From the NCBI RefSeq assembly GCF_903645315.1, contig NZ_CAHJXL010000001.1, positions 3,036,702 to 3,100,701 of the forward strand: 64,000 nucleotides of DNA, in the 5' to 3' direction. The stretch is from Victivallis sp. Marseille-Q1083 (GTDB taxonomy: Bacteria > Verrucomicrobiota > Lentisphaeria > Victivallales > Victivallaceae). A program made the position numbers and the translations under genes. The notes under the pieces were generated by a model, which was not told the DNA's origin, did not search any database, and saw nothing but the letters and a program-made list of their open reading frames with translations. Below, piece after piece: positions 1-64,000 of the stretch (position 1 is its first letter; each line of letters opens with the position of its first letter).

Positions 1-759
1 GATTTCCAGCGTTTGCAGGCTGTTGTTGCCCCAATCGGTCATCACCAGGCCGTCATAGTGCCATTCCTGCCGCAGGATTCCGGTCAGCAGTTCCCGGTTT
101 TCGGCCGTTTCGCGGCCGTTGACTTTGTTGTAGGAGGACATGATGCACCAGGGAGCCGCCTCCTGAATGGCAATCCGGAACCCTTTGAGATAGATTTCAC
201 GCAACGCCCGCTCGGAAACCCGGCTGTCACTGTTCGTGCGGTTGTTTTCCTTGTTGTTGGCGACGAGGTGCTTCAGCGTGACGCCGACGCCGTTGCTCTG
301 GGCTCCTCTGGTCAGGCCGGCGGCGATTTTGCCGCTGAGAACCGGATCTTCGGAATAGTATTCAAAGTTTCGGCCGCACAGCGGGTTGCGATGAATATTC
401 ATGCCCGGAGCGAGCCAGATGTCCAGGCCGTTCAATCCGGCTTCGGCGGCAACGGCCCGGCCGATCTGTTCGGCCAGATCCGGATCCCAACTGCTGGCGA
501 TGGCTACGGCGCAGGGCCAGGCGGTGGCGGCTTCCGCCAGACGGACGCCGGCCGGTCCGTCGAAAGTTTCGACTCCCCGGCTGCCGAAATCCTCCAGCAC
601 GCCGATTCGACCGGTCGCCCAAGGTTTGTCGCTCGGAGCGCCGCCGGCCAGCCTCGCCAGATCGGCGTCGGACAGTTGAGCCAGAAAATCGTCCAGTTGT
701 TCCGGATGACCGACGAGTTCCGCATTTTCCTTCTGAATTTCCGCCTTTGGAATTCTTGT
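1..759 (-). CDS. GH3 family beta-glucosidase, partial at the window edge and without a visible start codon
   Basis: Hydrolyses terminal beta-linked sugars (family knowledge). The minus frame reads a clear GH3 catalytic domain: FDGPAGVRL, the strongly conserved PLCGRNFEYYSEDP, KHLVANNKENNR, SRVSERALREIY, and VMTDWG, whose Asp (codon near 34-36) is the expected nucleophile. The C-terminus lies beyond base 1. The wording resembles the domain-swapped GH3 subtype in which this domain normally follows a long N-terminal GH3_C domain, but the 883-residue neighbour occupies that space. The frame is open only from 786, and no ATG, GTG or TTG precedes the conserved region. An ATG with an AGAAGGA-like site near 703 is in another frame. 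So the gene is 5'-truncated, frameshifted or uses an unusual start. Same strand as, and immediately downstream of, the secreted hydrolase-like gene. Confidence 0.75.
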
Positions 760-760
760 T

Positions 761-3412
761 TCACCGGTCCGGCCGAAAGAGGCATTTCACCGCCGCCGTC
801 TGCTGCGGTTCCAGCGTCACCGCAAAGCCGTTGCCGGTCAATTCCGGCTCGCTGTCGCCGAATATCGCTTCGATCTCCTGCGCCGCCGGCAGGGCGGAAT
901 GAACAGTGAAGCGCCGCCGGCGTTTCCCGGCGTTGTGCAGTGCGAAAATCACTTCGCCGTCGTCCGGCTGCCCGTAGCGTTCGATCCGCAAATCCGGCGA
1001 ATCGCCCACCGCCGCCGTCACCGGCTGCCAGTGCAGCGCGTGCATTTGATCCAGCACCGGCACCATCGGGCGCAGGTATTCGAGCCGGGCGTCCCGCCCC
1101 GGATAGATGCCCCACAACAGGTGGTATTCGACGCTGGCTTTCGACGGGTCGGCGTAATACGGCACGTAAGTGACGGTTTTATTGCCGGCCAGCATCCGGA
1201 ATTTCGCCGGATCGGGAACGAACAGGTTTTCGACGCCGAACACATCCAGTTGCGGCGCGGCGAAGGCGAACTCCCCGAATACGTTGGCGAAGATCATCAT
1301 GCCTTCCGGGCGGTAGCGCGCCGCCAGCGTGTTCAGAAAATCGACGGCCGGAAGCGTATTTTTGTTCATCAGTTGTTTGCTGTCCGGGTCGAAGCTCAAC
1401 GGATAGCGCGCGAAGCGGAAATTTTCCCGGCGGTAATCGTTCGGAAACGGTCCGAAATCCGGGAAACAATCCAGCGCGATGCCGTCGAAGCCGCGTTCGT
1501 ATTCGGCGGTAATTTTCTGCAGGGCCGGCTCGATGACCGTTTCGAGGTTCACCTGGCCTTTGCCGTCCGGAATGGCCGGCGACAGATTGCACGGAATCAT
1601 CGCGCCGAAGCCGCTGTCGAAAATCCAGTCGCCGCGCCAGCCGAGGTTGAGGATCATTTCGCCGTCGGCGGAATATTGACCGCTGCTTTCCGCCGCTTTC
1701 AGCAATGCGGTGATGAACCGCTGATTGGCGGCCGGGTCGTCCGGCGCCCCGCTGTAAGGATGGCCGCAATGCGAGTTTTTGGTGTAATGCAGTTGATTGA
1801 ATTTGTCCCATTCGTCCGGGTCCTGGGCGATCAGCTTGGTCAGCCGTGCCATCGTCTGCGCATTGGTCGGCGACGTGTAGTCTCCCATGCTGAACTGCAA
1901 GAATTGCGGTTCGATGTAGAGCAGGTTCTTGATGCCGTTGTCGGCGCTGCGCCGGAACGATTCCCGGTCGTCTTCCAGGGCTGTCCAGTTGAACCGGAAG
2001 CCGCCGTCGAGGATTGCCGGCAGCGTCTGGCCGGATTTTTCCCGGAAGTAGGTCAATTCCCAACTGCCGCCGTGGCCGATCCGGTCGGCGAAATATTCCG
2101 GAAAGATTCCGTAATATTTTTCGCAGATGCTCCGCAGACCCCAGGCCGGGTCGCCCTGGAAAAGCAGCGCTTTGAATTCCGCCTGCCGCAGCGAGCGGCC
2201 GTCGACGGCCCTGATATCGGCCAGGCCCAGGTTGAAGGCGACATAAATGACGCCGGCGGCCGGATTGAAGTTGAAATGGCAGTCGGTCGGCTGGCCGAGG
2301 TCGACGGCCAGCGCCAGATTCGCGGCTGGCCCGGCCAGCGAACAGAACGGGTAATCGTTCAACTGCGGTTCGTACGGTCCGGCCTGGGCCGCGTCAGTCG
2401 CGTCGATCGAACGGTTCAAGCCGTAATACCAGCGGCTGCCGTCGCAGCGGACCGGCAATGCCCAATAGACGGTGACGGCCCGGTCCGCCGGGTTGAGCGA
2501 TTCGACCGTGCCGCTCAGCTCCAGATAGTCGTCCCGGACTGTTACACTCGCCTCGAAACGCAGTTGCAGCTCCTCCAGCTCGGCTTGCTGGGTCAGCTTG
2601 CCCGCTTCGAGTTCGACGTTGCCGCCGACCGGCTGAATCGCGCCGGAGGATTCGGCATCGCGCACCAGCCAGCCGGTCGGAAAATTCCTGATGGTACTGA
2701 GCGTCTGCCCGGAGTTGCTGACCTCGCCGACCATGCCGTCGGTTCTGAACTGCAGCGACAGACCGTCGGCGGTGGTCAGATTGCCGAGCGCGCCGACCGG
2801 CGCCGGTTTTGACGGGGCGACAACTTCCCGGTCGAACAGCAGTTCGCCGTCATCGGCGCCTTTGAGCCGGATCGAATGAACCCGGAAGGTGTATTCGTGC
2901 GGGTAGCTGTAGGGTCGTTCATACAGGTAAACGTCGATTTTATCGACTTTGCCGCGCTGCATCGGCGTCAAATCGGCTGCAACCGTTCGAATCGCGCCGG
3001 TCCTGACCGGCAGCAGGCCGCTGGTTTGTTGGATGATTTCGAACTGAGCCGAATTTTCCTGGCAGAACGTTTCATCATAGAGGCAGACGACGATGTTCTT
3101 GCCGTTTGCCACGATATCCGGATTGCTCGAGGTCAATTCCAGCTCCAGTTCCAGCTTCTGGTAGCGCCGCAGATCCAGCGGCTCCGGCAGCACGCAGCTC
3201 AGGCGCGGATAACTTTCGCCGCCGCCGTCGGCTTCCGCTTCGACCAGGAGGCCATTGCCGTCGAGCGGCTTGGCGGTGAGCGCCATGCCGCCTTCGGCTT
3301 CCGGCCGCCATTGAAACGGTTTGTCCAGCAGATCAAGTTCGGCTGCCGGGGCCGCCGCCCCGAACGCGGCCAGGCCGCCGAGCACCAGCAGTTTTAACAG
3401 TCGTTTGCTCAT
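761..3412 (-). CDS. Secreted glycoside-hydrolase-like protein (unassigned TIM-barrel type)
   Basis: 883 residues. It starts with a Sec signal peptide (MSKRLLKLLVLGG, then AAPAAE), so it is exported. Residues about 25-200 look like a beta-sandwich carbohydrate-binding region, about 210-420 like a second beta-rich domain, and about 440-790 like a TIM barrel with GGSWELTYF, LLYIEPQF, GWRGDWIFDSG, DGIALDCFPDFGPF and MIFANVFGEF. The strand ends carry acidic residues (the D-C-F-P-D segment) as in retaining hydrolases, but I cannot name a CAZy family. A short beta-sandwich closes the protein. It lies 8 nt after the prepilin-like gene and just before the GH3 gene, which suggests a shared role in polysaccharide breakdown. 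The catalytic assignment is inference. Confidence 0.6.
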   Translation of the reverse strand: MSKRLLKLLVLGGLAAFGAAAPAAELDLLDKPFQWRPEAEGGMALTAKPLDGNGLLVEAEADGGGESYPRLSCVLPEPLDLRRYQKLELELELTSSNPDIVANGKNIVVCLYDETFCQENSAQFEIIQQTSGLLPVRTGAIRTVAADLTPMQRGKVDKIDVYLYERPYSYPHEYTFRVHSIRLKGADDGELLFDREVVAPSKPAPVGALGNLTTADGLSLQFRTDGMVGEVSNSGQTLSTIRNFPTGWLVRDAESSGAIQPVGGNVELEAGKLTQQAELEELQLRFEASVTVRDDYLELSGTVESLNPADRAVTVYWALPVRCDGSRWYYGLNRSIDATDAAQAGPYEPQLNDYPFCSLAGPAANLALAVDLGQPTDCHFNFNPAAGVIYVAFNLGLADIRAVDGRSLRQAEFKALLFQGDPAWGLRSICEKYYGIFPEYFADRIGHGGSWELTYFREKSGQTLPAILDGGFRFNWTALEDDRESFRRSADNGIKNLLYIEPQFLQFSMGDYTSPTNAQTMARLTKLIAQDPDEWDKFNQLHYTKNSHCGHPYSGAPDDPAANQRFITALLKAAESSGQYSADGEMILNLGWRGDWIFDSGFGAMIPCNLSPAIPDGKGQVNLETVIEPALQKITAEYERGFDGIALDCFPDFGPFPNDYRRENFRFARYPLSFDPDSKQLMNKNTLPAVDFLNTLAARYRPEGMMIFANVFGEFAFAAPQLDVFGVENLFVPDPAKFRMLAGNKTVTYVPYYADPSKASVEYHLLWGIYPGRDARLEYLRPMVPVLDQMHALHWQPVTAAVGDSPDLRIERYGQPDDGEVIFALHNAGKRRRRFTVHSALPAAQEIEAIFGDSEPELTGNGFAVTLEPQQTAAVKCLFRPDR

Positions 3413-3420
3413 GATGTTGC

Positions 3421-4164
3421 TTACCAGCCGTATTTGCCGCTCTTGTTGTGCGTCACGCTGTAGCCGGGAAACGCCAGCCCCCAGGTGCGGAAATCCTGCG
3501 CGTAGGAGTCGTTGTACCCCTGATTTTCGACGTGGCCGTCGGCGAAGGCCAGATTGTGGCGTCTGCCGTGCTGTTTGAAGAAACCCTCCTGCGTCCAGCC
3601 GTCGTTCACCGCCATGTAGTACATATTCGCATCGATGATCTTCCAGCCGTAATCGTCATCCATCAGCGTCATCATCACCGACGGGCTGCCCAGCTCGGTC
3701 GTCTTGGTCGGCGCCACATTCGGCACCGACCAGCCGCCCATCCGGGAAGCGCCGGCGATTTCCGCGTTGTAACCATAACCGCCGGTGATGCTGGTATTCG
3801 CTTCGGCCGGGCAGTGGTAGAGGTCCAGCGAGCCGTTGTAGGGATGGATCAAATCCATGAAGCTCTCGTACCAGCCGGCATTTTCCGACAGGGAAACTGA
3901 AAACATCATGTTGTGGCCCGGCATCGCTTCGTCGTCGGTGGTCGTGTATTTGGTCGGGTCCGGCCGGTAGATCGGAAACATGTCCTCGTAATCCATCGCA
4001 TACATCGTCGTGGCCAGAGCCAGTTGTTTCAGATTGCCGACGCATTTGATCTGCTGGGCTTTGGCTTTCGCCTTGCCGAGGGCCGGCAGCAGCATCGAAG
4101 CGAGGATGGCGATGATGGCGATCACGACCAGCAGTTCGATCAAAGTAAAGCGGTACTTCTTCAT
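3421..4164 (-). CDS. Prepilin-type N-terminal cleavage/methylation protein (H-X9-DG family)
   Basis: 247 residues. The N-terminus [20 protein letters not shown] is a textbook type IV prepilin/pseudopilin signal: a short basic leader, Phe before TLIE with Glu at +5 after cleavage, then a hydrophobic helix. Near the C-terminus, [12 protein letters not shown] is the H-X-DG type motif of the prepilin-like families expanded in Planctomycetes and Lentisphaerota. The start has a strong AAGGAG site (complement of 4175-4180). It sits between the truncated NamZ gene and a secreted hydrolase, the usual setting of these proteins in sugar-degradation loci. Whether it forms a pseudopilus or acts as a surface adhesin is unknown. 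Confidence 0.85.
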
Positions 4165-4230
4165 CTTCTTATTCTCCTTGGTTGGAAAGTTGTTTTTTTA
4201 TTGTATTTCATGAAGCGGCGACCAATTTTT

Positions 4231-4680
4231 TCAATCTGCATAACCCTCCGGATATAAATAATAATGGATATTTTTCTCCCCGTTCAGAGCCCTGCCGCGC
4301 CGCGTATCAATGTCTTTGAGCGCCGCTTCCGAGGTACCCCGGTCGTCTCCGGAAAACAGGGAATAAACCGGCAGTCCGGGACGCTGATCCGTTTGGTTGT
4401 CCACCGGAGTCCCGGCTCCGACGTTGCCGCGGATTCCATGTTCCGGTCCGAACCGTGCCGTCAGTTCGACTCCTTCGGCGGCATAAAGCAGGTCGATGGC
4501 GGAGTGCAGTGCCGAATTGACGCCGGTCGGATTGGTGATCAAGCCGACCCGTTTGCCGCTGACTGAATCCAGAAATTTCTCGAAGAAAACTTCCACCGGC
4601 GGTTTGAATTTGGCGTCCGTCGCCGTCAATCCCGGGATCAATCCAGTCATAAGCAGCAATGCTGTGATAAACTTTTTCAT
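4231..4680 (-). pseudogene. Truncated NamZ-like (DUF1343) exo-beta-N-acetylmuramidase fragment
   Basis: The reading frame has a signal peptide (MKKFITALLLMTGLIPG) and then the start of the DUF1343/NamZ family: KRVGLITNPTGVNS, FGPEHGIRGN, GLPVYSLF and LKDID. Full-length members have roughly 400 residues. Here the conserved frame stops after LKDID and ends with an unrelated tail of about 25 residues, so about two thirds of the enzyme is missing. The ATG (4680-4678) overlaps the stop of the LacI-type gene in an ATGA arrangement, so it belongs to the transporter-regulator operon. The truncation probably came from a deletion that brought the prepilin-like gene next to it. Likely non-functional. 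Confidence 0.75.
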
Positions 4681-5756
4681 GGTTTTTTTCCTGGCTGCCA
4701 TTCGGTACTCTGCCTGGGGACGGCAACGCCGTCTGCCGGTTTTTCCAGCGTGACGAAGGTGCTGTTCCAGTCCATCTCTTCCAGCTTCTCCGTCCGGCAG
4801 CCGCAGCTTTCACCCAATACCAGCTCCGGTTGCAGGATGAGCGGCGTTTCCGGCAGCGGCTTTTTGTTGATTTTCCGCAGCAGCAATTGTCCGGCCTGCT
4901 CGGTCAGGGCGATGGCCGGTTCCAGTACCGTGGTCAGCGTCGGCTGGGTGAACCGGCTGAATGCCAGGCCATTGAAGCCGATCACCGCCGCGTCCTGCGG
5001 GACGGCGATGTTGTTTTCCCGGAAAAGCAGCAGCAATTTGCCGGCGATGTAGTCGTTCGACGTCAGAATGCCGCTGATGCCGTGTCGCCGGACGGCGGCG
5101 GTCAGCGTTTCCGCCGGATGCGGACAGTCGGCCAGGTCGATGACCCGGATGGCCTCTGGCGCGATGCCGGCCTGCAGCATGCCGACTAGTTTACGCCGGT
5201 TGTGGATATGGCCGGCATTGGTGCAGACCAGCGCGAATTGGCGGTGGCCATGCTGCAGCAGGTGCGCGGCGGCGAGCCTGGCGCCGGCTTCGACGTCGAT
5301 GGTCACATCGCTGTTGCCGTCCGGTCCGAATCCTTCGACGACCGGAACTTCCAGCTGACGCCGGTTGAGGCTGTGGCTGACCCACAGCAGCAGGATGCCG
5401 TCGACGCCGCGGGCCAGATATTCATTGACCAGCTCCTGCAGTTCCGACGGCGGCGCCGCGTCATCCAGCGGCGTCAGGTAGAGCCGGTAGCCGAGCGGCG
5501 CGAACAGTTGGTTCAACTGCCAGATGATTTCCGCCCGGACGACGCTGTTGATGAAGACCGCCAGCGTTTTGGTCGCATTGCCGCGCAGTTGCATCGCCGC
5601 GAAATTCCGCTGAAAGCCCAGCCGGTTGGCGACCTCCTTGATCTCGCGGCGTTTGGCGTCGGAAACCCGGCAGTATTCCGCTTCGTTGAGCACTGCCGAT
5701 ACCACGACGCGGGAGACGCCGGTGAGTTCGGCAATATCTTTCATCGTCACACTCAT
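4677..5756 (-). CDS. LacI family transcriptional regulator
   Basis: 359 residues. The N-terminal HTH reads MKDIAELTGVSRVVVSAVLN, the LacI/GalR DNA-binding helix pair, followed by the hinge. A periplasmic-binding-protein-like effector domain fills about residues 60-320, with DGILLLWVS, HRQFALVC, GILTSNDYIA and AVIGFNGLAFS. A tail of roughly 35 residues extends past the usual end. The gene is ATGA-coupled to the symporter gene upstream and to the truncated NamZ gene downstream, so it most likely responds to the sugar carried by the symporter. The ligand cannot be told from sequence. Confidence 0.9.
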   Translation of the reverse strand: MSVTMKDIAELTGVSRVVVSAVLNEAEYCRVSDAKRREIKEVANRLGFQRNFAAMQLRGNATKTLAVFINSVVRAEIIWQLNQLFAPLGYRLYLTPLDDAAPPSELQELVNEYLARGVDGILLLWVSHSLNRRQLEVPVVEGFGPDGNSDVTIDVEAGARLAAAHLLQHGHRQFALVCTNAGHIHNRRKLVGMLQAGIAPEAIRVIDLADCPHPAETLTAAVRRHGISGILTSNDYIAGKLLLLFRENNIAVPQDAAVIGFNGLAFSRFTQPTLTTVLEPAIALTEQAGQLLLRKINKKPLPETPLILQPELVLGESCGCRTEKLEEMDWNSTFVTLEKPADGVAVPRQSTEWQPGKKP

Positions 5757-7915
5757 AAGTCAATTTCCTTTGCGGTTTGATTCGCGGGCCAGGCCGTTTC
5801 GGGTTTCGGCGCGTCATTGGCGGTGTGATCCGCTTCCCGCTCCATTCCGGTCGTCGTCGCGATGACCCGGCCGTCGTCGGATGCGTCTTCCGGCCGGTTC
5901 TTCAGGTTCCGGAACAACCGCACCAGGTCCCGGGTGCCGCCGATCGTGAACCAGATCGAGGTGACGATCGCCACCAGAAAGCCCAGCGGTACGTTATAAT
6001 ATTTCCACCAGGCGAACCAGGTTTCACTGCTCCAGACCCCGAAGCAACTGTTCCAGACCAGTTGCAGCATGAAAACGGCAAAATTGTACAGTGTCCAGAG
6101 GATCACCGACCAGGCCAGGATCCGGTCGCCGCGGCTGTATTCCGCCGTGATGCCGAGCAGCCGCTCCCGCCAGTCGACGATGCACTCTTTGCAGACGGCC
6201 GGCCAGCTTTTTTCCGCTTCCGGCGGCCGGTGCAGCATGGCGGCCAGGTCGAATTTCCGGTTGGAAATCAGCGACCCGGCCACGTAGCAGACGATGCACA
6301 GGATGACGCCGATCATCGACATTTCCACCGCGGTGACCGGGAAGCGTTCCGGGGTGATCTCCCAGTTGACGATCGGCAGCGTTCGGCTGATGGTCTGGAG
6401 GATTTCGCCGCCTCTGGCCAGGAGGTCCGGATAATTTTCATTCAGGAACGGATAGATCGAACTGTGCCAGCAGGTCTGCGTCCAGAAAATGAGGCCGCCG
6501 GTGACCACGCTGCAGATCATCGCCGCCCAGGCGCCGGAGGTCGAACCGCGCCGCCAGTAAAGGCCGCCGATGATCACCGCGCCGCTGGCACCGGTGTAAA
6601 AAGCGCCGGACAGGGCGAAGAACATGATCAGGAAGGTCACCTGGCTGAAATAGAAACTGAAGAACCAGGCGAAAATCGCCACGCCGGTGATCGACAGGCG
6701 CAGCAGCCGCAGTTGGGTTTCCGGTTTGAACGGCTTCCGGCGGAACGGCAGGACGACATCCTGGATGAAGATGCTGCCCCAACTGTGCAGATAGGTCGTA
6801 TCGGTGCTGAGCATCAGGAAGATCATCAGCGCGCAAAACGTTCCGGAAATGCCGACCGGCAGAAGGTGCCGCAATACCACCGGCACCAGCATCTGCTGCC
6901 GGATCGTGTTGGTGACCGCCTGGTCCGGGAACTGGATGCGGTCGGTCAACTCCTGCTGAACAGCTGCTGCGCCGGAGGCGAATTCCGGATTGTTCATATA
7001 AGTATAGGCGCCGATCGCCAGCAGCAGCACGACCAGTCCGAGGAAACCGCCGCGCCAGGCGCCGAGGACGCCGCCCATCTTCTGCTCGTGCGGCGAGGCG
7101 CCGGCGCAGTTGTACCCCTGGTTGCCCTGCCAGCTCATCCGGTAATAAACCAGCGAAAACAGGCCGATCAGGACGTACAGCACGTTGAATTCGGTCAGTT
7201 TCGCCGTATCGTACGGATTGATGAACGATTCGCCCGGGCCGCGCGACAGCATCGCGGTTTCGAACTGGTCGAACGAGAACAGATAAAAGATGACGGCCGC
7301 CAGCACCGTGAAGCCGATGTAGCAGAAGATGCCCTGCACGCAATCGGTGACCATCGTCGTCAGTTGGCCGCCGAACAGGACGATCAGCAGAGCCAGGCCG
7401 AGGAAGAGCGCCATCACCGTGCCGAACGTGGAGAAGGAAATGCCGAACAGCGTGAACTCGAGCGGCCAGCCGCAGTAGTAGATCAGAAACCGGCCGCCGA
7501 CGGCCGGGAAGATCGCGTAATTGATCACCCCGCACAGAAACGCCACCAGCCCGGCGAAAATCCGGAAGGACTTCGAATAACGCAATTCGAACAGTTGCGA
7601 CATCGTCATCACCCGCGTCTCCCGGTAGCGGTAGGCGACGAAACCGGTCAGGGTCATCATCAGCGTCACCAGCACACCGAAACTGGCCCAGAAGTTGATC
7701 GCCCAGCCGGATTGGTAATACATTTCGAAAGCGGCGATCACCAGCACCAGCCCGGTTCCGGCCGTTCCGTCGGAAACCGCCAGCAGGTAGCGTCCGGCCA
7801 CCCGGCCGGCCGACAGGAAGTCGGCGACGCTTTTGACATATCGCTTGGTCAGGCCGGCGATCGCCAGCAGGACCAGCAACGGGACCAGGACGATGGCGTA
7901 ATCGGTGATGCTCAT
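5753..7915 (-). CDS. Sodium:solute symporter (SSS family)
   Basis: About 720 residues with at least 13 hydrophobic segments spread along the protein, in the LeuT-fold SSS pattern: DFLSAGRVAGRYLLAVSDG near the N-terminus, then FSTFGTVMALFLGLALL and later TDTTYLHSWGSIF. It likely imports a sugar or a related organic solute with Na+ through the inner membrane. An in-frame TTG lies at 7933, but the ATG at 7915 preceded by AAGAAAG is the better start. The C-terminal 50 residues are soluble and charged. First gene of the operon, leading into the LacI-type regulator through an ATGA overlap, and divergent from dnaA across the AT-rich gap. Confidence 0.88.
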   Translation of the reverse strand: MSITDYAIVLVPLLVLLAIAGLTKRYVKSVADFLSAGRVAGRYLLAVSDGTAGTGLVLVIAAFEMYYQSGWAINFWASFGVLVTLMMTLTGFVAYRYRETRVMTMSQLFELRYSKSFRIFAGLVAFLCGVINYAIFPAVGGRFLIYYCGWPLEFTLFGISFSTFGTVMALFLGLALLIVLFGGQLTTMVTDCVQGIFCYIGFTVLAAVIFYLFSFDQFETAMLSRGPGESFINPYDTAKLTEFNVLYVLIGLFSLVYYRMSWQGNQGYNCAGASPHEQKMGGVLGAWRGGFLGLVVLLLAIGAYTYMNNPEFASGAAAVQQELTDRIQFPDQAVTNTIRQQMLVPVVLRHLLPVGISGTFCALMIFLMLSTDTTYLHSWGSIFIQDVVLPFRRKPFKPETQLRLLRLSITGVAIFAWFFSFYFSQVTFLIMFFALSGAFYTGASGAVIIGGLYWRRGSTSGAWAAMICSVVTGGLIFWTQTCWHSSIYPFLNENYPDLLARGGEILQTISRTLPIVNWEITPERFPVTAVEMSMIGVILCIVCYVAGSLISNRKFDLAAMLHRPPEAEKSWPAVCKECIVDWRERLLGITAEYSRGDRILAWSVILWTLYNFAVFMLQLVWNSCFGVWSSETWFAWWKYYNVPLGFLVAIVTSIWFTIGGTRDLVRLFRNLKNRPEDASDDGRVIATTTGMEREADHTANDAPKPETAWPANQTAKEIDL

Positions 7916-8738
7916 TTCAATCTTTCTTGGCAAATTTTTTTTGATTTACTCGTGTTAATCATAAAGTATAGCAAATTTACGACCAAAAAGCAATCCCCCG
8001 GAATCAAAAAAATGCTTTTTCTTTGAAATTTTTCCAATTCGGATGGCGGCGGGCGCTTTTTTGCCGGGAAGCTATGAATAAATTGTTAATATCTTGTCAT
8101 CAAGTTGTCAATTGGCCGGTTATGGGTTGCGGCCTGGAGAGGATTTTTTTATTTAATTTGTTTATTGCATGATAGTTATCATAATGATAGGATACGGTTT
8201 TTAATAGTTAAAAAGCTCGAAACGGGATTTGAAATGGATTTCCCTTTGTCAAGTCCCTTTCGTTAAAAAATCGTTGGAAAATTTTCCAAAAACCAGCCGC
8301 TTCCGATTTGCTTTGTTGACTTCCCGCCGCTAAATTGAATAGAGTTGCACCACTGGAAAAAGCCTCGGGGGGCTGTTAATAACTTGTGGGCAAAGTTGGA
8401 AATACTGTTGACAGTTTTCATAAGTTTTTAAATTCAGCAGAATTTGCGGTATTTACGTGAAAACTTGTCGAAAGTTGCGTATTGGAAAGTGAAACCGCAG
8501 TGGATCCGTGGGGATTTTGAGCTTAATTTTCCCTCGAATCCGTTGCGGAAGGCAAGCCGGATCGATTGTCATGTATATGGCGGCAGTTGAACAATTTATC
8601 GGCTTGGCGGCTGGAAAGGCGGGGCATTTCCTTCCGGCGGCTCGCTGTCAGCAGCCTGTTAATAACTTTTCAATAACCTTGAATGGATGAAATGAGAAAC
8701 TAGATATAAACCGTGTAAAGTTAAAGGGAAACAACACC
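7916..8738. other. Putative chromosomal origin (oriC) region upstream of dnaA
   Basis: About 820 bases without a convincing gene, clearly richer in A and T than the surroundings. The 9-mer TGTTAATAA (complement TTATTAACA, fitting the relaxed DnaA-box pattern TTATNNACA) occurs within TGTTAATAACTT at 8374-8385 and 8657-8668, and a close variant TGTTAATATCTT at 8084-8095. AT-rich tracts near 8140-8270 could be the unwinding element. Position next to dnaA supports an origin. It also has to hold the promoters of dnaA and of the divergent symporter operon, which I could not place with confidence. Confidence 0.55.
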
Positions 8739-10100
8739 ATGCAATCGGATCACTCATCGGCGGCCAGAGTCTGGACGTGTGTCGCCGACCGGTTGAAAAC
8801 ACAGATGCAGGAATCGACTTTTCAGCAATGGTTCGCCAATATCGTGCCGCTGAAGGTGGAGGACGCCACGCTCGTGCTGGGCGTGGCGGATGACTTCTTC
8901 GCCGACTGGCTGCGCGATATGTATGACGAGGTATTGATCGCCGCGCTGACCGCCATCGACGGGGTGACGTATCAATATCGCTTTGAAGTCGGATATCTGC
9001 CGGAAGTGCTGGAAAAGGAGCCGGAAGCGGCCGTTCCGGAGCCGGCCGCGCCGCCGCCGGAAGCCCGGGGCCGCCAGGCGGGCAAGACCATCGCCAACCG
9101 CCACACCTTCGAAAATTTCGTGGTCGGCGAAGAAAACCGTTATGCGTTTGCGGCCGCCCATACCGCTGCCGAAAATCCCGGCGTCTACAATCCGCTGTAT
9201 ATTTACGGCGGCACCGGAATCGGCAAGACCCATCTGTTGCAGGCGGTGGCGACCGAATACCTCAACCGCAACCCGCGGGGGGTGGTCCGTTACGCCACCT
9301 GCGAGGAGATTCTCAACAGCTATGTGGAATCGTTGCAGAAAAATACCCAGGCCGAATTCCGCGCTTCGGTGCGCGAAGTGGATATGCTGCTGGTCGACGA
9401 CGTTCATATGCTGGCCAACAAGCCGCAGTTGCAGCAGCAGTTTTTCGACACTTTCAACACGCTGTATCACCGGAATCGCCAGATTATTCTGACCAGTGAC
9501 AAGCAGCCGTGCGAAATCAAAGGGCTGGAGGAACGCCTGGTGTCGCGTTTCGAATCGGGCGTGACCACCGAAATTTCGCCGCCGGGTTTCGAAACCCGGC
9601 TGGCGATTCTCAAATTGACCCAGCAGGAGCACCTGATCAAGCTCGATGAGTCCATCCTGCAATTCATCGCCTCCAACATCTCCTCCAGCGTCCGCCGGCT
9701 GAAAGGCGCATTGCTGCGGCTGGTGGCCTTTGCCTCGGCGATGTCGACGACGATCACGATGAACCGCGCCGAGGAGCTGCTGCACAGCCTGATCGAGGAG
9801 GAGAACGCGTCGAAGCTGATTTCCATCGAGGTGATCCAGCGCAAAGTGGCCGAGCATTTCGATATCCGGCTCAACGACATTCTCAGTGCCAAGCGGCCGC
9901 GGAATATTGCCGAGCCGCGCATGGTGGCGATGTATCTGTGCCGCCGGCTGACCTCCTACTCCTTCCCGGAAATCGGCGCCGCCTTCGGCAAAAATCACGC
10001 GACGGTGATGAACGCGATGAAAAAAGTGCCGGAGTTGTGCGACCGCAGTGAGGGCATGCGGCGTTCGGTCGCCTTGATTGAGCGCCAGTTGCGCAGTTAA
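8739..10100 (+). CDS. dnaA: Chromosomal replication initiator protein DnaA
   Basis: 453 residues, the normal length. Domain I spans about residues 1-85 (RLKTQMQESTFQQWF), followed by a Pro/Ala-rich domain II linker (about 88-112). The AAA+ domain III has Walker A GGTGIGKTHLLQA, Walker B LLVDDVHML and an arginine-finger region LVSRFESG. Domain IV ends with the DNA-binding signature FGKNHATVMNAMKKV. The protein binds DnaA boxes and melts oriC. The ATG follows an AAAGGG stretch. The usual dnaN and recF neighbours are absent, and polysaccharide genes follow. Confidence 0.98.
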   Translation: MQSDHSSAARVWTCVADRLKTQMQESTFQQWFANIVPLKVEDATLVLGVADDFFADWLRDMYDEVLIAALTAIDGVTYQYRFEVGYLPEVLEKEPEAAVPEPAAPPPEARGRQAGKTIANRHTFENFVVGEENRYAFAAAHTAAENPGVYNPLYIYGGTGIGKTHLLQAVATEYLNRNPRGVVRYATCEEILNSYVESLQKNTQAEFRASVREVDMLLVDDVHMLANKPQLQQQFFDTFNTLYHRNRQIILTSDKQPCEIKGLEERLVSRFESGVTTEISPPGFETRLAILKLTQQEHLIKLDESILQFIASNISSSVRRLKGALLRLVAFASAMSTTITMNRAEELLHSLIEEENASKLISIEVIQRKVAEHFDIRLNDILSAKRPRNIAEPRMVAMYLCRRLTSYSFPEIGAAFGKNHATVMNAMKKVPELCDRSEGMRRSVALIERQLRS

Positions 10101-10175
10101 GCTGCCGTTTCTGCATGGCGGTTGCCGGCCGGTTGTGTGGTTCGGAAGAGCGGGGCGGCCGGGCGACTGAAGCGC

Positions 10176-10219
10176 GCGAGAAGAAAAGAACCGGTCTGGA
10201 AAAGGTCTTTTCTTCTCGC
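10176..10219 (+). terminator. Strong hairpin after dnaA
   Basis: A perfect 14-bp inverted repeat: GCGAGAAGAAAAGA at 10176-10189 and its complement at 10206-10219, with extra pairing of CC/GG inside. It lies 75 bases after the dnaA stop and 40 before the next ORF. A T-rich but interrupted stretch follows. It is probably a transcription terminator or an mRNA-stabilising stem. Confidence 0.6.
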
Positions 10220-10260
10220 TTGTTGTTTGGAGTTGTGAAACAACGAATTGAGAGCAAAAC

Positions 10261-11328
10261 ATGAGCGTTTCCCCCGATGTCAGCATTATTGTTCCGGTTT
10301 ACAATTCGGCCGCCGGTCTGGCTGCGGCGCTCGATTCGCTGCTCGGCCAGAGTTTGCCGTCGACTGAATTGATCGTCGTCAACGACGGTTCCACCGACGA
10401 TTCCACGTCGATTTGCCGGGAATATGCCCGGCGATACCCCGGTTGGCTCAAATTGATCGAGCAATCCAATGGCGGAGTCGGCGCCGCCCGCAATGCCGGC
10501 CTGGCCGTCGCCGCCGGCGACTGGATTTACTTTGCCGATTCCGACGACATCGCCGAACCGGAGGTGTGCGCGGTCCTGCTGGCTCTGGCTGTCGACAATC
10601 ATGCCGAAATGAGCTGTTGCGCCCTGCAGTGCGATTCGTCCGAACGGGAAGACATCCGTACCAATCTGCCCGGCAGCGGGGACGAGGTGCTGGAAATCGA
10701 GGCGATCCGTTCCCGTTACCTCCGGCCGCTGTTGCGCCTGAATTGGAGTGATGGCGCCGTGAGAGGATATTGTCCGATTTCGCTGTTCCGGCGTGAGGTG
10801 ATCGAACGGCACGGTCTGCGTTTTACGCCCGGCATGACTTTTGCCGAGGACGAGGCGTTCATTCTGCGTTATCTGCCGTATGTCACCCGGCTGGCGTTGA
10901 CCAGCCGGGTGCTTTACCATTACCGGCTGTCCGAAAACTCGGCTTGCGCCCGGATTTTCAGAAAACGTGCCGCCGCCTTCCATGAGCTGGAGCGCAACTG
11001 GTTCCTGGCCTGGGATAATCGGCTGCGGGTTTATCGGGAACACCGCCTGGCGCAGTTTTTCCCGGAGGCCGGAGCGGCGCTGCTGATCAACACTCTTTAT
11101 CACCGGTCGCAGTGGGTGCTGTCCGATTCGCGGTTGTCGGCACCGGAGCGGAAGCGTGAACTTGACCGGGTGCTTGCCGCGTTCCGGGCGGCGGCCGGGG
11201 ACCGGGAGTTCTGGCGGCGGGGAAAATTGTCACGGGCCCAGCAGGGGTTCAAGTGGATGCTGTCGGCCGGCCGGCCGGGGATCGGTTTGTTCTGCCGGTT
11301 GGCGCGCTGGCGGAAAATGTCGGCGTGA
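10261..11328 (+). CDS. Glycosyltransferase family 2
   Basis: 355 residues. GT-A fold: SIIVPVYNSAAGL at the start, VVNDGSTDDST for the nucleotide-sugar site, GVGAARNAGL, and the metal-binding DSDD (IYFADSDDIAEPE). A mid-protein GMTFAEDEAFILRYLP segment provides the ED catalytic-base-type pair seen in capsule and LPS enzymes. It transfers a sugar from an activated donor during surface polysaccharide assembly; donor and acceptor are unknown. It is followed by two further GT2 genes and a flippase on the same strand. Confidence 0.92.
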   Translation: MSVSPDVSIIVPVYNSAAGLAAALDSLLGQSLPSTELIVVNDGSTDDSTSICREYARRYPGWLKLIEQSNGGVGAARNAGLAVAAGDWIYFADSDDIAEPEVCAVLLALAVDNHAEMSCCALQCDSSEREDIRTNLPGSGDEVLEIEAIRSRYLRPLLRLNWSDGAVRGYCPISLFRREVIERHGLRFTPGMTFAEDEAFILRYLPYVTRLALTSRVLYHYRLSENSACARIFRKRAAAFHELERNWFLAWDNRLRVYREHRLAQFFPEAGAALLINTLYHRSQWVLSDSRLSAPERKRELDRVLAAFRAAAGDREFWRRGKLSRAQQGFKWMLSAGRPGIGLFCRLARWRKMSA

Positions 11329-11467
11329 TTTTCCGGCGGAAACGGAACCCGCCGGCTTGTTTTTTGGGGCGGGACCATGTAATGTAAAAGGTTGGAGTAA
11401 CGTATGCCTTGCCGGAAAACGCGATTGGGGAGCCGGCGGACAGGAACAAAGAGTGGAAGAAGGGGTG

Positions 11468-12583
11468 ATGAAGATTCCTTTTACGATTGTGGTGCCGGCC
11501 TGCAACGTTGCCGGCTATGCCGCCGAAATGATCGCTTCAGTCAAAGCGCAGACCTTTCCGGAATTTGAAGCGATCATCGTCAACGAGGAGAGCAAGGACG
11601 GTACCCGGCAGGTCCTGCATGAGGCGATCGCCGGAGACGGGCGGTTTGAGTTGGTGACGCTGCCGCGCTCCGGGTCGGCCTCGGTCAGCCGGAATTACGG
11701 CATCGACCACGCCGGCGGGGAATATATTGTTTTTCTGGATGGCGACGACTGGCTGGAGCCGGAGGCGCTGGCGCGGTTCGACCGGCTCATTCGCGAGGCG
11801 GATCATCCGGACATCGTCATGGCGGCGGTTCGCTGCTGGTATTGCCGGGCGGATGGCGTGTGGGAGCCGCGCGAATGTCTGGGCTTGGGCCGGGAAGGGG
11901 AGCGCTTCGCCTCCGGCGTCGACGCGATGCTGGCGGACGGCAAGCTCGAACATTGGATTCCGGGCAGTTGGCTGAACATTTTCCGGACCGGTCTGTTGCG
12001 GGAGAACCGGCTGTACCAGGTGCCGGGTCGCATGCACCAGGATGATGAATGGACTTACCGGGTGTTCCTGGTGGCCGGCAAGACGGCGGCGACCGAGTAT
12101 TCCCATTACAATTACCGCTGCAATGAACAATCCATCACCAATACCCAGAGCCGGAAATCGATTGCTGACCGGGCCGCCAATGCGGAGTCCGTTTTGCAGT
12201 ATTGGCGGACGCATGACATTCCGGCGCGGATCAAACGGCCGCTGGCCGATTATTATTGCAAAAATTTTCTGCACCACAGCTTCTTCACGCGTTCCCGCCT
12301 CGGCAGGCTCAATCCCAATCGGCCGTCCTGCGCCGAGCGCCGTGAGATGTTTCGGCGGTGTTTCGGGCCGTCCGAACGGTTTGCCGCCTACTTAGCGGTT
12401 GCCCGCGCGGCGAAAAGGTCCGAACGGCTGATGATCCCGGTGATGCGCCTGGCCCGTTGCCGGTATGGTTTCAAACCGGCGGAACTGTTTTTTAACTTCA
12501 TCTATTATCCGGCGATTTTTGTCTTCTGGCGGAAATTGAAAAATGCCGGTTGGCTTCACCGCAAGGCGCCGGACGCAAAATGA
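11468..12583 (+). CDS. Glycosyltransferase family 2
   Basis: 371 residues from the ATG at 11468, which has a GAAGGGG site just upstream; the frame is open further upstream, but that part lacks protein-like content. GT-A motifs: FTIVVPACNVAGY, IVNEESKDGTRQ, SVSRNYGIDHAG and FLDGDDWLEPE. A later HQDDEWTYRV supplies the acidic pair near the acceptor site. The stop overlaps the flippase start (ATGA), so translation is probably coupled. Role in surface polysaccharide synthesis is inferred from context. Confidence 0.9.
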   Translation: MKIPFTIVVPACNVAGYAAEMIASVKAQTFPEFEAIIVNEESKDGTRQVLHEAIAGDGRFELVTLPRSGSASVSRNYGIDHAGGEYIVFLDGDDWLEPEALARFDRLIREADHPDIVMAAVRCWYCRADGVWEPRECLGLGREGERFASGVDAMLADGKLEHWIPGSWLNIFRTGLLRENRLYQVPGRMHQDDEWTYRVFLVAGKTAATEYSHYNYRCNEQSITNTQSRKSIADRAANAESVLQYWRTHDIPARIKRPLADYYCKNFLHHSFFTRSRLGRLNPNRPSCAERREMFRRCFGPSERFAAYLAVARAAKRSERLMIPVMRLARCRYGFKPAELFFNFIYYPAIFVFWRKLKNAGWLHRKAPDAK

Positions 12584-14136
12584 TAAAAATTCCGATCGTT
12601 AAAAATACGCTGACCAATTATCTTTCGATGGGCGTGAAGCTGCTGCAGGGGGTTCTCGTCACCCGCTGGCTGATCGCTTATCTGGGTGAAGAATATTATG
12701 GCCTGTGGGCATTGCTGTGGTCCTTTTTCTGCTATTCGCTGCTGTTGGATTTCGGGTTCGGCGTCACGGCCCAGAAATACACCTCCATCGGCATTTTTCA
12801 ACAGGATTTGAAACGGTACAACCGGATTATCTCGACGATTTTCTCCTTTCATGCGGTGATGTCGCTGATCATTCTGGCCTGTACGGTGGCCGCCTCATTT
12901 TTCGTCGTCACGCTGTTCCATCTGGACGACACGCCGGCGGAACGGATCGAATACTGCCGCCGCTGCTTCCTGCTGTTCGGTATCGGTTCCGCGCTGATTT
13001 TCCCTTCCGGCATCTTTCCGGAAATCATGGTCGGGCTGCATAAAATTTATCAGCGCAACTATGTGATTATCGTTTCCAAGCTGCTGGAATTGGCCGGATT
13101 GCTGCTGGTGTTTGCCTGCAAAGGGGAATTGCTGCTGCTGATCTCCTTCACGCTGGTGCTCAATCTACTGACCAACCTCGCCATGCTGTTTTACATCCGT
13201 CCGGCCATTCCCGGTTTCCGGCTGCGCCTGTGGATCAGCCGGGAGGTGTTTCGGGAAATTTTCCAATTCAGCGGTTTTGTCTACCTCTGTTCGGTGGCCA
13301 GGCTGTTATGGGGGCGGGTCAGTCCGCTGCTGATCAGTATTTTCTGCGGTCTGCAGGAGGTCGGCTTTTTCCAGATCGGCAGCCGGCTGCCGAATTTGAT
13401 GAATCAGTTGACCGGCCCCTATCAGGAGAATATCACGCCGATTTCCGCCTCGTTTTACGCGCAGGGCAAACACCGGGCACTGTCGAGAATCCTGGTCAAT
13501 TCGATGCGCTGGAACAGTTTTCTGTCTTCCGGCATGATGGTGGGAATCTTCGTTTTCGCCGCCGAATTGATCCGTTTTCTATTCAAGGTTGATCAACCGC
13601 TGGTACTGGCCATCTGCCAACTGATGGTCGTCTCGCTTTATATCGGTTTGCTGTTTCGCAGCATTCCGGAGCGTTTCCTGCTGATGGCCGAAAAACATAA
13701 GCTACTCTCCTGGATCACCATTTGGGAGTCGGTCGCCAATTTCGCCGCCTGCATCGTGCTGTTGCAGTTCTTCAACATCACCTGCGTGGTCTGGGCGGCG
13801 CTGATCATCAAGGTATTCACCACGGTCTTTTTTATCGCGCCGCCGATGCTTCGTTACCTGAAAATCGGCGTTTGGAAATTGCTCTATGAAATTTGCTTCC
13901 GACAGTTGGCAGCGGCGCTGCCGCTGGTGGGGATTGCTCTGCTGCTCGAAACATTCGCGGCCGGCTCACTGTCGGATTTCTGGCTTCTAGTGATCGGCGG
14001 CAGTTCCGGCGGCCTGGCCTATGTGGGATGTTCCTACTGGTGGGTGCTTTCCGCCGATGAAAAGCGGTTTTTCCGGCGCAAATACCTGACGCGCTGGCGG
14101 CAGATTTGGCGGCAGTGGAAAGGCGGCCGCCGATGA
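12580..14136 (+). CDS. Polysaccharide flippase (Wzx/MOP superfamily)
   Basis: 518 residues from the ATG at 12580 that overlaps the preceding stop. Around 12 to 14 hydrophobic helices cover the whole length, and the N-terminal part (NTLTNYLSMGVKLLQG, then YYGLWALLWSFFCY) matches the start of Wzx/MATE-type O-unit flippases. It would move lipid-linked oligosaccharide across the inner membrane. It is flanked by GT2 genes with ATGA overlaps on both sides, so the four genes form one operon. Confidence 0.85.
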   Translation: MIKIPIVKNTLTNYLSMGVKLLQGVLVTRWLIAYLGEEYYGLWALLWSFFCYSLLLDFGFGVTAQKYTSIGIFQQDLKRYNRIISTIFSFHAVMSLIILACTVAASFFVVTLFHLDDTPAERIEYCRRCFLLFGIGSALIFPSGIFPEIMVGLHKIYQRNYVIIVSKLLELAGLLLVFACKGELLLLISFTLVLNLLTNLAMLFYIRPAIPGFRLRLWISREVFREIFQFSGFVYLCSVARLLWGRVSPLLISIFCGLQEVGFFQIGSRLPNLMNQLTGPYQENITPISASFYAQGKHRALSRILVNSMRWNSFLSSGMMVGIFVFAAELIRFLFKVDQPLVLAICQLMVVSLYIGLLFRSIPERFLLMAEKHKLLSWITIWESVANFAACIVLLQFFNITCVVWAALIIKVFTTVFFIAPPMLRYLKIGVWKLLYEICFRQLAAALPLVGIALLLETFAAGSLSDFWLLVIGGSSGGLAYVGCSYWWVLSADEKRFFRRKYLTRWRQIWRQWKGGRR

Positions 14137-15179
14137 GCTGTGATGTCGGCAAACCAGTAGCGGTCTCGGTCATCGTGCCGATCTACAATGTCGAAACCCG
14201 GCTGGAAGCGTGTCTGAATTCGCTGGTCGGCCAATCGCTGACTTCGCTGGAAATTATCCTGGTCAACGACGGGTCGACCGACCGCAGCGGCGCCATTGCC
14301 GAAAAATTTGCCGCCGCCTGTGATTTTGTTCATTATATCACACAGCCGAACCGGGGCGTCAGCGCGGCCCGGAATGCCGGTTTGGCCCGCGCCCGGGGCG
14401 ACTATGTCGGCTTCTGCGATGCCGACGACTATGTCGACCGCGAAATGTTTGAAGTGCTTTACCGCAATGCCGTTGCCAACGACGCCGATTTGAGCTCCTG
14501 CCGTCTGCAGTTGGCCGACGGGGAATGCCGCAGCAACCATCCGACACTGCCGGAAGGGGTGTTCGAACATGGCGAATACCTGTCGGAATGGTTTTTGCCG
14601 CTGCTGTTGCGGCGCGGCGTCAAAGTTTACGGGTTTCCGGTGATATCGCTGTTTCGCCGGGAGTTGCTGGAAACGTATTCGATTCGTTTTCCGGAGGATT
14701 TGCATATGCTGGAAGATACGGTGTTTTATCTGGCGGTGCTGCCGCGGATCCGGCGCATGGTCACCACCCGGCAGGTGCTTTATCACTACATCTTTTTCGA
14801 AAATTCGGTCACCGCGCAATATTTCACCCGCAAAACGGTATCGCGTCTCAAACAGGAGACCAATGCCGCCAAAGTGACGGCGCATTATCTGGACGCACTG
14901 CGTCAAAGTGGTTTGACGGCCGCCTTTCCGGATGCCGAGGATGAATTGCTGTTGAATTTATTGCGTCAGCAGAGCCAGATCGAAATTTTGTCCGATCAGC
15001 CGTTGAGGGAAAAAATACGCCGGATTGGAACGTTCGTTCAAATGTTCCGCAGTCAAGTCGGCGGCTGGCGGCTGGTGACCAACCGGTCGCTGCCATTGAA
15101 AAAGCGGTTGCTGTTCGTGGGGGCGCTGCTGGGCGCTCCGGTCGTTTACTGGTTCTGCCGTCTGAATCCGCCGCATTGA
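14133..15179 (+). CDS. Glycosyltransferase family 2
   Basis: 348 residues from the ATG at 14133, coupled to the flippase stop (ATGA). Motifs: VSVIVPIYNVETRL, LVNDGSTDRSG, GVSAARNAGLARA, FCDADDYVDRE, and HMLEDTVFYL as the later acidic pair. It is similar in layout to the first GT2 gene of the operon, so the two may act on related acceptors. Last gene of the polysaccharide operon. Confidence 0.92.
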   Translation: MSCDVGKPVAVSVIVPIYNVETRLEACLNSLVGQSLTSLEIILVNDGSTDRSGAIAEKFAAACDFVHYITQPNRGVSAARNAGLARARGDYVGFCDADDYVDREMFEVLYRNAVANDADLSSCRLQLADGECRSNHPTLPEGVFEHGEYLSEWFLPLLLRRGVKVYGFPVISLFRRELLETYSIRFPEDLHMLEDTVFYLAVLPRIRRMVTTRQVLYHYIFFENSVTAQYFTRKTVSRLKQETNAAKVTAHYLDALRQSGLTAAFPDAEDELLLNLLRQQSQIEILSDQPLREKIRRIGTFVQMFRSQVGGWRLVTNRSLPLKKRLLFVGALLGAPVVYWFCRLNPPH

Positions 15180-15207
15180 CTCCGGCAGTCGCCTGCCGGT
15201 GCCGGAG
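15180..15207 (+). terminator. Hairpin at the end of the polysaccharide operon
   Basis: CTCCGGCA at 15180-15187 pairs with TGCCGGAG at 15200-15207, with further GC pairing inside. It starts right after the GT2 stop, but only a short mixed T stretch follows. A second GC-rich stem may lie in the same 107-base convergent gap. Confidence 0.4.
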
Positions 15208-15286
15208 CGTTTCGGTTTGAAACGCGGTTAAGCTCCACCCCGGAACCGGCTTGAGAGTTTGCCGGCTCCGGGAAGGGGCCTGGGGA

Positions 15287-16516
15287 TCACGGCAGTTGCA
15301 GGTTCAACATTTTATGGACGCGTTCGACGCCGGGAAAATCGCGGAAGTAGAACACCTTGGACTGCAACTGCGGATAACCGGCCAGCAGGGATTCGAATTC
15401 CTCTTCTTTGAGCAGGGACCGGTCGATGCCCAATAATAAAGCCGGCGTTTTGTCGCTGTTCGTCAGCTGGGCCAGGCGCTGTTTGAGCTGGGTGTAGTGC
15501 CAACGGTGAAACAGTTCCAGATGGACCGTCGTATCGCCGCCCGTATGGTGGAAACTCAGATCCGGAAAGATCACCTCCTGACCGCCGACCGGCAGAAACG
15601 GCGTTTCGCCGACAATTTCCCAATCGGCGATTTTCTCTTTGAACAATTTGTGAAACATGGCGATCTCTTCCGGCACGTAGCTGGAAAAGTTGCGGTAATG
15701 CGACACCAGCTTGCTGTTTTCGTCCAGCACCAGCTTGCCGGCCTGGCCGTTCAAACGGATCGCGGCGCTCAACTGCCAGCATTGCAGCGCACAGACGGCC
15801 GGAAAAAAACAGGCCAGTTGCAGACCGTATTTGCGGCTGTTGTCGAACAGCGCAAACGGTCCGCTGATCTCCAGTTGCAGCGCGGTTTTGCCTTTCCAGC
15901 GCGGCGAGTTCGATCGGTAACGCCGGATGGTGGCCAGCAGCCGGAAAAACTTCAGGTACTTGAACAAACGCCGCAATTTGGCCGGTTCGGCATCCGCCAC
16001 CGTCAATTCCAGGCGGTCGGCGTAGAGCAGCAGCGACTGAACCAGGGAAACGTTGTAGCGTTCCAGAAGTTCGCGCGGAAACAACCGGCGCATTTTGAGC
16101 AGCCGCTCATTCTGCGGCAGGTCGGCATAAATGTCTTCGGCCGCCCACGGCGCCGCCGCAAGAATGGTTGCCCGGTAAGTTGGATAGTCCGTCCCCTTCG
16201 ACAGCGCGGCCGCACTGCAGTCGAACAATTCCGCCCGGTTCGGGCCGTAGTCGCCTCCGTCGGCACCGGAAAATTCGCAGCCGTCCAGAATCAATTTGTT
16301 GAGGCCGCCCAGCAATTTCGGTTCGCCCTGTCCCTTCAGCAGCGGATCGAGCAACTCCTCCAGCTCTTCCCGCCGCATCCGGTCGGTCAGCGCCTGCCCG
16401 TAAATTGCCAGCAGGCGGGCGGCGGTCTCCAGCAGCCGCGGCTGCAGCGGATCGATGAACGGCAGCTTCAGATATTCCCCGCGCCGCCGGTAGCTGAGCA
16501 AATCGCGCGTCAGCAT
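15287..16516 (-). CDS. DUF790 (Bax1-like) nuclease
   Basis: 409 residues. It opens with MLTRDLLSYRRRGEYLKLPF, the typical start of DUF790, and carries ELFDCSAAALSKGTDYPTYR and, near the end, FHHTGGDTTVHLELFHRWH and LLLGIDRSLLKEEEF, which look like a PD-(D/E)XK nuclease core. In archaea the family (Bax1) partners the XPB helicase in DNA repair; bacterial members are often next to an XPB-type helicase gene. No such helicase is seen nearby: the upstream gene is an ArsC-like protein. The family call is firm; the nuclease role is from family knowledge. Confidence 0.82.
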   Translation of the reverse strand: MLTRDLLSYRRRGEYLKLPFIDPLQPRLLETAARLLAIYGQALTDRMRREELEELLDPLLKGQGEPKLLGGLNKLILDGCEFSGADGGDYGPNRAELFDCSAAALSKGTDYPTYRATILAAAPWAAEDIYADLPQNERLLKMRRLFPRELLERYNVSLVQSLLLYADRLELTVADAEPAKLRRLFKYLKFFRLLATIRRYRSNSPRWKGKTALQLEISGPFALFDNSRKYGLQLACFFPAVCALQCWQLSAAIRLNGQAGKLVLDENSKLVSHYRNFSSYVPEEIAMFHKLFKEKIADWEIVGETPFLPVGGQEVIFPDLSFHHTGGDTTVHLELFHRWHYTQLKQRLAQLTNSDKTPALLLGIDRSLLKEEEFESLLAGYPQLQSKVFYFRDFPGVERVHKMLNLQLP

Positions 16517-16521
16517 TGCGG

Positions 16522-16890
16522 TCAGTCCCGGCCGCCGGCGGTCAATTCGGCATATTTTTCGGCATCGAAACCGACCAGTACCAGATCGTCGCCGATCAGC
16601 AGCGGCCGTTTGATCAGCATGCCGTTGGAACTGAGCAGGCGAATGGCTTCCGCTTCGGACAGCTCCGGCAGCCGTTCCTTCAAATGCAGGCTTTTATAGA
16701 GCAGGCCGCTGGTGTTGAAAAACTTTTTCAGCGGCAGCCGGCTGCGTTCGATCCAGGCGGTCAGTTCCGCCGCGTTCGGGGTGTTTTCGACGATATGGCG
16801 GTCGACATGGGCGATCCGGTGATCGTCCAGAAATTTTTTTGCCTTCCGGCAGGTGGAGCAGGGGGGATATTCGACAAACAGATATTTCAT
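16522..16890 (-). CDS. ArsC/Spx family thioredoxin-fold protein
   Basis: 122 residues. The start at 16890 follows an AGGAGG site and overlaps the stop of the YwbE gene (TGATG). A CxxC pair lies in PPCSTCRKAKKFL, with LPLKKFFNTSG and a late IKRPLLIGDDLVLVGF, all typical of the arsenate-reductase/Spx/YffB group. It could be a glutathione- or thioredoxin-linked reductase. No other ars gene is present, so arsenate reduction is not supported by context. Confidence 0.85.
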   Translation of the reverse strand: MKYLFVEYPPCSTCRKAKKFLDDHRIAHVDRHIVENTPNAAELTAWIERSRLPLKKFFNTSGLLYKSLHLKERLPELSEAEAIRLLSSNGMLIKRPLLIGDDLVLVGFDAEKYAELTAGGRD

Positions 16891-17096
16891 CACAGTTCCT
16901 CCTCGATGATGCGTTGCACCCGGCCGACCTGATTGCCTTCTTCCAGCATCACTTTGATGCCGTGCGGATGGGTGGGACTGCTGGTCAGGATTCGTTTGAC
17001 GTGGCCGCGCGTCAGCCTGCCGGTCGGTTGATCTTTTTTCAAGACGACATCCACCAGCAGGCCGATGCCGATGTCGGAACGATTGCGTCCATTCAT
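16890..17096 (-). CDS. ywbE: YwbE family protein
   Basis: 68 residues, close to the usual family length. Sequence GRNRSDIGIGLLVDVVLKKD, then TGRLTRGHVKRIL and HPHGIKVMLE, matches YwbE (DUF2196), a small KOW/S1-like beta-barrel protein of unknown function. The ATG at 17096 has a GAGGAAA site; an in-frame TTG at 17117 is less likely. Its stop overlaps the start of the ArsC/Spx-like gene, so the two are translated together. Confidence 0.85.
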   Translation of the reverse strand: MNGRNRSDIGIGLLVDVVLKKDQPTGRLTRGHVKRILTSSPTHPHGIKVMLEEGNQVGRVQRIIEEEL

Positions 17097-17214
17097 GTTC
17101 TGGTTTCCTCGGTTCAAGCGTTTCGGGCGCCATCATTGGGCCCGGATGAAACTTTAGCGGCCGGAGGCCGGACTGTCAAACGCCGGTTGGGGAAAATCCG
17201 GCCGGAAAGCGCGT

Positions 17215-19209
17215 TCAGGACAATTTTTGCCGCTGCAGCCGGACGGCGTTCAGAATGGCCAGCAGGGCGACGCCGACATCGGCGAATACCGCTTCCCACA
17301 GCGTCGCCATGCCGAAACCGCCGAGCAGCAGCACGATTCCCTTGACGCCCATCGCCAGCGCAATGTTCTGCACAACCACGTTGCGGGTCAGGTGGCTGAC
17401 CTGCAAGGCGGTCAGCAGTTTGGACGGCTGATCGTTCTGGATGACCACATCGGCGACTTCGATGGTGCCGTCGCTGCCGAGCCCGCCCATGGCGATGCCG
17501 ACCTGGGCCAGCGCGATGGCCGGCGCGTCATTGACGCCGTCGCCGACGAACGCAACTTTATGGCCCGCGTCGACCAGGGCTTGCACTTTGGCCAACTTGT
17601 CCTGCGGCAGCAGATCGCCGCAGGCGGCATCTACCTGCAACTCCCTGCCCAGCGCTTCGACCAACGTCCCGCGGTCGCCGGAGAGAACCACCGTCTGCAG
17701 GTGTGCCGCTTTGAGTCCGGCGACGGCTTGCTTCGCATCCGGTTTCAATTCGTCGGCGATGATGATGCAGCCGAGGTATTGCCGGTCGCGCGCCAGCGCC
17801 ACGACGGTTTGCGGCGTCTCCAGGCTGACCGGGGCGACGGCGATTCCTTCGGCGGCCAGCCAATGGGGATTGCCGAGTTGGAATTGCCTGCCGCCGATCG
17901 TGCCTTCCAGGCCGCGTCCCGGTATTTCCCGGAGGTCCGTCGCTTTCACACCGGCGTCGGCCTGCGGGGCGAATTCCAGTAACGCCCGGGCGATCGGATG
18001 GTTGGAGTGCCGTTCCAGCGCGATGACGCCGGCGAGCAATTCGGCTGGGTCGATTGCTTCGGCCGGAATCAATTCGGCGACCTTGAAGACGCCGCGGGTC
18101 AAAGTGCCGGTCTTGTCGAGGACGACGCAGTCGATCTGCCGCAGCGCGTCGAGATAGTTGGCCCCTTTGAAGAGGACGCCGTGGCGCGAAGCCAGGCCGA
18201 TCCCGCCGAAATAGCCGAGCGGAATCGAGATGACCAGCGCGCAGGGACAGGAGAGCACCAGGAACACCAGCGCCCGGTAGAACCATTGATCGAACTGATA
18301 ATCGGCGACGAAAAAGTACGGCATTGCGATGATCAGCAAGGCCAGCAGGATGACCGCCGGCGTGTAAATCCGGGCGAACCGGGTGATGAACAATTGCACT
18401 TTCGATTTCCGGGCCGTCGCGTCTTCGACCAGGTGCAGCACCCGCGACAGAACCGTATCGGCGTAAGCGGCGGTCACCCGGATGGTGCAGGCCGTCCGGC
18501 CGTTGATCATGCCGGCCAACACCGGTTCGCCGGCCCGGCGGGTATCCGGTTTGCTTTCACCGGTCAATGCGGCGGTGTTGAAATCCGCCTGCGGCGACAG
18601 CAGAACGCCGTCGAGCGCCACTTTTTCATCCGGTTTGATCCGGATGATTTCACCGATTTTGACCTCGGCCGCTTGAACGGTGGCGGTTTGGCCGTCGCGT
18701 TCGACGGTGACCCGGTCGGGACGAATGTCCAGCAGTTTTTTGATTGAGCGCCTGGCATGATCGACCGCCGCGTCCTGAAAGAGTTCGCCGATGCAGTAAA
18801 ACAGCATCACGGTGACGCCTTCGGCATATTCGCCGAGATAGAAAGCGCCGAAGGTGGCCAGGCTCATCAGCGAAAACTCATTGAACACATTTCCCGCTTT
18901 CAATTCCCGGCCGGCTTCCAGCAGAACCGGATAGGCCGCCGCCAGATAGGCGGCGACGTACAGAGGGACGCGCAGATAAGGACTCAGGTCGATTTGATCG
19001 ATCGCGTCGATGACGATCAGACACAGGGTCAGCAGCGCCGAGGCGATCAGCAGCCAGTGATCTTTCCAGACCCAGCTTTTTTCCTCCGGACCGGTTAAAT
19101 TGAGTCCTGTGGATTCACACGAGCAGCCCGGACAGCCGCCGCAGCCGCCGACCGGCTGGCGGGGGTGTTCGTGCCCGTGGTGTTGTTGATGGGAATGAGC
19201 CATAATCAA
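17215..19209 (-). CDS. Heavy-metal translocating P-type ATPase (Zn/Cd/Pb or Cu exporter)
   Basis: 664 residues. P1B-type ATPase: membrane CPC (LSCPCALVISIP), phosphorylation site DKTGTLTRG, HP motif SNHPIARALL and hinge GDGVNDAPAIALAQ. The usual HMA domain at the N-terminus is replaced by a short His/Cys-rich stretch (HSHQQHHGHEHP, then CGGCPGCSC) that could bind Zn, Cd or Cu. A TTG at 19209, 6 bases after AAGGA, is the favoured start; an ATG two codons on (19203) is possible. It lies 45 bases after the CsoR-like repressor on the same strand, so metal-induced expression is likely. Confidence 0.93.
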   Translation of the reverse strand: MIMAHSHQQHHGHEHPRQPVGGCGGCPGCSCESTGLNLTGPEEKSWVWKDHWLLIASALLTLCLIVIDAIDQIDLSPYLRVPLYVAAYLAAAYPVLLEAGRELKAGNVFNEFSLMSLATFGAFYLGEYAEGVTVMLFYCIGELFQDAAVDHARRSIKKLLDIRPDRVTVERDGQTATVQAAEVKIGEIIRIKPDEKVALDGVLLSPQADFNTAALTGESKPDTRRAGEPVLAGMINGRTACTIRVTAAYADTVLSRVLHLVEDATARKSKVQLFITRFARIYTPAVILLALLIIAMPYFFVADYQFDQWFYRALVFLVLSCPCALVISIPLGYFGGIGLASRHGVLFKGANYLDALRQIDCVVLDKTGTLTRGVFKVAELIPAEAIDPAELLAGVIALERHSNHPIARALLEFAPQADAGVKATDLREIPGRGLEGTIGGRQFQLGNPHWLAAEGIAVAPVSLETPQTVVALARDRQYLGCIIIADELKPDAKQAVAGLKAAHLQTVVLSGDRGTLVEALGRELQVDAACGDLLPQDKLAKVQALVDAGHKVAFVGDGVNDAPAIALAQVGIAMGGLGSDGTIEVADVVIQNDQPSKLLTALQVSHLTRNVVVQNIALAMGVKGIVLLLGGFGMATLWEAVFADVGVALLAILNAVRLQRQKLS

Positions 19210-19254
19210 TCATATTCCTTTCAAATCATCCGACAGTTCCGCCGGCCGGGCCGG

Positions 19255-19524
19255 TTACTTCATATACCTTGTGATCGTCTTGAAATCTTTTAAAACATGT
19301 TGGGCTTCGGCCGGATTGCGGATTGCTTTGTCCAGACAGTCGTTGATGTGCGACTCCATGAATGTCACCTTGGCATTTTCCAGTGCGCCGACGACGGCAT
19401 GCAGTTGCTGGGCGATGTCCATGCAGGGTTTGCCCTGTTCCATCATCGTTATGACGCTTTTCAAATGGCCTTCGGCCCGTTTCAGCCGTTTGATGACTGC
19501 TTCATGGTTGACATGTTCACTCAT
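19255..19524 (-). CDS. CsoR/RcnR-family metal-sensing repressor
   Basis: 89 residues from the ATG at 19524 (AAGGAG eight bases upstream). The all-helical DUF156 fold is evident: IKRLKRAEGHLKSV, then MMEQGKPCMDIAQQL and ESHINDCLDKA. Cys34, His59 and Cys63 form the C-H-C triad known for Cu(I)-sensing CsoR, while His4 recalls RcnR, so the metal is not certain. It would repress itself and the P-type ATPase until metal binds. A palindrome overlapping its promoter is the likely operator. Confidence 0.88.
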   Translation of the reverse strand: MSEHVNHEAVIKRLKRAEGHLKSVITMMEQGKPCMDIAQQLHAVVGALENAKVTFMESHINDCLDKAIRNPAEAQHVLKDFKTITRYMK

Positions 19525-19587
19525 GGTCGTTGCTCCTTTCATGCAAAGGCCGCTCCCGTTGCCGGGAAAAGCTGTTTTTTGATTTTA

Positions 19588-19623
19588 TATCCTATACTAT
19601 AGGATAGGATATTGAGAAGTCAA
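19588..19623 (-). promoter_or_regulatory. Promoter and CsoR-type operator of the metal-export operon
   Basis: On the minus strand TTGACT (19623-19618) and TATAGT (19601-19596) are spaced by 16 bases. The -10 box lies inside a palindrome, TATCCTA-5-TAGGATA (19588-19606), followed by another GGATAT repeat. A repressor bound there would block RNA polymerase. The repressor start codon is about 65 bases downstream. Confidence 0.7.
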
Positions 19624-19768
19624 ATCCTTTTCGTGTTAAAAAAGCGGGAATGGGGGGGCGGAGAAGCAGTTTGGAATAAATTAATCGATTAATGGATTGC
19701 ATTGAAACTTTTTTGGTTGAATTATTGTGATTTTTTGAATAAAAAGCAACATTTTTTTATTAAAGCAG

Positions 19769-19797
19769 TTGACTTTTTTTATTTTATTTGCTATAAT
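19769..19797 (+). promoter_or_regulatory. Near-consensus sigma-70 promoter with no protein gene downstream
   Basis: TTGACT at 19769-19774 and TATAAT at 19792-19797, exactly 17 bases apart, in an AT-rich stretch. Transcription would start near 19804 and run through about 140 bases toward the 3' end of the opposite-strand EamA gene. The only ORF in the transcript is a 13-codon one starting GTG near 19838. The region 19625-19945 otherwise holds no gene. It may make a small RNA, possibly antisense to the transporter mRNA. Confidence 0.55.
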
Positions 19798-19882
19798 TTA
19801 ATTGTTGAGTAAATGAATTAAGGCGAGAGGCGTAATTGTGAAGAGTGTGAGGAGTGGCGCGGAAGAGGAGCGCGTGTAGGCT

Positions 19883-19929
19883 CCCGGCGCTCTGTTCCGG
19901 TGATTCGCGATAACCGGCAGAGCGTCGGG
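19883..19929. terminator. GC-rich hairpin between the orphan promoter and the EamA gene
   Basis: CCCGGCGCTCTG at 19883-19894 pairs with CAGAGCGTCGGG at 19918-19929, with one mispaired position on each arm; an inner CCGG/CCGG pair extends it. It sits 17 bases beyond the EamA stop and could end that minus-strand transcript or fold the putative plus-strand RNA. No T tract follows on either strand. Confidence 0.45.
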
Positions 19930-19945
19930 AAGGGGGAGGCGTGTC

Positions 19946-20842
19946 TCAGGAAGGCTGGGCCAGCGCCAGCATGAGGACTCCCAGTAAAATCAGCGCCAGC
20001 GCCCAGGCTTTGCGGCGGACATTGCGGTCATGGAAGTAATAAACGCCGAAGACGAATGTCACCACGCAACTGCCGCGGCGCACCAGCGACAGGATCGAAA
20101 TGTGGATATCCGGCAGGCTGACTGCGTAAAAATAAAGGTAATCGGCGGCAACCAGCAGAATACCGGTCAGCGGGATCGACCAGCGCCATTGAAACGGCCG
20201 GTTGCGCGCCGGCAGAAACCGGCGGATGAGATAGGCGCCGCCGAGCAAAACGACCAGGTCGAGCGAAAACCAGAGCTGGACGGTATCGCGCGGAATTTGG
20301 ATGACGTTGAGCAGGTATTTGTCATAGAGAGCGGAGATCGCGCCGAGTACGGTACCGAGAATGATCAGATGGACGCCGCGATGTTTCCGGAACGAGATTC
20401 CTTCCTGCAGACCGAGAATGGAAAATAGGTAGTACCCGAGGAAAATCGCCAGCATGCCGACACCCTGCAGTACGGTCGGTATTTCGCCGAACAACAGCAG
20501 GCTGCCGAGAAACGTCCACAACGGGGCGGAAGCGCGGATCGGCGAAGCGATCGAAATCGGCAGTTCCCGCATCGCATAGTAAACGCAGGTCCAGCTGGTG
20601 CCGACCAGCAGAGATTTGACCGCCAGCAGCCACCATTGCCGCGGCGTGCAGAGAATGGCGGTGGTGAAATTGCCGCTCAGTGCGCTGCCGGCGACGAACA
20701 GCAGCGTGCCGGAGAATGTGGCGAAAAAGAGCACCGGCATCACGGAATTGTCGCGAACCGCGTGTTTCTTGCATAAATCGTAGATGCCCAGCGCGAGCGC
20801 GGAGCAGAGAATCGGCAACAGCCAGGCCGGTAAGTCGATCAT
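19946..20842 (-). CDS. EamA/DMT family transporter
   Basis: 298 residues from the ATG at 20842 (a TTG four codons earlier is less likely). Ten hydrophobic helices in two EamA repeats: LPISIASPIRASAPLWTFLG in the first and ISILSLVRRGSCVVTFVFG in the second occupy the same place in each half. It is an inner-membrane drug/metabolite-type transporter with unknown substrate. It appears monocistronic: hairpins lie on both sides, and the next upstream gene group ends at a separate terminator. Confidence 0.85.
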   Translation of the reverse strand: MIDLPAWLLPILCSALALGIYDLCKKHAVRDNSVMPVLFFATFSGTLLFVAGSALSGNFTTAILCTPRQWWLLAVKSLLVGTSWTCVYYAMRELPISIASPIRASAPLWTFLGSLLLFGEIPTVLQGVGMLAIFLGYYLFSILGLQEGISFRKHRGVHLIILGTVLGAISALYDKYLLNVIQIPRDTVQLWFSLDLVVLLGGAYLIRRFLPARNRPFQWRWSIPLTGILLVAADYLYFYAVSLPDIHISILSLVRRGSCVVTFVFGVYYFHDRNVRRKAWALALILLGVLMLALAQPS

Positions 20843-20891
20843 CGGTGAAAACAATCCGGAAATGAACGGGTGATGGTTGGGCGGAGGGGTG

Positions 20892-20945
20892 AAAAAGTCA
20901 ACCGCGTCATTCGCGGGAAAACCGGAAGAATGCGGTTGGCTTTTT
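20892..20945. terminator. Bidirectional terminator between the TM2 gene and the EamA gene
   Basis: AAAAAGTCAACCGC (20892-20905) pairs with GCGGTTGGCTTTTT (20932-20945), with one G-T wobble and A/T runs at both feet. On the minus strand it lies just after the TM2-protein stop and ends the aminotransferase-TM2 transcript. Confidence 0.75.
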
Positions 20946-20960
20946 GACGCGCCGGTTCGC

Positions 20961-21458
20961 TCAGAACCACGCCCGGCGGTTGACGATATAGCGCTGCCGG
21001 AAGTCTTCCTGGCTGCACGTTATATACAGGATGCCCTCGATGATGCCGATGATTCCCATTGCCGTCGAAGCCAGGCCGAAGGAGAGAGCTCCGCCGGCAA
21101 TCGTCACCACCAGCATGATGAGCCCGGCTTTCGGGTAGCCGAGGATGAATTTATGAATGCCGAAAGCGCCCAGCAGGATTGCCGCGAGACCGACGATAAA
21201 GCGGTTGGTTTGCAGGGTTTCCAGGCCGGTCGCGACGGTTGCGGCGCCGCCGTCATTCAGCCGCAGAGCCGGAACGGCTTGCGAGGCTTCGCCGTCCTCC
21301 TGATATTCCGGCAGGACGATTGTTTCCGCCTGGCCCTGCGGCCGCCAGCCGATGAAAAATTTACTGAAACATTTGCCGCAGACGCCGATCTGGCCGCATT
21401 GGTTGTCGGCAACCAGGCTTTTCCGGCCGCAGTCGGGACAGACGATATATTTTTTCAT
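20961..21458 (-). CDS. Zinc-ribbon and TM2-domain membrane protein
   Basis: 165 residues. Residues 7-30 form a zinc ribbon with two CxxC knuckles (Cys7/Cys10 and Cys27/Cys30). A charged linker follows, then a TM2 domain from about residue 88: RFIVGLAAILLGAFGIHKFILG, with the second hydrophobic pair LIMLVVTIAGGALSF and GIIGIIEGILYI. TM2 proteins are of unknown function. The gene starts 3 bases after the aminotransferase stop, so the two are co-transcribed. Confidence 0.85.
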   Translation of the reverse strand: MKKYIVCPDCGRKSLVADNQCGQIGVCGKCFSKFFIGWRPQGQAETIVLPEYQEDGEASQAVPALRLNDGGAATVATGLETLQTNRFIVGLAAILLGAFGIHKFILGYPKAGLIMLVVTIAGGALSFGLASTAMGIIGIIEGILYITCSQEDFRQRYIVNRRAWF

Positions 21459-21461
21459 CGT

Positions 21462-22670
21462 TTATTTTACCCCCTTTGCAACGCCGATTCGTTCCACCGC
21501 CCGTCTGAATCCGTCGGCGGAACGCCGGATGACCGTTTCGTCCATGCAGAAAGTCAACCGGAAATAACCGGCGCAGCCGAAGCCGCGACCCGGCACCGCC
21601 AACACCCGTTCCGCCAGCAGCGCCTGGATAAAGATATTTTCATCGGCCGTCGGCGATTTCGGGAAGAAATAAAATGCGCCGCGCGGCAATGTGAATTCGA
21701 TGCCGGCAGCGGTCAGCACCTCCGCCATCACGTCGCGGCGGCGGCGGTAGATGTTCAAATCGACCTGGCTGTCGAGGCAGTCGAGCAGAATCTTTTGCGC
21801 CACGGCCGGCGCGTTGACATAGCCGAGAATCCGGGTGGTCAGAATGACCGCGCCGACCAGCTCCGCGACCCCGGGAATCGCCGGATTGCAGGCGACATAA
21901 CCGATCCGTTCGCCGCCGAGCGACAGCGTTTTGGAGAAGGAGCCGATGACGATGCTGTACTGATAATGCCGGAATACCGACGGAATTTCAACCCCGTCAA
22001 AATTGAGAAAACGGTACGGCTCATCGGAAATCAGATAGATGACCCGGCCGTATTCGGCCGACTTGGCCGCCAGCAGTTTGCCCAGTTCGGCGATTTCCGC
22101 CGCCGAGTAAATCTGGCCGGTCGGATTGTTCGGCGAATTGATGATGAACGCCCGGGTGCGCGGCGTGATCGCGGCGGCCAGCGCCGGCAGGTCCAGCTCG
22201 AAGCTCAACGGCCTGGTCGGCACCGCATGCAGTTTGGCGCCGTAATTGCCGGCGTAGAAATCGTATTCGACGAAGTAGGGCGCCGGACAGACCACTTCAT
22301 CGCCCGGCGTCAGAATCGCCCGGAAAAGCGCATTGATGCCGCCGGCGGCGCCGCAGCTCATCACTACCTGGCCGGCGGAAAGCTCGACGTCCTGTTCGGC
22401 GGCGACTTTGGCGGCGACTCTGGCGCGCACCTGATCATAGCCGGCATTCGGCATGTAACCGAGGGAAAAGGGCTGGCCGGCCTGGCCGGCGATCTTCTCC
22501 AGCGCCTGTTTGACGCTCGGCGGCGGCGGCAGGTCCGGATTGCCGAGGCTGAAATCGAAAACCTGATCGTTGCCGTACTGTTTTTTCAATTCGATGCCGG
22601 CTTCGAACATTTTGCGGATCCACGAGGAATTCGCCAGGAAGCCTTTTATTTCATCGGAAATCAACTGCAT
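21462..22670 (-). CDS. PLP-dependent class I/II aminotransferase
   Basis: 402 residues, fold type I. FSLGNPDLPPPPSV near the start, YMPNAGYDQVR, INSPNNPTGQIYS (the Asn that contacts PLP), LISDEPYRFL, and SFSKTLSLGGERIGY with the PLP-binding lysine. This matches the aspartate/aromatic aminotransferase group and moves an amino group between an amino acid and a 2-oxo acid in the cytoplasm; the exact substrate is not clear. First gene of a two-gene operon with the TM2 protein. Confidence 0.9.
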   Translation of the reverse strand: MQLISDEIKGFLANSSWIRKMFEAGIELKKQYGNDQVFDFSLGNPDLPPPPSVKQALEKIAGQAGQPFSLGYMPNAGYDQVRARVAAKVAAEQDVELSAGQVVMSCGAAGGINALFRAILTPGDEVVCPAPYFVEYDFYAGNYGAKLHAVPTRPLSFELDLPALAAAITPRTRAFIINSPNNPTGQIYSAAEIAELGKLLAAKSAEYGRVIYLISDEPYRFLNFDGVEIPSVFRHYQYSIVIGSFSKTLSLGGERIGYVACNPAIPGVAELVGAVILTTRILGYVNAPAVAQKILLDCLDSQVDLNIYRRRRDVMAEVLTAAGIEFTLPRGAFYFFPKSPTADENIFIQALLAERVLAVPGRGFGCAGYFRLTFCMDETVIRRSADGFRRAVERIGVAKGVK

Positions 22671-22848
22671 GATCGTTACTCCATCGGTTGCTTGGTTCGC
22701 ATTGGTTGATCAATTGGGTAATGTATCACCAAAGCCGGTGATTGACAAGGCTTTTCCGGCTGGAAGGTTGACGTTTTTCCGGTTTTCACCGGTCCATGGC
22801 GGCGATCGGCGCGCCGGGTCGGAGCAGGAAGAAGGAGTATTGATTGTC

Positions 22849-23286
22849 ATGAAAACGAATCGTTATCAGCCGGATTTTCCGGTGCGCGCCGCTGCCGTGA
22901 TTCGGAATGGCGGCAGCGAATCCGCGGTGGCGCAGGCGCTGGGCATCACTTTGACCGCACTGAAAAGGTATCGGCAATTGCACGCCGAATTCGAAACGGC
23001 GTTTTGGCCGGGCGAAACCGCCGACCGCGACGTGGAGCAGGCGCTGTTCAAACGGGCCAGGGGATTCCGTTATGAGGAAGTGCAACTGGAAGAGCTGGTC
23101 GACCGGGAGGGGAAGGTGCTGGAAACTCTGAAAAAACGGACCGTCGTCAAAGAGGTGCCGCCGGATCTGCGGGCCGTGCTGTTCTGGCTGACCAACCGCT
23201 GTCCGGAGCGTTGGAAGGAGAAGGGAGCCGGCCCGGCGGGCATTGAGGAATCCTATGCGTTCGATGAAGCCGACGAGCGGTTGTGA
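22849..23286 (+). CDS. Orphan terminase-small-subunit-like HTH protein
   Basis: 145 residues from the ATG at 22849; a GAAGGAG site lies 12 bases upstream, so the in-frame TTG at 22840 is also possible. An N-terminal HTH (GGSESAVAQALGITLTALKR) is followed by the phage-type block VEQALFKRARGFRYEE, with TVVKEVPPDLRAVLFWLTNR and PERWKEK, as in terminase small subunits. No terminase large subunit or other phage gene is nearby. Similar lone genes are common in Lentisphaerota genomes as far as I recall, so it may act as a DNA-binding regulator rather than in packaging. Confidence 0.7.
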   Translation: MKTNRYQPDFPVRAAAVIRNGGSESAVAQALGITLTALKRYRQLHAEFETAFWPGETADRDVEQALFKRARGFRYEEVQLEELVDREGKVLETLKKRTVVKEVPPDLRAVLFWLTNRCPERWKEKGAGPAGIEESYAFDEADERL

Positions 23287-23409
23287 AATTCGCCCGGTTT
23301 ATTCGCCGCGGCCGGAGGCTTGACATAAAATGAAAAAATTCGCTGCCGGTCATTGAAAATAAGCGGGAAAAGAAGTATTATTGCACGATAATACTCAACG
23401 ACGGGGGCG

Positions 23410-24654
23410 ATGATGAAATGGTCTGGCGGAATTTGGGTCGGAATCGGCGTGTTCGGATTACTGCTGCAGTTGCCGCTGGCAGCCGGTTCGGTTTTTGAGG
23501 AGCAGATGGCCGATAGCGTCGCCTGGGGCGGCGATGAAAATGCGTTGGTGGCGAATGAAACGCTCGACGGCCGGCCGGTTTTGAAGTTCACTTTGCCGGG
23601 GCGGCGCCATTGTCAGTTCAACGGCAACGCCGTCGGCAAAAATGCGCTGAAGTTGGAAATCCAACGGCTCGATACCGATTTCTGGTTGACGATCCGGCTG
23701 GGCAGCCGGCCCTATTACGATTGTTTCAGCGCCATGGTGCCGATCGCCGGTGAAGGATGGCAGACGGTGATCGTTCCGTTCGAGCAATTCCTGCCGGGGT
23801 TCGATGTCGTCTACAGTTCGCCGTCGCCCCTGGCGCCGGAGGCGGTGATCCGCGGGAAAATCGGCGGCGCGATTCTGCCGCTGGAAGAACTCAATACCGT
23901 CACTTTCGGTTCCTACTGGCAGATCAGCCACCGCAATGAGCCGATCGCGCCGTATTCGTTCCTGGTCCGTAATATCGAACTGGCGGCGATCGGGGAAGGG
24001 GAACGCCCGGCCGGTGCGGTTGAGCCGGAACGCAGCCGGACGCTTGATGAAGTGGTGAAAAAAATGGCGGCCGGCGAGGCGGTGACCATCGATTGCATCG
24101 GCGATTCCATCACCGCCGGCACTTCGGTGGAGCAGCCGGAACGGAACGCCTATCCGAGTTTGCTGCAGGCGCAGTTGCGCCAAGCATTCGACAATGAGCA
24201 AATTGTCGTCCGGAATCTCGGTGTCGGCGGCGCTTTCAGCTTCGAGTTGCGGCTGTGGGCGCAACGCGATTTGACCGAGTTTCCGGCCGATCTGGTGACG
24301 GTGATGGTCGGCTTCAACGACCGCATCTACAACGTCGACCGGGAAATTTACCGCCAGGCTATGCTCGATTACGTCGACCGGGTGCGGCATTCCGCCGCCG
24401 TGGCGCCGGCGCTGGTGCTGCTGACTCCGTCGCCGGGCTTGGGCGACCGTTATCATACCCAGGATGAGCTGGCTGAGGCGATCCGGACGATCGGCGTAGA
24501 GAAGCAACTGCCGGTCGTTGACGTTTCCGCCGCGTTCCAGGCTTTGCCGATGGAGGAATTCGAATCGTTGATGGCGGATTTCGCCCATCCGAACAAGCGC
24601 GGTCAGGCGCTGATCGCCGACCGGCTTGCCGCGCTGTTTCGGCAAGCCCGCTGA
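23410..24654 (+). CDS. Secreted SGNH/GDSL hydrolase with N-terminal beta-sandwich
   Basis: 414 residues; ATG at 23410 or the adjacent ATG at 23413. A signal peptide (GIWVGIGVFGLLLQLPLAAG) comes first, then a carbohydrate-binding-like domain (about 30-190), then an SGNH hydrolase: catalytic Ser in CIGDSITAGTS, Gly in LGVGGAFS, Asn in VMVGFNDRI, and the Asp-His pair in DFAHPNKRG. It is probably an esterase that removes acyl groups from extracellular polysaccharide. It stands alone, with a terminator downstream shared with purE. Confidence 0.87.
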   Translation: MMKWSGGIWVGIGVFGLLLQLPLAAGSVFEEQMADSVAWGGDENALVANETLDGRPVLKFTLPGRRHCQFNGNAVGKNALKLEIQRLDTDFWLTIRLGSRPYYDCFSAMVPIAGEGWQTVIVPFEQFLPGFDVVYSSPSPLAPEAVIRGKIGGAILPLEELNTVTFGSYWQISHRNEPIAPYSFLVRNIELAAIGEGERPAGAVEPERSRTLDEVVKKMAAGEAVTIDCIGDSITAGTSVEQPERNAYPSLLQAQLRQAFDNEQIVVRNLGVGGAFSFELRLWAQRDLTEFPADLVTVMVGFNDRIYNVDREIYRQAMLDYVDRVRHSAAVAPALVLLTPSPGLGDRYHTQDELAEAIRTIGVEKQLPVVDVSAAFQALPMEEFESLMADFAHPNKRGQALIADRLAALFRQAR

Positions 24655-24810
24655 TTGCGCTGATAAACGCCGGTCATCTCTTCCTGCCCAAAAAATATTC
24701 GCCCCCGACGCGTATCCGGCGCGGTTCAGCGGGCGGATGCCGCCGGCCGCTCCGGTGACGCCGGAATGATCTTTCCCGGCAATTCACCAGCCCGGATTTT
24801 TTCGAATAAA

Positions 24811-24848
24811 AAATGCTCCGGGACGTTTCCGCGTCGTCCGGAGCATTT
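24811..24848. terminator. Terminator between the SGNH hydrolase and purE
   Basis: AAATGCTCCGGGACG (24811-24825) pairs with CGTCCGGAGCATTT (24835-24848), with one bulged G. The A-run before it (complement T-run) makes an intrinsic terminator for the minus-strand purE transcript 19 bases after its stop. It may also serve the plus strand. Confidence 0.82.
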
Positions 24849-24866
24849 CACTGGCGGATGGATCGA

Positions 24867-25391
24867 TCAGGCTTTGACTGCCATCGGCGTCAATTCCTGC
24901 TGCAGCGCCGCATCCATCTCCGCAATTTTGGCGGTCTGCTGACGGCGGAATTCTTTCAGTTTGCCGGCCAGCTCGGCATCGCCGAGCGCCAGGATGGCGG
25001 CGGCGTACAGCGCGGCGTTTTTGCCGCCGGCTTTGCCGGCCGTAACGGTCGCCACCGGAATGCCCGGCGGCATCTGGACGGTCGCCAGCAAAGCGTCAAG
25101 CCCGTTGAAGGGCTCCGAGGCCACCGGAATGCCGATGACCGGCAGCGTCGTATGCGCGGCGATGACGCCGGCCAGATGTGCCGCCATACCGGCCGCACAG
25201 ATGATCACCTGAATGCCGTTTGCCGCCGCCTGCGCCGCAAATTGCGCCGCGATTTCCGGCGTCCGGTGCGCTGACATCACCCGCGCCGTATAGGCGATGC
25301 CGAACTCTTCGAAAACCTGGAAAGCGCCCTGCAGAATCGGCAGGTCGCTTTTGCTGCCCATCAGCACGGCGATTTTTGCTTGCTTTTCCAT
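24867..25391 (-). CDS. purE: N5-carboxyaminoimidazole ribonucleotide mutase
   Basis: 174 residues, class I PurE size. [14 protein letters not shown] binds the substrate phosphate, SAHRTPE carries the catalytic His, and [18 protein letters not shown] with [17 protein letters not shown] complete the family pattern. It converts N5-CAIR to CAIR in purine synthesis. No purK is in the window. The gene follows rpoZ by 54 bases on the same strand, with a terminator after it. Confidence 0.96.
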
Positions 25392-25445
25392 GGGAATTTC
25401 CTTTAAAATGACGAGGCCGGACTGCCGGAGCGGTCCGGCGGGAAC

Positions 25446-25709
25446 TCAGTGGCGTTCCTGCCGATTTTCCGGCAAAGTCATATCTTTGCCGTCGGCGACG
25501 GCTTCGCCGCCCGGCTGCCCGTCGAAATCATAGGAAATCAGTCCTTCGGCGATTTCCAGCAGCGCGACGTCCAGTTGATTGTCCGAGTCGCACTTGACCA
25601 TCGGCCGGGCGCCCATCGATAGCTGTTTGGCCCGTTTGGCGGCGACGACCGATAAAATCTGCGGATCGACGATCTGCTTCTTGGCGCGGTCGAGATAACT
25701 GTTGTTCAT
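25446..25709 (-). CDS. rpoZ: DNA-directed RNA polymerase omega subunit
   Basis: 87 residues from the ATG at 25709 with AAGGAG eight bases upstream. SVVAAKRAKQLSMGARPMV is the omega helix pair that latches the beta-prime C-terminus, followed by LDVALLEIAEGLISYDF. It stabilises the polymerase. The C-terminal 20 residues are variable. It lies between the acyl-CoA dehydrogenase gene and purE, all on the minus strand. Confidence 0.85.
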   Translation of the reverse strand: MNNSYLDRAKKQIVDPQILSVVAAKRAKQLSMGARPMVKCDSDNQLDVALLEIAEGLISYDFDGQPGGEAVADGKDMTLPENRQERH

Positions 25710-25799
25710 GGTGTTTGCTCCTTCCACAAAAGTGATGGAAAACGGAACGTCCGTCCGGCTCGCAAGGGTTGGCCGGAGGACGCTCCTGTCAAAAAAGAA

Positions 25800-27518
25800 T
25801 TAATATTCGATCACTTCACGATGACTGTCGATGACGCTGACGTCATCGCTCATCACCCGCAAATGACGCTTGGTGAATTCCGGTACCGCATCCAGGATGT
25901 AGCGTTCGGCCAGCACCACCCGTTCGGCGTCATGGCAGGCATCGCGCAGCATCAGCAGACCGACGAACACGTAGGTTTCCATGTCCACCAGATGGCGAGC
26001 CATCAGGTCGTGGTATTCCGGACAACGCTTGTCGGCGACGAATCTGACCGCTTCGAGATGCTTGGCGTAGAGTTCGCCGAGCATTTCCTTCAAGCGCGCC
26101 AGTTTGCCGGTATAGGGCAGCGCGAAGAGTTCGGCGATCCGTTTGTCGTTGTCGCGCTGAATGACTCCGCCGATGGCGGCGACGACCTGCAACTGTGTGG
26201 TGCCTTCGTAAATATTGGTGATGCGGGCATCGCGGTAGAACCGTTCGGCATTGAAGTCGCGCATATAACCGGTGCCGCCGTGAATCTGGATGCTGTCGTA
26301 AGCCACCTGATTGGCGATTTCGGTGGACAGCGCCTTGCACATCGGCGTCAACACCGCGGCAACGCGGTTGTAATATTTCTGGGCGGCGCGGTCCTCGGGG
26401 GAAACCGTCTCGCTGTGCTCGACCAGATGATTGTAGCCGTTGCGCAAATCGACGGCGCGGGTGGTTTCGTACAGCAGCGTGCGGGCCGCCAGGATCTTCG
26501 ACTTCATCGAGCAGAGCATGTCATAAATCGCCGGGAACTGGTCGATGCTTTTCTTGAACTGTTCGCGCTCCGAAGCGTATTTGCGCGCTTCGCGGTAGGC
26601 TGCTTCGGCGACGCCGAGCGCCTGGGCGCTGATCGCGACGCGGGCGCCGTTCATCAGCGACATCACATAACGGGTCAGGCCGCGGCGGCGCTGGCCGCAG
26701 AGCTGCGCCGGCACATCGTTGTACTGCAGCTCGCAGGTGGCGACGCCGTGGATGCCGAGTTTGTTTTCAATGCGGCGGACGACCAGCTTCGGACCGGCTT
26801 CGCAGATGAACATCGACAGCCCGCGGCCGTCGGTGGTGTTGTCCTCGGAACGGGCCAGCACCAGATGCACCTGGGCACAGCCGTTGGTGATGAAGCGCTT
26901 CATGCCGTTCAGGTACCACTGACCGGTCTTGGGGTCCTGCCAGGCGCGCAGCCGGACCGATTGCAGATCCGACCCGGAATCCGGTTCGGTCAGGTCCATC
27001 GAGCCGTCGACTTCGCCGGTGGCGAAACGGGGCAGGAATTCCTGGCGCTGTTCTTCGCTGCCGAATTCGCAGATGGTTTCGGCGATGTCCTGCAATCCGA
27101 ACAGGTTCTGCAAGCTGGCGTCGGCACGCGACACCATCTCGGTCATCATCGTGTAGATGGTCACCGGAAAATTCAGCCCGCCGTACTGGTGCGGCAGCAT
27201 GACGCCCATGACATCGGCCTTGGCCAGGTCGGCGAGGTTCTGCCGGGTCAGCGGATGATAGGTCACGACGCCGTCGGCAAAATGCGGACCTTCCTGATCG
27301 ACGGTGCGGGAGCGCGGTTCGATGTTGTCGCCGCAGATTTCACCGATGACATCGAGCAGCCGGCGGTAGTTGTCCATCGCGTCGGCATAATCGGTGGGAG
27401 CGGTTTCGAATTGCTCGGCGAACGTGTAATTCGCTTCGCGCAGTTTCACCGCTTCGGCCAGGTCGAGGTGGTCGAGCGTGAACTGAAGGTCGCGGTTGTC
27501 TTTGAAAAAGTTAGCCAT
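25800..27518 (-). CDS. Acyl-CoA dehydrogenase (long form)
   Basis: 572 residues, longer than the common 380-residue enzymes because of an N-terminal extension and an extra C-terminal helical domain. Core motifs: DLTEPDSGSDLQSV, FITNGCAQVHLVLAR, KLGIHGVATCELQY and QIHGGTGYMRDF; IYEGTTQLQ has the Glu expected as catalytic base. FAD-dependent oxidation of an acyl-CoA, with electrons passed to the ETF encoded just upstream (etfB, etfA, then this gene). A short gap of 26 bases to etfA supports one operon. Chain-length specificity is not visible. Confidence 0.93.
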   Translation of the reverse strand: MANFFKDNRDLQFTLDHLDLAEAVKLREANYTFAEQFETAPTDYADAMDNYRRLLDVIGEICGDNIEPRSRTVDQEGPHFADGVVTYHPLTRQNLADLAKADVMGVMLPHQYGGLNFPVTIYTMMTEMVSRADASLQNLFGLQDIAETICEFGSEEQRQEFLPRFATGEVDGSMDLTEPDSGSDLQSVRLRAWQDPKTGQWYLNGMKRFITNGCAQVHLVLARSEDNTTDGRGLSMFICEAGPKLVVRRIENKLGIHGVATCELQYNDVPAQLCGQRRRGLTRYVMSLMNGARVAISAQALGVAEAAYREARKYASEREQFKKSIDQFPAIYDMLCSMKSKILAARTLLYETTRAVDLRNGYNHLVEHSETVSPEDRAAQKYYNRVAAVLTPMCKALSTEIANQVAYDSIQIHGGTGYMRDFNAERFYRDARITNIYEGTTQLQVVAAIGGVIQRDNDKRIAELFALPYTGKLARLKEMLGELYAKHLEAVRFVADKRCPEYHDLMARHLVDMETYVFVGLLMLRDACHDAERVVLAERYILDAVPEFTKRHLRVMSDDVSVIDSHREVIEY

Positions 27519-27544
27519 TTTTTACATTATCTCCTTCGTCGCAC

Positions 27545-28567
27545 TTACGCCTTGGCCTTGAAGGCTTTGATCATTTGCGGGATTACCGTGTTCAAATCGC
27601 CGACGATCGAGTAATGCGCCACCGAGAAGATCGGCGCATGCGGATCGGTGTTGATGGCGATGATCTTTTTGGACTCATCCATGCCGGCGCGGTGCTGGAC
27701 CGAACCGGAGATGCCGCAGGCGATGTACAACTTCGGACGCACCGTCACTCCGGTCTGTCCGACCTGGTAGTCATGGCCGATCCAGCCGGCGTCGACGGCG
27801 GCGCGGGAAGCGCCGACTTCGCCGCCGAGCACGTCGGCGAGTTCGCGGATCAGCTTGAAATTCTCCTTGCTGCCGACGCCGTAGCCGCCGGCGACGATGA
27901 TCTGGGCGCCTTTGAGGTCGACTTCCTTGTCCTCGCGAACCCGTTCCAGCACTTTGATGACGGTTTCGGCGTCGCTCAACTGGGCGGCGACTTTGACCAG
28001 CTTGCCTTTGCGCTTGAAGTCCGGCTCGGTCATCTTCATAACGCCTTCGCGGACGGTGACCATCTGCGGATCGTCCCAGGTGTTGACGATCGTGGCGATG
28101 ATGTTGCCGCCGAAGGCCGGACGAATCTGCATAAGCTTGTTGGAGTAGAATTTCTTGTTGACTTTATCGTCGAAGTCGTCGATCTGCAGATTGGTGCAGT
28201 CGGCGGTCAGACCGGCGAGTTTTTCGGAGGCGACGCGCGGCGCCAGCTCGCGGCCTTTCAACGTCGCGCCGAACAGCAGGATGTTCGGTTTGTGGGCTTT
28301 GATCAAATCCATGATCACTTTGGCGTACGGCAGCACCGTGAACGGTTCGAGCCGGGCGTCTTCCACCAGCAGGACCGTATCGCAGCCGTAGGCGTACAGC
28401 GTGTCGACGCAGCCTTCGAGCTTGTCGCCCAGCAGCAGCGCCTCGACCTTCACGCCGAGTTTGTCGGCCAGTTCACGGCCTTTGCAGACCAGTTCCAGGC
28501 TGACGTCGGCGATCTTGCCGCCTTCCTGTTCGATAAAAACCCAGACATTTCCAATTTTTTCAGCCAT
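27545..28567 (-). CDS. etfA: Electron transfer flavoprotein alpha subunit
   Basis: 340 residues from the ATG at 28567; a GTG at 28576 overlapping the etfB stop is the alternative. The N-terminal Rossmann-like domain is followed by the FAD domain with AGGYGVGSKENFKLI, GASRAAVDAGWIGHDYQVGQ, ACGISGSVQHRAGM and IIAINTDPHAPIF, the ETF-alpha signature. It holds the FAD that takes electrons from the acyl-CoA dehydrogenase in the same operon. Confidence 0.96.
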   Translation of the reverse strand: MAEKIGNVWVFIEQEGGKIADVSLELVCKGRELADKLGVKVEALLLGDKLEGCVDTLYAYGCDTVLLVEDARLEPFTVLPYAKVIMDLIKAHKPNILLFGATLKGRELAPRVASEKLAGLTADCTNLQIDDFDDKVNKKFYSNKLMQIRPAFGGNIIATIVNTWDDPQMVTVREGVMKMTEPDFKRKGKLVKVAAQLSDAETVIKVLERVREDKEVDLKGAQIIVAGGYGVGSKENFKLIRELADVLGGEVGASRAAVDAGWIGHDYQVGQTGVTVRPKLYIACGISGSVQHRAGMDESKKIIAINTDPHAPIFSVAHYSIVGDLNTVIPQMIKAFKAKA

Positions 28568-28572
28568 GTCAA

Positions 28573-29469
28573 TCACCCTAAAGTATGGTCAGCAATGAGT
28601 TCGTGCATCAAGGCATTGATGCCTTCGACGGTCGGCTCGACCGACTTGGCTTCCCCGGCGGTCAGCACGACGCTTTGAATGTTTTTCACCTTGGTCGGCG
28701 AACCGGCCAGACCGGTGCGCTGCAGATCCGCCTGGACATCGGCGGCGGACCACTCGTGGATCAGCAGATTTTTGGCCTTGAGCTTTTCCAGCTCGGCTTC
28801 CAGCGCGCTGGCGTCGGTATAAGCGTTGTCGGCGTGCTCCTTCATCAGCTCCGAGGCGGTCCGGGCACGTTTGTATTTCATAATTTTGCGTCCGGCCATC
28901 GGGCGCGGTTCATTGGCGTCGATGACTGTCAGCAGCACCGGCAGTTGACAGGAGAGAATTTCATAGCCGCCTTCAATCGCCCGGCGGGCGACGATCCTGT
29001 CGCCGTTCAGCTCCTTGACCTCTTCGACGTAGCAGATTTGCGGGATTTTGAGTTTTTCCGCCAACTGGGGGCCGACCTGGGCGGTATCGCCGTCGATTGC
29101 CTGGCGGCCGCAGAGAATCAAATCGAATTTACCGAGTTTGCAGGCGCAGGCGCTCAACGCATAGCTGGTCGCCAGCGTATCGGCGCCGGCGAAGGCCCGG
29201 TCTGTCAACAGATAACACTCGTCGGCGCCGCGGAACAGCGCGTTGCGCAATACTTCGACTGCCGCCGGCGGCCCCATCGTCGCGACGATGACTTTGGCGC
29301 CGTAACGATCCTTGAGCTGCAGCGCCAGTTCCAGCGCGTTCAGGTCCTCCGGATTGAAAATCGCCGGAAGCGCGGCCCGGTTCACCGTCCCATCCGGCTT
29401 CATGGCATCGCCGGTGATGTTCTGGGTATCCGGAACCTGTTTGACAAACACGAGTATGGTGTAACTCAC
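28573..29469 (-). CDS. etfB: Electron transfer flavoprotein beta subunit
   Basis: 298 residues with a GTG start at 29469 preceded by GGGAG. FVKQVPDTQNI at the start, LNALELALQLKD, LCGRQAIDGDTAQVGPQLAE (the ETF-beta signature), and LPVLLTVIDANEPRPMAGRK near the adenine-binding part. It is about 40 residues longer than common ETF-beta through a C-terminal extension. First gene of etfB-etfA-acyl-CoA dehydrogenase. A TATAGT box lies about 70 bases upstream, but no good -35 is seen. Confidence 0.95.
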   Translation of the reverse strand: MSYTILVFVKQVPDTQNITGDAMKPDGTVNRAALPAIFNPEDLNALELALQLKDRYGAKVIVATMGPPAAVEVLRNALFRGADECYLLTDRAFAGADTLATSYALSACACKLGKFDLILCGRQAIDGDTAQVGPQLAEKLKIPQICYVEEVKELNGDRIVARRAIEGGYEILSCQLPVLLTVIDANEPRPMAGRKIMKYKRARTASELMKEHADNAYTDASALEAELEKLKAKNLLIHEWSAADVQADLQRTGLAGSPTKVKNIQSVVLTAGEAKSVEPTVEGINALMHELIADHTLG

Positions 29470-29583
29470 AGTTTCGACTCCCTTATTTGGTTAAATATGG
29501 CTATGATTGAATTCGCAAATTAACTCACACTATAGCACAATCCGGCAAAATTCATAGCCCGGTCGCCGATTTTTTGCGAAGTT

Positions 29584-31305
29584 TTACCGGAACCACTTGG
29601 GAATGCCGCGGGCTCTTAACCGTTTGACCACCAATTCACGGCGTCGCAAAATGGTGTCCGCGTCGGCGGCGAGTCCGCGGTCCCGGTAGGGGACGCCGGC
29701 GGTGGAGCCGAGGATGATGTTCCACTCCTTGTCGCTCAACGGCGGCAGCGGCCCCCGGCGGGCAGCCAGCGTGCCGCCGCGTCTGCGGCCGAACGGAGTG
29801 GTTTCGCCGACGGCGAGGCCGGCGCGGTGCAGCGCGCCGCGCAACGGGTAGGCGCTGCAGTAGGTGACGATCCGGCCGTCGGCGGCGAGATGTGTTTTCA
29901 ATTGGCGGATGAAGTCGTAGCTCCACAGTTCCGGGTTGACGTCGGGAGAGAAGCCGTCCATGAAGATCAGGTCGAAAACACCGGACAATTGCCGGATTTG
30001 CCGGCGGGCGTCGCCGAACAGCAGGTGCAGGGCGGCAAACCGCCCCTGCCAATATTGCCGTCGTTCCAGCGCCTTCAGAATTTCCCCTTCCCGGCTGTCG
30101 GCCGGATACAGCGGCAAAGCGGCGGCCAGCACCCGGCGGTCATTTTCCAGTGAAACGATGTCCAGCCGGCCTGTCCCGGCCTGTTCGGCGGCGGCCAGTG
30201 CGGTGAATGCGTTGACGCCGAGGCCGAAACCGATGTCCAGCAGCCGGAGACTCCGGCCCTGCTGCAATTGTTCCGGCAGGTTTACGGCCTCGATGAATTT
30301 CTTTTCCGCTTCGCTTCTGGCGCCGGCCAGCGAATGAAAATGCTGCCGGTAACGGGGATGGTACAAGGTGTAGCTGCCGTCCCCGGTGGCGACTTTCGGA
30401 AATAATTCCGGCGATTCCCGGGCGAATTCCCGGCGGAAGAATTCGAGGAACTGTCCTTTGCTCATCCACCATTTCGGCGCGATCAGCGCATCGGAAGCCG
30501 CGTCGCCGGTCAGGCGCATGACGATGCGTCCTTCCGGTTGGCGCCGCAGGAAATCGGCGGCGGCGGCGGCATATTCATATTCGTTGAGCAGACGAAGCTG
30601 CGTCCTGCGGCCCGGATCGCCGTACCAGGCGGCCAGCGGGCTGTTCTTCAATACCATCAACTGATGCAGTTTGACCGCCTGGAACGGCAGTTCGGCCAGC
30701 AATTCGGCACTCCGGCTCCACATCTCCGGCGTTTCCTGCGGCAAGCCGAGGATCAGGTGCGCCGCCGTCCGGAGCTGCCGTTCGGCCAGGCGCTGCGCCG
30801 CCAGTCTGACGGCGGCGAAATCGTGGCCGCGGCGGATCAACTGCAGCGTCCGGTCGTGGCAGGATTGGACGCCGAGTTCGACCCAGACTTCATAGCGCCG
30901 GTTGAGTTCGGCAAGGTAATCGAGCACCGGTTCGGGCAGGGCGTCCGGCCGGGTGGCGATGATGACCAGCCGGAAATCGGCCTGAGCGAGCACGGTTTCA
31001 TAGTAACTGCGCAGTTGTTCCACCGGAGCATACGTGTTGGTGAACGACTGGAAATAGGCGATGTAAGGCGGTTCGGCCCGGTAGCGCTGCCGGGCGAAAG
31101 CGATGCCGCGGGCGACTTGTTCCGGCAGTTGCAGCTGGCGGGCCAGGTGGCGGGCCCGGCTGCCGTCGGCGGCGCAGAACAGACAGCCGCCGCGCAGTTC
31201 CCGGTCCCGGTTCGGGCAGCCGAGCGCAAGATCGACCGGAATCCGGTAGAGCGGCTTGCCGTACCGGCCGGTCAGGTAGTCTTTGAAAAAAATCAGTTTC
31301 TTCAT
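29584..31305 (-). CDS. Fusion of a YhcC/YtqA-type radical SAM domain and an MnmC1-type tRNA methyltransferase domain
   Basis: 573 residues in one frame. Residues 1 to about 290 are a radical SAM protein of the TIGR01212 (YhcC/YtqA) group: Cys30, Cys41 and Cys44 bind the 4Fe-4S cluster, followed by YFQSFTNTYAP, WVELGVQSCHD and LILGLPQETPEMW. From about 305 the DUF752/MnmC1 pattern begins: GDGSYTLYHPRY, LLDIGFGLGVNAFTAL for SAM, IFMDGFSPDVNPELW and FGRRRGGTLAAR. MnmC1 methylates nm5U34 of tRNA. The fusion suggests both halves modify the same wobble uridine. ATGA-coupled to the serpin gene upstream. Confidence 0.88.
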   Translation of the reverse strand: MKKLIFFKDYLTGRYGKPLYRIPVDLALGCPNRDRELRGGCLFCAADGSRARHLARQLQLPEQVARGIAFARQRYRAEPPYIAYFQSFTNTYAPVEQLRSYYETVLAQADFRLVIIATRPDALPEPVLDYLAELNRRYEVWVELGVQSCHDRTLQLIRRGHDFAAVRLAAQRLAERQLRTAAHLILGLPQETPEMWSRSAELLAELPFQAVKLHQLMVLKNSPLAAWYGDPGRRTQLRLLNEYEYAAAAADFLRRQPEGRIVMRLTGDAASDALIAPKWWMSKGQFLEFFRREFARESPELFPKVATGDGSYTLYHPRYRQHFHSLAGARSEAEKKFIEAVNLPEQLQQGRSLRLLDIGFGLGVNAFTALAAAEQAGTGRLDIVSLENDRRVLAAALPLYPADSREGEILKALERRQYWQGRFAALHLLFGDARRQIRQLSGVFDLIFMDGFSPDVNPELWSYDFIRQLKTHLAADGRIVTYCSAYPLRGALHRAGLAVGETTPFGRRRGGTLAARRGPLPPLSDKEWNIILGSTAGVPYRDRGLAADADTILRRRELVVKRLRARGIPKWFR

Positions 31306-32516
31306 GTCTGGAATGTAACGATGCGGCCGAGGAAGAGAATCATTCCGGTGGCATTGTCGATGATGGCATAAAGGAACGGCCGGTCAAGGCGGAGCGTAAG
31401 AGGCGGCGGCTCCGGCCTCGGAACGCTGCCGGTCCACATCCCAATCGCGGTGGCGGCGGTTGCTTCGCTGCCCCGTTCATCGACTTCGAGGAACACTTTC
31501 TGCTTGATCAGGCCGATATAGAGCGGAAAAGCGTCGGTGATGCCGGAGAAGTCGGCTTTGCCGGGCGTGAATACGTCGTCCAGGCCGAGCGCTTTCAATG
31601 GCGGTATCAAATTCATCTCGCTGGTCAGTTTGAATTTCGGCAGGAAGAGGTCGATCTTCTGCTGGGAGAGTTGTTGGAGAACCTTTGCCCATTCCTCGGC
31701 GGAAAGCAATTGTTCCAGGGTTTCCAGTGAGCTATCCGGCTCCGGCAGCAGGAACAGCATGGAAAGGTCGCCGGGACGGTAATTCAATTGAATGGCCTGA
31801 CCGTACGGCAGTTTCGCGTAGCGGTAATTGGCGGTTTGCCGCATGAACGGCACCGGCGTGCTGGTGCCGTCCGCCTGATGGAATTCTTCCGGCCGGGTGA
31901 AATGTCTGTCGAACGGCGATTCCCAGCGTCCGAGGAAATAAACGCAGTTCAACAATACCATGTAAGCGTTTTTGACATCGTCCGTATCGACGATTTTGGT
32001 GATTCGGCCATGCGTTCCTTCAGCGGCGGCGGCATTGATACGGGTGACGGCATCGGCCGGGCGGCGCAAAAAATCCACCAATTCGAATTGCGGCGCGAAA
32101 AACTGCTCGATTTTCCGCCGGTAATCCGCCCGCGGCGGGATGTCTTCCTGCAGGAAAATTGCCGAGAGGAACTCCAAAGTGACGTCTTCCTTCTCCGCCG
32201 TCCGGGCGAACCGTTGCTGTAATGCGGCAAAAGCGGTCTCCGGGCGGTCCGGATAGTTCAGCGCCGTCTGGAGTTCGGCCGCGCTGCCGCTGTCGGCTCC
32301 GAGGTAGGGCATGGCCATCAGGCAGGAGATGGAATAAGGCGAAAAACAAAAATTGTTCTTGACCCCGGCCAGTTCCCGGTAGAGTCGGAAAGCGAACGCG
32401 GTATTGCCCTCGACCAATTCCGCCGTTTCGGTTTTTACCGCCGGTTCGGCCGGACTGGCGTCGCCGGGCGGCAGCCAGATCGCCGCCGCCAACAGGAAAA
32501 TTGCCAAAAGTTTCAT
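31302..32516 (-). CDS. Secreted serpin (serine protease inhibitor)
   Basis: 404 residues. Signal peptide MKLLAIFLLAAAIWLPPG, then a full serpin fold: FCFSPYSISCLMAMPYLGA, LLNCVYFLGRWESPF, FLPKFKLTSEMNL, FLEVDERGSEATAATA, and LDRPFLYAIIDNATGMILFLGR. The hinge GSEATAATA is rich in small residues as in inhibitory serpins, and the reactive loop runs on through IGMWTGSVP, with the scissile bond roughly at the G-S pair by counting (uncertain). Probably exported to inhibit host or competitor proteases. It sits in an operon between uvrB and the radical SAM fusion, with ATGA overlaps on both sides. Confidence 0.9.
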   Translation of the reverse strand: MKLLAIFLLAAAIWLPPGDASPAEPAVKTETAELVEGNTAFAFRLYRELAGVKNNFCFSPYSISCLMAMPYLGADSGSAAELQTALNYPDRPETAFAALQQRFARTAEKEDVTLEFLSAIFLQEDIPPRADYRRKIEQFFAPQFELVDFLRRPADAVTRINAAAAEGTHGRITKIVDTDDVKNAYMVLLNCVYFLGRWESPFDRHFTRPEEFHQADGTSTPVPFMRQTANYRYAKLPYGQAIQLNYRPGDLSMLFLLPEPDSSLETLEQLLSAEEWAKVLQQLSQQKIDLFLPKFKLTSEMNLIPPLKALGLDDVFTPGKADFSGITDAFPLYIGLIKQKVFLEVDERGSEATAATAIGMWTGSVPRPEPPPLTLRLDRPFLYAIIDNATGMILFLGRIVTFQT

Positions 32517-34558
32517 TTTTTATTTCCTGATTCGATAAAATTATTTTTGCTTAATTTCCGAATCTGATCGCGCAGTGTCGCCGCCCGTTCGAATTCCAGC
32601 GCTTCGGCGGCGGAGAGCATTTCGCCTTCCAGTTCCAGGATGAGTTCCTGAAGCTCTTCGCCGGTCAGGCTGCCGCCGTCCGCCGCCGCCGGCACGACGC
32701 CGTCCAAAATGGCCCGGGCGGCATCGGCGTTGCCGAATTTTTTCTTCGATTCCTGGCCGTTGGCGACGACATCGGCGATGCTGGCCAGTTTGTCTTTGAC
32801 GATGGTTTTGGGAGTGATGCGGTGTTGCCGGTTGTATTCCTCCTGGCGGGCGCGGCGGGCCTGGCTGCCGTCGATCAGGGCCTGCATGCTCGGGGTGATA
32901 TGGTCGCCGTAGAGGATGACCCGTCCGTTGACATTCCGCGCCGCCCGGCCGGCCACCTGGATGAGCGAACGCTCCGAACGCAGGAAGCCTTCTTTGTCGG
33001 CGTCGAGGATGGCGACCAGCGCCACTTCCGGCAGGTCGATGCCTTCGCGCAGCAGATTGATGCCGATCAGGCAGTCGAAATCGCCTTCCCGCAATTTGGC
33101 CAGCACCCGGACCCGTTCCAGCGCGTCGAGTTCCGAATGCAGGTAGCTGGTTTTCAAGCCGAGCTCGCTCAGGTAATCGGCCAGCCGTTCGGAACTCTTT
33201 TTGGTCAGCGTGGTGACCAGTACCCGTTCGTGTTTGGCGGCGGCGGCGCGGATTTCGGCCATGACGTCGTCGACCTGGCCCTCCAGCGGCCGCACTTCGA
33301 TCAGCGGGTCGAGCAGGCCGGTCGGCCGGATGATCTGTTCGATGACGCCGCCGGAGTGCTCCAGCTCATACGGGCCGGGAGTCGCCGACACGAAAACGAT
33401 GTCATTGGTCAATTTTTCGAATTCATCGAATTTCAACGGCCGGTTTTCGAGCGCCGAAGGCAGCCGGAAGCCGTGGTCGATCAACGTCTGCTTGCGGCTG
33501 CGGTCGGCCTTGTACATGCCCTGCACCTGCGGCAGCGTCACATGCGATTCGTCGATGACCGTCACCAGGTCGGGCGGAAAGAAGTCGAACAGGCAGTAGG
33601 GCCGGCTGCCCGGCCGGCGTTTGGCCAGGTGCATCGAGTAATTCTCGATGCCGCTGCAATAGCCGATCTCCTGCATCATTTCAAGGTCGTAATTAACCCG
33701 CTGGTAGATGCGCTGGGCTTCGACCAGCAGCCCGTTGTTTTCAAAAAAACGAACCCGCTCCTTCATCTCCCGGCGGATGGCGTCGGAAGCCTCTTCGATC
33801 CGGTGGGCCGGCAGCACGAAGTGCTTGCAGGGGAAAAAAGTGATTTTATTCGGCCGGGTTTTCAGCTGGCCGCTGACGGCGTCGTGGCGGGAAATGCTTT
33901 CCACCTCATTGCCCCAGAAATTGATCCGGATGAAATCATCGCGTTGCGGTTCATGAATTTCCACCGCGTCGCCGCGCACCCGGAACTGGCCGGCTTCCGG
34001 CGCCGTATCGTTGCGTTCATACTGGATGTCGATCAGCCGGTGCAGCATTGCGTTGCGTTCGAGTTGGTCGCCGACCCGGACGGTGACGCACATGTCGGCA
34101 TAATCGTCCGGCGAGCCCAGGCCGTAGATGCAGGAGACGCTGGCGACGACGATGACATCGCGCCGCTCGACCAGCGAAGCGGTGGCCGACAGGCGCAATT
34201 TTTCGATGCTGTCGTTGATGCTGGCGTCTTTGGCGATGTAAGTGTCGGTCTGCGGAATGTAGGATTCCGGCAGGTAGTAATCGTAATAGCTGATGAAATA
34301 TTCGACGGCGTTTTCCGGGAAGAAACCCTTGAATTCACTGTACAACTGGGCGGCCAGCGTCTTGTTGTGCGACAAGATCAGCACCGGCCGCTCCAGCTTG
34401 GCGATGACATTGGCCAGCGTGAAGGTTTTGCCGGAGCCGGTGACGCCGAGCAGCGTTTGATAACGTTTTTTGGCGGCAAAGCCCTGCAGCAGCGCTTCAA
34501 TCGCCTGCGGCTGGTCGCCGGAGGGACGGTAGGAAGATTGTAATTTGAATAGTGCCAT
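32513..34558 (-). CDS. uvrB: UvrABC excision repair subunit UvrB
   Basis: 681 residues from the ATG at 34558. Walker A LGVTGSGKTFTLAN, the damage-probing beta-hairpin YYDYYLPESYIPQTDTY, DESHVTLPQ, then helicase motifs ending LIQVAGRAARN, and a C-terminal UVR motif (ALEFERAATLRDQIRKL). It verifies DNA lesions with UvrA and recruits UvrC. It starts 13 bases after the GT-C-like gene and couples to the serpin gene through ATGA. uvrA and uvrC are not in the window. Confidence 0.98.
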   Translation of the reverse strand: MALFKLQSSYRPSGDQPQAIEALLQGFAAKKRYQTLLGVTGSGKTFTLANVIAKLERPVLILSHNKTLAAQLYSEFKGFFPENAVEYFISYYDYYLPESYIPQTDTYIAKDASINDSIEKLRLSATASLVERRDVIVVASVSCIYGLGSPDDYADMCVTVRVGDQLERNAMLHRLIDIQYERNDTAPEAGQFRVRGDAVEIHEPQRDDFIRINFWGNEVESISRHDAVSGQLKTRPNKITFFPCKHFVLPAHRIEEASDAIRREMKERVRFFENNGLLVEAQRIYQRVNYDLEMMQEIGYCSGIENYSMHLAKRRPGSRPYCLFDFFPPDLVTVIDESHVTLPQVQGMYKADRSRKQTLIDHGFRLPSALENRPLKFDEFEKLTNDIVFVSATPGPYELEHSGGVIEQIIRPTGLLDPLIEVRPLEGQVDDVMAEIRAAAAKHERVLVTTLTKKSSERLADYLSELGLKTSYLHSELDALERVRVLAKLREGDFDCLIGINLLREGIDLPEVALVAILDADKEGFLRSERSLIQVAGRAARNVNGRVILYGDHITPSMQALIDGSQARRARQEEYNRQHRITPKTIVKDKLASIADVVANGQESKKKFGNADAARAILDGVVPAAADGGSLTGEELQELILELEGEMLSAAEALEFERAATLRDQIRKLSKNNFIESGNKK

Positions 34559-34571
34559 GATGAAAGACAAT

Positions 34572-35873
34572 TTAATGTTGCAGGGCGGAATTGTCAACCT
34601 TCGTCCGGGCCGTTTCCGGCAATTTGAGCGGTCTTGGAAGTTGATTGATGCCGTACAGGGCCAGCAGGCAGCCGAGCGGCAGCAGCGGCAGCCGGAAACG
34701 CCAGTCCAGATTGCCGAGCGGCAGCAGCATGAAATAACCGCACGACAGCAGCACCGCGATCACCAGCGTCCACTGTTTTTGCCGGCAGAGCCGCCAGAAG
34801 CCGTAACCGGTCAGCAGCCAGAGCAGGCCGTACCAGGGCAGGTAGAGGACGGTCAGCACGGTCGCCGGCAGGTTGCCGGCGAAATAGTGGCGGATTGCCG
34901 CGAACAGTCCCTGCCGGCGCAGAATATCCAGCGTGCCGCGGTTGCCGGCAGCGATTTGCAGCCGTTCCAGCAGCGGCGTGATGTCCGGCTGGAAAAAATC
35001 GATCAGATTGCACGGCAGCCACCGCAGGAAGCCGGATAGATTTTCCAGAATGAGTTGCCGGCCGAGTTGTCCGGCCAGCCGGCTGCGGAGGAATGTGTCC
35101 GGTTCGGCCGGCAGCCTGGCGTCCAGTTCGCGGCGCACCTGGTCGAAAGGGTGGCCGTCCCGGACCGACAGGTAGCTGCCGGCCTTGTAAAACAGCAGAT
35201 AATAGCCGCCATGCGAAGAAAATTCGAAATGGCCGTAATGGAGGTAGTTGCGCCAGCTCCAGGCCAGCGGCAGCGAATTGGCCGCCAGGACGAACCACAG
35301 CAGCGCCAGCCAGCGGCGGCGGGTCAGGGCGTGCCGCCATTGCCACAGCAGAAAAAGTGTCGCCGGGATGAAGAAGAACATGGCCGCCGGGCGGCAGCAG
35401 CTAGCTGCTGCCAGGGACAGGCCAGCTCCTGCTGGCCTGTCCCTGGCTATTAAAAACAACATCAGGGAGAAGAAAAACAGGAAGGGAATTTCGGACAACG
35501 GCACTGCCGTGCAGGCCAGGAAACCGGCGCTGCCGCCCAGGAAAAAGACGACGAACCGGCGGTAACGCAAACGAAAATAGTTCGCCAGTCGCAAGATCAG
35601 AAAGGTGATGCCCCAGGCGGACAGCAGATTCAGCCAGAGATAGCTGCCGAACAAGGCCAGCAGCATCGGAACGCCCGGCGCCCGCCAGCCATCGGGAACC
35701 GCCGCCGGATAATCGAACTGACCGGTATTGCGCAGTGTTTCGGCCAGCACCAGGTAATCGCCGCAGTCAGGGAAGGGGGCGTAATGAATGCCGCCGGCCA
35801 ATGCGACGAGAAATCCGGCCAGCGGCGGCAGGCAGGACCAGAGAATATCAGGCAGGAGAACTTTGAATTTCAT
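34572..35873 (-). CDS. GT-C type integral membrane glycosyltransferase-like protein
   Basis: 433 residues from the ATG at 35873 (the frame is open 40 codons further but lacks membrane-protein character there). Around ten hydrophobic helices. An early loop reads FPDCGDYLVLAETL, then GWRAPGVPMLLALF, the Asp-rich first loop plus R-x-P-G-x-P pattern of ArnT/PMT-like GT-C enzymes, followed by SEIPFLFFFSLML and CCRPAAMFF. It would use a lipid-linked sugar outside the inner membrane. Acceptor and sugar are unknown. First gene of the operon with uvrB. An unusual pair of palindromes lies inside it. Confidence 0.65.
   Translation of the reverse strand: MKFKVLLPDILWSCLPPLAGFLVALAGGIHYAPFPDCGDYLVLAETLRNTGQFDYPAAVPDGWRAPGVPMLLALFGSYLWLNLLSAWGITFLILRLANYFRLRYRRFVVFFLGGSAGFLACTAVPLSEIPFLFFFSLMLFLIARDRPAGAGLSLAAASCCRPAAMFFFIPATLFLLWQWRHALTRRRWLALLWFVLAANSLPLAWSWRNYLHYGHFEFSSHGGYYLLFYKAGSYLSVRDGHPFDQVRRELDARLPAEPDTFLRSRLAGQLGRQLILENLSGFLRWLPCNLIDFFQPDITPLLERLQIAAGNRGTLDILRRQGLFAAIRHYFAGNLPATVLTVLYLPWYGLLWLLTGYGFWRLCRQKQWTLVIAVLLSCGYFMLLPLGNLDWRFRLPLLPLGCLLALYGINQLPRPLKLPETARTKVDNSALQH
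35393..35447. repeat. Two adjacent perfect palindromes inside the GT-C gene
   Basis: A 20-base palindrome, GGCAGCAGCT and its complement (35393-35412), overlaps the start of a perfect 17-bp inverted repeat: 35410-35426 against 35431-35447 with a TCCT loop. The whole lies in the coding frame (translating to ARDRPAGAGLSLAAASCC) without breaking it. Confidence 0.85.
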
Positions 35874-35909
35874 CGACGGCGGCTTGGAATGATGCCGAAA
35901 AAAATATGG

Positions 35910-35944
35910 TCTTTTCCCGACCGGCGGCGCCGGCCGGAAAAAGA
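35910..35944 (-). terminator. Terminator after pgk
   Basis: TCTTTTCC at 35910 pairs with GGAAAAAGA ending at 35944 (one extra A), with a GC-rich middle (CCGGC/GCCGG). Read on the minus strand, a run of seven T follows six bases after the stem. It lies 89 bases past the pgk stop. Confidence 0.7.
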
Positions 35945-36032
35945 CGGCAAAAGCTCTGGCGAAGGAAGAACCCGGCAAGGCGCCTTCTTTCAAGAAGGTT
36001 TTCCCGCCCGCGTCCTTCCTTTGCCGGCCGGC

Positions 36033-37253
36033 TCAGGCGTCCGCCAGGGCGACGACGCCGGGCAGGGCCTTGCCTTCGAGGAATTCGAGGGACGCGCCGC
36101 CGCCGGTGGAGATGTGCGACATCTTGTCGGCCAAACCGCTCTGGTTGACCGCCGCGACGGAGTCGCCGCCGCCGATGATGCTGATGCAGTCGCAGTCGGC
36201 CACCGCTTTGCAGACGGCCATCGTGCCGGCGGCGAAGTTCGGCATTTCAAAACAGCCCATCGGACCGTTCCAGACTACCGTCTTGGCCTTGGCGATTTCA
36301 GCCGCGTACAGTTTGATGGTTTCCGGACCGATATCGAGCGCCATGTAGCCGTCGTCGATATCGTCGCCGACGATTTTGGTATCGGCCTCGTTGTCGAATT
36401 TGTCGGCGATCTTGTTGTCGACCGGCAGCAGGAATTTGACGCCTTTGCGCTTGGCCAGCTCCAGCGTTTCCCTGGCGGTGTCGAGCAATTCGTCCTCACA
36501 GAGCGAATTGCCGATGTTGTGGCCCAGCGCCTTGAGGAAAGTGTAGGCCATGCCGCCGCCGATCAGGATGGTATCGACCTTTTCCATCAGCGACTTCAGC
36601 ACTTCGAGTTTGCCGGAAACCTTGGCGCCGCCGATGATGGCGACGAACGGCCGGGCCGGATTGGCTACCGCTTTGCCAAGGTATTGCAGCTCCTTGTCCA
36701 TCAGGAAGCCGGCGACGCAGTTGGCTTTGTCCATGAATTCGGTGATCACCGCCGTCGAAGCGTGGGCGCGGTGGGCGGTGCCGAAGGCGTCGTTGACGTA
36801 AACGTCGCCGAGTTTGGCCAGTTCCTTGGCGAATCCGCGCAGCGCGGCTTTGTCTTCATCGGTCTTGGCCTTGAGGTCCTCCTCCTTGTGGAAGCGGGTG
36901 TTCTCGCAAACCATCACGTCGCCGGCTTTCAGCGCCTTGGAGGCGGCGACCGCTTCCTCGCCGATGCAGTCGTTGACGAATTTCACCGGCTTGCCGAGCA
37001 GCTTGGCCAGGTAGTCGGCGGTCGGTTTCAGCGTGAATTCCGGATTGGCCTGACCTTTCGGACGGCCGAGGTGGGACAGCAGCACCAGCGATGCGCCATG
37101 CGAGAGGATGTATTCGATCGTCGGCAGCGCGGCGCGGATTCGGGTGTCGTCGGCAACTTTGCCGTCTTTCAGCGGGACGTTGAAATCGACGCGCATGACG
37201 ACGCGCTTGCCGTTCAGATCGATATCCTTGACCGTTTTTTTGTTCAGATTCAT
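36033..37253 (-). CDS. pgk: Phosphoglycerate kinase
   Basis: 406 residues, normal size. [13 protein letters not shown] starts the N-domain, [14 protein letters not shown] and [11 protein letters not shown] bind 3-phosphoglycerate, [15 protein letters not shown] and WNGPMGCFE are in the nucleotide domain, and [12 protein letters not shown] is the phosphate loop. It makes ATP from 1,3-bisphosphoglycerate in glycolysis. It follows gapA, which supplies its substrate, on the same strand, with a hairpin between the two. Confidence 0.98.
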
Positions 37254-37291
37254 GATAAAAACTCCTCAACTGTATGTTGTTTGGAAAACAA

Positions 37292-37331
37292 AACCCGAAG
37301 AAACCGTAAAGTCATGCCGGTTCTTCGGGTT
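37292..37331 (-). terminator. Intercistronic hairpin between gapA and pgk
   Basis: AACCCGAAGAA at 37292-37302 pairs with TTCTTCGGGTT at 37321-37331, with CCG/CGG pairing inside. It lies 68 bases after the gapA stop with no T-run, so it may be a partial terminator or a processing/stability element allowing different gapA and pgk levels. Confidence 0.5.
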
Positions 37332-37398
37332 CAAAAGCGATCACGCTTGATTCATCAGGATTTGACAGTTTCCGAAGAATGGCTGCCAATACCCCGGC

Positions 37399-38403
<1,005 letters not shown>

Positions 38404-38522
38404 CTATCCTTTTATGGTTAATGCTTTGACCTTCCGGTCATTTTTCGAGAATTTTCCGGCACTACCGCAAGGGCGGCGCAGCCTGGCCGCGCAGTAAAGA
38501 AACCTCTCCTTCCGGTTTGCGT

Positions 38523-38551
38523 AATATAACCTCGTATTGCGGAATTGTCAA
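38523..38551 (-). promoter_or_regulatory. Sigma-70 promoter of gapA-pgk
   Basis: On the minus strand TTGACA (38551-38546) and TATATT (38528-38523) are separated by 17 bases. No other strong candidate is seen in the 38398-38741 gap, which otherwise holds the gapA leader and unassigned sequence before hisI. Confidence 0.75.
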
Positions 38552-38741
38552 AATTGATATTTCCCGAATCGATAAAAAAAGAACTATTTTGAAGGAATCG
38601 GTTTCCGTCTCCTTCGGAAAAGAGTGAAAATGTCCGGAATTTTCCAGAAATGGCCAGCTTGCCGCTTGCGAAAATATGGCGATCGGTTTACATTGCTTCC
38701 ATCATGAATTTTTGAATGCAATGCGGGGGGCTTCCATATCG

Positions 38742-39146
38742 ATGACGGAACTGGATTTTTCCAAGGGTGGCGGATTGATTCCGGCCATCGCGCAGGATTA
38801 TTTGAGCAATGAAGTTCTGATGCTGGCTTATATCAATGCCGAAGCGTGGCAGGAGACGCTGCGGACCGGTTACGCTACTTATTTTTCCCGTTCGCGGAAT
38901 CAGTTGTGGCGGAAGGGCGAACGCTCCGGCAATGTGCAGTTGATCCGGGAAATCCTGATCGATTGTGACGGCGACACGGTGATTTTCAAGGTGGAGCAGA
39001 TCGGCGGCGCGGCCTGTCATACCGGCCACCGGAGCTGTTTTTACCGCCGGATTGCCGACGGCGCGGTGACGGAGGATGAGGAGCTGGTGTTTGAGCCGGA
39101 AAAGGTTTACGGCGGCGGCAAACCGCCCAAGGATGGGTTGAAATGA
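38742..39146 (+). CDS. hisI: Phosphoribosyl-AMP cyclohydrolase
   Basis: 134 residues from the ATG at 38742; an earlier in-frame ATG at 38721 is possible. [37 protein letters not shown], the metal-binding [11 protein letters not shown], and [11 protein letters not shown] with the zinc-ligand cysteines are all present. It opens the purine ring of phosphoribosyl-AMP in histidine synthesis. No HisE domain is fused and no other his gene is nearby. It is ATGA-coupled to the MurB-Ddl fusion. Confidence 0.95.
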
Positions 39147-40999
39147 GAAATACCGAACTGAGTGCGATGATTACGGAGCTGGAGCGGCAGTTGCCGGAAT
39201 TGCCGTTGAAATATATGGTTTCCTGGCGGGAGATTACCACGCTGGGCGTCGGAAGCGAGATTCCGGTGGTGGCGGAGCCGACCGACGACATCATGCTGGC
39301 GCGGCTGCTGGCCTTCTGCCGGGAGCGGACGCTGCCGGTGCTGTTGGTCGGCGGCGGTTCCAATCTGGTCGGTTGCGATGCGGAATTTGCCGGTATCGTC
39401 GTCCGGTTGCGGCAGAACGACTTCGTCCGGCTGCGTTTCGGGCGCAATCATGTGACGGTCGGCGGCGGCGTGCGGCTGGCCGATCTGGTCAACAGTTGCG
39501 CGCGGCACGGTTTCGGTGCGCTGGCGCCGCTGGTCGGGATTCCCGGCACGGTCGGGGGCGCGTTGCGGATGAATGCCGGAGCGCATGACGTGACGTTGAG
39601 TGAATTTGTCATCGAGCTGTTCGGCTGGCATCTGGACGGAACGCCGTGGACGGCGGTGCGGGAGGATATCCAGTGGCGTTATCGCGCCAGTTCGCTGCCG
39701 GAGGATGTGGTGATCACCGGCGCGATCCTCCGCCTGGATTCCGGCATCGACAAGGAGGCCGCCCGGAAGGTATCCTATTATCTGGATCTGCGGCGGCAGC
39801 ACGAACCGCGCGGCCGCAGCGCCGGATGTGCGTTCCGGAATATCGCGCCGGACGAACCGGCCGGCCGGCTGATCGACCGCTGCGGCCTCAAAGGCGCCGT
39901 TTCCGGCGGTGCCGGAATCAGCGACAAGCATGCCAATTATCTGATGAACGGCGGAGAGGCCAGTGAGAACGATGTCGTCGAGCTGCTGTCCCGGGTGCGG
40001 CGGGAAGTGGCGGCGCAGACCGGTTTGTACCTGGTGCCGGAGTACTGTTTCGCCGATCCGGCCGCGTTGCGCCGGGTGCTTGCCGCGGCGATGCCGCCCC
40101 GGGTGGCGGTGTTGAAAGGCGGCGACAGCAGCGAACGGGAAGTGTCGCTGCGTTCCGGCGCGGCGGTGGCGCAGGCGCTGCGCAATGCCAATTATCCGGT
40201 GCGGGAAATCGATTTGAAGTCGTGCGAGGTACTGCCGGAGATGGCGGCCGCCGAGGTGATTTTTCCGGTATTGCACGGTGGTTTCGGAGAGGACGGCTCG
40301 TTGCAGGCCGTGCTGGAAGCGGCTCACCTGAATTTTGTCGGCAGCGGCAGCGCAGCCTGCCGGCTGGTGATGGACAAAATCGCCACCAAGCAATTGCTGG
40401 AGACGATGCAATTGCCGACGGCGCGCTGGGCGACCGTCAGCCGCGAACATCCGGAGTTTCCGGACGGTCTGCAGTTGCCGGTGATGATCAAAGCGCCATG
40501 GCAGGGATCGACGATCGGCATTGCCAAGGTGGAAAAAGCGGCCGACTGGGCGGCGGCGCTGGAAAAGATTTTCGTTTATGACGAGGTGTTGCTGGTCGAA
40601 GAGTTCATCGCCGGCAGCGAGATCACCGTGCCGGTCGTCAACGGCCGGGTGATGCCGGTGGTGGAGATCCAGAGTCCGCACGGTTTTTACGATTACGATG
40701 CGAAATATGTTTATCAGAACGGCAAAACGAACTATTTCTGTCCGCCCCGGACCATCTCGGAGCGGACCCAGCGCGAAGCGTCCGCCGCGGCGTTGAAATT
40801 CTACGTAGCGGCCGGTTGCCGGGACTTGTTGCGGGTGGATTTCATGGTGGACGCTGCCGGAAACAGCTTTATGCTGGAAGGCAACGCGCTGCCGGGCTTC
40901 ACGGCGACCAGCCTGGTGCCGAAAGCGGCGCAGGTGGCCGGCATGTCCTTCGAAAGGCTGTGCGCGTCGCTGGTCCAAGCGGCGCGGCAGCGGGCGTGA
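39143..40999 (+). CDS. murB-ddl: MurB-Ddl fusion: UDP-N-acetylenolpyruvoylglucosamine reductase and D-alanine-D-alanine ligase
   Basis: 618 residues. Residues 1 to about 315 are Mur[34 protein letters not shown] (FAD binding), [20 protein letters not shown] and [15 protein letters not shown] has Cys where the catalytic Ser usually stands. Residues from about 318 are Ddl: [52 protein letters not shown] and EGNALPGFT. The fusion links two cytoplasmic steps of peptidoglycan precursor synthesis, NADPH reduction to UDP-MurNAc and D-Ala-D-Ala formation. Overlaps the hisI stop (ATGA). Confidence 0.94.
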
Positions 41000-41127
41000 A
41001 GGACGCCGGGGCAGCCGGATGGGCGGCTCGGAAAAATCGATCGGTTCGGCCGGAAGGCCATTGCATTTTCAAATTTCGCAAGGTATGGTAGCGGATACGG
41101 ATATTTGGAACCGAGGGACGGGTACGG

Positions 41128-42966
41128 GTGAACATTCTTGGAATTTCTGCCTATTATCATGATTCGGCAGCCGCTTTGCTTTGCGACGGCGTCGTCGTTG
41201 CGGCGGCCCAGGAGGAGCGTTTTTCTCGGCGCAAACAGGATGCGTCGTTTCCGTCGCGGGCGGTGGATTTTTGTCTGAAACAGGCCGGGCTTGCGGTCAG
41301 TGAGCTGGATTATGTCGTCTTCTACGAGAAACCGCTGCAGAAATTCGACCGACTGCTGGAAACTTACCTGGCCTTTGCGCCGCGCGGTTTCGCCTCGTTC
41401 AGCCGGGCGATACCGCAGTGGCTGAAGCAGAAGCTTTTTCTGCGCCGTGATATCCGGCACCGGCTGGGCCGGGATTTCCGGGGGAAATTGCTGTTTACGG
41501 AGCATCATCAGTCGCATGCGGCCTCGGCGTTTTATCCGTCGCCGTTTGAGCGGGCGGCGGTTTTGACGGTGGACGGGGTCGGCGAGTGGGCGACTGCCAG
41601 CATCGGCGTCGGAAACGGCCGCCGGCTGGAATTGTATGAACAGATGAATTTTCCGCATTCGCTTGGCTTGTTGTATTCCGCCTTTACCGGTTATTGCGGT
41701 TTCCGGGTCAATTCCGGCGAATACAAGCTGATGGGGCTGGCGCCTTACGGCCGGCCGGTGTATGCCGGGCTGATCCGGGAAAAATTGGTGCGGATTTTCG
41801 ATGACGGTTCGATTCAACTGAATCTGAAATATTTCAACTACTGTACCGGTCTGACGATGACTTCACCTGCCTTTGACCGTCTGTTCGGCGGCCCGGCCCG
41901 GCGGCCCGAATCGCCGTTGACCGGACGAGAAATGGATCTGGCCGCGTCGATTCAATCGGTTACGGAAGAGATCATCCTGAAGATGGCGCGCCATGTCCGG
42001 CGGTTGACCGGAGAGGAGAACTTGTGTCTTGCCGGCGGCGTGGCACTGAACTGTTCCGCCAACGGCCGGTTGGCGCGGGAAAAAATCTTCGAGCGGATTT
42101 GGATACAGCCGGCTTCCGGCGATGCCGGCGGCGCGCTGGGGGCCGCTTGGTTTGTCTGGCATCAACTGCTCGGCCGGGAGCGGGTAACGACCGGCGGCGA
42201 TCGCCAGCAGGGATCCTTGCTCGGTCCGGCCTACTCGGCGGCGGAGATCGGCGCTTTGCTGAAGCGGCGGCAAATGGTTTATGAAGAATTCGATTCCGAA
42301 CCGGCTTTGCTGGCCGCTTGCGCCGCATTGCTCCGGGAAGAGAAGGTGGTCGGCTGGTTTCAGGGACGTATGGAATTCGGGCCGCGGGCCTTGGGGTGCC
42401 GCAGCATTCTGGGCGACCCGCGCAGCGAGAAAATGCAGGCGCAGATGAATTTGAAAATCAAATTCCGCGAATCTTTCCGGCCGTTTGCTCCGTCGGTTCT
42501 GGCGGAACGCGCTGCCGAATATTTCGATTTTGCCGGCGAATCTCCCTATATGCTGATGGTGGCGCCGCTGGCGGCAAACCACCGGCGCAAATTGACGGCG
42601 GCGGAAGAGGCGGTGATGGGCGATGACCCGGATCTGAACCGCCGGCTTCAAATCAGGCGTTCCGATTTGCCGGCGGTCACTCATATCGATTATTCAGCCC
42701 GGCTGCAGACGGTGGATGAAACGCGTCACGGCCGTTACCGGCGGCTGCTCGAAGCATTCGCCGGTTTGACCGGTTGTCCGGTGCTGATCAATACCAGTTT
42801 CAATATCCGGGGAGAGCCGATCGTCAACACGCCGGAGGAGGCGCTCCACTGTTTTTTGAATACCGACATGGATGTGCTGGTGCTGGAAAATTTCCTGCTG
42901 CGCAAGGAGCGGCAGCAGGTCCGGGCCGACAGCGTCGCTTACCGGCGGGAATTCCGATTGGATTAG
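41128..42966 (+). CDS. NodU/CmcH-type carbamoyltransferase
   Basis: 612 residues with a GTG start at 41128 behind a GAGGGA site. NILGISAYYHDSAAALL, AAQEERFSRRKQDASFP, FTEHHQSHAASAFYPS, EYKLMGLAPYG, LAGGVALNCSANG and PASGDAGGALGAA are carbamoyltransferase hallmarks, and RMEFGPRALGCRSILGDPR begins the C-terminal domain. It carbamoylates a hydroxyl group on a sugar or secondary metabolite. It heads a four-gene cassette with SxtJ, DUF5989 and an SGNH protein, seen widely in cell-surface polysaccharide clusters. Confidence 0.93.
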   Translation: MNILGISAYYHDSAAALLCDGVVVAAAQEERFSRRKQDASFPSRAVDFCLKQAGLAVSELDYVVFYEKPLQKFDRLLETYLAFAPRGFASFSRAIPQWLKQKLFLRRDIRHRLGRDFRGKLLFTEHHQSHAASAFYPSPFERAAVLTVDGVGEWATASIGVGNGRRLELYEQMNFPHSLGLLYSAFTGYCGFRVNSGEYKLMGLAPYGRPVYAGLIREKLVRIFDDGSIQLNLKYFNYCTGLTMTSPAFDRLFGGPARRPESPLTGREMDLAASIQSVTEEIILKMARHVRRLTGEENLCLAGGVALNCSANGRLAREKIFERIWIQPASGDAGGALGAAWFVWHQLLGRERVTTGGDRQQGSLLGPAYSAAEIGALLKRRQMVYEEFDSEPALLAACAALLREEKVVGWFQGRMEFGPRALGCRSILGDPRSEKMQAQMNLKIKFRESFRPFAPSVLAERAAEYFDFAGESPYMLMVAPLAANHRRKLTAAEEAVMGDDPDLNRRLQIRRSDLPAVTHIDYSARLQTVDETRHGRYRRLLEAFAGLTGCPVLINTSFNIRGEPIVNTPEEALHCFLNTDMDVLVLENFLLRKERQQVRADSVAYRREFRLD

Positions 42967-42977
42967 GAGCCGCAAGT

Positions 42978-43397
42978 ATGATCAATCCGTTTGAAGAAAT
43001 CAACTGGCGCCCGGATCGTGCCGCCCTGCGGCGGTTCCGCTGGACTTTGTTGGTTGCCGTGCTGGCGATCGCCGTAATCTTATGGGCGGTCGGCCGGCTT
43101 TCATCCGCTGGCGCGCTGCGGGTCGGGCTGGCGGGAGCCGCCGTGTTCGCGGTGAGTTGGCTGCCGCTGGCGGGGCGGGGAATCTATCTGGCCTGTTATG
43201 CGGTCGGCGGCGCGATCGGGCTGGCGGTATCCAATTTTCTGCTGCTGCTGTTCTTTTTCGGCATGTTTACTCCGGCGGCGTTGATCGGCCGCTGGCGGGG
43301 CCGTGATGTCCTCCGCCTGAAAAATTCGAAGCTGGACAGCAATTGGCGGCCAACTGTGAAAATTGCCGATCTGAAGCGATATTTCAAACAATTCTGA
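42978..43397 (+). CDS. SxtJ family membrane protein
   Basis: 139 residues from the ATG at 42978 with a TAGGAG site. Two hydrophobic blocks (LLVAVLAIAVILWAVG and a long stretch about residues 50-98), then SNWRPTVKIADLKRYF near the end. This matches SxtJ, the small membrane protein encoded after NodU/CmcH carbamoyltransferases. Molecular role unknown. Confidence 0.75.
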   Translation: MINPFEEINWRPDRAALRRFRWTLLVAVLAIAVILWAVGRLSSAGALRVGLAGAAVFAVSWLPLAGRGIYLACYAVGGAIGLAVSNFLLLLFFFGMFTPAALIGRWRGRDVLRLKNSKLDSNWRPTVKIADLKRYFKQF

Positions 43398-43405
43398 AGG
43401 GCATT

Positions 43406-43609
43406 ATGAAACAGGAGAAACAGCACTCTTCCGGCGATGAGTTTGAGCGGTTGGAACATCATGGAACAGTAGTCGGCGAACTTTGGGAACTGATCCGGGA
43501 AAACAAGAAGTACTGGCTGATTCCGCTGCTCGTCATCCTGTTGCTGCTGGGCTTGCTGATTTTTCTCGGCAGCACGGGAGCCGGGCCGTTTCTTTACACC
43601 TTGTTTTGA
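43406..43609 (+). CDS. DUF5989 family small membrane protein
   Basis: 67 residues from the ATG at 43406. ELWELIRENKKYWLIPLLVI followed by a single membrane helix and a short FLYTLF end is the DUF5989 pattern, regularly found after SxtJ. It starts 8 bases after the SxtJ stop. Function unknown; probably a partner of SxtJ. Confidence 0.78.
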   Translation: MKQEKQHSSGDEFERLEHHGTVVGELWELIRENKKYWLIPLLVILLLLGLLIFLGSTGAGPFLYTLF

Positions 43610-43620
43610 ATGGACGAATC

Positions 43621-44808
43621 ATGACGTGGCCTGAGAGTGTCAGCCGGCGGCTTGCTGTTGGGGCGGCATTGACGGCGATCGCCGGGGGGATGGCGGGTTG
43701 GCAGACGCCGTTCAGCGGAATCGTTTTGATGCTCGATGCCGCGCTGGCGGCGCTGCTGGTCGGGCTGTCGGTGCGCCGGATTCGCTGGCTGCGGCTGGCC
43801 GCCTTCAATCTGTTGCCGATTTTTCTGTTTCTGGCGGTGGTTGAAACGGTGCTTTTACGGCCCGATCGGGTGGTGTCGAAAGCGTTCGGTGACGCGATGA
43901 CCCGGCCGGACCGGTCGCTCGGCTATTTCGGCGTGCCGGACGCTTCCGGCGGCCTGCGGCTTGTGATGGATGACGCGGTGCTGGCCGAAGGACATTATCA
44001 TACCGATGCCGTGGGCCGCCGGCGGACGCCGGAAGGCGATTGGCCGTCCGTCGCCGTGCTCGGCTGCTCGATGGCGTTCGGGCAATTGCTGGACGATGCG
44101 GCGACGTTGCCGTGGCGTCTCGGCGAATTGAGCGGCCGGCGGGTATTCAATCTGGCCGTGCCCGGTTACGGCGCCCATGAACCGTTGGCGATGCTCGAGG
44201 ATGACGGGCGCTGGCGTGAGCTTACCGATGCGGCGCCGGTCGAATTGGTGTTGTATCTGGCGATCGACGACCATGTCAAGCGGACCGCGTTGCTGGCGCC
44301 GTGGGAACCGCTGTACGCGCCGCATTATCGAATTGCCGGGGATTCGTTGGTGCGCGGCGGTGTTGCCGGTCGCCTGCTCGGTTTCAAATTGCTTGGGCGG
44401 CTGTTGCCGAATACCACTTTATTCATCCGCAAGGCGCTGTTCAGCCGCGGCCGCAACGTGGACGACCGGCGGGCCTTGCGGCTTTACCTGGCGGTTGTGG
44501 AGGCGATGCGGAAACGGGTGGAAGCCGCCGGTGCCCGTTTTGTCGTGCTGTTTTACGATTCGACACCGGAGTCGACTGTTCTGATTGAGGCGTTGCGTCG
44601 TCAGGGGGAGACGGTTGTTCTGGTCAGTTCGTTATTGGCTGAACCGCTGGATAATTGCCGCTACGTGATTCCGTACGATTCCCATCCGGCCGCCGGCGTC
44701 TGGCGGGAGGCGGTACCGCATCTGCTGGAACGACTGGCGCTGTCTCCCGGGCGGGCAGATGAAGCCGGCCGCGAGGAGTGCGCCGGAGGGCTGGGGCGGA
44801 CGGAATGA
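43621..44808 (+). CDS. Membrane-anchored SGNH-fold hydrolase-like protein
   Basis: 395 residues from the ATG at 43621, 11 bases after the DUF5989 stop. Two or three N-terminal membrane helices (to about residue 80), then an SGNH-like domain: VLGCSMAFGQLLDD in place of the GDS block, NLAVPGYGAHEPL, and the late DSHPAAGVW giving the Asp-x-His pair. It could be a polysaccharide O-acyl esterase or transferase. Last gene of the carbamoyltransferase cassette. Confidence 0.7.
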   Translation: MTWPESVSRRLAVGAALTAIAGGMAGWQTPFSGIVLMLDAALAALLVGLSVRRIRWLRLAAFNLLPIFLFLAVVETVLLRPDRVVSKAFGDAMTRPDRSLGYFGVPDASGGLRLVMDDAVLAEGHYHTDAVGRRRTPEGDWPSVAVLGCSMAFGQLLDDAATLPWRLGELSGRRVFNLAVPGYGAHEPLAMLEDDGRWRELTDAAPVELVLYLAIDDHVKRTALLAPWEPLYAPHYRIAGDSLVRGGVAGRLLGFKLLGRLLPNTTLFIRKALFSRGRNVDDRRALRLYLAVVEAMRKRVEAAGARFVVLFYDSTPESTVLIEALRRQGETVVLVSSLLAEPLDNCRYVIPYDSHPAAGVWREAVPHLLERLALSPGRADEAGREECAGGLGRTE

Positions 44809-44897
44809 AGAAAAAGCGCAAAAAAGCCGGTAAGCGCATTTGCTTTTTTGCCGTTTTCATGTATTTTAAACGACATCACATCGAAGGTGTGATTATT

Positions 44898-44973
44898 GCG
44901 CCCATAGCTCAGTTGGTAGAGCAAATGACTCTTAATCATTGGGTCCTGGGTTCGAGTCCCCGTGGGCGCACCA
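44898..44973 (+). tRNA. tRNA-Lys (anticodon CTT)
   Basis: 76 nt with encoded CCA. Acceptor GCGCCCA/TGGGCGC, D-arm GCTC...GAGC, anticodon stem AATGA/TCATT with loop CTCTTAA (anticodon CTT at 44931-44933), and T-arm with GGTTCGAGTCCC. It decodes AAG. It marks the junction between GC-rich backbone and AT-rich accessory DNA. Confidence 0.97.
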
Positions 44974-45008
44974 TTATAAAGTATTCCGCCATAAGCGGTT
45001 AAGTGCAG

Positions 45009-45037
45009 TGGCAGACGTAAAAGTCTGCCATTTTTTT
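45009..45037 (+). terminator. Intrinsic terminator after tRNA-Lys
   Basis: TGGCAGAC (45009-45016) pairs with GTCTGCCA (45023-45030), followed by seven T. Confidence 0.9.
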
Positions 45038-45043
45038 ATATTG

Positions 45044-45295
45044 TCAGCCGCCATTATTTGCCATTTTCCGGTTTATTATTTTTTAAGTTACCTGAAATGA
45101 CCTGAAATATCGAACTTTAACGATGCGTAACCTCTGTTTTTTTCTTAAAAATTTCTTTTTTTATCTTCGCGGATATTCCCTGATTTTCTTGTATTTTTGC
45201 GCCACCAAAAGGCATAAATACGCAATTTTATATCATGAAATTTTATAATTTTAGAATCGAACCAAAAAAAATCAGCCGCCATTATTTGCAATTTT
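45044..45295. repeat. Direct repeat pair in the AT-rich gap after tRNA-Lys
   Basis: TCAGCCGCCATTATTTGC, then CATTTT, at 45044-45067 recurs at 45272-45295 with one mismatch (CC to CA). The copies are 228 bases apart. No gene is seen between 45038 and 45393. The repeats could be integrase arm sites or remnants of an insertion; the tRNA 3' end itself is not repeated here. Confidence 0.7.
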
Positions 45296-45393
45296 GCCTT
45301 TAAATTCTTAATTACAAACATATTGTGCAGGATTTTTTATTTGATTCCTTGCTCAAACCCACTTTTCGCGATACTGTGATGGTTGTCCTTTAG

Positions 45394-46973
45394 CCTGAAT
45401 ATTGCGTAAATTTTCAAAAACAAAGAGGCAGATTCTCGACTAATATATTATATTGTAATATTTTACGTGACAATATAACGCCGAGGTCTGCCAATGACAA
45501 AATGTAACGTTTCGATTCCGTTCTTTCAAGGTCCGAAAAGCAGAAAAATTGAATTCAATTTCGCCGGTGGAGATATCAGCAGTGACGGCGGGTTGCTTTT
45601 CGTGAAAGAATTCGACCGCAAACTCGGTTTGACCCGGCGCGCCGGTAAACTGCTGGATTCTTTTGATATTCGACAGCCCGGAAAAGTTGAACATTCCTAT
45701 CTGAGCATGCTTCGTCAACGAGTTTTTGGTTTGGTTGCCGGCCATGAAGATCTCAATGACCATCATGAATTGCGAACTGATCCGCTGATTCAAACTGTTG
45801 CCGGTCGTGATCGTCAACTCGCCACTCCAAGCACTTTATGTCGATTCGAAAATGGAATCGATCGTCGTGCTTGCGTAGATTTGAGCCGATTGTTTGTCGA
45901 ATTCTTTATCGAAAGTTTCTCCACGCCGCCTCGAGAATTGATTCTTGATTTCGATGCTACCGATGACCTCACTTACGGGATGCAGGAAAATCGCTTTTTT
46001 CATGGCTATTATGACCACTATTGCTTTTTGCCGTTGTATGTTTTCTGCGGGGATCAATTGCTTGTGGCTTATTTGCGTCCATCAAAAATTGATGCGGTCA
46101 AGCATGCTTGGGCGATTCTCTCGCTACTGGTAAAGAGCTCTCGGCAGAAATGGCGGAAGGTTAAGATTATCTTCCGGGGAGACAGTGGCTTTTGACGGCA
46201 GAAAATGCTGCACTGGTGCGATAAAAATGAGGTCAAATATATTGTCGGATTGGACAACAATCCACGTTTGCTGGCACTATCAAAAGATCATCAAGGGAAC
46301 ACGGAAGCACTTTACAACGAAACACATGAAAAACAAAACTGTTTACTCAGTTCGAATATGCGGCAGGAACTTGGAAATACCCGCGCCGGGTGATTGCCAA
46401 AGCGGAATTCAACTCCCCCGGACCGAATAATCGTTTTATCGTCACCAATCTTGATGATGATGGACAATATCTTTATGAAAAAGTCTATTGCGCCCGAGGT
46501 GAGATGGAAAACAGGATCAAGGAACAGCAGCTGGATCTTTTCGCTGATCGGACGAGCTGCCATGACTTTGCGGCAAATCAATTCCGGCTTCTGCTTTCAA
46601 GTTTGGCTTATATTCTCATGGAACGGTTTCGGGCATTGTTGTTGACAGGAACTCAATTTGCCGAGGCTACCTGCGGCAGCATTCGCTTATACCTGGTGAA
46701 AATCGGTGCCATTATTCGGCGGAATACCAGAAAAATTTATGTTGCTCTTTCAAGTGCTTGTCCAAATCAGGAACTCCTCCGCTTGATCGCTGCGAAAATC
46801 ATCGCTTGGGAATAAAACCTTGGAGAGCTGTCCCCGGCTCGCCGAACAACAACGGGGGAAAGGGGGAATATGCTCAATTTGCAAAAAAACGACAATATCC
46901 GACTCTGAAAATAAAAACTTCCGAATCTTCTGAACATTTCTCGACGATTCGAAAGTTTCATGCAACATTCAGG
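45394..46973 (+). mobile_element. IS1380-family element, copy 1 (degraded)
   Basis: 1580 bp. Ends are CCTGAATATTGC (left) and the complement of CCTGAATGTTGCATGAAA (right), flanked by a perfect 4-bp duplication TTAG (45390-45393 and 46974-46977). It is one base shorter than the two intact copies and carries a nonsense and frameshift mutations. Confidence 0.92.
45494..46815 (+). pseudogene. IS1380-family transposase, inactivated
   Basis: Reads as the same 440-residue DDE transposase as the intact copies, but the Cys after RGDSGF (codon 46193-46195) is TGA, and the frame shifts again around 46330 before resuming near 46390. The N-terminal half to SGF and the C-terminal 140 residues remain in frame. 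Not expected to make active transposase. Confidence 0.92.
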
Positions 46974-47100
46974 TTAGCCGTTTTTATAAAGAAACTCATT
47001 TTTATCTTTTCTTTGAATCAATGCTGTTTTCGAGAAAAACTCCATCGTCAAGTTACTCTATTTTCAGCGATTGGCAGCAAATTACTTATTTTGCAGTTGC

Positions 47101-47126
47101 CTTGAAATCTATACAGATTTCAAGGT
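47101..47126. repeat. Perfect 11-bp inverted repeat before the integrase
   Basis: CCTTGAAATCT and its complement flank ATAC. It could be a terminator-type stem or an operator or binding site for the integrase gene, whose start is about 90 bases on. The rest of 46978-47212 holds only AT-rich sequence. Confidence 0.55.
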
Positions 47127-47212
47127 TAACTCTTTGATTTCCAATTGTTTTTTTTTTCATATTTACCATTTTATTGGAAAATATGAAAAAAACAAAAAAA
47201 GGAACCATATTG

Positions 47213-48796
47213 ATGCCTAAGGCTATACTCAATAAAAGACGTAATGGAACCGGGTCGTTGAAGAAAATGCCGAGCGGATTCTATGCGGTTCAATATTACG
47301 ATGATGACGGCAAGCGGCGTCAGAAAACCTTACTGGACAGAGCCGGAAATCCGACAAAAATAAAGGAGGAAGCAGAACAACTCATACGTCAGCGTTTTGC
47401 CACTAATACAGCTCTGGAGCAGCTTGAATCCAAAGAAGAAGCGATTCTGAAATTGATGGAAACCCGGCAGATGATGGTTAAGTGTAGCTTGACTCTGACG
47501 GAGGCTTGGAATAAGTTCCATGAGTTCAAGGAAGGAACGGTTGAAGCCATCACATTGAAAGGCTACGAAAGTGCGTGGCGAACTTTTATCGGTTATATGT
47601 CAAAAAGACATCCGATCATTGAAAAAATTGGAGAAGTAACCCAGTCGGTATTGGAAGATTATTTCAACTTTCGCAAAGCCCAAAAAGTTTCCGCTCAAAC
47701 TTTCCGGGTTGATACGATCACTTTGAAAAGCGTCTGGCGTAAAGCCCTGGGACCGGAAACCGAAAAACTGTTTCTTGATTTGCCTAAAATTCCGAAAAGT
47801 CAACAATCGCGAGAGCCATTGACCCTTCAGGAACTACAACATATATTCAGTTTATTGTCCTCCGACAGCTTGTATGAACTTAATGATAAGGATGAATATC
47901 GCTGTCTTCTGAAGTTGATGGCTTTTACCGGAATTCGCGGTGGAGAAGGCACTCAAATGACTTGGCAAGATATCAATGAATCCTTTACTGAAATATCATT
48001 TGTACCGAATAAAACGAAAAGATCGTCGCCAGATCCGGTGACTATTCCGATTCATCGTGAATTACGAGCAGAATTATTATATCGCTTTTCCATCCGGGCT
48101 TCCGGTGACGTTTATATCATGCCCAAGCTCCAAATGCGTTATCGCTCCTATACCGGCGCTATCAGCAAAATTATAACCAAAATACTGCAGTCAGCCGGTA
48201 TCATCACGTCTGTGGCTCCGAATGCCCAAGTCAGACGTGCGATACGTAAAACTATTGATCCCCAAACACAAAAGGTAGTAGCAAAGCAATGTAAAATTTG
48301 TCGAAAATCCATGCACAGTGTTCGGCATTATTTTGCTACCATTGCCTCAAAATTGAGTATTGATCCTTTAATCACCCAACGGATTTTGGGACACAAAACA
48401 CTGAAAATGACCAGCCACTATACGCACATCGATATTGAGCAGAAGAGCGAAGCGATTGCCCGATTGCCGGACATTTATCCGGCAGATACAATTGATGTGG
48501 TCGCTGTTGATGTTACCGCGAATACACGGCAGGACTTATTGTCTGAAATAACGCTTGCATTACATGATTTGCCACTCAATCACCTCATGCTGATCCGCGA
48601 TCAATTAAGGCTTGTTTCACACCATAATCATGAGCTGCCGCTGAATATACCTCTGCCGGCCGTAACTGAAAAAAGATTGAATGAAGTATTGTTTTTTAAC
48701 AATATAGAAGTCGGAAAGATCTTCGGCATATCGGATTCGATGGTCACTCGTTACCTGAAAAAATACGATTTGCCCACTAGCCTGAATGTTGCATGA
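47213..48796 (+). pseudogene. Tyrosine recombinase/integrase, 3' end displaced by an IS insertion
   Basis: Start at 47213 after AAAGGA; another ATG lies at 47183. An Arm/SAM-like N-terminal part (about 60-210) is followed by a catalytic domain with Arg in FTGIRGGEG, HxxR in MHSVRHYFAT, and ILGHKTLKMTSHYTH giving the last His and the Tyr nucleophile. A C-terminal HTH-like segment (VGKIFGISDSMVTRYLKKY) follows. IS copy 2 enters at 48780, so the frame ends with five IS-derived codons. Catalytic residues are intact, so activity may persist. It is the likely recombinase for integration at tRNA-Lys. Confidence 0.85.
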
Positions 48797-50361
48797 AACT
48801 TTCGAATCGTCGAGAAATGTTCAGAAGATTCGGAAGTTTTTATTTTCAGAGTCGGATATTGTCGTTTTTTTGCAAATTGAGCATATTCCCCCTTTCCCCC
48901 GTTGTTGTTCGGCGAGCCGGGGACAGCTCTCCAAGGTTTTATTCCCAAGCGATGATTTTCGCAGCGATCAAGCGGAGGAGTTCCTGATTTGGACAAGCAC
49001 TTGAAAGAGCAACATAAATTTTTCTGGTATTCCGCCGAATAATGGCACCGATTTTCACCAGGTATAAGCGAATGCTGCCGCAGGTAGCCTCGGCAAATTG
49101 AGTTCCTGTCAACAACAATGCCCGAAACCGTTCCATGAGAATATAAGCCAAACTTGAAAGCAGAAGCCGGAATTGATTTGCCGCAAAGTCATGGCAGCTC
49201 GTCCGATCAGCGAAAAGATCCAGCTGCTGTTCCTTGATCCTGTTTTCCATCTCACCTCGGGCGCAATAGACTTTTTCATAAAGATATTGTCCATCATCAT
49301 CAAGATTGGTGACGATAAAACGATTATTCGGTCCGGGGGAGTTGAATTCCGCTTTGGCAATCACCCGGCGCGGGTATTTCCAAGTTCCTGCCGCATATTC
49401 GAACTGAGTAAACAGTTTTGCTTTTTCATGTGTTTCGTTGTAAAGTGCTTCCGCTTTCACTTGAAGATCTTTTGATAATTCCAGCAAACGTGGATTTTTC
49501 GCCAATCCGACAATATATTTGACCTCATTTTTATCACACCAGTTCAGCATTTTCTGCCGACAAAAGCCACTGTCTCCCCGGAAAATAATCTTAACCTTCG
49601 GCCATTTCTGCCGAAAGCGCTTTACCAGTAGCGAGAGAATCGCCCAAGCATGCTTGGCCGCATCAATTTTTGATGGACGCAAATAAGCCACAAGCAATTG
49701 ATCCCCGCAGAAAACATACAACGGCAAAAAGCAATAGTGGTCATAATAGCCATGAAAAAAGCGATTTTCCTGCATCCCGTAAGTGAGGTCATCGGTAGCA
49801 TCGAAATCAAGAATCAATTCTCGAGGCGGCGTGGAGAAACTTTCGATAAAGAATTCGACAAACAATCGGCTCAAATCTACGCAAGCACGACGATCGATTC
49901 CATTTTCGAATCGACATAAAGTGCTTGGAGTGGCGAGTTGACGATCACGACCGACAACAGTTTGAATCAGCGGATCAGTTCGCAATTCATGATGGTCATT
50001 GAGATCTTCATGGCCGGCAACCAAACCAAAAACTCGTTGACGAAGCATGCTCAGATAGGAATGCTCAACTTTTCCGGGCTGTCGAATATCAAAAGAATCC
50101 AGCAGGTTACCGGCGCGCCGGGTCAAACCGAGTTTGCGGTCGAATTCTTTCACAAAAAGCAACCCGCCGTCACTGCTGATATCTCCACCGGCGAAATTGA
50201 ATTCAATTTTTCTGCTTTTCGGACCTTGAAAGACCGGAATCGAAACATTACATTTTGTCATTGGCAGACCTCGGCGTTATATTGTGATGTAAGATATTAC
50301 AATATAATACGTTAGTCGAGAATCTGCCTCTTTGTTTTTGAAAATTTACGCAATATTCAGG
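48781..50361 (-). mobile_element. IS1380-family element, copy 2 (intact)
   Basis: 1581 bp, in minus orientation. Imperfect terminal repeats begin CCTGAAT at each end, and a 4-bp duplication CTAG flanks it (48777-48780 and 50362-50365). Inserted in the 3' part of the integrase gene. Confidence 0.95.
48939..50261 (-). CDS. IS1380-family transposase
   Basis: 440 residues. RNase H-like DDE core: Asp in LILDFDATDDLTYG, the conserved YYDHYCFLPLYVFCGDQLL, Asp in IIFRGDSGFCRQKM, and Glu in EMENRIKEQQLDLF with the following NQFRLLLSSLAYILM. Cuts and joins DNA at the element's ends. The same protein is encoded by copy 3. Confidence 0.95.
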   Translation of the reverse strand: MTKCNVSIPVFQGPKSRKIEFNFAGGDISSDGGLLFVKEFDRKLGLTRRAGNLLDSFDIRQPGKVEHSYLSMLRQRVFGLVAGHEDLNDHHELRTDPLIQTVVGRDRQLATPSTLCRFENGIDRRACVDLSRLFVEFFIESFSTPPRELILDFDATDDLTYGMQENRFFHGYYDHYCFLPLYVFCGDQLLVAYLRPSKIDAAKHAWAILSLLVKRFRQKWPKVKIIFRGDSGFCRQKMLNWCDKNEVKYIVGLAKNPRLLELSKDLQVKAEALYNETHEKAKLFTQFEYAAGTWKYPRRVIAKAEFNSPGPNNRFIVTNLDDDGQYLYEKVYCARGEMENRIKEQQLDLFADRTSCHDFAANQFRLLLSSLAYILMERFRALLLTGTQFAEATCGSIRLYLVKIGAIIRRNTRKIYVALSSACPNQELLRLIAAKIIAWE

Positions 50362-50435
50362 CTAGACGGAAGGCGACACAAACGTTGTGTCCAGAACAAT
50401 TAAATACTATTAGGTTGAAGCTTTTAAGAATGTGA
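50362..50435 (+). pseudogene. Displaced 3' end of the integrase gene
   Basis: Removing IS copy 2 and one CTAG restores the integrase frame from DLPT into RRKATQTLCPEQLNTIRLKL and a stop at 50433-50435, so the original protein was about 20 residues longer than the sequence left before the IS. Confidence 0.8.
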
Positions 50436-50510
50436 TGTATTCGCATCGGAACCATTTTTTCTATATAACAGAAAATTATTACTGTTTAGAATGGAAAGTG
50501 ATACAGCCAG

Positions 50511-52589
50511 TTAAGTTTCGGAATCCACTGGGATTTTTCTTCCTCCAGCGGTTTTGAACAGACGATGTGCGAGGCTTGCAGCGATCCATACCAGTGCAAA
50601 CGGCCAAACGTTATCACCGTCGTAAAGCGCGTTCTGGAGCAAAACAGCCAGAGCAAAGGAAAGAATCAGATACATCCAGGTGAAGACCACCAGCGGCATC
50701 CGGTTGATGGTTTTGACCTTAAGCCTCGGTTTATGCCGAATTGCGCACCAAATCAGCTCCAGTCCGACCGTGCACATCGCCCACAGCATCTCCAAAACAA
50801 AGGCAGCGCACCACACCCCCAACGTCGCCAGAGTAACGATGCCGATGCCTGGACAGCGCCAGATAAAACAATCGTTGCCGGAGTAGATCAACCATATTCC
50901 GCCGAAAACCGGCAGCAGAGCCACGGTAAAAACGGCGAGACGGCAATAATCGTACCAATAGAACCAGCGGGTTTTCAAATTGCCGTTTTTTCCCGCCTCC
51001 TGTGTCGCCGGGCAATGGCGTTCAACCCGCGCGCCGCAGACTTTCCGGCATTTCTGCTTGAATGCCGACCGGACAAAAACATCGCCGTTTTTCAGCAGCC
51101 GTCCTGATTGCCAGAATATGTACCCGACCTGGCATTGTCCGCGAGGCCCGCCAGCCTGAAGTGTGGTGAAGGATACGATGTCCACCTTATAATCTTTTTG
51201 TTCCGACCAGCCTTCGGAATAGTTGTCGGACCTGGAGTAATCGCCTTTCAGTCCGCCTGATTGAGAGTCGCCGAGATTTTGGCTGCGTCGCCGAATTACC
51301 TCTTGTCCGATACTGTCGGCCGCCCATTTGTTGGTTTCATGATCGCCGTTTTGGCAGAAAAACTTCGTCCCGAGGTTTCCCAGCAGCGACGCAGCTTTTT
51401 CCTTGCCGTAGCCGTCATGGAGGTTGCCCAGATTCTGGGTTGCATACACCGTCAAGGTTCGACTGGATCTGGCGGTGGTCTGAAACTTCTGGTCATAATC
51501 GATGGCGAAAAACTGGCATTCATCGGCCCACAGAAAAACCGGACGGGCGTCGGGATTGGTAATGTCTTCACGGCGCTCAATCATTTTTTGAAAACATAAC
51601 TTGATGATGGCGGCAGTCATTTGTCCGACCAGTCCGTATTGTTTGACATCCTGATCGACAATCAGGATTTTGCCCTGCCGGTAAAGCTCTTCCATATGCA
51701 GAGAAGAACTGCGGGCGCCAAAGCAACGCAGAAATTCTCCGCGAAGCATGGAGTCGGCCAGTACGGTAAAACTGGAAATGGTATTGCTGCGGGTACGTTC
51801 GTCCAGTTGCGGAAATTCGATCAAAAAATAATTCCAGGCCAATTCATAGTCCGGGCATTCGGTATGACCGTGATATGCTGCTTGCAACAGCAACAGGCTG
51901 GAATATTGCTGCGCATGTTCCAGCGTTTGATGGTTTACCGCATCGCCGTTGAGTTCAATATAATATTTCTGATATGCTTGGGCGGTCGACCTGAAATCTC
52001 CGTATTCATCCGCTTCGGCTTGACAAAAGACGACAAAGCCTTCGACGTATTTTTGAATATTTTCCGCGACTTCATTGGAGCGCAGCGCAGTATCGATGGT
52101 TTTCTTGATGTTGGGCAATGTTACCTGCTCTTTGGCAAGAACCAGCAGCGATATGGCATTGCGCAGAAATTGCTTGATCGCATTTTGCCAATATTCATCG
52201 GAAGTGCCGGCTTGTTTCTTATCTTTCGAGATTTTGACAACCTCCAGAAAGATATTGACCACATTCTCAACCTGTCCGCCGCCGGCTTCCCTGGGGCGGG
52301 AAAATTCTTCATCCAGAAAAGCAAATGTTTCATTACTCAGCCGGAGCAGATCGCCGGTCCGGCCGGTTTCGGCGGCATAGTCTTCCCATGTGCCAGGTTC
52401 GTCCGGTTTTGCGCAGAAGACGATTCCGCCATACCCAAGCTGCAGGAATTTCAAGGCTATATTCCGCAAAGGGCCGGAGGATTTTCCGGAGCCGGTCATG
52501 CCGAAAACCATGACGCCGGTGGCCGCATCACGGGTCGTCCAGGCATTGCCCTCCAGATTCAGTATTTCGGTGTCAAGAACCGAGGCCAT
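50511..52589 (-). CDS. VirD4/TraG-like type IV coupling ATPase with C-terminal membrane helices
   Basis: 692 residues from the ATG at 52589, overlapping the previous stop (TGATG). Walker A GMTGSGKSSG lies at residues 30-39, immediately after a short N-terminus, so the usual N-terminal membrane anchor is missing. Walker B VFLWADECQFF is near 351-361, then TARSSRTLTVYATQNL as in the TraG/TraD group. Instead, four hydrophobic stretches occupy about residues 550-680 (LAVFTVALLPVFGG, then IGIVTLATLGVWCAAFVLEM and others). It likely delivers a DNA-protein substrate to a secretion channel. No VirB-type channel genes are in the window. Confidence 0.8.
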   Translation of the reverse strand: MASVLDTEILNLEGNAWTTRDAATGVMVFGMTGSGKSSGPLRNIALKFLQLGYGGIVFCAKPDEPGTWEDYAAETGRTGDLLRLSNETFAFLDEEFSRPREAGGGQVENVVNIFLEVVKISKDKKQAGTSDEYWQNAIKQFLRNAISLLVLAKEQVTLPNIKKTIDTALRSNEVAENIQKYVEGFVVFCQAEADEYGDFRSTAQAYQKYYIELNGDAVNHQTLEHAQQYSSLLLLQAAYHGHTECPDYELAWNYFLIEFPQLDERTRSNTISSFTVLADSMLRGEFLRCFGARSSSLHMEELYRQGKILIVDQDVKQYGLVGQMTAAIIKLCFQKMIERREDITNPDARPVFLWADECQFFAIDYDQKFQTTARSSRTLTVYATQNLGNLHDGYGKEKAASLLGNLGTKFFCQNGDHETNKWAADSIGQEVIRRRSQNLGDSQSGGLKGDYSRSDNYSEGWSEQKDYKVDIVSFTTLQAGGPRGQCQVGYIFWQSGRLLKNGDVFVRSAFKQKCRKVCGARVERHCPATQEAGKNGNLKTRWFYWYDYCRLAVFTVALLPVFGGIWLIYSGNDCFIWRCPGIGIVTLATLGVWCAAFVLEMLWAMCTVGLELIWCAIRHKPRLKVKTINRMPLVVFTWMYLILSFALAVLLQNALYDGDNVWPFALVWIAASLAHRLFKTAGGRKIPVDSET

Positions 52590-53002
52590 CAGGTCCACCA
52601 CCAGCAGTAAAGATGAAATGCTCCGATGCCGGCCAGCAGCGCCAACAGCAACAGACAAACAGTGAAGACACATTTATTGGCAAAACGTTCGCGATGAATA
52701 GCGATCAACCGGCGAAACTGCAATCGGTAGTGAATCTGAAAACGGGTTGCCAGCTCCAGTGTCTGTTCGTGGTTCTGCTGCAGAATCGCGTTGATGCGCT
52801 CCAGCATTACTTCATTACGTTTCACTTCGGATTGGAGCCTGCGATCCTGTTCGCGATGCAGAAGTTCCAACTCCAGAATGATGCCATAGGTCAGGTCGTT
52901 TGGATCGCCGGTTTCGCGATATAATCCGAGCAACCGGCGAAGTTCCTCGGACGAAACCTCCGAGTCGGCCATCGTATTCATGCACAGTTCTCTCAGGTTC
53001 AT
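52589..53002 (-). CDS. Coiled-coil protein with a C-terminal membrane helix
   Basis: 137 residues, with a clear AGGAG site before the ATG. Residues about 12-100 are charged and helical (LELELLHREQDRRLQSEVKR), likely a coiled coil; residues about 108-132 form one membrane segment (FTVCLLLLALLAGIGAF). No family recognised. It overlaps the coupling ATPase start, so it may anchor or regulate that ATPase at the membrane, replacing its absent N-terminal domain (inference). Confidence 0.7.
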   Translation of the reverse strand: MNLRELCMNTMADSEVSSEELRRLLGLYRETGDPNDLTYGIILELELLHREQDRRLQSEVKRNEVMLERINAILQQNHEQTLELATRFQIHYRLQFRRLIAIHRERFANKCVFTVCLLLLALLAGIGAFHLYCWWWT

Positions 53003-53067
53003 AAAATCTCCTTGGCCGCCGCTTCCGCGCCGGATTATTCCGGAACGGAAACCGGCGGCCTGAACGT

Positions 53068-55938
53068 TTATCGGGACATAGCTGGTTCCTGAATGGTTTT
53101 ACCGGGCGCTTTGTTTCTACCCGGTTCCGGCGTTTCTTTACCTGGTTCCCTGGCGGCTTTTGCCATCAGGTCCTTCGACAGATCCCGAAATGTGCCTTGC
53201 GTCATAGCTGCAATTTTCTTTTCGCTCATGACGGGAACCATGCCGCGTTCCATCCATTTCCGCAGCATACCTTCTTGCTGGATGGTTATCGGTTCGGCCT
53301 GAACTGCCTTACCAATAATTTCGGACGCCTGTTTTTTCGTGATGTCAGTGGGAATTTCATCGATTTTACCGGTCTTGTGAAGTTCCTCCAATTTAGCCAA
53401 TTGATTCTCCGTGGCCGGTCCATCCGGTTCCTGTTTATGAACTTGCGCCTCATTGGATTTACCGGAACCAATATCCAGCAGTTTGCTGGCTTCGGCAAAA
53501 GTCAGATTGTCGTTTTCATATTTTGACAGAGGTTCGAGCCGACCTTGTTCCACCATGTTGCGGATGGCGTTTTTTTGTTTGGAGGACGCCGGCGCATTGG
53601 CAAGAATCTCCCGTGCCTGTCCGAAATTGATCTTCTCCAGTTGCGTTTTGGACATCGGTTCGATCCGTTTCTGGTCGATCAGTTCCTGAATCCGGGCCAG
53701 TTGTTTGCCGGTAGCCGGATCGTCCGGCTCATGCGGTTTTGACTGGGAATATGCGGCATCCAGAATCTCACTGGCCGTCCCTTTGGTCAGATTTTTCGTA
53801 TCCACAGGCTCAATTCTCCGGTCGGCAATCAACTCTTCGACTCGCTTGATCTGTTCTTCCGAAGCCGGCCCCAGCCCCAGAATTTTACTGGCTTTCCCCA
53901 TGCTCAACGTGGCAATCTCCCGTTCTCCGATAGTCGGAGACGGGATGATTGCCGCCAACGCCTTGCCGTCAAAGCCGCCGGCTTTCAGCATTTCGCGCAC
54001 CGCCTGCTTCTGGTTTTCCGTAGCCGGAGCCAATGCCAGTGTGATATTGATCATCTGTCGGGCTTCAGGTTCAGTCAGAATTTTCCAGCGTTCCGACTGC
54101 ATCCGGGGAACCAGCCCTTTGTCCATCAGCCGACGTAGTTCCTGTCGGGTGCGATCCGTAACGGCGGGAGCATCTGGATCAGGGGCAATATTGCGATTTG
54201 GAACGTTTTTGAAAATTATTCTGGCTTCACTGCCGGAAATATTTTCAATGTCATCTTGTGACAGCTTAACTCGTCCCTCGGCAGCCATGATGCTCAACGC
54301 CACCTTTTGTTTGATGGAGGCCGGAGTATCGTTCATCTGAACCAGATCCTTCAGAAAATCCGGCGAGAGTTCCCGCATTTGCTGTTGCGTCATCTCCAAC
54401 CTGCCGGAAGCGATCAACCCCGACGCGATGTTCTGATAATCCTCATTTGTCAATTCGTAAGCAGCCATTTTCGTTCTCCTTTCGTTTGTTTCACTTTGCG
54501 GCGCCGGAAGCGTCGCGCGAATTTTGTCTTGGTCAAACGGGATGCCGGACGCTTCAAAAAGCAATTCCAGCCCGGTTATATTTTCAGGGGTTCCCGCCAC
54601 GTTCAAGGTATCAAGCCAATCGGCAGGCCGTGCCTGGGTCAACAGCATCGGCAAGCCGTTGACAATTTCCTCCGCTTTTTCCGGTGACAATTTTCGCCAT
54701 GCCTCCAGAGGCAATGGCGGAATGACGCCGGCGGACACAGTTTTGGCGATAATCTCCCGATGATACAGCAGTTGCGCTTCCCGCAGATTGATTGCCGGAT
54801 TCGGTTCAAAGCCGTCCGCCAGCCGGGACGGTGAAAATTTCAACTCCCAGTTTTTCAGTCCGGATTGCAGGTTGCGAAACGAGTGGGAGCCGTCCGCCTT
54901 TACGATCGGATCGGCGGCGTCAATACCCTGCTTGAAGTAATCCAGCCAGGCCACTCCGGCGCGATAGGAAATCGTCTTGTGCAGCACCCGGTCCTCCCAT
55001 TCAGGATGCTGTGCAAAATAAGCCCGCTCCTGCAATTCAAGATGATACTGTTCCTTCGGATTCCGATCCTGCACATATGAGCGGGCGATGCCGTCAGAAC
55101 CGATTCCGCTTTTCCTTTCCCGCGGATATTTGAGCGGCTCTTCCCGTTCCATTTCCTCCCGATAACGCGCCCGTTCGATTTCTTCAAAGGAGGCGTCCGG
55201 ATAACGGCTGCGCAATTTGCTTTCCCACTCATAATCGAAGCCGTATTGATTCTCGCCGGCCAGGTGACTTGAGCGGCTATAGTCCACCACATCCAGCAGC
55301 TCCAGATGGCGCACGCCGCCGTCCGGAGTCGCCATGGCGATTTCCGCAACCGCCAACAGCGGCAGTTTGTCGATTTCCCGTTCGATATGTGAAAAGTCTA
55401 ATTCTGCCATATCAACTGGTTTGGAAAGTCCCATCCGAACCATGCGGCTAAACAGATCAATCTGGGCGGCGCGGTATATTTTCTCCGCCTCCGCCAGATT
55501 TTTGCCAAGGTCCGGTTCAAACGCCTTGCGAATGCCGGCGTCGGAAACCGGAAAATTCCAGCGCCGCAAATTTTGTTGCAAAGCCTCCAAATCCACCACA
55601 TCCGGACTGGAATGCAGGAATTGTTTCCAGGCGTCCGGCGAATATTCCACGCTGATGCGTCCGGTCGGCATATCGGCAAACGCCTGCTTTTGCAGCAGTT
55701 CGCCGGCGCGTTTCTGGAGATTTGTCCTGGAGGCGTCGAACATCGATATTTCGACCGGCTTGCGCTGTGAATCCAGTCCGCTGACGACACCATGATAAAT
55801 CTCTGGAAGATTGTTCACCATTTCATCGAGCCGTTCCCTGGTCAAGCCGTCAAGAGGCATGGGGGCCGCAGCCCCCATGCGCACCAGCCTAGCGGCCAGA
55901 TCACGCTCTTCAAGCGTTATGCTGTTTTCTTCCGCCAT
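53068..55938 (-). CDS. Modular repeat protein of a mobile element, unknown function
   Basis: 956 residues, no recognised domain. The N-terminal half holds three copies of a segment like LVRMGAAAPMP...LPE (about residues 15-48, 163-195, 396-430) and a duplicated block ending FEPDLGKNLAEAEKIY (138-155) and FEPNPAINLREAQLLY (377-392). From about 495 to 925 there are about nine copies of a 36-50 residue helical module with the pattern A-T/S-x-x-Q, then G/R-x-I/L-x-P-M, then A-x-E-I-L (clear at 592, 638, 691, 741, 783, 841, 883). A Pro-rich tail ends it. It overlaps the ParA gene by 29 bases. It may be a scaffold for DNA transfer (inference). Confidence 0.75.
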   Translation of the reverse strand: MAEENSITLEERDLAARLVRMGAAAPMPLDGLTRERLDEMVNNLPEIYHGVVSGLDSQRKPVEISMFDASRTNLQKRAGELLQKQAFADMPTGRISVEYSPDAWKQFLHSSPDVVDLEALQQNLRRWNFPVSDAGIRKAFEPDLGKNLAEAEKIYRAAQIDLFSRMVRMGLSKPVDMAELDFSHIEREIDKLPLLAVAEIAMATPDGGVRHLELLDVVDYSRSSHLAGENQYGFDYEWESKLRSRYPDASFEEIERARYREEMEREEPLKYPRERKSGIGSDGIARSYVQDRNPKEQYHLELQERAYFAQHPEWEDRVLHKTISYRAGVAWLDYFKQGIDAADPIVKADGSHSFRNLQSGLKNWELKFSPSRLADGFEPNPAINLREAQLLYHREIIAKTVSAGVIPPLPLEAWRKLSPEKAEEIVNGLPMLLTQARPADWLDTLNVAGTPENITGLELLFEASGIPFDQDKIRATLPAPQSETNERRTKMAAYELTNEDYQNIASGLIASGRLEMTQQQMRELSPDFLKDLVQMNDTPASIKQKVALSIMAAEGRVKLSQDDIENISGSEARIIFKNVPNRNIAPDPDAPAVTDRTRQELRRLMDKGLVPRMQSERWKILTEPEARQMINITLALAPATENQKQAVREMLKAGGFDGKALAAIIPSPTIGEREIATLSMGKASKILGLGPASEEQIKRVEELIADRRIEPVDTKNLTKGTASEILDAAYSQSKPHEPDDPATGKQLARIQELIDQKRIEPMSKTQLEKINFGQAREILANAPASSKQKNAIRNMVEQGRLEPLSKYENDNLTFAEASKLLDIGSGKSNEAQVHKQEPDGPATENQLAKLEELHKTGKIDEIPTDITKKQASEIIGKAVQAEPITIQQEGMLRKWMERGMVPVMSEKKIAAMTQGTFRDLSKDLMAKAAREPGKETPEPGRNKAPGKTIQEPAMSR
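54475..54482 (-). promoter_or_regulatory. Internal ribosome-binding site inside the modular repeat gene
   Basis: AAAGGAGA lies seven bases before an in-frame ATG at 54468 (residue 491, MAAYELTNED). The site is stronger than that of the full-length start. It would yield a second, 466-residue product holding only the C-terminal repeat array. Confidence 0.65.
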
Positions 55939-56710
55939 CGAGACTTAACACCTCTTTCTTTATTTTTGTTTGCTTTTCCGGCCACAGCACCCGGAATCTC
56001 TGGGCGGCGATTTCATACTGCTTGCGAATGCGGATGATTTGCATATATTGCAACCCCTGAAGTTGCGCCTTGTCCCTCAGCATCTGTCCGTAAGTCAATC
56101 CGGCTTTCCGACTCAAAGTAAGATATTCCGGAGTAAAAAACGGCATTTCGATAATTCGCGTATGCGGCAGCTGCTCCTCCAGTACCGGTTTCAGCGTTTT
56201 TTCGTAATACCAGAAATTTTGTCCGGCAATCAGGTTTCGGATCAGGATCAAGTTAGCCTGCCCGGAAACAAACATTTCCCGGCAATAATCCAGCCAGCGT
56301 AGAAACGTGATGCAACTGTCCACCTCGGCTGTGACGCAGCCGACGATATTGACAGCGATCCTGGCTGCCGCCAATTCCGCAACCGGCACACAATCCAGCC
56401 ACTCCAAAGTGGATTTGCTGGTGCCGGCTTTCATATCGACAATAAAAGCCTTTTCCTGATCGGAATTTGCCTTGAGCTCATTTACGACCCGATCCAACGG
56501 ATATGCTTCCCGGCCATTCTCCGGATCAATGGCGTGCAGCGTTATGGTCGAATTCTTAAATACGGCCGTCAACGATTGATTCTCATTATCACAGTCGTAG
56601 GCGACCACCTGGATTCCGGCATCGATAGCGGTATCAATCAACATCGATGCGCACAGTGTCTTACCCACGCCACCTTTGGTTCCGGCAACAAGAAATAATC
56701 CCATAATCAT
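55910..56710 (-). CDS. ParA/MinD-type P-loop ATPase
   Basis: 266 residues. Deviant Walker A TKGGVGKTLCASML, then VVAYDCDNENQSL and FIVDMKAGTSKSTLEW. The start at 56710 follows AAGGA and directly abuts the stop of the small module gene; the ATG at 56704 is the alternative. ParA-type proteins partition plasmids or position cargo; conjugation-linked relatives (IncP TraL, VirC1) also exist. No ParB-like gene or obvious parS repeats are seen beside it. Its end overlaps the modular repeat gene, so the set is one operon. Confidence 0.85.
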   Translation of the reverse strand: MIMGLFLVAGTKGGVGKTLCASMLIDTAIDAGIQVVAYDCDNENQSLTAVFKNSTITLHAIDPENGREAYPLDRVVNELKANSDQEKAFIVDMKAGTSKSTLEWLDCVPVAELAAARIAVNIVGCVTAEVDSCITFLRWLDYCREMFVSGQANLILIRNLIAGQNFWYYEKTLKPVLEEQLPHTRIIEMPFFTPEYLTLSRKAGLTYGQMLRDKAQLQGLQYMQIIRIRKQYEIAAQRFRVLWPEKQTKIKKEVLSLDGGRKQHNA

Positions 56711-57106
56711 CTATTCCTTCGATTTGTGGTTTTTTCGATTGAAACTACAATCATTTCTTTTCTGTTTCCGGCAATATTCCGACGAACCGTGTTCAATCAG
56801 AATCTCTGCGTCGTGCAACGTCAGCTTCGACAGCTCGGCATCGGTCATGGGAGCGATAAAGCCCCGTTCCATCAACTTCTTCAAACGTGCCCGCTGTTTA
56901 GGGGTAATACCGGAAGCATCAATATCTTTGCAACCGGCCAGCCAGATAATTCCCTTTGCATATTCCATCGAAATTCCTTTCTCAATATCGCTTTCACGAA
57001 TATTCGGCAGTATGCCGGAACGAACAATACGCAGCGCTTTTTCCAGAGTTTTCCCCTCGGCCAGTTCATATCTGCTCAAGGTTTCGACCTGAATTGTAGC
57101 ACTCAT
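56711..57106 (-). CDS. Small protein made of two copies of the same module as the 956-residue protein
   Basis: 131 residues from the ATG at 57106 (AAAGGAG five bases upstream). Residues 20-58 (ALRIVRSGILPNIRES, then GISMEYAKGIIWLAG) and 67-107 (ITPKQRARLKKLMERGFIAP, then LTLHDAEILIEHG) both fit the module pattern of the large neighbour, and the second is closest to that protein's last repeat. A basic tail follows (RKQKRNDCSFNRKNHKSK), possibly nucleic-acid binding. No known family. It sits just before the ParA gene. Confidence 0.7.
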   Translation of the reverse strand: MSATIQVETLSRYELAEGKTLEKALRIVRSGILPNIRESDIEKGISMEYAKGIIWLAGCKDIDASGITPKQRARLKKLMERGFIAPMTDAELSKLTLHDAEILIEHGSSEYCRKQKRNDCSFNRKNHKSKE

Positions 57107-57133
57107 ACCATCTCCTTTTTTCATCACGCGCCA

Positions 57134-57340
57134 TCAATCATTTGGACTTCCACCGAAATTTAACAGCAGGCCGGGATTCGGCTTTTCCGCTTTCGGTTTG
57201 TTGCCATCATGAACATGTTGAACCAGCGCCCGCATAATCATTGTATTTACGGCAATGATTTCCGACTGCTTGAACAACAACATTTCAAACTGTTCCTGCC
57301 GCGCCCGGAATTCCGCCGCTTCCAGATGGGCTCGGATTAA
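57134..57340 (-). pseudogene. Gene remnant cut by IS copy 3
   Basis: An open frame running out of the IS gives about 67 native residues (EAAEFRARQEQFEMLLFKQS, then MRALVQHVHDGNKPKAEKPN) and a stop at 57134. Its 5' part is missing because IS copy 3 replaces it. Helical, no recognised family. It may have been the first gene of the ParA operon. Confidence 0.6.
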
Positions 57341-58921
57341 CCTGAATGTTGCATGAAACTTTCGAATCGTCGAGAAATGTTCAGAAGATTCGGAAGTTTT
57401 TATTTTCAGAGTCGGATATTGTCGTTTTTTTGCAAATTGAGCATATTCCCCCTTTCCCCCGTTGTTGTTCGGCGAGCCGGGGACAGCTCTCCAAGGTTTT
57501 ATTCCCAAGCGATGATTTTCGCAGCGATCAAGCGGAGGAGTTCCTGATTTGGACAAGCACTTGAAAGAGCAACATAAATTTTTCTGGTATTCCGCCGAAT
57601 AATGGCACCGATTTTCACCAGGTATAAGCGAATGCTGCCGCAGGTAGCCTCGGCAAATTGAGTTCCTGTCAACAACAATGCCCGAAACCGTTCCATGAGA
57701 ATATAAGCCAAACTTGAAAGCAGAAGCCGGAATTGATTTGCCGCAAAGTCATGGCAGCTCGTCCGATCAGCGAAAAGATCCAGCTGCTGTTCCTTGATCC
57801 TGTTTTCCATCTCACCTCGGGCGCAATAGACTTTTTCATAAAGATATTGTCCATCATCATCAAGATTGGTGACGATAAAACGATTATTCGGTCCGGGGGA
57901 GTTGAATTCCGCTTTGGCAATCACCCGGCGCGGGTATTTCCAAGTTCCTGCCGCATATTCGAACTGAGTAAACAGTTTTGCTTTTTCATGTGTTTCGTTG
58001 TAAAGTGCTTCCGCTTTCACTTGAAGATCTTTTGATAATTCCAGCAAACGTGGATTTTTCGCCAATCCGACAATATATTTGACCTCATTTTTATCACACC
58101 AGTTCAGCATTTTCTGCCGACAAAAGCCACTGTCTCCCCGGAAAATAATCTTAACCTTCGGCCATTTCTGCCGAAAGCGCTTTACCAGTAGCGAGAGAAT
58201 CGCCCAAGCATGCTTGGCCGCATCAATTTTTGATGGACGCAAATAAGCCACAAGCAATTGATCCCCGCAGAAAACATACAACGGCAAAAAGCAATAGTGG
58301 TCATAATAGCCATGAAAAAAGCGATTTTCCTGCATCCCGTAAGTGAGGTCATCGGTAGCATCGAAATCAAGAATCAATTCTCGAGGCGGCGTGGAAAAAC
58401 TTTCGATAAAGAATTCGACAAACAATCGGCTCAAATCTACGCAAGCACGACGATCGATTCCATTTTCGAATCGACATAAAGTGCTTGGAGTGGCGAGTTG
58501 ACGATCACGACCGACAACAGTTTGAATCAGCGGATCAGTTCGCAATTCATGATGGTCATTGAGATCTTCATGGCCGGCAACCAAACCAAAAACTCGTTGA
58601 CGAAGCATGCTCAGATAGGAATGCTCAACTTTTCCGGGCTGTCGAATATCAAAAGAATCCAGCAGGTTACCGGCGCGCCGGGTCAAACCGAGTTTGCGGT
58701 CGAATTCTTTCACAAAAAGCAACCCGCCGTCACTGCTGATATCTCCACCGGCGAAATTGAATTCAATTTTTCTGCTTTTCGGACCTTGAAAGACCGGAAT
58801 CGAAACATTACATTTTGTCATTGGCAGACCTCGGCGTTATATTGTGATGTAAGATATTACAATATAATACGTTAGTCGAGAATCTGCCTCTTTGTTTTTG
58901 AAAATTTACGCAATATTCAGG
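57341..58921 (-). mobile_element. IS1380-family element, copy 3 (intact, mismatched flanks)
   Basis: 1581 bp, nearly identical to copy 2 (a visible difference at 58396). Left flank ends TTAA and right flank begins CTAA, so there is no matching 4-bp duplication, unlike copies 1 and 2. Different broken genes lie on each side. Confidence 0.93.
57499..58821 (-). CDS. IS1380-family transposase
   Basis: 440 residues, same sequence as the copy 2 transposase as far as I can read. The Asp, Asp and Glu positions of the DDE core are intact, so the element should be able to move and could act on the ends of the degraded copy 1. Confidence 0.95.
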   Translation of the reverse strand: MTKCNVSIPVFQGPKSRKIEFNFAGGDISSDGGLLFVKEFDRKLGLTRRAGNLLDSFDIRQPGKVEHSYLSMLRQRVFGLVAGHEDLNDHHELRTDPLIQTVVGRDRQLATPSTLCRFENGIDRRACVDLSRLFVEFFIESFSTPPRELILDFDATDDLTYGMQENRFFHGYYDHYCFLPLYVFCGDQLLVAYLRPSKIDAAKHAWAILSLLVKRFRQKWPKVKIIFRGDSGFCRQKMLNWCDKNEVKYIVGLAKNPRLLELSKDLQVKAEALYNETHEKAKLFTQFEYAAGTWKYPRRVIAKAEFNSPGPNNRFIVTNLDDDGQYLYEKVYCARGEMENRIKEQQLDLFADRTSCHDFAANQFRLLLSSLAYILMERFRALLLTGTQFAEATCGSIRLYLVKIGAIIRRNTRKIYVALSSACPNQELLRLIAAKIIAWE

Positions 58922-61873
58922 CTAACCACACAATATTTTTATAACGCCAAAAACCAATTATTCCGGGTTACAGAAACAGGACATCCTGTCATGCTCTTCG
59001 TTTACGACGCACTCGGCAACCTGACCCAGAGCGGATATGATGCCGATGATAACAATAATTTGACAGTGGCCTCATCGGATCGGCTTTTGGTGACAGAGCA
59101 ACTCTTTGTCAAAGAAAGCAACTTCTGGTTTTTCAAAACCATCCAATCGGCCTATGCCACAACCAATAACGGAACTGCAACCACCATACTTCAATCGAAA
59201 GAAAAATTATCTGGTCTCCCGACCGGAACTGTTGCCGAAACCCAACATATTGATGTGAATGGAAATGTCATTACCGACACGATTCAGGTGGATAGAGCCA
59301 ATCGCAAAACCACTCTGAATATCCTGTATCCGTTTTCAACTGTAGCGCAGCAGGAAATTACAGTCAATGGATTGCTTCAGTCCTCTCGAACACCATCAAA
59401 TCTGACAACAACCTATTCCTATGATGCGCTTGGCCGGGTTATCGGTATCACAGATCCCAGAATTGGAGAAAGCCAGATCACGTACTATTCTTCCGGTTCC
59501 GGTAAAATAGGGAAACTTTGCACACAGACCGATGCGGCAGGAAATATGGTTACTTATGACTATGAAAGCACAACCGGGTTAGTGAAATCAGTACAAAACG
59601 CCTTGAATCAAAAGACATATTATACATACAATAACCTGAACCAGGTTGTCCGAAGTTGGGGGGATTGTGATTATCCGATGGAAAGAATTTATGATTCACA
59701 AGGACAGTTAACGCATTCCAAAACATATCGCAGTGGCACCAGTTGGAGCAATGTGTCATGGCCTGGGGGCAATATTACGGCTGATGTTACTCAATGGACA
59801 TATGACGCCGCATCCGGTCTGGTTAAGGTGAAAACCGATCCGGCTGGAAAATCAATATCTTATATTTATAATCCAAATGGAACATTGCAAAAGAGAACCT
59901 GGGCAAGGCAGAGTAACAATCAGCCGCTGACAACAACTTATACCTATAATGTCTTCAACGAATTGATAAAAATCGATTATTCGGATACGACGCCGGACAT
60001 CACTATCACTTATGATCGGCTCGGACGACCGCTTACCGTAGCGGATGCCGTTGGTACAAGAATATTTACCTATAATGCGCAATTGGCTTTGCAAAAAGAG
60101 GCAATCAATGGTATTTATACGAAAGAGCTAATTCACAATTATGCGACCACCGGCATGAAAGGGCGCAGCCTGGGTATGAATATCGGCAATGTCAATTTAT
60201 ACACTTATGGTTATGACCAATATGGACGCTTGAATCAAGTGTCCACTTCTGCCGGTGCTTTCAACTATGTTTATCTTGCCAATAGTGACCTGATCGCGTC
60301 CATTGGACGTCCCAACAGCTTGACAACCTCCTATACCTATGATGATGATCGCAATCTGTTGACGAAAATCATCGATGGCTCCATGAGTACATTGACTTAT
60401 CTCAACGACGCTCTTGGGCGTCGTACCAGTGTAAGCCGAACTGGCAGTGTTTTCTCAGCACCTGAATTATTGAGTTATACTTATGATGCCCGCTCGGAAC
60501 TTGCCGGCGCTTCATCCAACAATAATGCCTCCTATAATTATACCTATACTTACGATCCGATCGGCAATCGCAAGGCTGCCGGGATCGCCGGAGTCAATTG
60601 GACTTATACCGCTAATAACCTTAATCAATATACGGCATTGAACAAAGCCGGAACGGTTCAGAACCCGACCTATGACGCTGATGGCAATATGTTGACCCGT
60701 GACGGTTGGACGCAAACCTGGAATGCCGAAAACCGATTAATTAAAGCGGAAAAAGGATCGGCAAAGCTGGAGTTTGTTTACGACTACATGGGCCGCCGGG
60801 TTGAGAAGAAAGTTTATAACGGCACTACTTTGACCAGCCATATCCGTTTTGTTTATGACGGTTACAAACTAGTCGAAGAACTCAATGGTTTGAGCAACAA
60901 TGCCGTCATGCGCCGCTATACCTGGCAGCCGGTTATGATGGATGTACCTTTGACGGTATTCGACGCCGCCGCCAGCAAGACGTATACTTATCATGCCGAT
61001 GCCAACAAAAATATCACTGATTTGACGGATTCTGCCGGAGTCAATGTCGCTCACTATGAATACAGTCCTTTCGGGCAACTGGTGAAGTCTGGCGGAAGTT
61101 ATGCCGCGACCAATGTTTTTACCTGGAGCGGAGAATATCTGGATCGCGAAACCGGTCTGGTCTATTATAATTTCCGCGAATACGATCCATTGTTGGGACG
61201 CTGGTTGTCCCGTGATCCTATCGGTGAAAACGGCGGAATCAATCTATATGCCATGAGTGCAAACATGGTGACCAATGTGTGGGATAATTTGGGATTACTG
61301 AATTGCGCTAAGCTGCGGGAGGATATCCTCAATAACGATCGAATGATGGACAATTATCGCGATAGAATCAATGAAGCTTTAAACGACAGCGGATGGGGGG
61401 AGGTTACCACGACAGCTTCTAGCGCCGCAATTGCTGGCTTAGATTATGGACTGTTTCTTGTGCAGGAGAGAATGGAAAACCTAGGGGAAGCTGTGCCTAC
61501 GGGACTTAAATATACGGGGTATGGTATTGGAGGTCTCGGCATTGGAATGGGATTATACGGAGCTTATCAAGCATTTTCCACAGGTGATATAACTGAGGGA
61601 ATGGTTTCCGTTGGGGAATCACTTGGTGGTGCAGCTGTTATGGCAACTGGTTATAGACCATTTGCATTTTTAGCACCGCCTTTAGCATTTCTCGCAACAG
61701 GAGAAGCAATTGGGCGCAGTGCTATCAATATTGGTTATGGAATATATATAGCGAAAATTGAAGATGAAACAAATCAAAAAATGTTGGAAGGATATGGAAA
61801 ATTATTGGATAGGCGTATGCAAAAGGGAGAAGATTTGCGATATTTGTATAATAAATGTTGTGTTAAATACTAA
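58922..61873 (+). CDS. RHS-repeat polymorphic toxin, 5'-truncated by IS copy 3
   Basis: About 983 native residues; the frame enters from the IS, so signal peptide and N-terminal part are gone. Many YD repeats (FVYDALGNLTQS, SYDALGRVIGIT, YDRLGRPLTVAD, TYDPIGNRKAAG, VYDYMGRRVEKK) lead to the RHS core end YYNFREYDPLLGRWLSRDPI. After NVWDNLGLL, a variable tip of 190 residues begins at 61301: charged helices, then a Gly/Ala-rich hydrophobic stretch (GIGGLGIGMGLYGAYQAF, AFLAPPLAFLATG), which suggests a membrane-acting toxin (inference). The tip is visibly more AT-rich than the core. Confidence 0.88.
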   Translation, partial: LTTQYFYNAKNQLFRVTETGHPVMLFVYDALGNLTQSGYDADDNNNLTVASSDRLLVTEQLFVKESNFWFFKTIQSAYATTNNGTATTILQSKEKLSGLPTGTVAETQHIDVNGNVITDTIQVDRANRKTTLNILYPFSTVAQQEITVNGLLQSSRTPSNLTTTYSYDALGRVIGITDPRIGESQITYYSSGSGKIGKLCTQTDAAGNMVTYDYESTTGLVKSVQNALNQKTYYTYNNLNQVVRSWGDCDYPMERIYDSQGQLTHSKTYRSGTSWSNVSWPGGNITADVTQWTYDAASGLVKVKTDPAGKSISYIYNPNGTLQKRTWARQSNNQPLTTTYTYNVFNELIKIDYSDTTPDITITYDRLGRPLTVADAVGTRIFTYNAQLALQKEAINGIYTKELIHNYATTGMKGRSLGMNIGNVNLYTYGYDQYGRLNQVSTSAGAFNYVYLANSDLIASIGRPNSLTTSYTYDDDRNLLTKIIDGSMSTLTYLNDALGRRTSVSRTGSVFSAPELLSYTYDARSELAGASSNNNASYNYTYTYDPIGNRKAAGIAGVNWTYTANNLNQYTALNKAGTVQNPTYDADGNMLTRDGWTQTWNAENRLIKAEKGSAKLEFVYDYMGRRVEKKVYNGTTLTSHIRFVYDGYKLVEELNGLSNNAVMRRYTWQPVMMDVPLTVFDAAASKTYTYHADANKNITDLTDSAGVNVAHYEYSPFGQLVKSGGSYAATNVFTWSGEYLDRETGLVYYNFREYDPLLGRWLSRDPIGENGGINLYAMSANMVTNVWDNLGLLNCAKLREDILNNDRMMDNYRDRINEALNDSGWGEVTTTASSAAIAGLDYGLFLVQERMENLGEAVPTGLKYTGYGIGGLGIGMGLYGAYQAFSTGDITEGMVSVGESLGGAAVMATGYRPFAFLAPPLAFLATGEAIGRSAINIGYGIYIAKIEDETNQKMLEGYGKLLDRRMQKGEDLRYLYNKCCVKY

Positions 61874-61888
61874 ATCAAGGTTTTTGCA

Positions 61889-62770
61889 ATGCGTGCTTTT
61901 ATTTTATATACCATTTGTCGTTACACAATGCTTATGGGCTTAATCATTGCTATTTCATTGTTTGTATGCCATTCTATAAATACTGGAATAAAGTTTAAAA
62001 TTGTCGCTACAGTGAGTTTATATATTATCCCGCTGTGGTTACTTTTTAGTTGTTTCAGTAAAATGACATTCTTTGGAGCTTATTTGGGGTATTATCCTGT
62101 TTCTGTTAAGCAAATAAAGAAAAAAATTGCAAAACAGAATGAATATATGTTAATATCTTTTTGCTCAGTATGGAGGTTTCATATATTACTAGTTTCAATT
62201 TTAGGAATGGCTGTATTATATTTTATAGCAATCATACTATATCCCAATGTTCCATATTTCATTACTGTAGGAGCTATTCTAACCGCTATCGCTTATTTTT
62301 ATACGGCACTTTATATTTATTACGTTTATGGCTACAAGATGCATAAACATTTGAATGATAGATTTAAAATAACAAATTTTGAAAACGAAGGAATCAAGGT
62401 GATAAATAAATATAATTTTCAGACTGCTCAAGAAATCGGCAAATATTATTTTTCACAAAAACTTGATTACAAAAACGGTTATCGCTGGTTCTTCATGACT
62501 TGGCTTTCTGCTAAAACTTCAATTCCCGCAGATTTGCAACAATATATAGATTCAAGGGATAAAGCATTAATAAATTTATTTCTCCCTGATCCTAATGCGG
62601 AAGACCCCTTGGAAAAAGATCTTTTTCCATTATGGGCATATATTTACTGGACACTTATCGGTAATGACAATGACATAAGAGAAAAATATTATCAGGAAGC
62701 CGCAAAAATCGGATTTGATGATACGCAATGGCAATTATTTTGCCCGAAACAGATATCTGCAACAGCATAA
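61889..62770 (+). CDS. Membrane protein, probable immunity protein for the RHS tip
   Basis: 293 residues starting 16 bases after the RHS stop, with an AAGG site. Four membrane helices are visible (about 8-27, 36-58, 92-116, 122-146), then a soluble helical domain (residues about 155-293, YRWFFMTWLSAK and LFPLWAYIYWTLIG). Very AT-rich, unlike the backbone. No family recognised. Position directly after a toxin tip and its membrane nature fit immunity against a membrane-acting toxin. Confidence 0.55.
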   Translation: MRAFILYTICRYTMLMGLIIAISLFVCHSINTGIKFKIVATVSLYIIPLWLLFSCFSKMTFFGAYLGYYPVSVKQIKKKIAKQNEYMLISFCSVWRFHILLVSILGMAVLYFIAIILYPNVPYFITVGAILTAIAYFYTALYIYYVYGYKMHKHLNDRFKITNFENEGIKVINKYNFQTAQEIGKYYFSQKLDYKNGYRWFFMTWLSAKTSIPADLQQYIDSRDKALINLFLPDPNAEDPLEKDLFPLWAYIYWTLIGNDNDIREKYYQEAAKIGFDDTQWQLFCPKQISATA

Positions 62771-62785
62771 ATAAAAGGTGGAAAA

Positions 62786-63646
62786 ATGAAACGCGTTTTA
62801 TGGCTTCCCACGGGATTATGTCTGTTATTGTGTGATATTGCTCAAGCAGATAAATTACCTGAATCTAAGGCTGATCTTCCCGTAATAACAATTACTTCTT
62901 TACCTGATAATGTCAAGCTTATCGTCGGGATGACCGACGATAATTCTTACCTTCCTCGTGTTCAAGCCATACATGCACTGGGTAGAAATCTGCCGCAGGA
63001 CCAGATTGATGCTTTTTATGATTTTCTCTTTCAAAAGCTTGAAGATCAGGAATTGCCGGATCTGGAGTTCAACGGCTTGAAAAATGAATTGACCTGGGCA
63101 TTGATCTGGCAGGAGAGAGTTCCAAAAGAGCTGGCCAAACATCTCGATACCATGTTCCGGGATAAATCCTATGATGTGACCTGGCGGGATTACTGCGTCC
63201 AGTTTTTCGGCAAGTATTATCGTTACGTCGGAGAAGCCGACCGCAAAATCCTGAAAGCCGGGCTGGAAGAGGCCTTGAACGAATGGCAGAACCGAATCGC
63301 CGGAACTGCCGGTTATATGCTCTGGCAGATGTCCGACTATCCCGGATTCGACAAGCAAGCTATCATTGACAAGATTGTCGAAATATTGAATCAACCGGAT
63401 TGTTCCAATGCTTCAAAGTTACCCTTGCTGCAAGCCTGCGGCGAAGCCGGAGATAAGCGAGCTCTACCGCAAGCCCGCGAGCTGATGAAAACCTGCAAAG
63501 ATATCATGCTTCGCGCCTCGGCTATCGCCGCAGTCGGCTATCTTGGTGACGCCACTGACATCCCATATCTTGAAACCCTGAGCAAACAAACCGATCCCAG
63601 AGTACAAAAACCTGCCCAGGCCGCTTTGGTGAAGCTGCAAAAGTAA
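62786..63646 (+). CDS. Secreted HEAT-repeat protein
   Basis: 286 residues with an AAAAGGTGG site. Signal peptide (VLWLPTGLCLLLCDIAQA), a helical middle, and HEAT-type repeats in the last 90 residues (PLLQACGEAGDKRALPQARE, then LRASAIAAVGYLGDATDIPYL). Likely a periplasmic or surface scaffold. It sits between the RHS module and the next secreted protein, so it may help RHS display or be part of a tandem RHS locus (inference). Confidence 0.75.
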   Translation: MKRVLWLPTGLCLLLCDIAQADKLPESKADLPVITITSLPDNVKLIVGMTDDNSYLPRVQAIHALGRNLPQDQIDAFYDFLFQKLEDQELPDLEFNGLKNELTWALIWQERVPKELAKHLDTMFRDKSYDVTWRDYCVQFFGKYYRYVGEADRKILKAGLEEALNEWQNRIAGTAGYMLWQMSDYPGFDKQAIIDKIVEILNQPDCSNASKLPLLQACGEAGDKRALPQARELMKTCKDIMLRASAIAAVGYLGDATDIPYLETLSKQTDPRVQKPAQAALVKLQK

Positions 63647-63707
63647 AAGAGATATAATTTTATAAATAATAATTTATTTATAAAATATCAAAGCAAGGGA
63701 GAGGAAA

Positions 63708-64000
63708 ATGAACAGAAATCATGTTATCGGTTTCAGTATGCTATTTGCAGCCTTATTTTCTAGTTTGGCTTATGCGAATCTCCCCTGCGAAGGCGGCGAG
63801 AACTGCGAAAAGGAGTGTGAATGTGGTGAAAACTCTTCATCATCCGGTAACGGTGGCGTCGGAACCGGCGGCCCCGGTCATGGCGGTGAAACCGGTGGCG
63901 GAGCATCCTTTGGAACCGGCGGAGGAACCCAAAGTTTTGCTGATGGTTCTGGCGGCGGGGTTATCCAACCGACCGTGATGCGCAACGCCGGGAGCGGTAC
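63708..64000 (+). CDS. Start of a secreted Gly-rich protein, cut by the window end
   Basis: The ATG at 63708 follows AAGGGAGAGG. A signal peptide (FSMLFAALFSSLAYA) is followed by a Cys-rich patch (CEGGENCEKECECGE) and a Gly/Ser/Thr-rich stretch (GGVGTGGPGHGGETGGG). No stop before base 64000. From the context it may be the N-terminus of another RHS-type protein, but nothing in the visible part proves it. Confidence 0.6.
   Translation, partial: MNRNHVIGFSMLFAALFSSLAYANLPCEGGENCEKECECGENSSSSGNGGVGTGGPGHGGETGGGASFGTGGGTQSFADGSGGGVIQPTVMRNAGSG

Follow-up and report, generated by a model that had tools for sequence, protein, structure and literature searches.

Cargo recognition by type IV secretion systems (T4SS) is understood for few systems, mostly proteobacterial ones. 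Par proteins link the relaxosome to the coupling ATPase (T4CP) in VirC1/VirC2, gonococcal ParAB and pED208, as described in the accessible parts of the sources (PMC8406263, PMC3297438, PMC8716806). On the gonococcal genetic island, ParA and ParB are required for DNA secretion by the T4SS and contact the relaxase, according to the accessible sections of PMC8716806. Alphaproteobacterial relaxases, toxins and Beps carry a T4SS signal in two parts, a BID domain followed by a basic tail (PMC6509941, accessible part).

The operon analyzed here lies in a stretch of DNA of 64,000 nucleotides, termed the window. It resembles VirC1/VirC2 of the Agrobacterium VirB/VirD4 system in that a ParA/MinD-like ATPase, here predicted to serve a T4SS, is accompanied by a partner gene (PMC8406263, PMC3297438, accessible parts). 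However, a long repeat protein encoded between ParA and T4CP, as p956 is in the window, is not described in the same parts of these sources. For the partner p138, no DNA-binding family was detected, and the likeness to VirC1 proposed here is one of role and context. On the gonococcal island the Par partner is a ParB-type protein, and the accessible sections mention no repeat protein (PMC8716806). As with BID (PMC6509941, accessible part), a C-terminal helical unit and a tail are found in relaxases and non-relaxases, and several copies are possible. In contrast to the BID domain of about 100 aa, the window module comprises about 40-45 aa, stands up to nine times in a row and is exported by prediction only. 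The BID family was absent from the Pfam matches of p956 and of 30 module copies, in a search without positive control that presumes a BID model in Pfam. The C-terminal unit with a basic tail in relaxases and other proteins is a BID analogue only.

Organization of the operon

The genes and protein parts of the operon are as follows:

50511..52673, minus strand: T4CP of the VirD4/TraG type (Pfam TraG-D_C, 1.9e-13)
52589..53002, minus strand: p137, a conserved protein of 137 aa between p956 and T4CP that by eye has a hydrophobic stretch in its C-terminal part
53068..55938, minus strand: p956, the repeat-built protein, p9xx family (956 aa ORF)
53071..53148, minus strand: C-terminal tail of p956, pLDDT under 50, final residues PAMSR (model, end comparison)
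53149..53424, minus strand: last two p956 modules, residues 839-930 (BLASTP homology to a MobF relaxase C-terminus)
53149..54447, minus strand: array of nine helical modules, p956 residues 498-930 (profile matches, model)
54658..54798, minus strand: degenerate module 3, p956 residues 381-427 (model; 2.1 bits in the profile)
55372..55509, minus strand: degenerate module 2, p956 residues 144-189 (model; counterpart region of relative G006, 11.1 bits)
55813..55914, minus strand: degenerate module 1, p956 residues 9-42 (model secondary structure; motif by eye)
55910..56710, minus strand: ParA/MinD-type ATPase (266 aa ORF; Pfam CbiA)
56711..57127, minus strand: p138, a small basic protein; its two modules occupy residues 26-65 and 74-113 (profile, model)

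The length of p138 is 138 aa from a GTG, or 131 aa if the inner start at 57106 is used. Comparison with relatives suggests that the true T4CP start is near 52589.

A helical module is repeated in p956 and p138

An earlier note on this DNA had claimed that about a dozen copies of a helical module build most of p956 and that two more build the small protein, p138. A module profile was made from 12 copies of the relatives G006 and G023 only. With this profile, seven stretches of p956 scored at least 10 bits (residues 538-578, 637-651, 690-729, 739-783, 781-824, 839-878 and 882-919), all above the shuffled sequences (300 shuffles each; best score 6.1 bits for p956 and 3.9 bits for p138), and four further stretches were weaker (0.1-5.0 bits). 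A single match was obtained in p138 (residues 74-113, 21.3 bits). The module was thus confirmed in both proteins. In its AlphaFold model (mean pLDDT 76, pTM 0.46), p956 has 12 helical units, counted from secondary structure, nine of them in residues 498-930 and three degenerate, in agreement with the claimed dozen. That the repeats build most of p956 needs correction: clear copies take up the C-terminal 45%, and the N-terminal half is modeled as mixed alpha/beta and holds degenerate units. Likewise, one of the two p138 modules was recovered by sequence, whereas the second rests on the model, in which two helical units are predicted, not on sequence score.

In Pfam, p956 matched DUF3072 (PF11272) alone, at 19.2 bits and hence under the gathering cut-off of 27.5 bits; the same family weakly matched 7 of the 30 individual module copies (best 7.6e-6). 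The only match beyond DUF3072 in Pfam, NCBIfam and PHROGs was a PHROG of unknown function (E 0.053). One viral model, called large polyvalent protein-associated, matched weakly (E 6.9e-4, TM 0.10); known effector or enzyme domains of polyvalent proteins were not found in p956 with the same three libraries. Relaxase, primase or phage structural protein as identities of p956 were rejected, the family searches having given no such match. Modules also occur in proteins of the loci L065 and L067 without a clear T4SS link, so that the module may be a general mobile-element module. Proteins of this type adjoin ORFs that appear DnaN-like and helicase-like by eye.

Distribution of the operon in relatives

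T4CP matches were found at 23 places, 11 of which were testable (intact 5' end, enough upstream DNA). A homologous repeat protein, of the p9xx or p8xx type, precedes the T4CP at all 11, and ParA is present at 8 of the 9 places whose DNA extends further, the exception being G078:C61. The profile search by which the earlier note had proposed to look for other ParA/T4CP loci was therefore successful. The genes around ParA are not arranged alike in the p9xx and the p8xx clusters. Three relatives with ParA, repeat protein and T4CP are named Lentisphaeria. The p9xx family profile matched 8 of 387 genomes in a sample of the phylum, all in one taxonomic order, that of the window genome, and the p9xx arrangement was found only there. 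Relatives of p956 were not found in viral contigs or plasmids at the sensitivity of the searches run. Nine plasmid records do carry distant T4CP relatives, at about 27-32% identity. Three of the nine plasmids were inspected, with incomplete gene tables, and no large repeat protein is annotated beside their T4CP; the ParA gene lies about 6 kb from the T4CP on the Skermanella plasmid and two small genes downstream of it on the Acuticoccus plasmid, and none is listed in the inspected part of the Nitrosospira plasmid.

In relatives, VirB4-, VirB9- and VirB10-like genes are situated upstream where the DNA extends there, and integrase or recombinase genes adjoin several clusters. An integrative conjugative element unites integrase, T4SS, T4CP and relaxase; the relatives have an integrase, VirB4/9/10-like genes and the T4CP, and a relaxase was not seen within the T4SS clusters examined. 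TrwC matches were obtained in 8 of the 9 genomes carrying p9xx or p8xx (expected 1.1); G006, G131 and G024 gave TrwC fragments only. With no relaxase in the clusters and fragments only in these genomes, a partner relaxase is unproven.

The ParA of the window has the Walker A sequence TKGGVGKT with the signature lysine and matches CbiA (7.5e-8, Pfam); KGG[VI]GK[TS] is present in all seven ParA proteins examined, and DMKAG stands at what we take to be the position of switch II in other ParA proteins. This ParA shares two features with VirC1-type proteins, a P-loop with the signature lysine and, at 8 of the 9 loci whose DNA extends far enough, a place in the operon of the T4CP. ParA also weakly matches a phage ParA-like partition family (4.7e-5), and p138 and three relatives are basic (pI 8.9-9.9). 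The lysine, this match and the basic p138 would suit a ParABS-like partition operon, in which p138 would be the centromere-binding protein and p956 an accessory, with gene order as the sole tie to T4CP. However, ParA, repeat protein and T4CP stay linked in different genera and also in the diverged p8xx type, integrase or recombinase genes stand beside several clusters, and p138 matched neither ParB nor another DNA-binding family (Pfam, NCBIfam, PHROGs), although this last point consists of misses only. We consider a partition operon very unlikely.

Homology of the p956 end to a MobF relaxase

A BLASTP alignment (32% over 106 aa, E 2e-11) shows that p956 and a MobF relaxase from a related genome have homologous C-termini, which in p956 comprise the last two modules and the tail. 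This relaxase has a TrwC domain at 5.8e-62. The homology is new here, as is the likeness of the final residues described below. Compared to MobF proteins (TrwC/TraI), p956 has a homologous module pair and a similar tail end, but TrwC and helicase domains were not found in it with Pfam; two true MobF proteins matched TrwC in the same library (5.8e-62 and 8e-65). Since no relaxase domain was found in p956, the homology redirects the idea of a scaffold and does not refute it. No relaxase, primase or phage family was detected in p956, yet the array, which the earlier note had called undescribed, is not without known kin, its last two copies and tail matching a known C-terminus. In favor of the scaffold proposed there to organize or move DNA or relaxosome are the conserved operon with ParA and T4CP and the fact that ParA-type ATPases organize relaxosomes in other T4SSs, whereas p956 is acidic (pI 5.5), which makes direct DNA organization less likely than a protein-protein role.

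The final residues of p956 also resemble the ends of relaxases without modules. When the GMDL/GMDR ends of four module-less relaxases were used to rank 420 other ORFs, 12 of the 13 best were relaxases (5), p9xx (4) or p8xx (3) proteins. The rank test gave p 4e-5 for p9xx and 0.05 for p8xx, values that overstate independence because the sequences are related (G006 and G023b proteins are 84% identical). A terminal pattern chosen post hoc, [GAS][MI][DES][LIR], fits 15 of 424 ORFs, namely seven p9xx/p8xx proteins and eight relaxases, one of these a fragment in L027 (27% over 313 aa outside the modules). Poorly fitting tails are those of G023b (VRSR), G023a (EMAR), G051 (TLER) and two p8xx proteins of G076 (RGIE), and the relaxases in L062, L142, L138, L141 and L147 do not match the pattern. 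A tail is present and a module undetected in the relaxases of L136, L137, L143 and L146, and those of L025 and L026 have one clear module copy only; module and tail may therefore be separate. A narrow DNA pattern for the relaxase-type end, which misses other codons, revealed no extra proteins in 14 genomes; its three matches were two known relaxases and one that does not end a listed ORF.

The module could be a generic protein- or nucleic-acid-binding repeat, DUF3072-like, that is shared through domain shuffling and not through a common receptor. The DUF3072 matches of single copies and the DnaN-like and helicase-like neighbors of other module proteins are consistent with this. Yet the best relaxase match follows both terminal modules in order and continues into the tail, and even the very last residues are similar, which exceeds what shuffling of single repeats needs. 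Such sharing by shuffling alone seems to us quite unlikely.

A possible role in loading the secretion system

We propose, at somewhat under an even chance, that the p138-ParA-p956-p137-T4CP operon is the loading module of a T4SS. The last two modules and tail of p956 would be the same C-terminal unit as is found in some MobF relaxases of this bacterial order. By analogy with BID, this unit would most likely dock on the T4CP or its partner; if it does, p956 and the relaxase would meet at one receptor. ParA, acting like VirC1, would probably gather or position the complex, and p138, as a basic module protein, is a likely partner of DNA or of ParA. The sequence comparisons suggest that p956 docks at the export motor and aids cargo loading, or is itself exported. 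It is probably an adaptor between relaxosome and T4CP or a substrate exported along with the DNA.

A related explanation makes p956 mainly a T4SS substrate, which would be exported to the recipient by its relaxase-like C-terminal signal and aid establishment of the element, ParA serving loading or partition only. The module pair and similar tail end common to p956 and relaxases agree with this, and one conjugation system exports proteins other than relaxases, ParA and SSB among them, according to the accessible part of PMC8406263. The net charge of the last 40 residues, taken without a background, is +1 to +6 in six p9xx proteins, and +5 or +6 in three of them, but only +3 in the window and +1 in G033. 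Searches of Pfam, NCBIfam and PHROGs showed neither an effector nor an enzymatic domain in p956, and its size of about 950 aa, 12 repeats and ParA/T4CP neighborhood suit a structural part equally well. We regard a mainly exported p956 as unlikely.

Under the loading module reading, a pair of modules of about 42 residues with a [GA]-[MI]-[DSE]-[RL] end, carried by relaxases and by a multi-module scaffold with a VirC1-like ParA in Lentisphaeria, may form a T4SS docking signal of a new class and, together, a distinct system for targeting the relaxosome, a proposal that we make with more hesitation. Relaxases would then share a terminal unit with a partner protein whose gene neighbors that of the receptor, ParA lying between them. 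Among the papers listed for DUF3072, Lentisphaerae conjugation and Victivallis type IV secretion, none is evidently on such a system, and the role of ParA-type proteins in conjugation would become testable in this group.

The window copy looks like a remnant

Further elements border the operon:

47174..48796, plus strand: tyrosine integrase of the element, 22-26% to four integrases from relatives
48777..50365, minus strand: IS1380-family copy between integrase and T4CP, CTAG at both flanks
57134..57337, minus strand: what IS1380 has left of a conserved small gene, by eye coding for a membrane protein, that lies upstream of p138
57338..58925, minus strand: IS1380-family copy with unlike flanking tetranucleotides (TTAA/CTAA), marking the broken end of the operon

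Exact 18-base words of the tRNA-Lys 3' end do not recur in the window or in 40 kb rightward, and matches to TrwC, PF03432 and TrbI were not found in the window genome. With its operon interrupted by IS1380, and with neither a TrwC relaxase nor TrbI detected in the genome, the system in the window looks like a remnant. As part of the explanation as a whole, the chance is not quite even that the segment is the leftover of an integrated conjugative element in a bacterium related to Lentisphaeria.

The repeat modules in the p138–T4CP operon

The operon is encoded on the minus strand and runs from right to left. Its genome comprises 4.8 Mb in 5 contigs. Three related genomes are named as Lentisphaeria metagenome genomes; by kinship, the source of the window is placed in Lentisphaeria as well.

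Features of the operon and its surroundings (window positions)
44898: tRNA-Lys
after tRNA-Lys, before the integrase: broken IS1380 copy
47174-48796: tyrosine integrase
between the integrase and the operon: second IS1380 copy
50511-52673 (-): type IV coupling protein (T4CP)
52589-53002 (-): p137, small ORF
53068-55938 (-): p956, 956-residue repeat-built protein
55910-56710 (-): ParA-type ATPase (ParA)
56711-57127 (-): p138, small module protein
57338-58925: IS1380 copy 3, upstream boundary of the p138–T4CP operon

The earlier note had described a helical module recurring in p956 and the small protein beyond ParA. Using a module profile built from 12 copies out of two related genomes, none of them from the window, these repeats proved real: p956 contained seven stretches of at least 10 bits and p138 one of 21.3 bits, above all 300 shuffles of each protein (maximum 6.1 and 3.9 bits, respectively). 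The structure model of p956 (pLDDT 76, pTM 0.46, 6 sequences) places nine units at residues 498-930, in most of which a roughly 12-residue helix leads through a loop, and often a short helix, into another helix of roughly 10 residues; because the pTM is low, it does not give the relative arrangement of the units. By our reading of the model, the N-terminal half holds three degenerate units. Residues 931-956 have a pLDDT below 50. The p138 model shows two units. Relatives of p138 are extended at the N-terminus by a stretch absent from the window copy. Of the families searched, none covers p956 by itself.

Conservation of the operon

One gene order is shared by G023 (two contigs), G131 and G033: lipoprotein and small membrane protein (both assigned by eye), p138-like protein, ParA, p9xx (the p956 family), p137-like protein and T4CP; the G006 contig terminates inside ParA. 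G024 has a diverged version: lipoprotein, ParA, a 174-residue module protein, a 283-residue protein, the diverged type p8xx (838 residues), an 84-residue protein and T4CP, parts of which are also present in G051, G076 and G078. By hhalign (probability 94.7, E 6e-8), p9xx and p8xx are homologous along 133 columns inside the module region. T4CP matches were found at 23 places. In 11 of them the 5' end is intact and sufficient upstream DNA is available; the other 12 are fragments, contig-border ends or weak matches. A p9xx or p8xx gene lies upstream of T4CP at all 11, and ParA is present at 8/9 of those whose DNA extends further upstream. The grouping of ParA, repeat protein and coupling protein proposed earlier is kept in relatives. 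The exception is G078:C61, where a VirB4 fragment replaces ParA and the front half of p8xx. Genes for VirB4-like (P-loop_TraG), VirB9-like (CagX, below its cut-off) and VirB10-like (TrbI) proteins lie upstream in relatives, and several loci are adjoined by integrases or a serine recombinase. The family profile matched 13/137 genomes of the order, at full length or in the module only, and 8/387 of a phylum sample, all eight in the same order. A diverged coupling protein (39-40% identity) was also seen at a contig end (L133, G026:C353, 4030-5886).

A link to MobF relaxases

Modules also occur at the C-terminus of proteins of 1346-1625 residues with a TrwC (MobF) relaxase domain (5.8e-62, 8e-65). 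The L029 relaxase has two clear copies (10.3 and 32.7 bits), those of L025 and L026 one clear and two weak copies each, and p956 residues 840-944 align with the L029 relaxase end at 32% identity (E 2e-11).

The last residues of p9xx/p8xx and the relaxases resemble one another. Identity to the window copy is 23-33% among the p9xx proteins. These end in PAMSR (twice), PEMAR, PVRSR or PGMSR (twice), p8xx in SMER (twice), TLER, AMDR or RGIE, and eight relaxases in GIDL, GIDI, GMDI, GMDL or GMDR; some members do not fit this likeness. For 420 mechanical ORFs, the C-terminal four residues were scored against GMDL/GMDR, the reference being four relaxases without a detected module. Relaxases or p9xx/p8xx made up 12/13 top ORFs, and a score of at least 10 was reached by 7/12 p9xx/p8xx vs 1/398 other ORFs, in a test devised after the tails had been noticed, with spurious ORFs in the background and non-independent sequences (G006 and G023b are 84% identical). 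The G024 174-residue module protein adjoining ParA ends in RGNDLDM.

A TrwC match was present in 8/9 genomes with p9xx/p8xx, where 1.1 would be expected (from 17/137). These matches, fragments in G006, G131 and G024, were always on a different contig from p9xx/p8xx, the contigs being short, and the T4SS clusters examined showed no relaxase. L138 (G051:C76, 888-5201) and L141 (G055:C45, 5215-9676) encode another type of MobF, which lacks the shared C-terminal motif and has a ParA-like gene of its own nearby.

Possible roles of p956

In published work, ParA-like VirC1 and VirC2 link relaxase, DNA and the VirD4 receptor in Agrobacterium VirB/VirD4, and Par-like proteins are required or stimulatory in the gonococcal, R388, R1-16 and pED208 systems (PMC8406263, PMC8716806, PMC3297438). 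A partition role for the window operon, with its own ParA, seems improbable to us. For pED208, loss of ParA or ParB1 is described as reducing protein export but not plasmid transfer (PMC8406263, PMC8716806). A C-terminal BID domain plus basic tail is described as a T4SS export signal common to relaxases, toxins and effectors of Bartonella and its relatives (PMC6509941). With a relaxase-like end p956 might likewise be mainly cargo, which we regard as less likely. We tentatively favor p956 as a loading adaptor that would carry a docking unit at its C-terminus. Compared with the BID and VirC1 systems, the logic would be the same and the parts different: here a terminal unit is common to relaxase and partner protein, beside receptor and ParA. 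The proposed roles, ParA-assisted relaxosome recruitment and C-terminal T4SS signals, are already known in kind, unlike the parts filling them here. p956 is acidic, and 4/4 p138-like proteins tested were basic; this is compatible with p956 acting as a protein scaffold and with p138 possibly partnering DNA.

Two further module proteins lie at L065 (G078:C109, 6250-7471), where adjoining ORFs resemble, by eye, a DNA polymerase beta clamp and a ThiF-like protein. Occurrence of the module is not restricted to the T4SS operon. That it is generic, without a common receptor, we consider unlikely. A 188-residue protein with three clear modules was found downstream of a helicase-like ORF, assigned by eye (L067, G097:C19, 876-1442).

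State of the operon in the window

All five reading frames from p138 through T4CP are open. The small gene upstream of p138 is truncated by IS1380 copy 3, and TrwC, PF03432 relaxase and TrbI each gave no match in the genome. The tetranucleotides flanking copy 3 are unequal (TTAA, CTAA), whereas those of copies 1 (TTAG) and 2 (CTAG) are equal. The missing part of the T4SS would be accounted for by a deletion adjoining copy 3; a single mutation would explain the tetranucleotide difference equally well. Past copy 3 starts an RHS/YD-repeat island (window 58892-64000 and L014 1-17875), which adjoins IS1380 copies and holds several partial RHS copies with short ORFs between them. An IS1380 copy in L014 bears internal tandem duplications of 137-138 bp (10346-10621 and 11244-11518, the latter showing an undetermined base), probably an assembly artefact.
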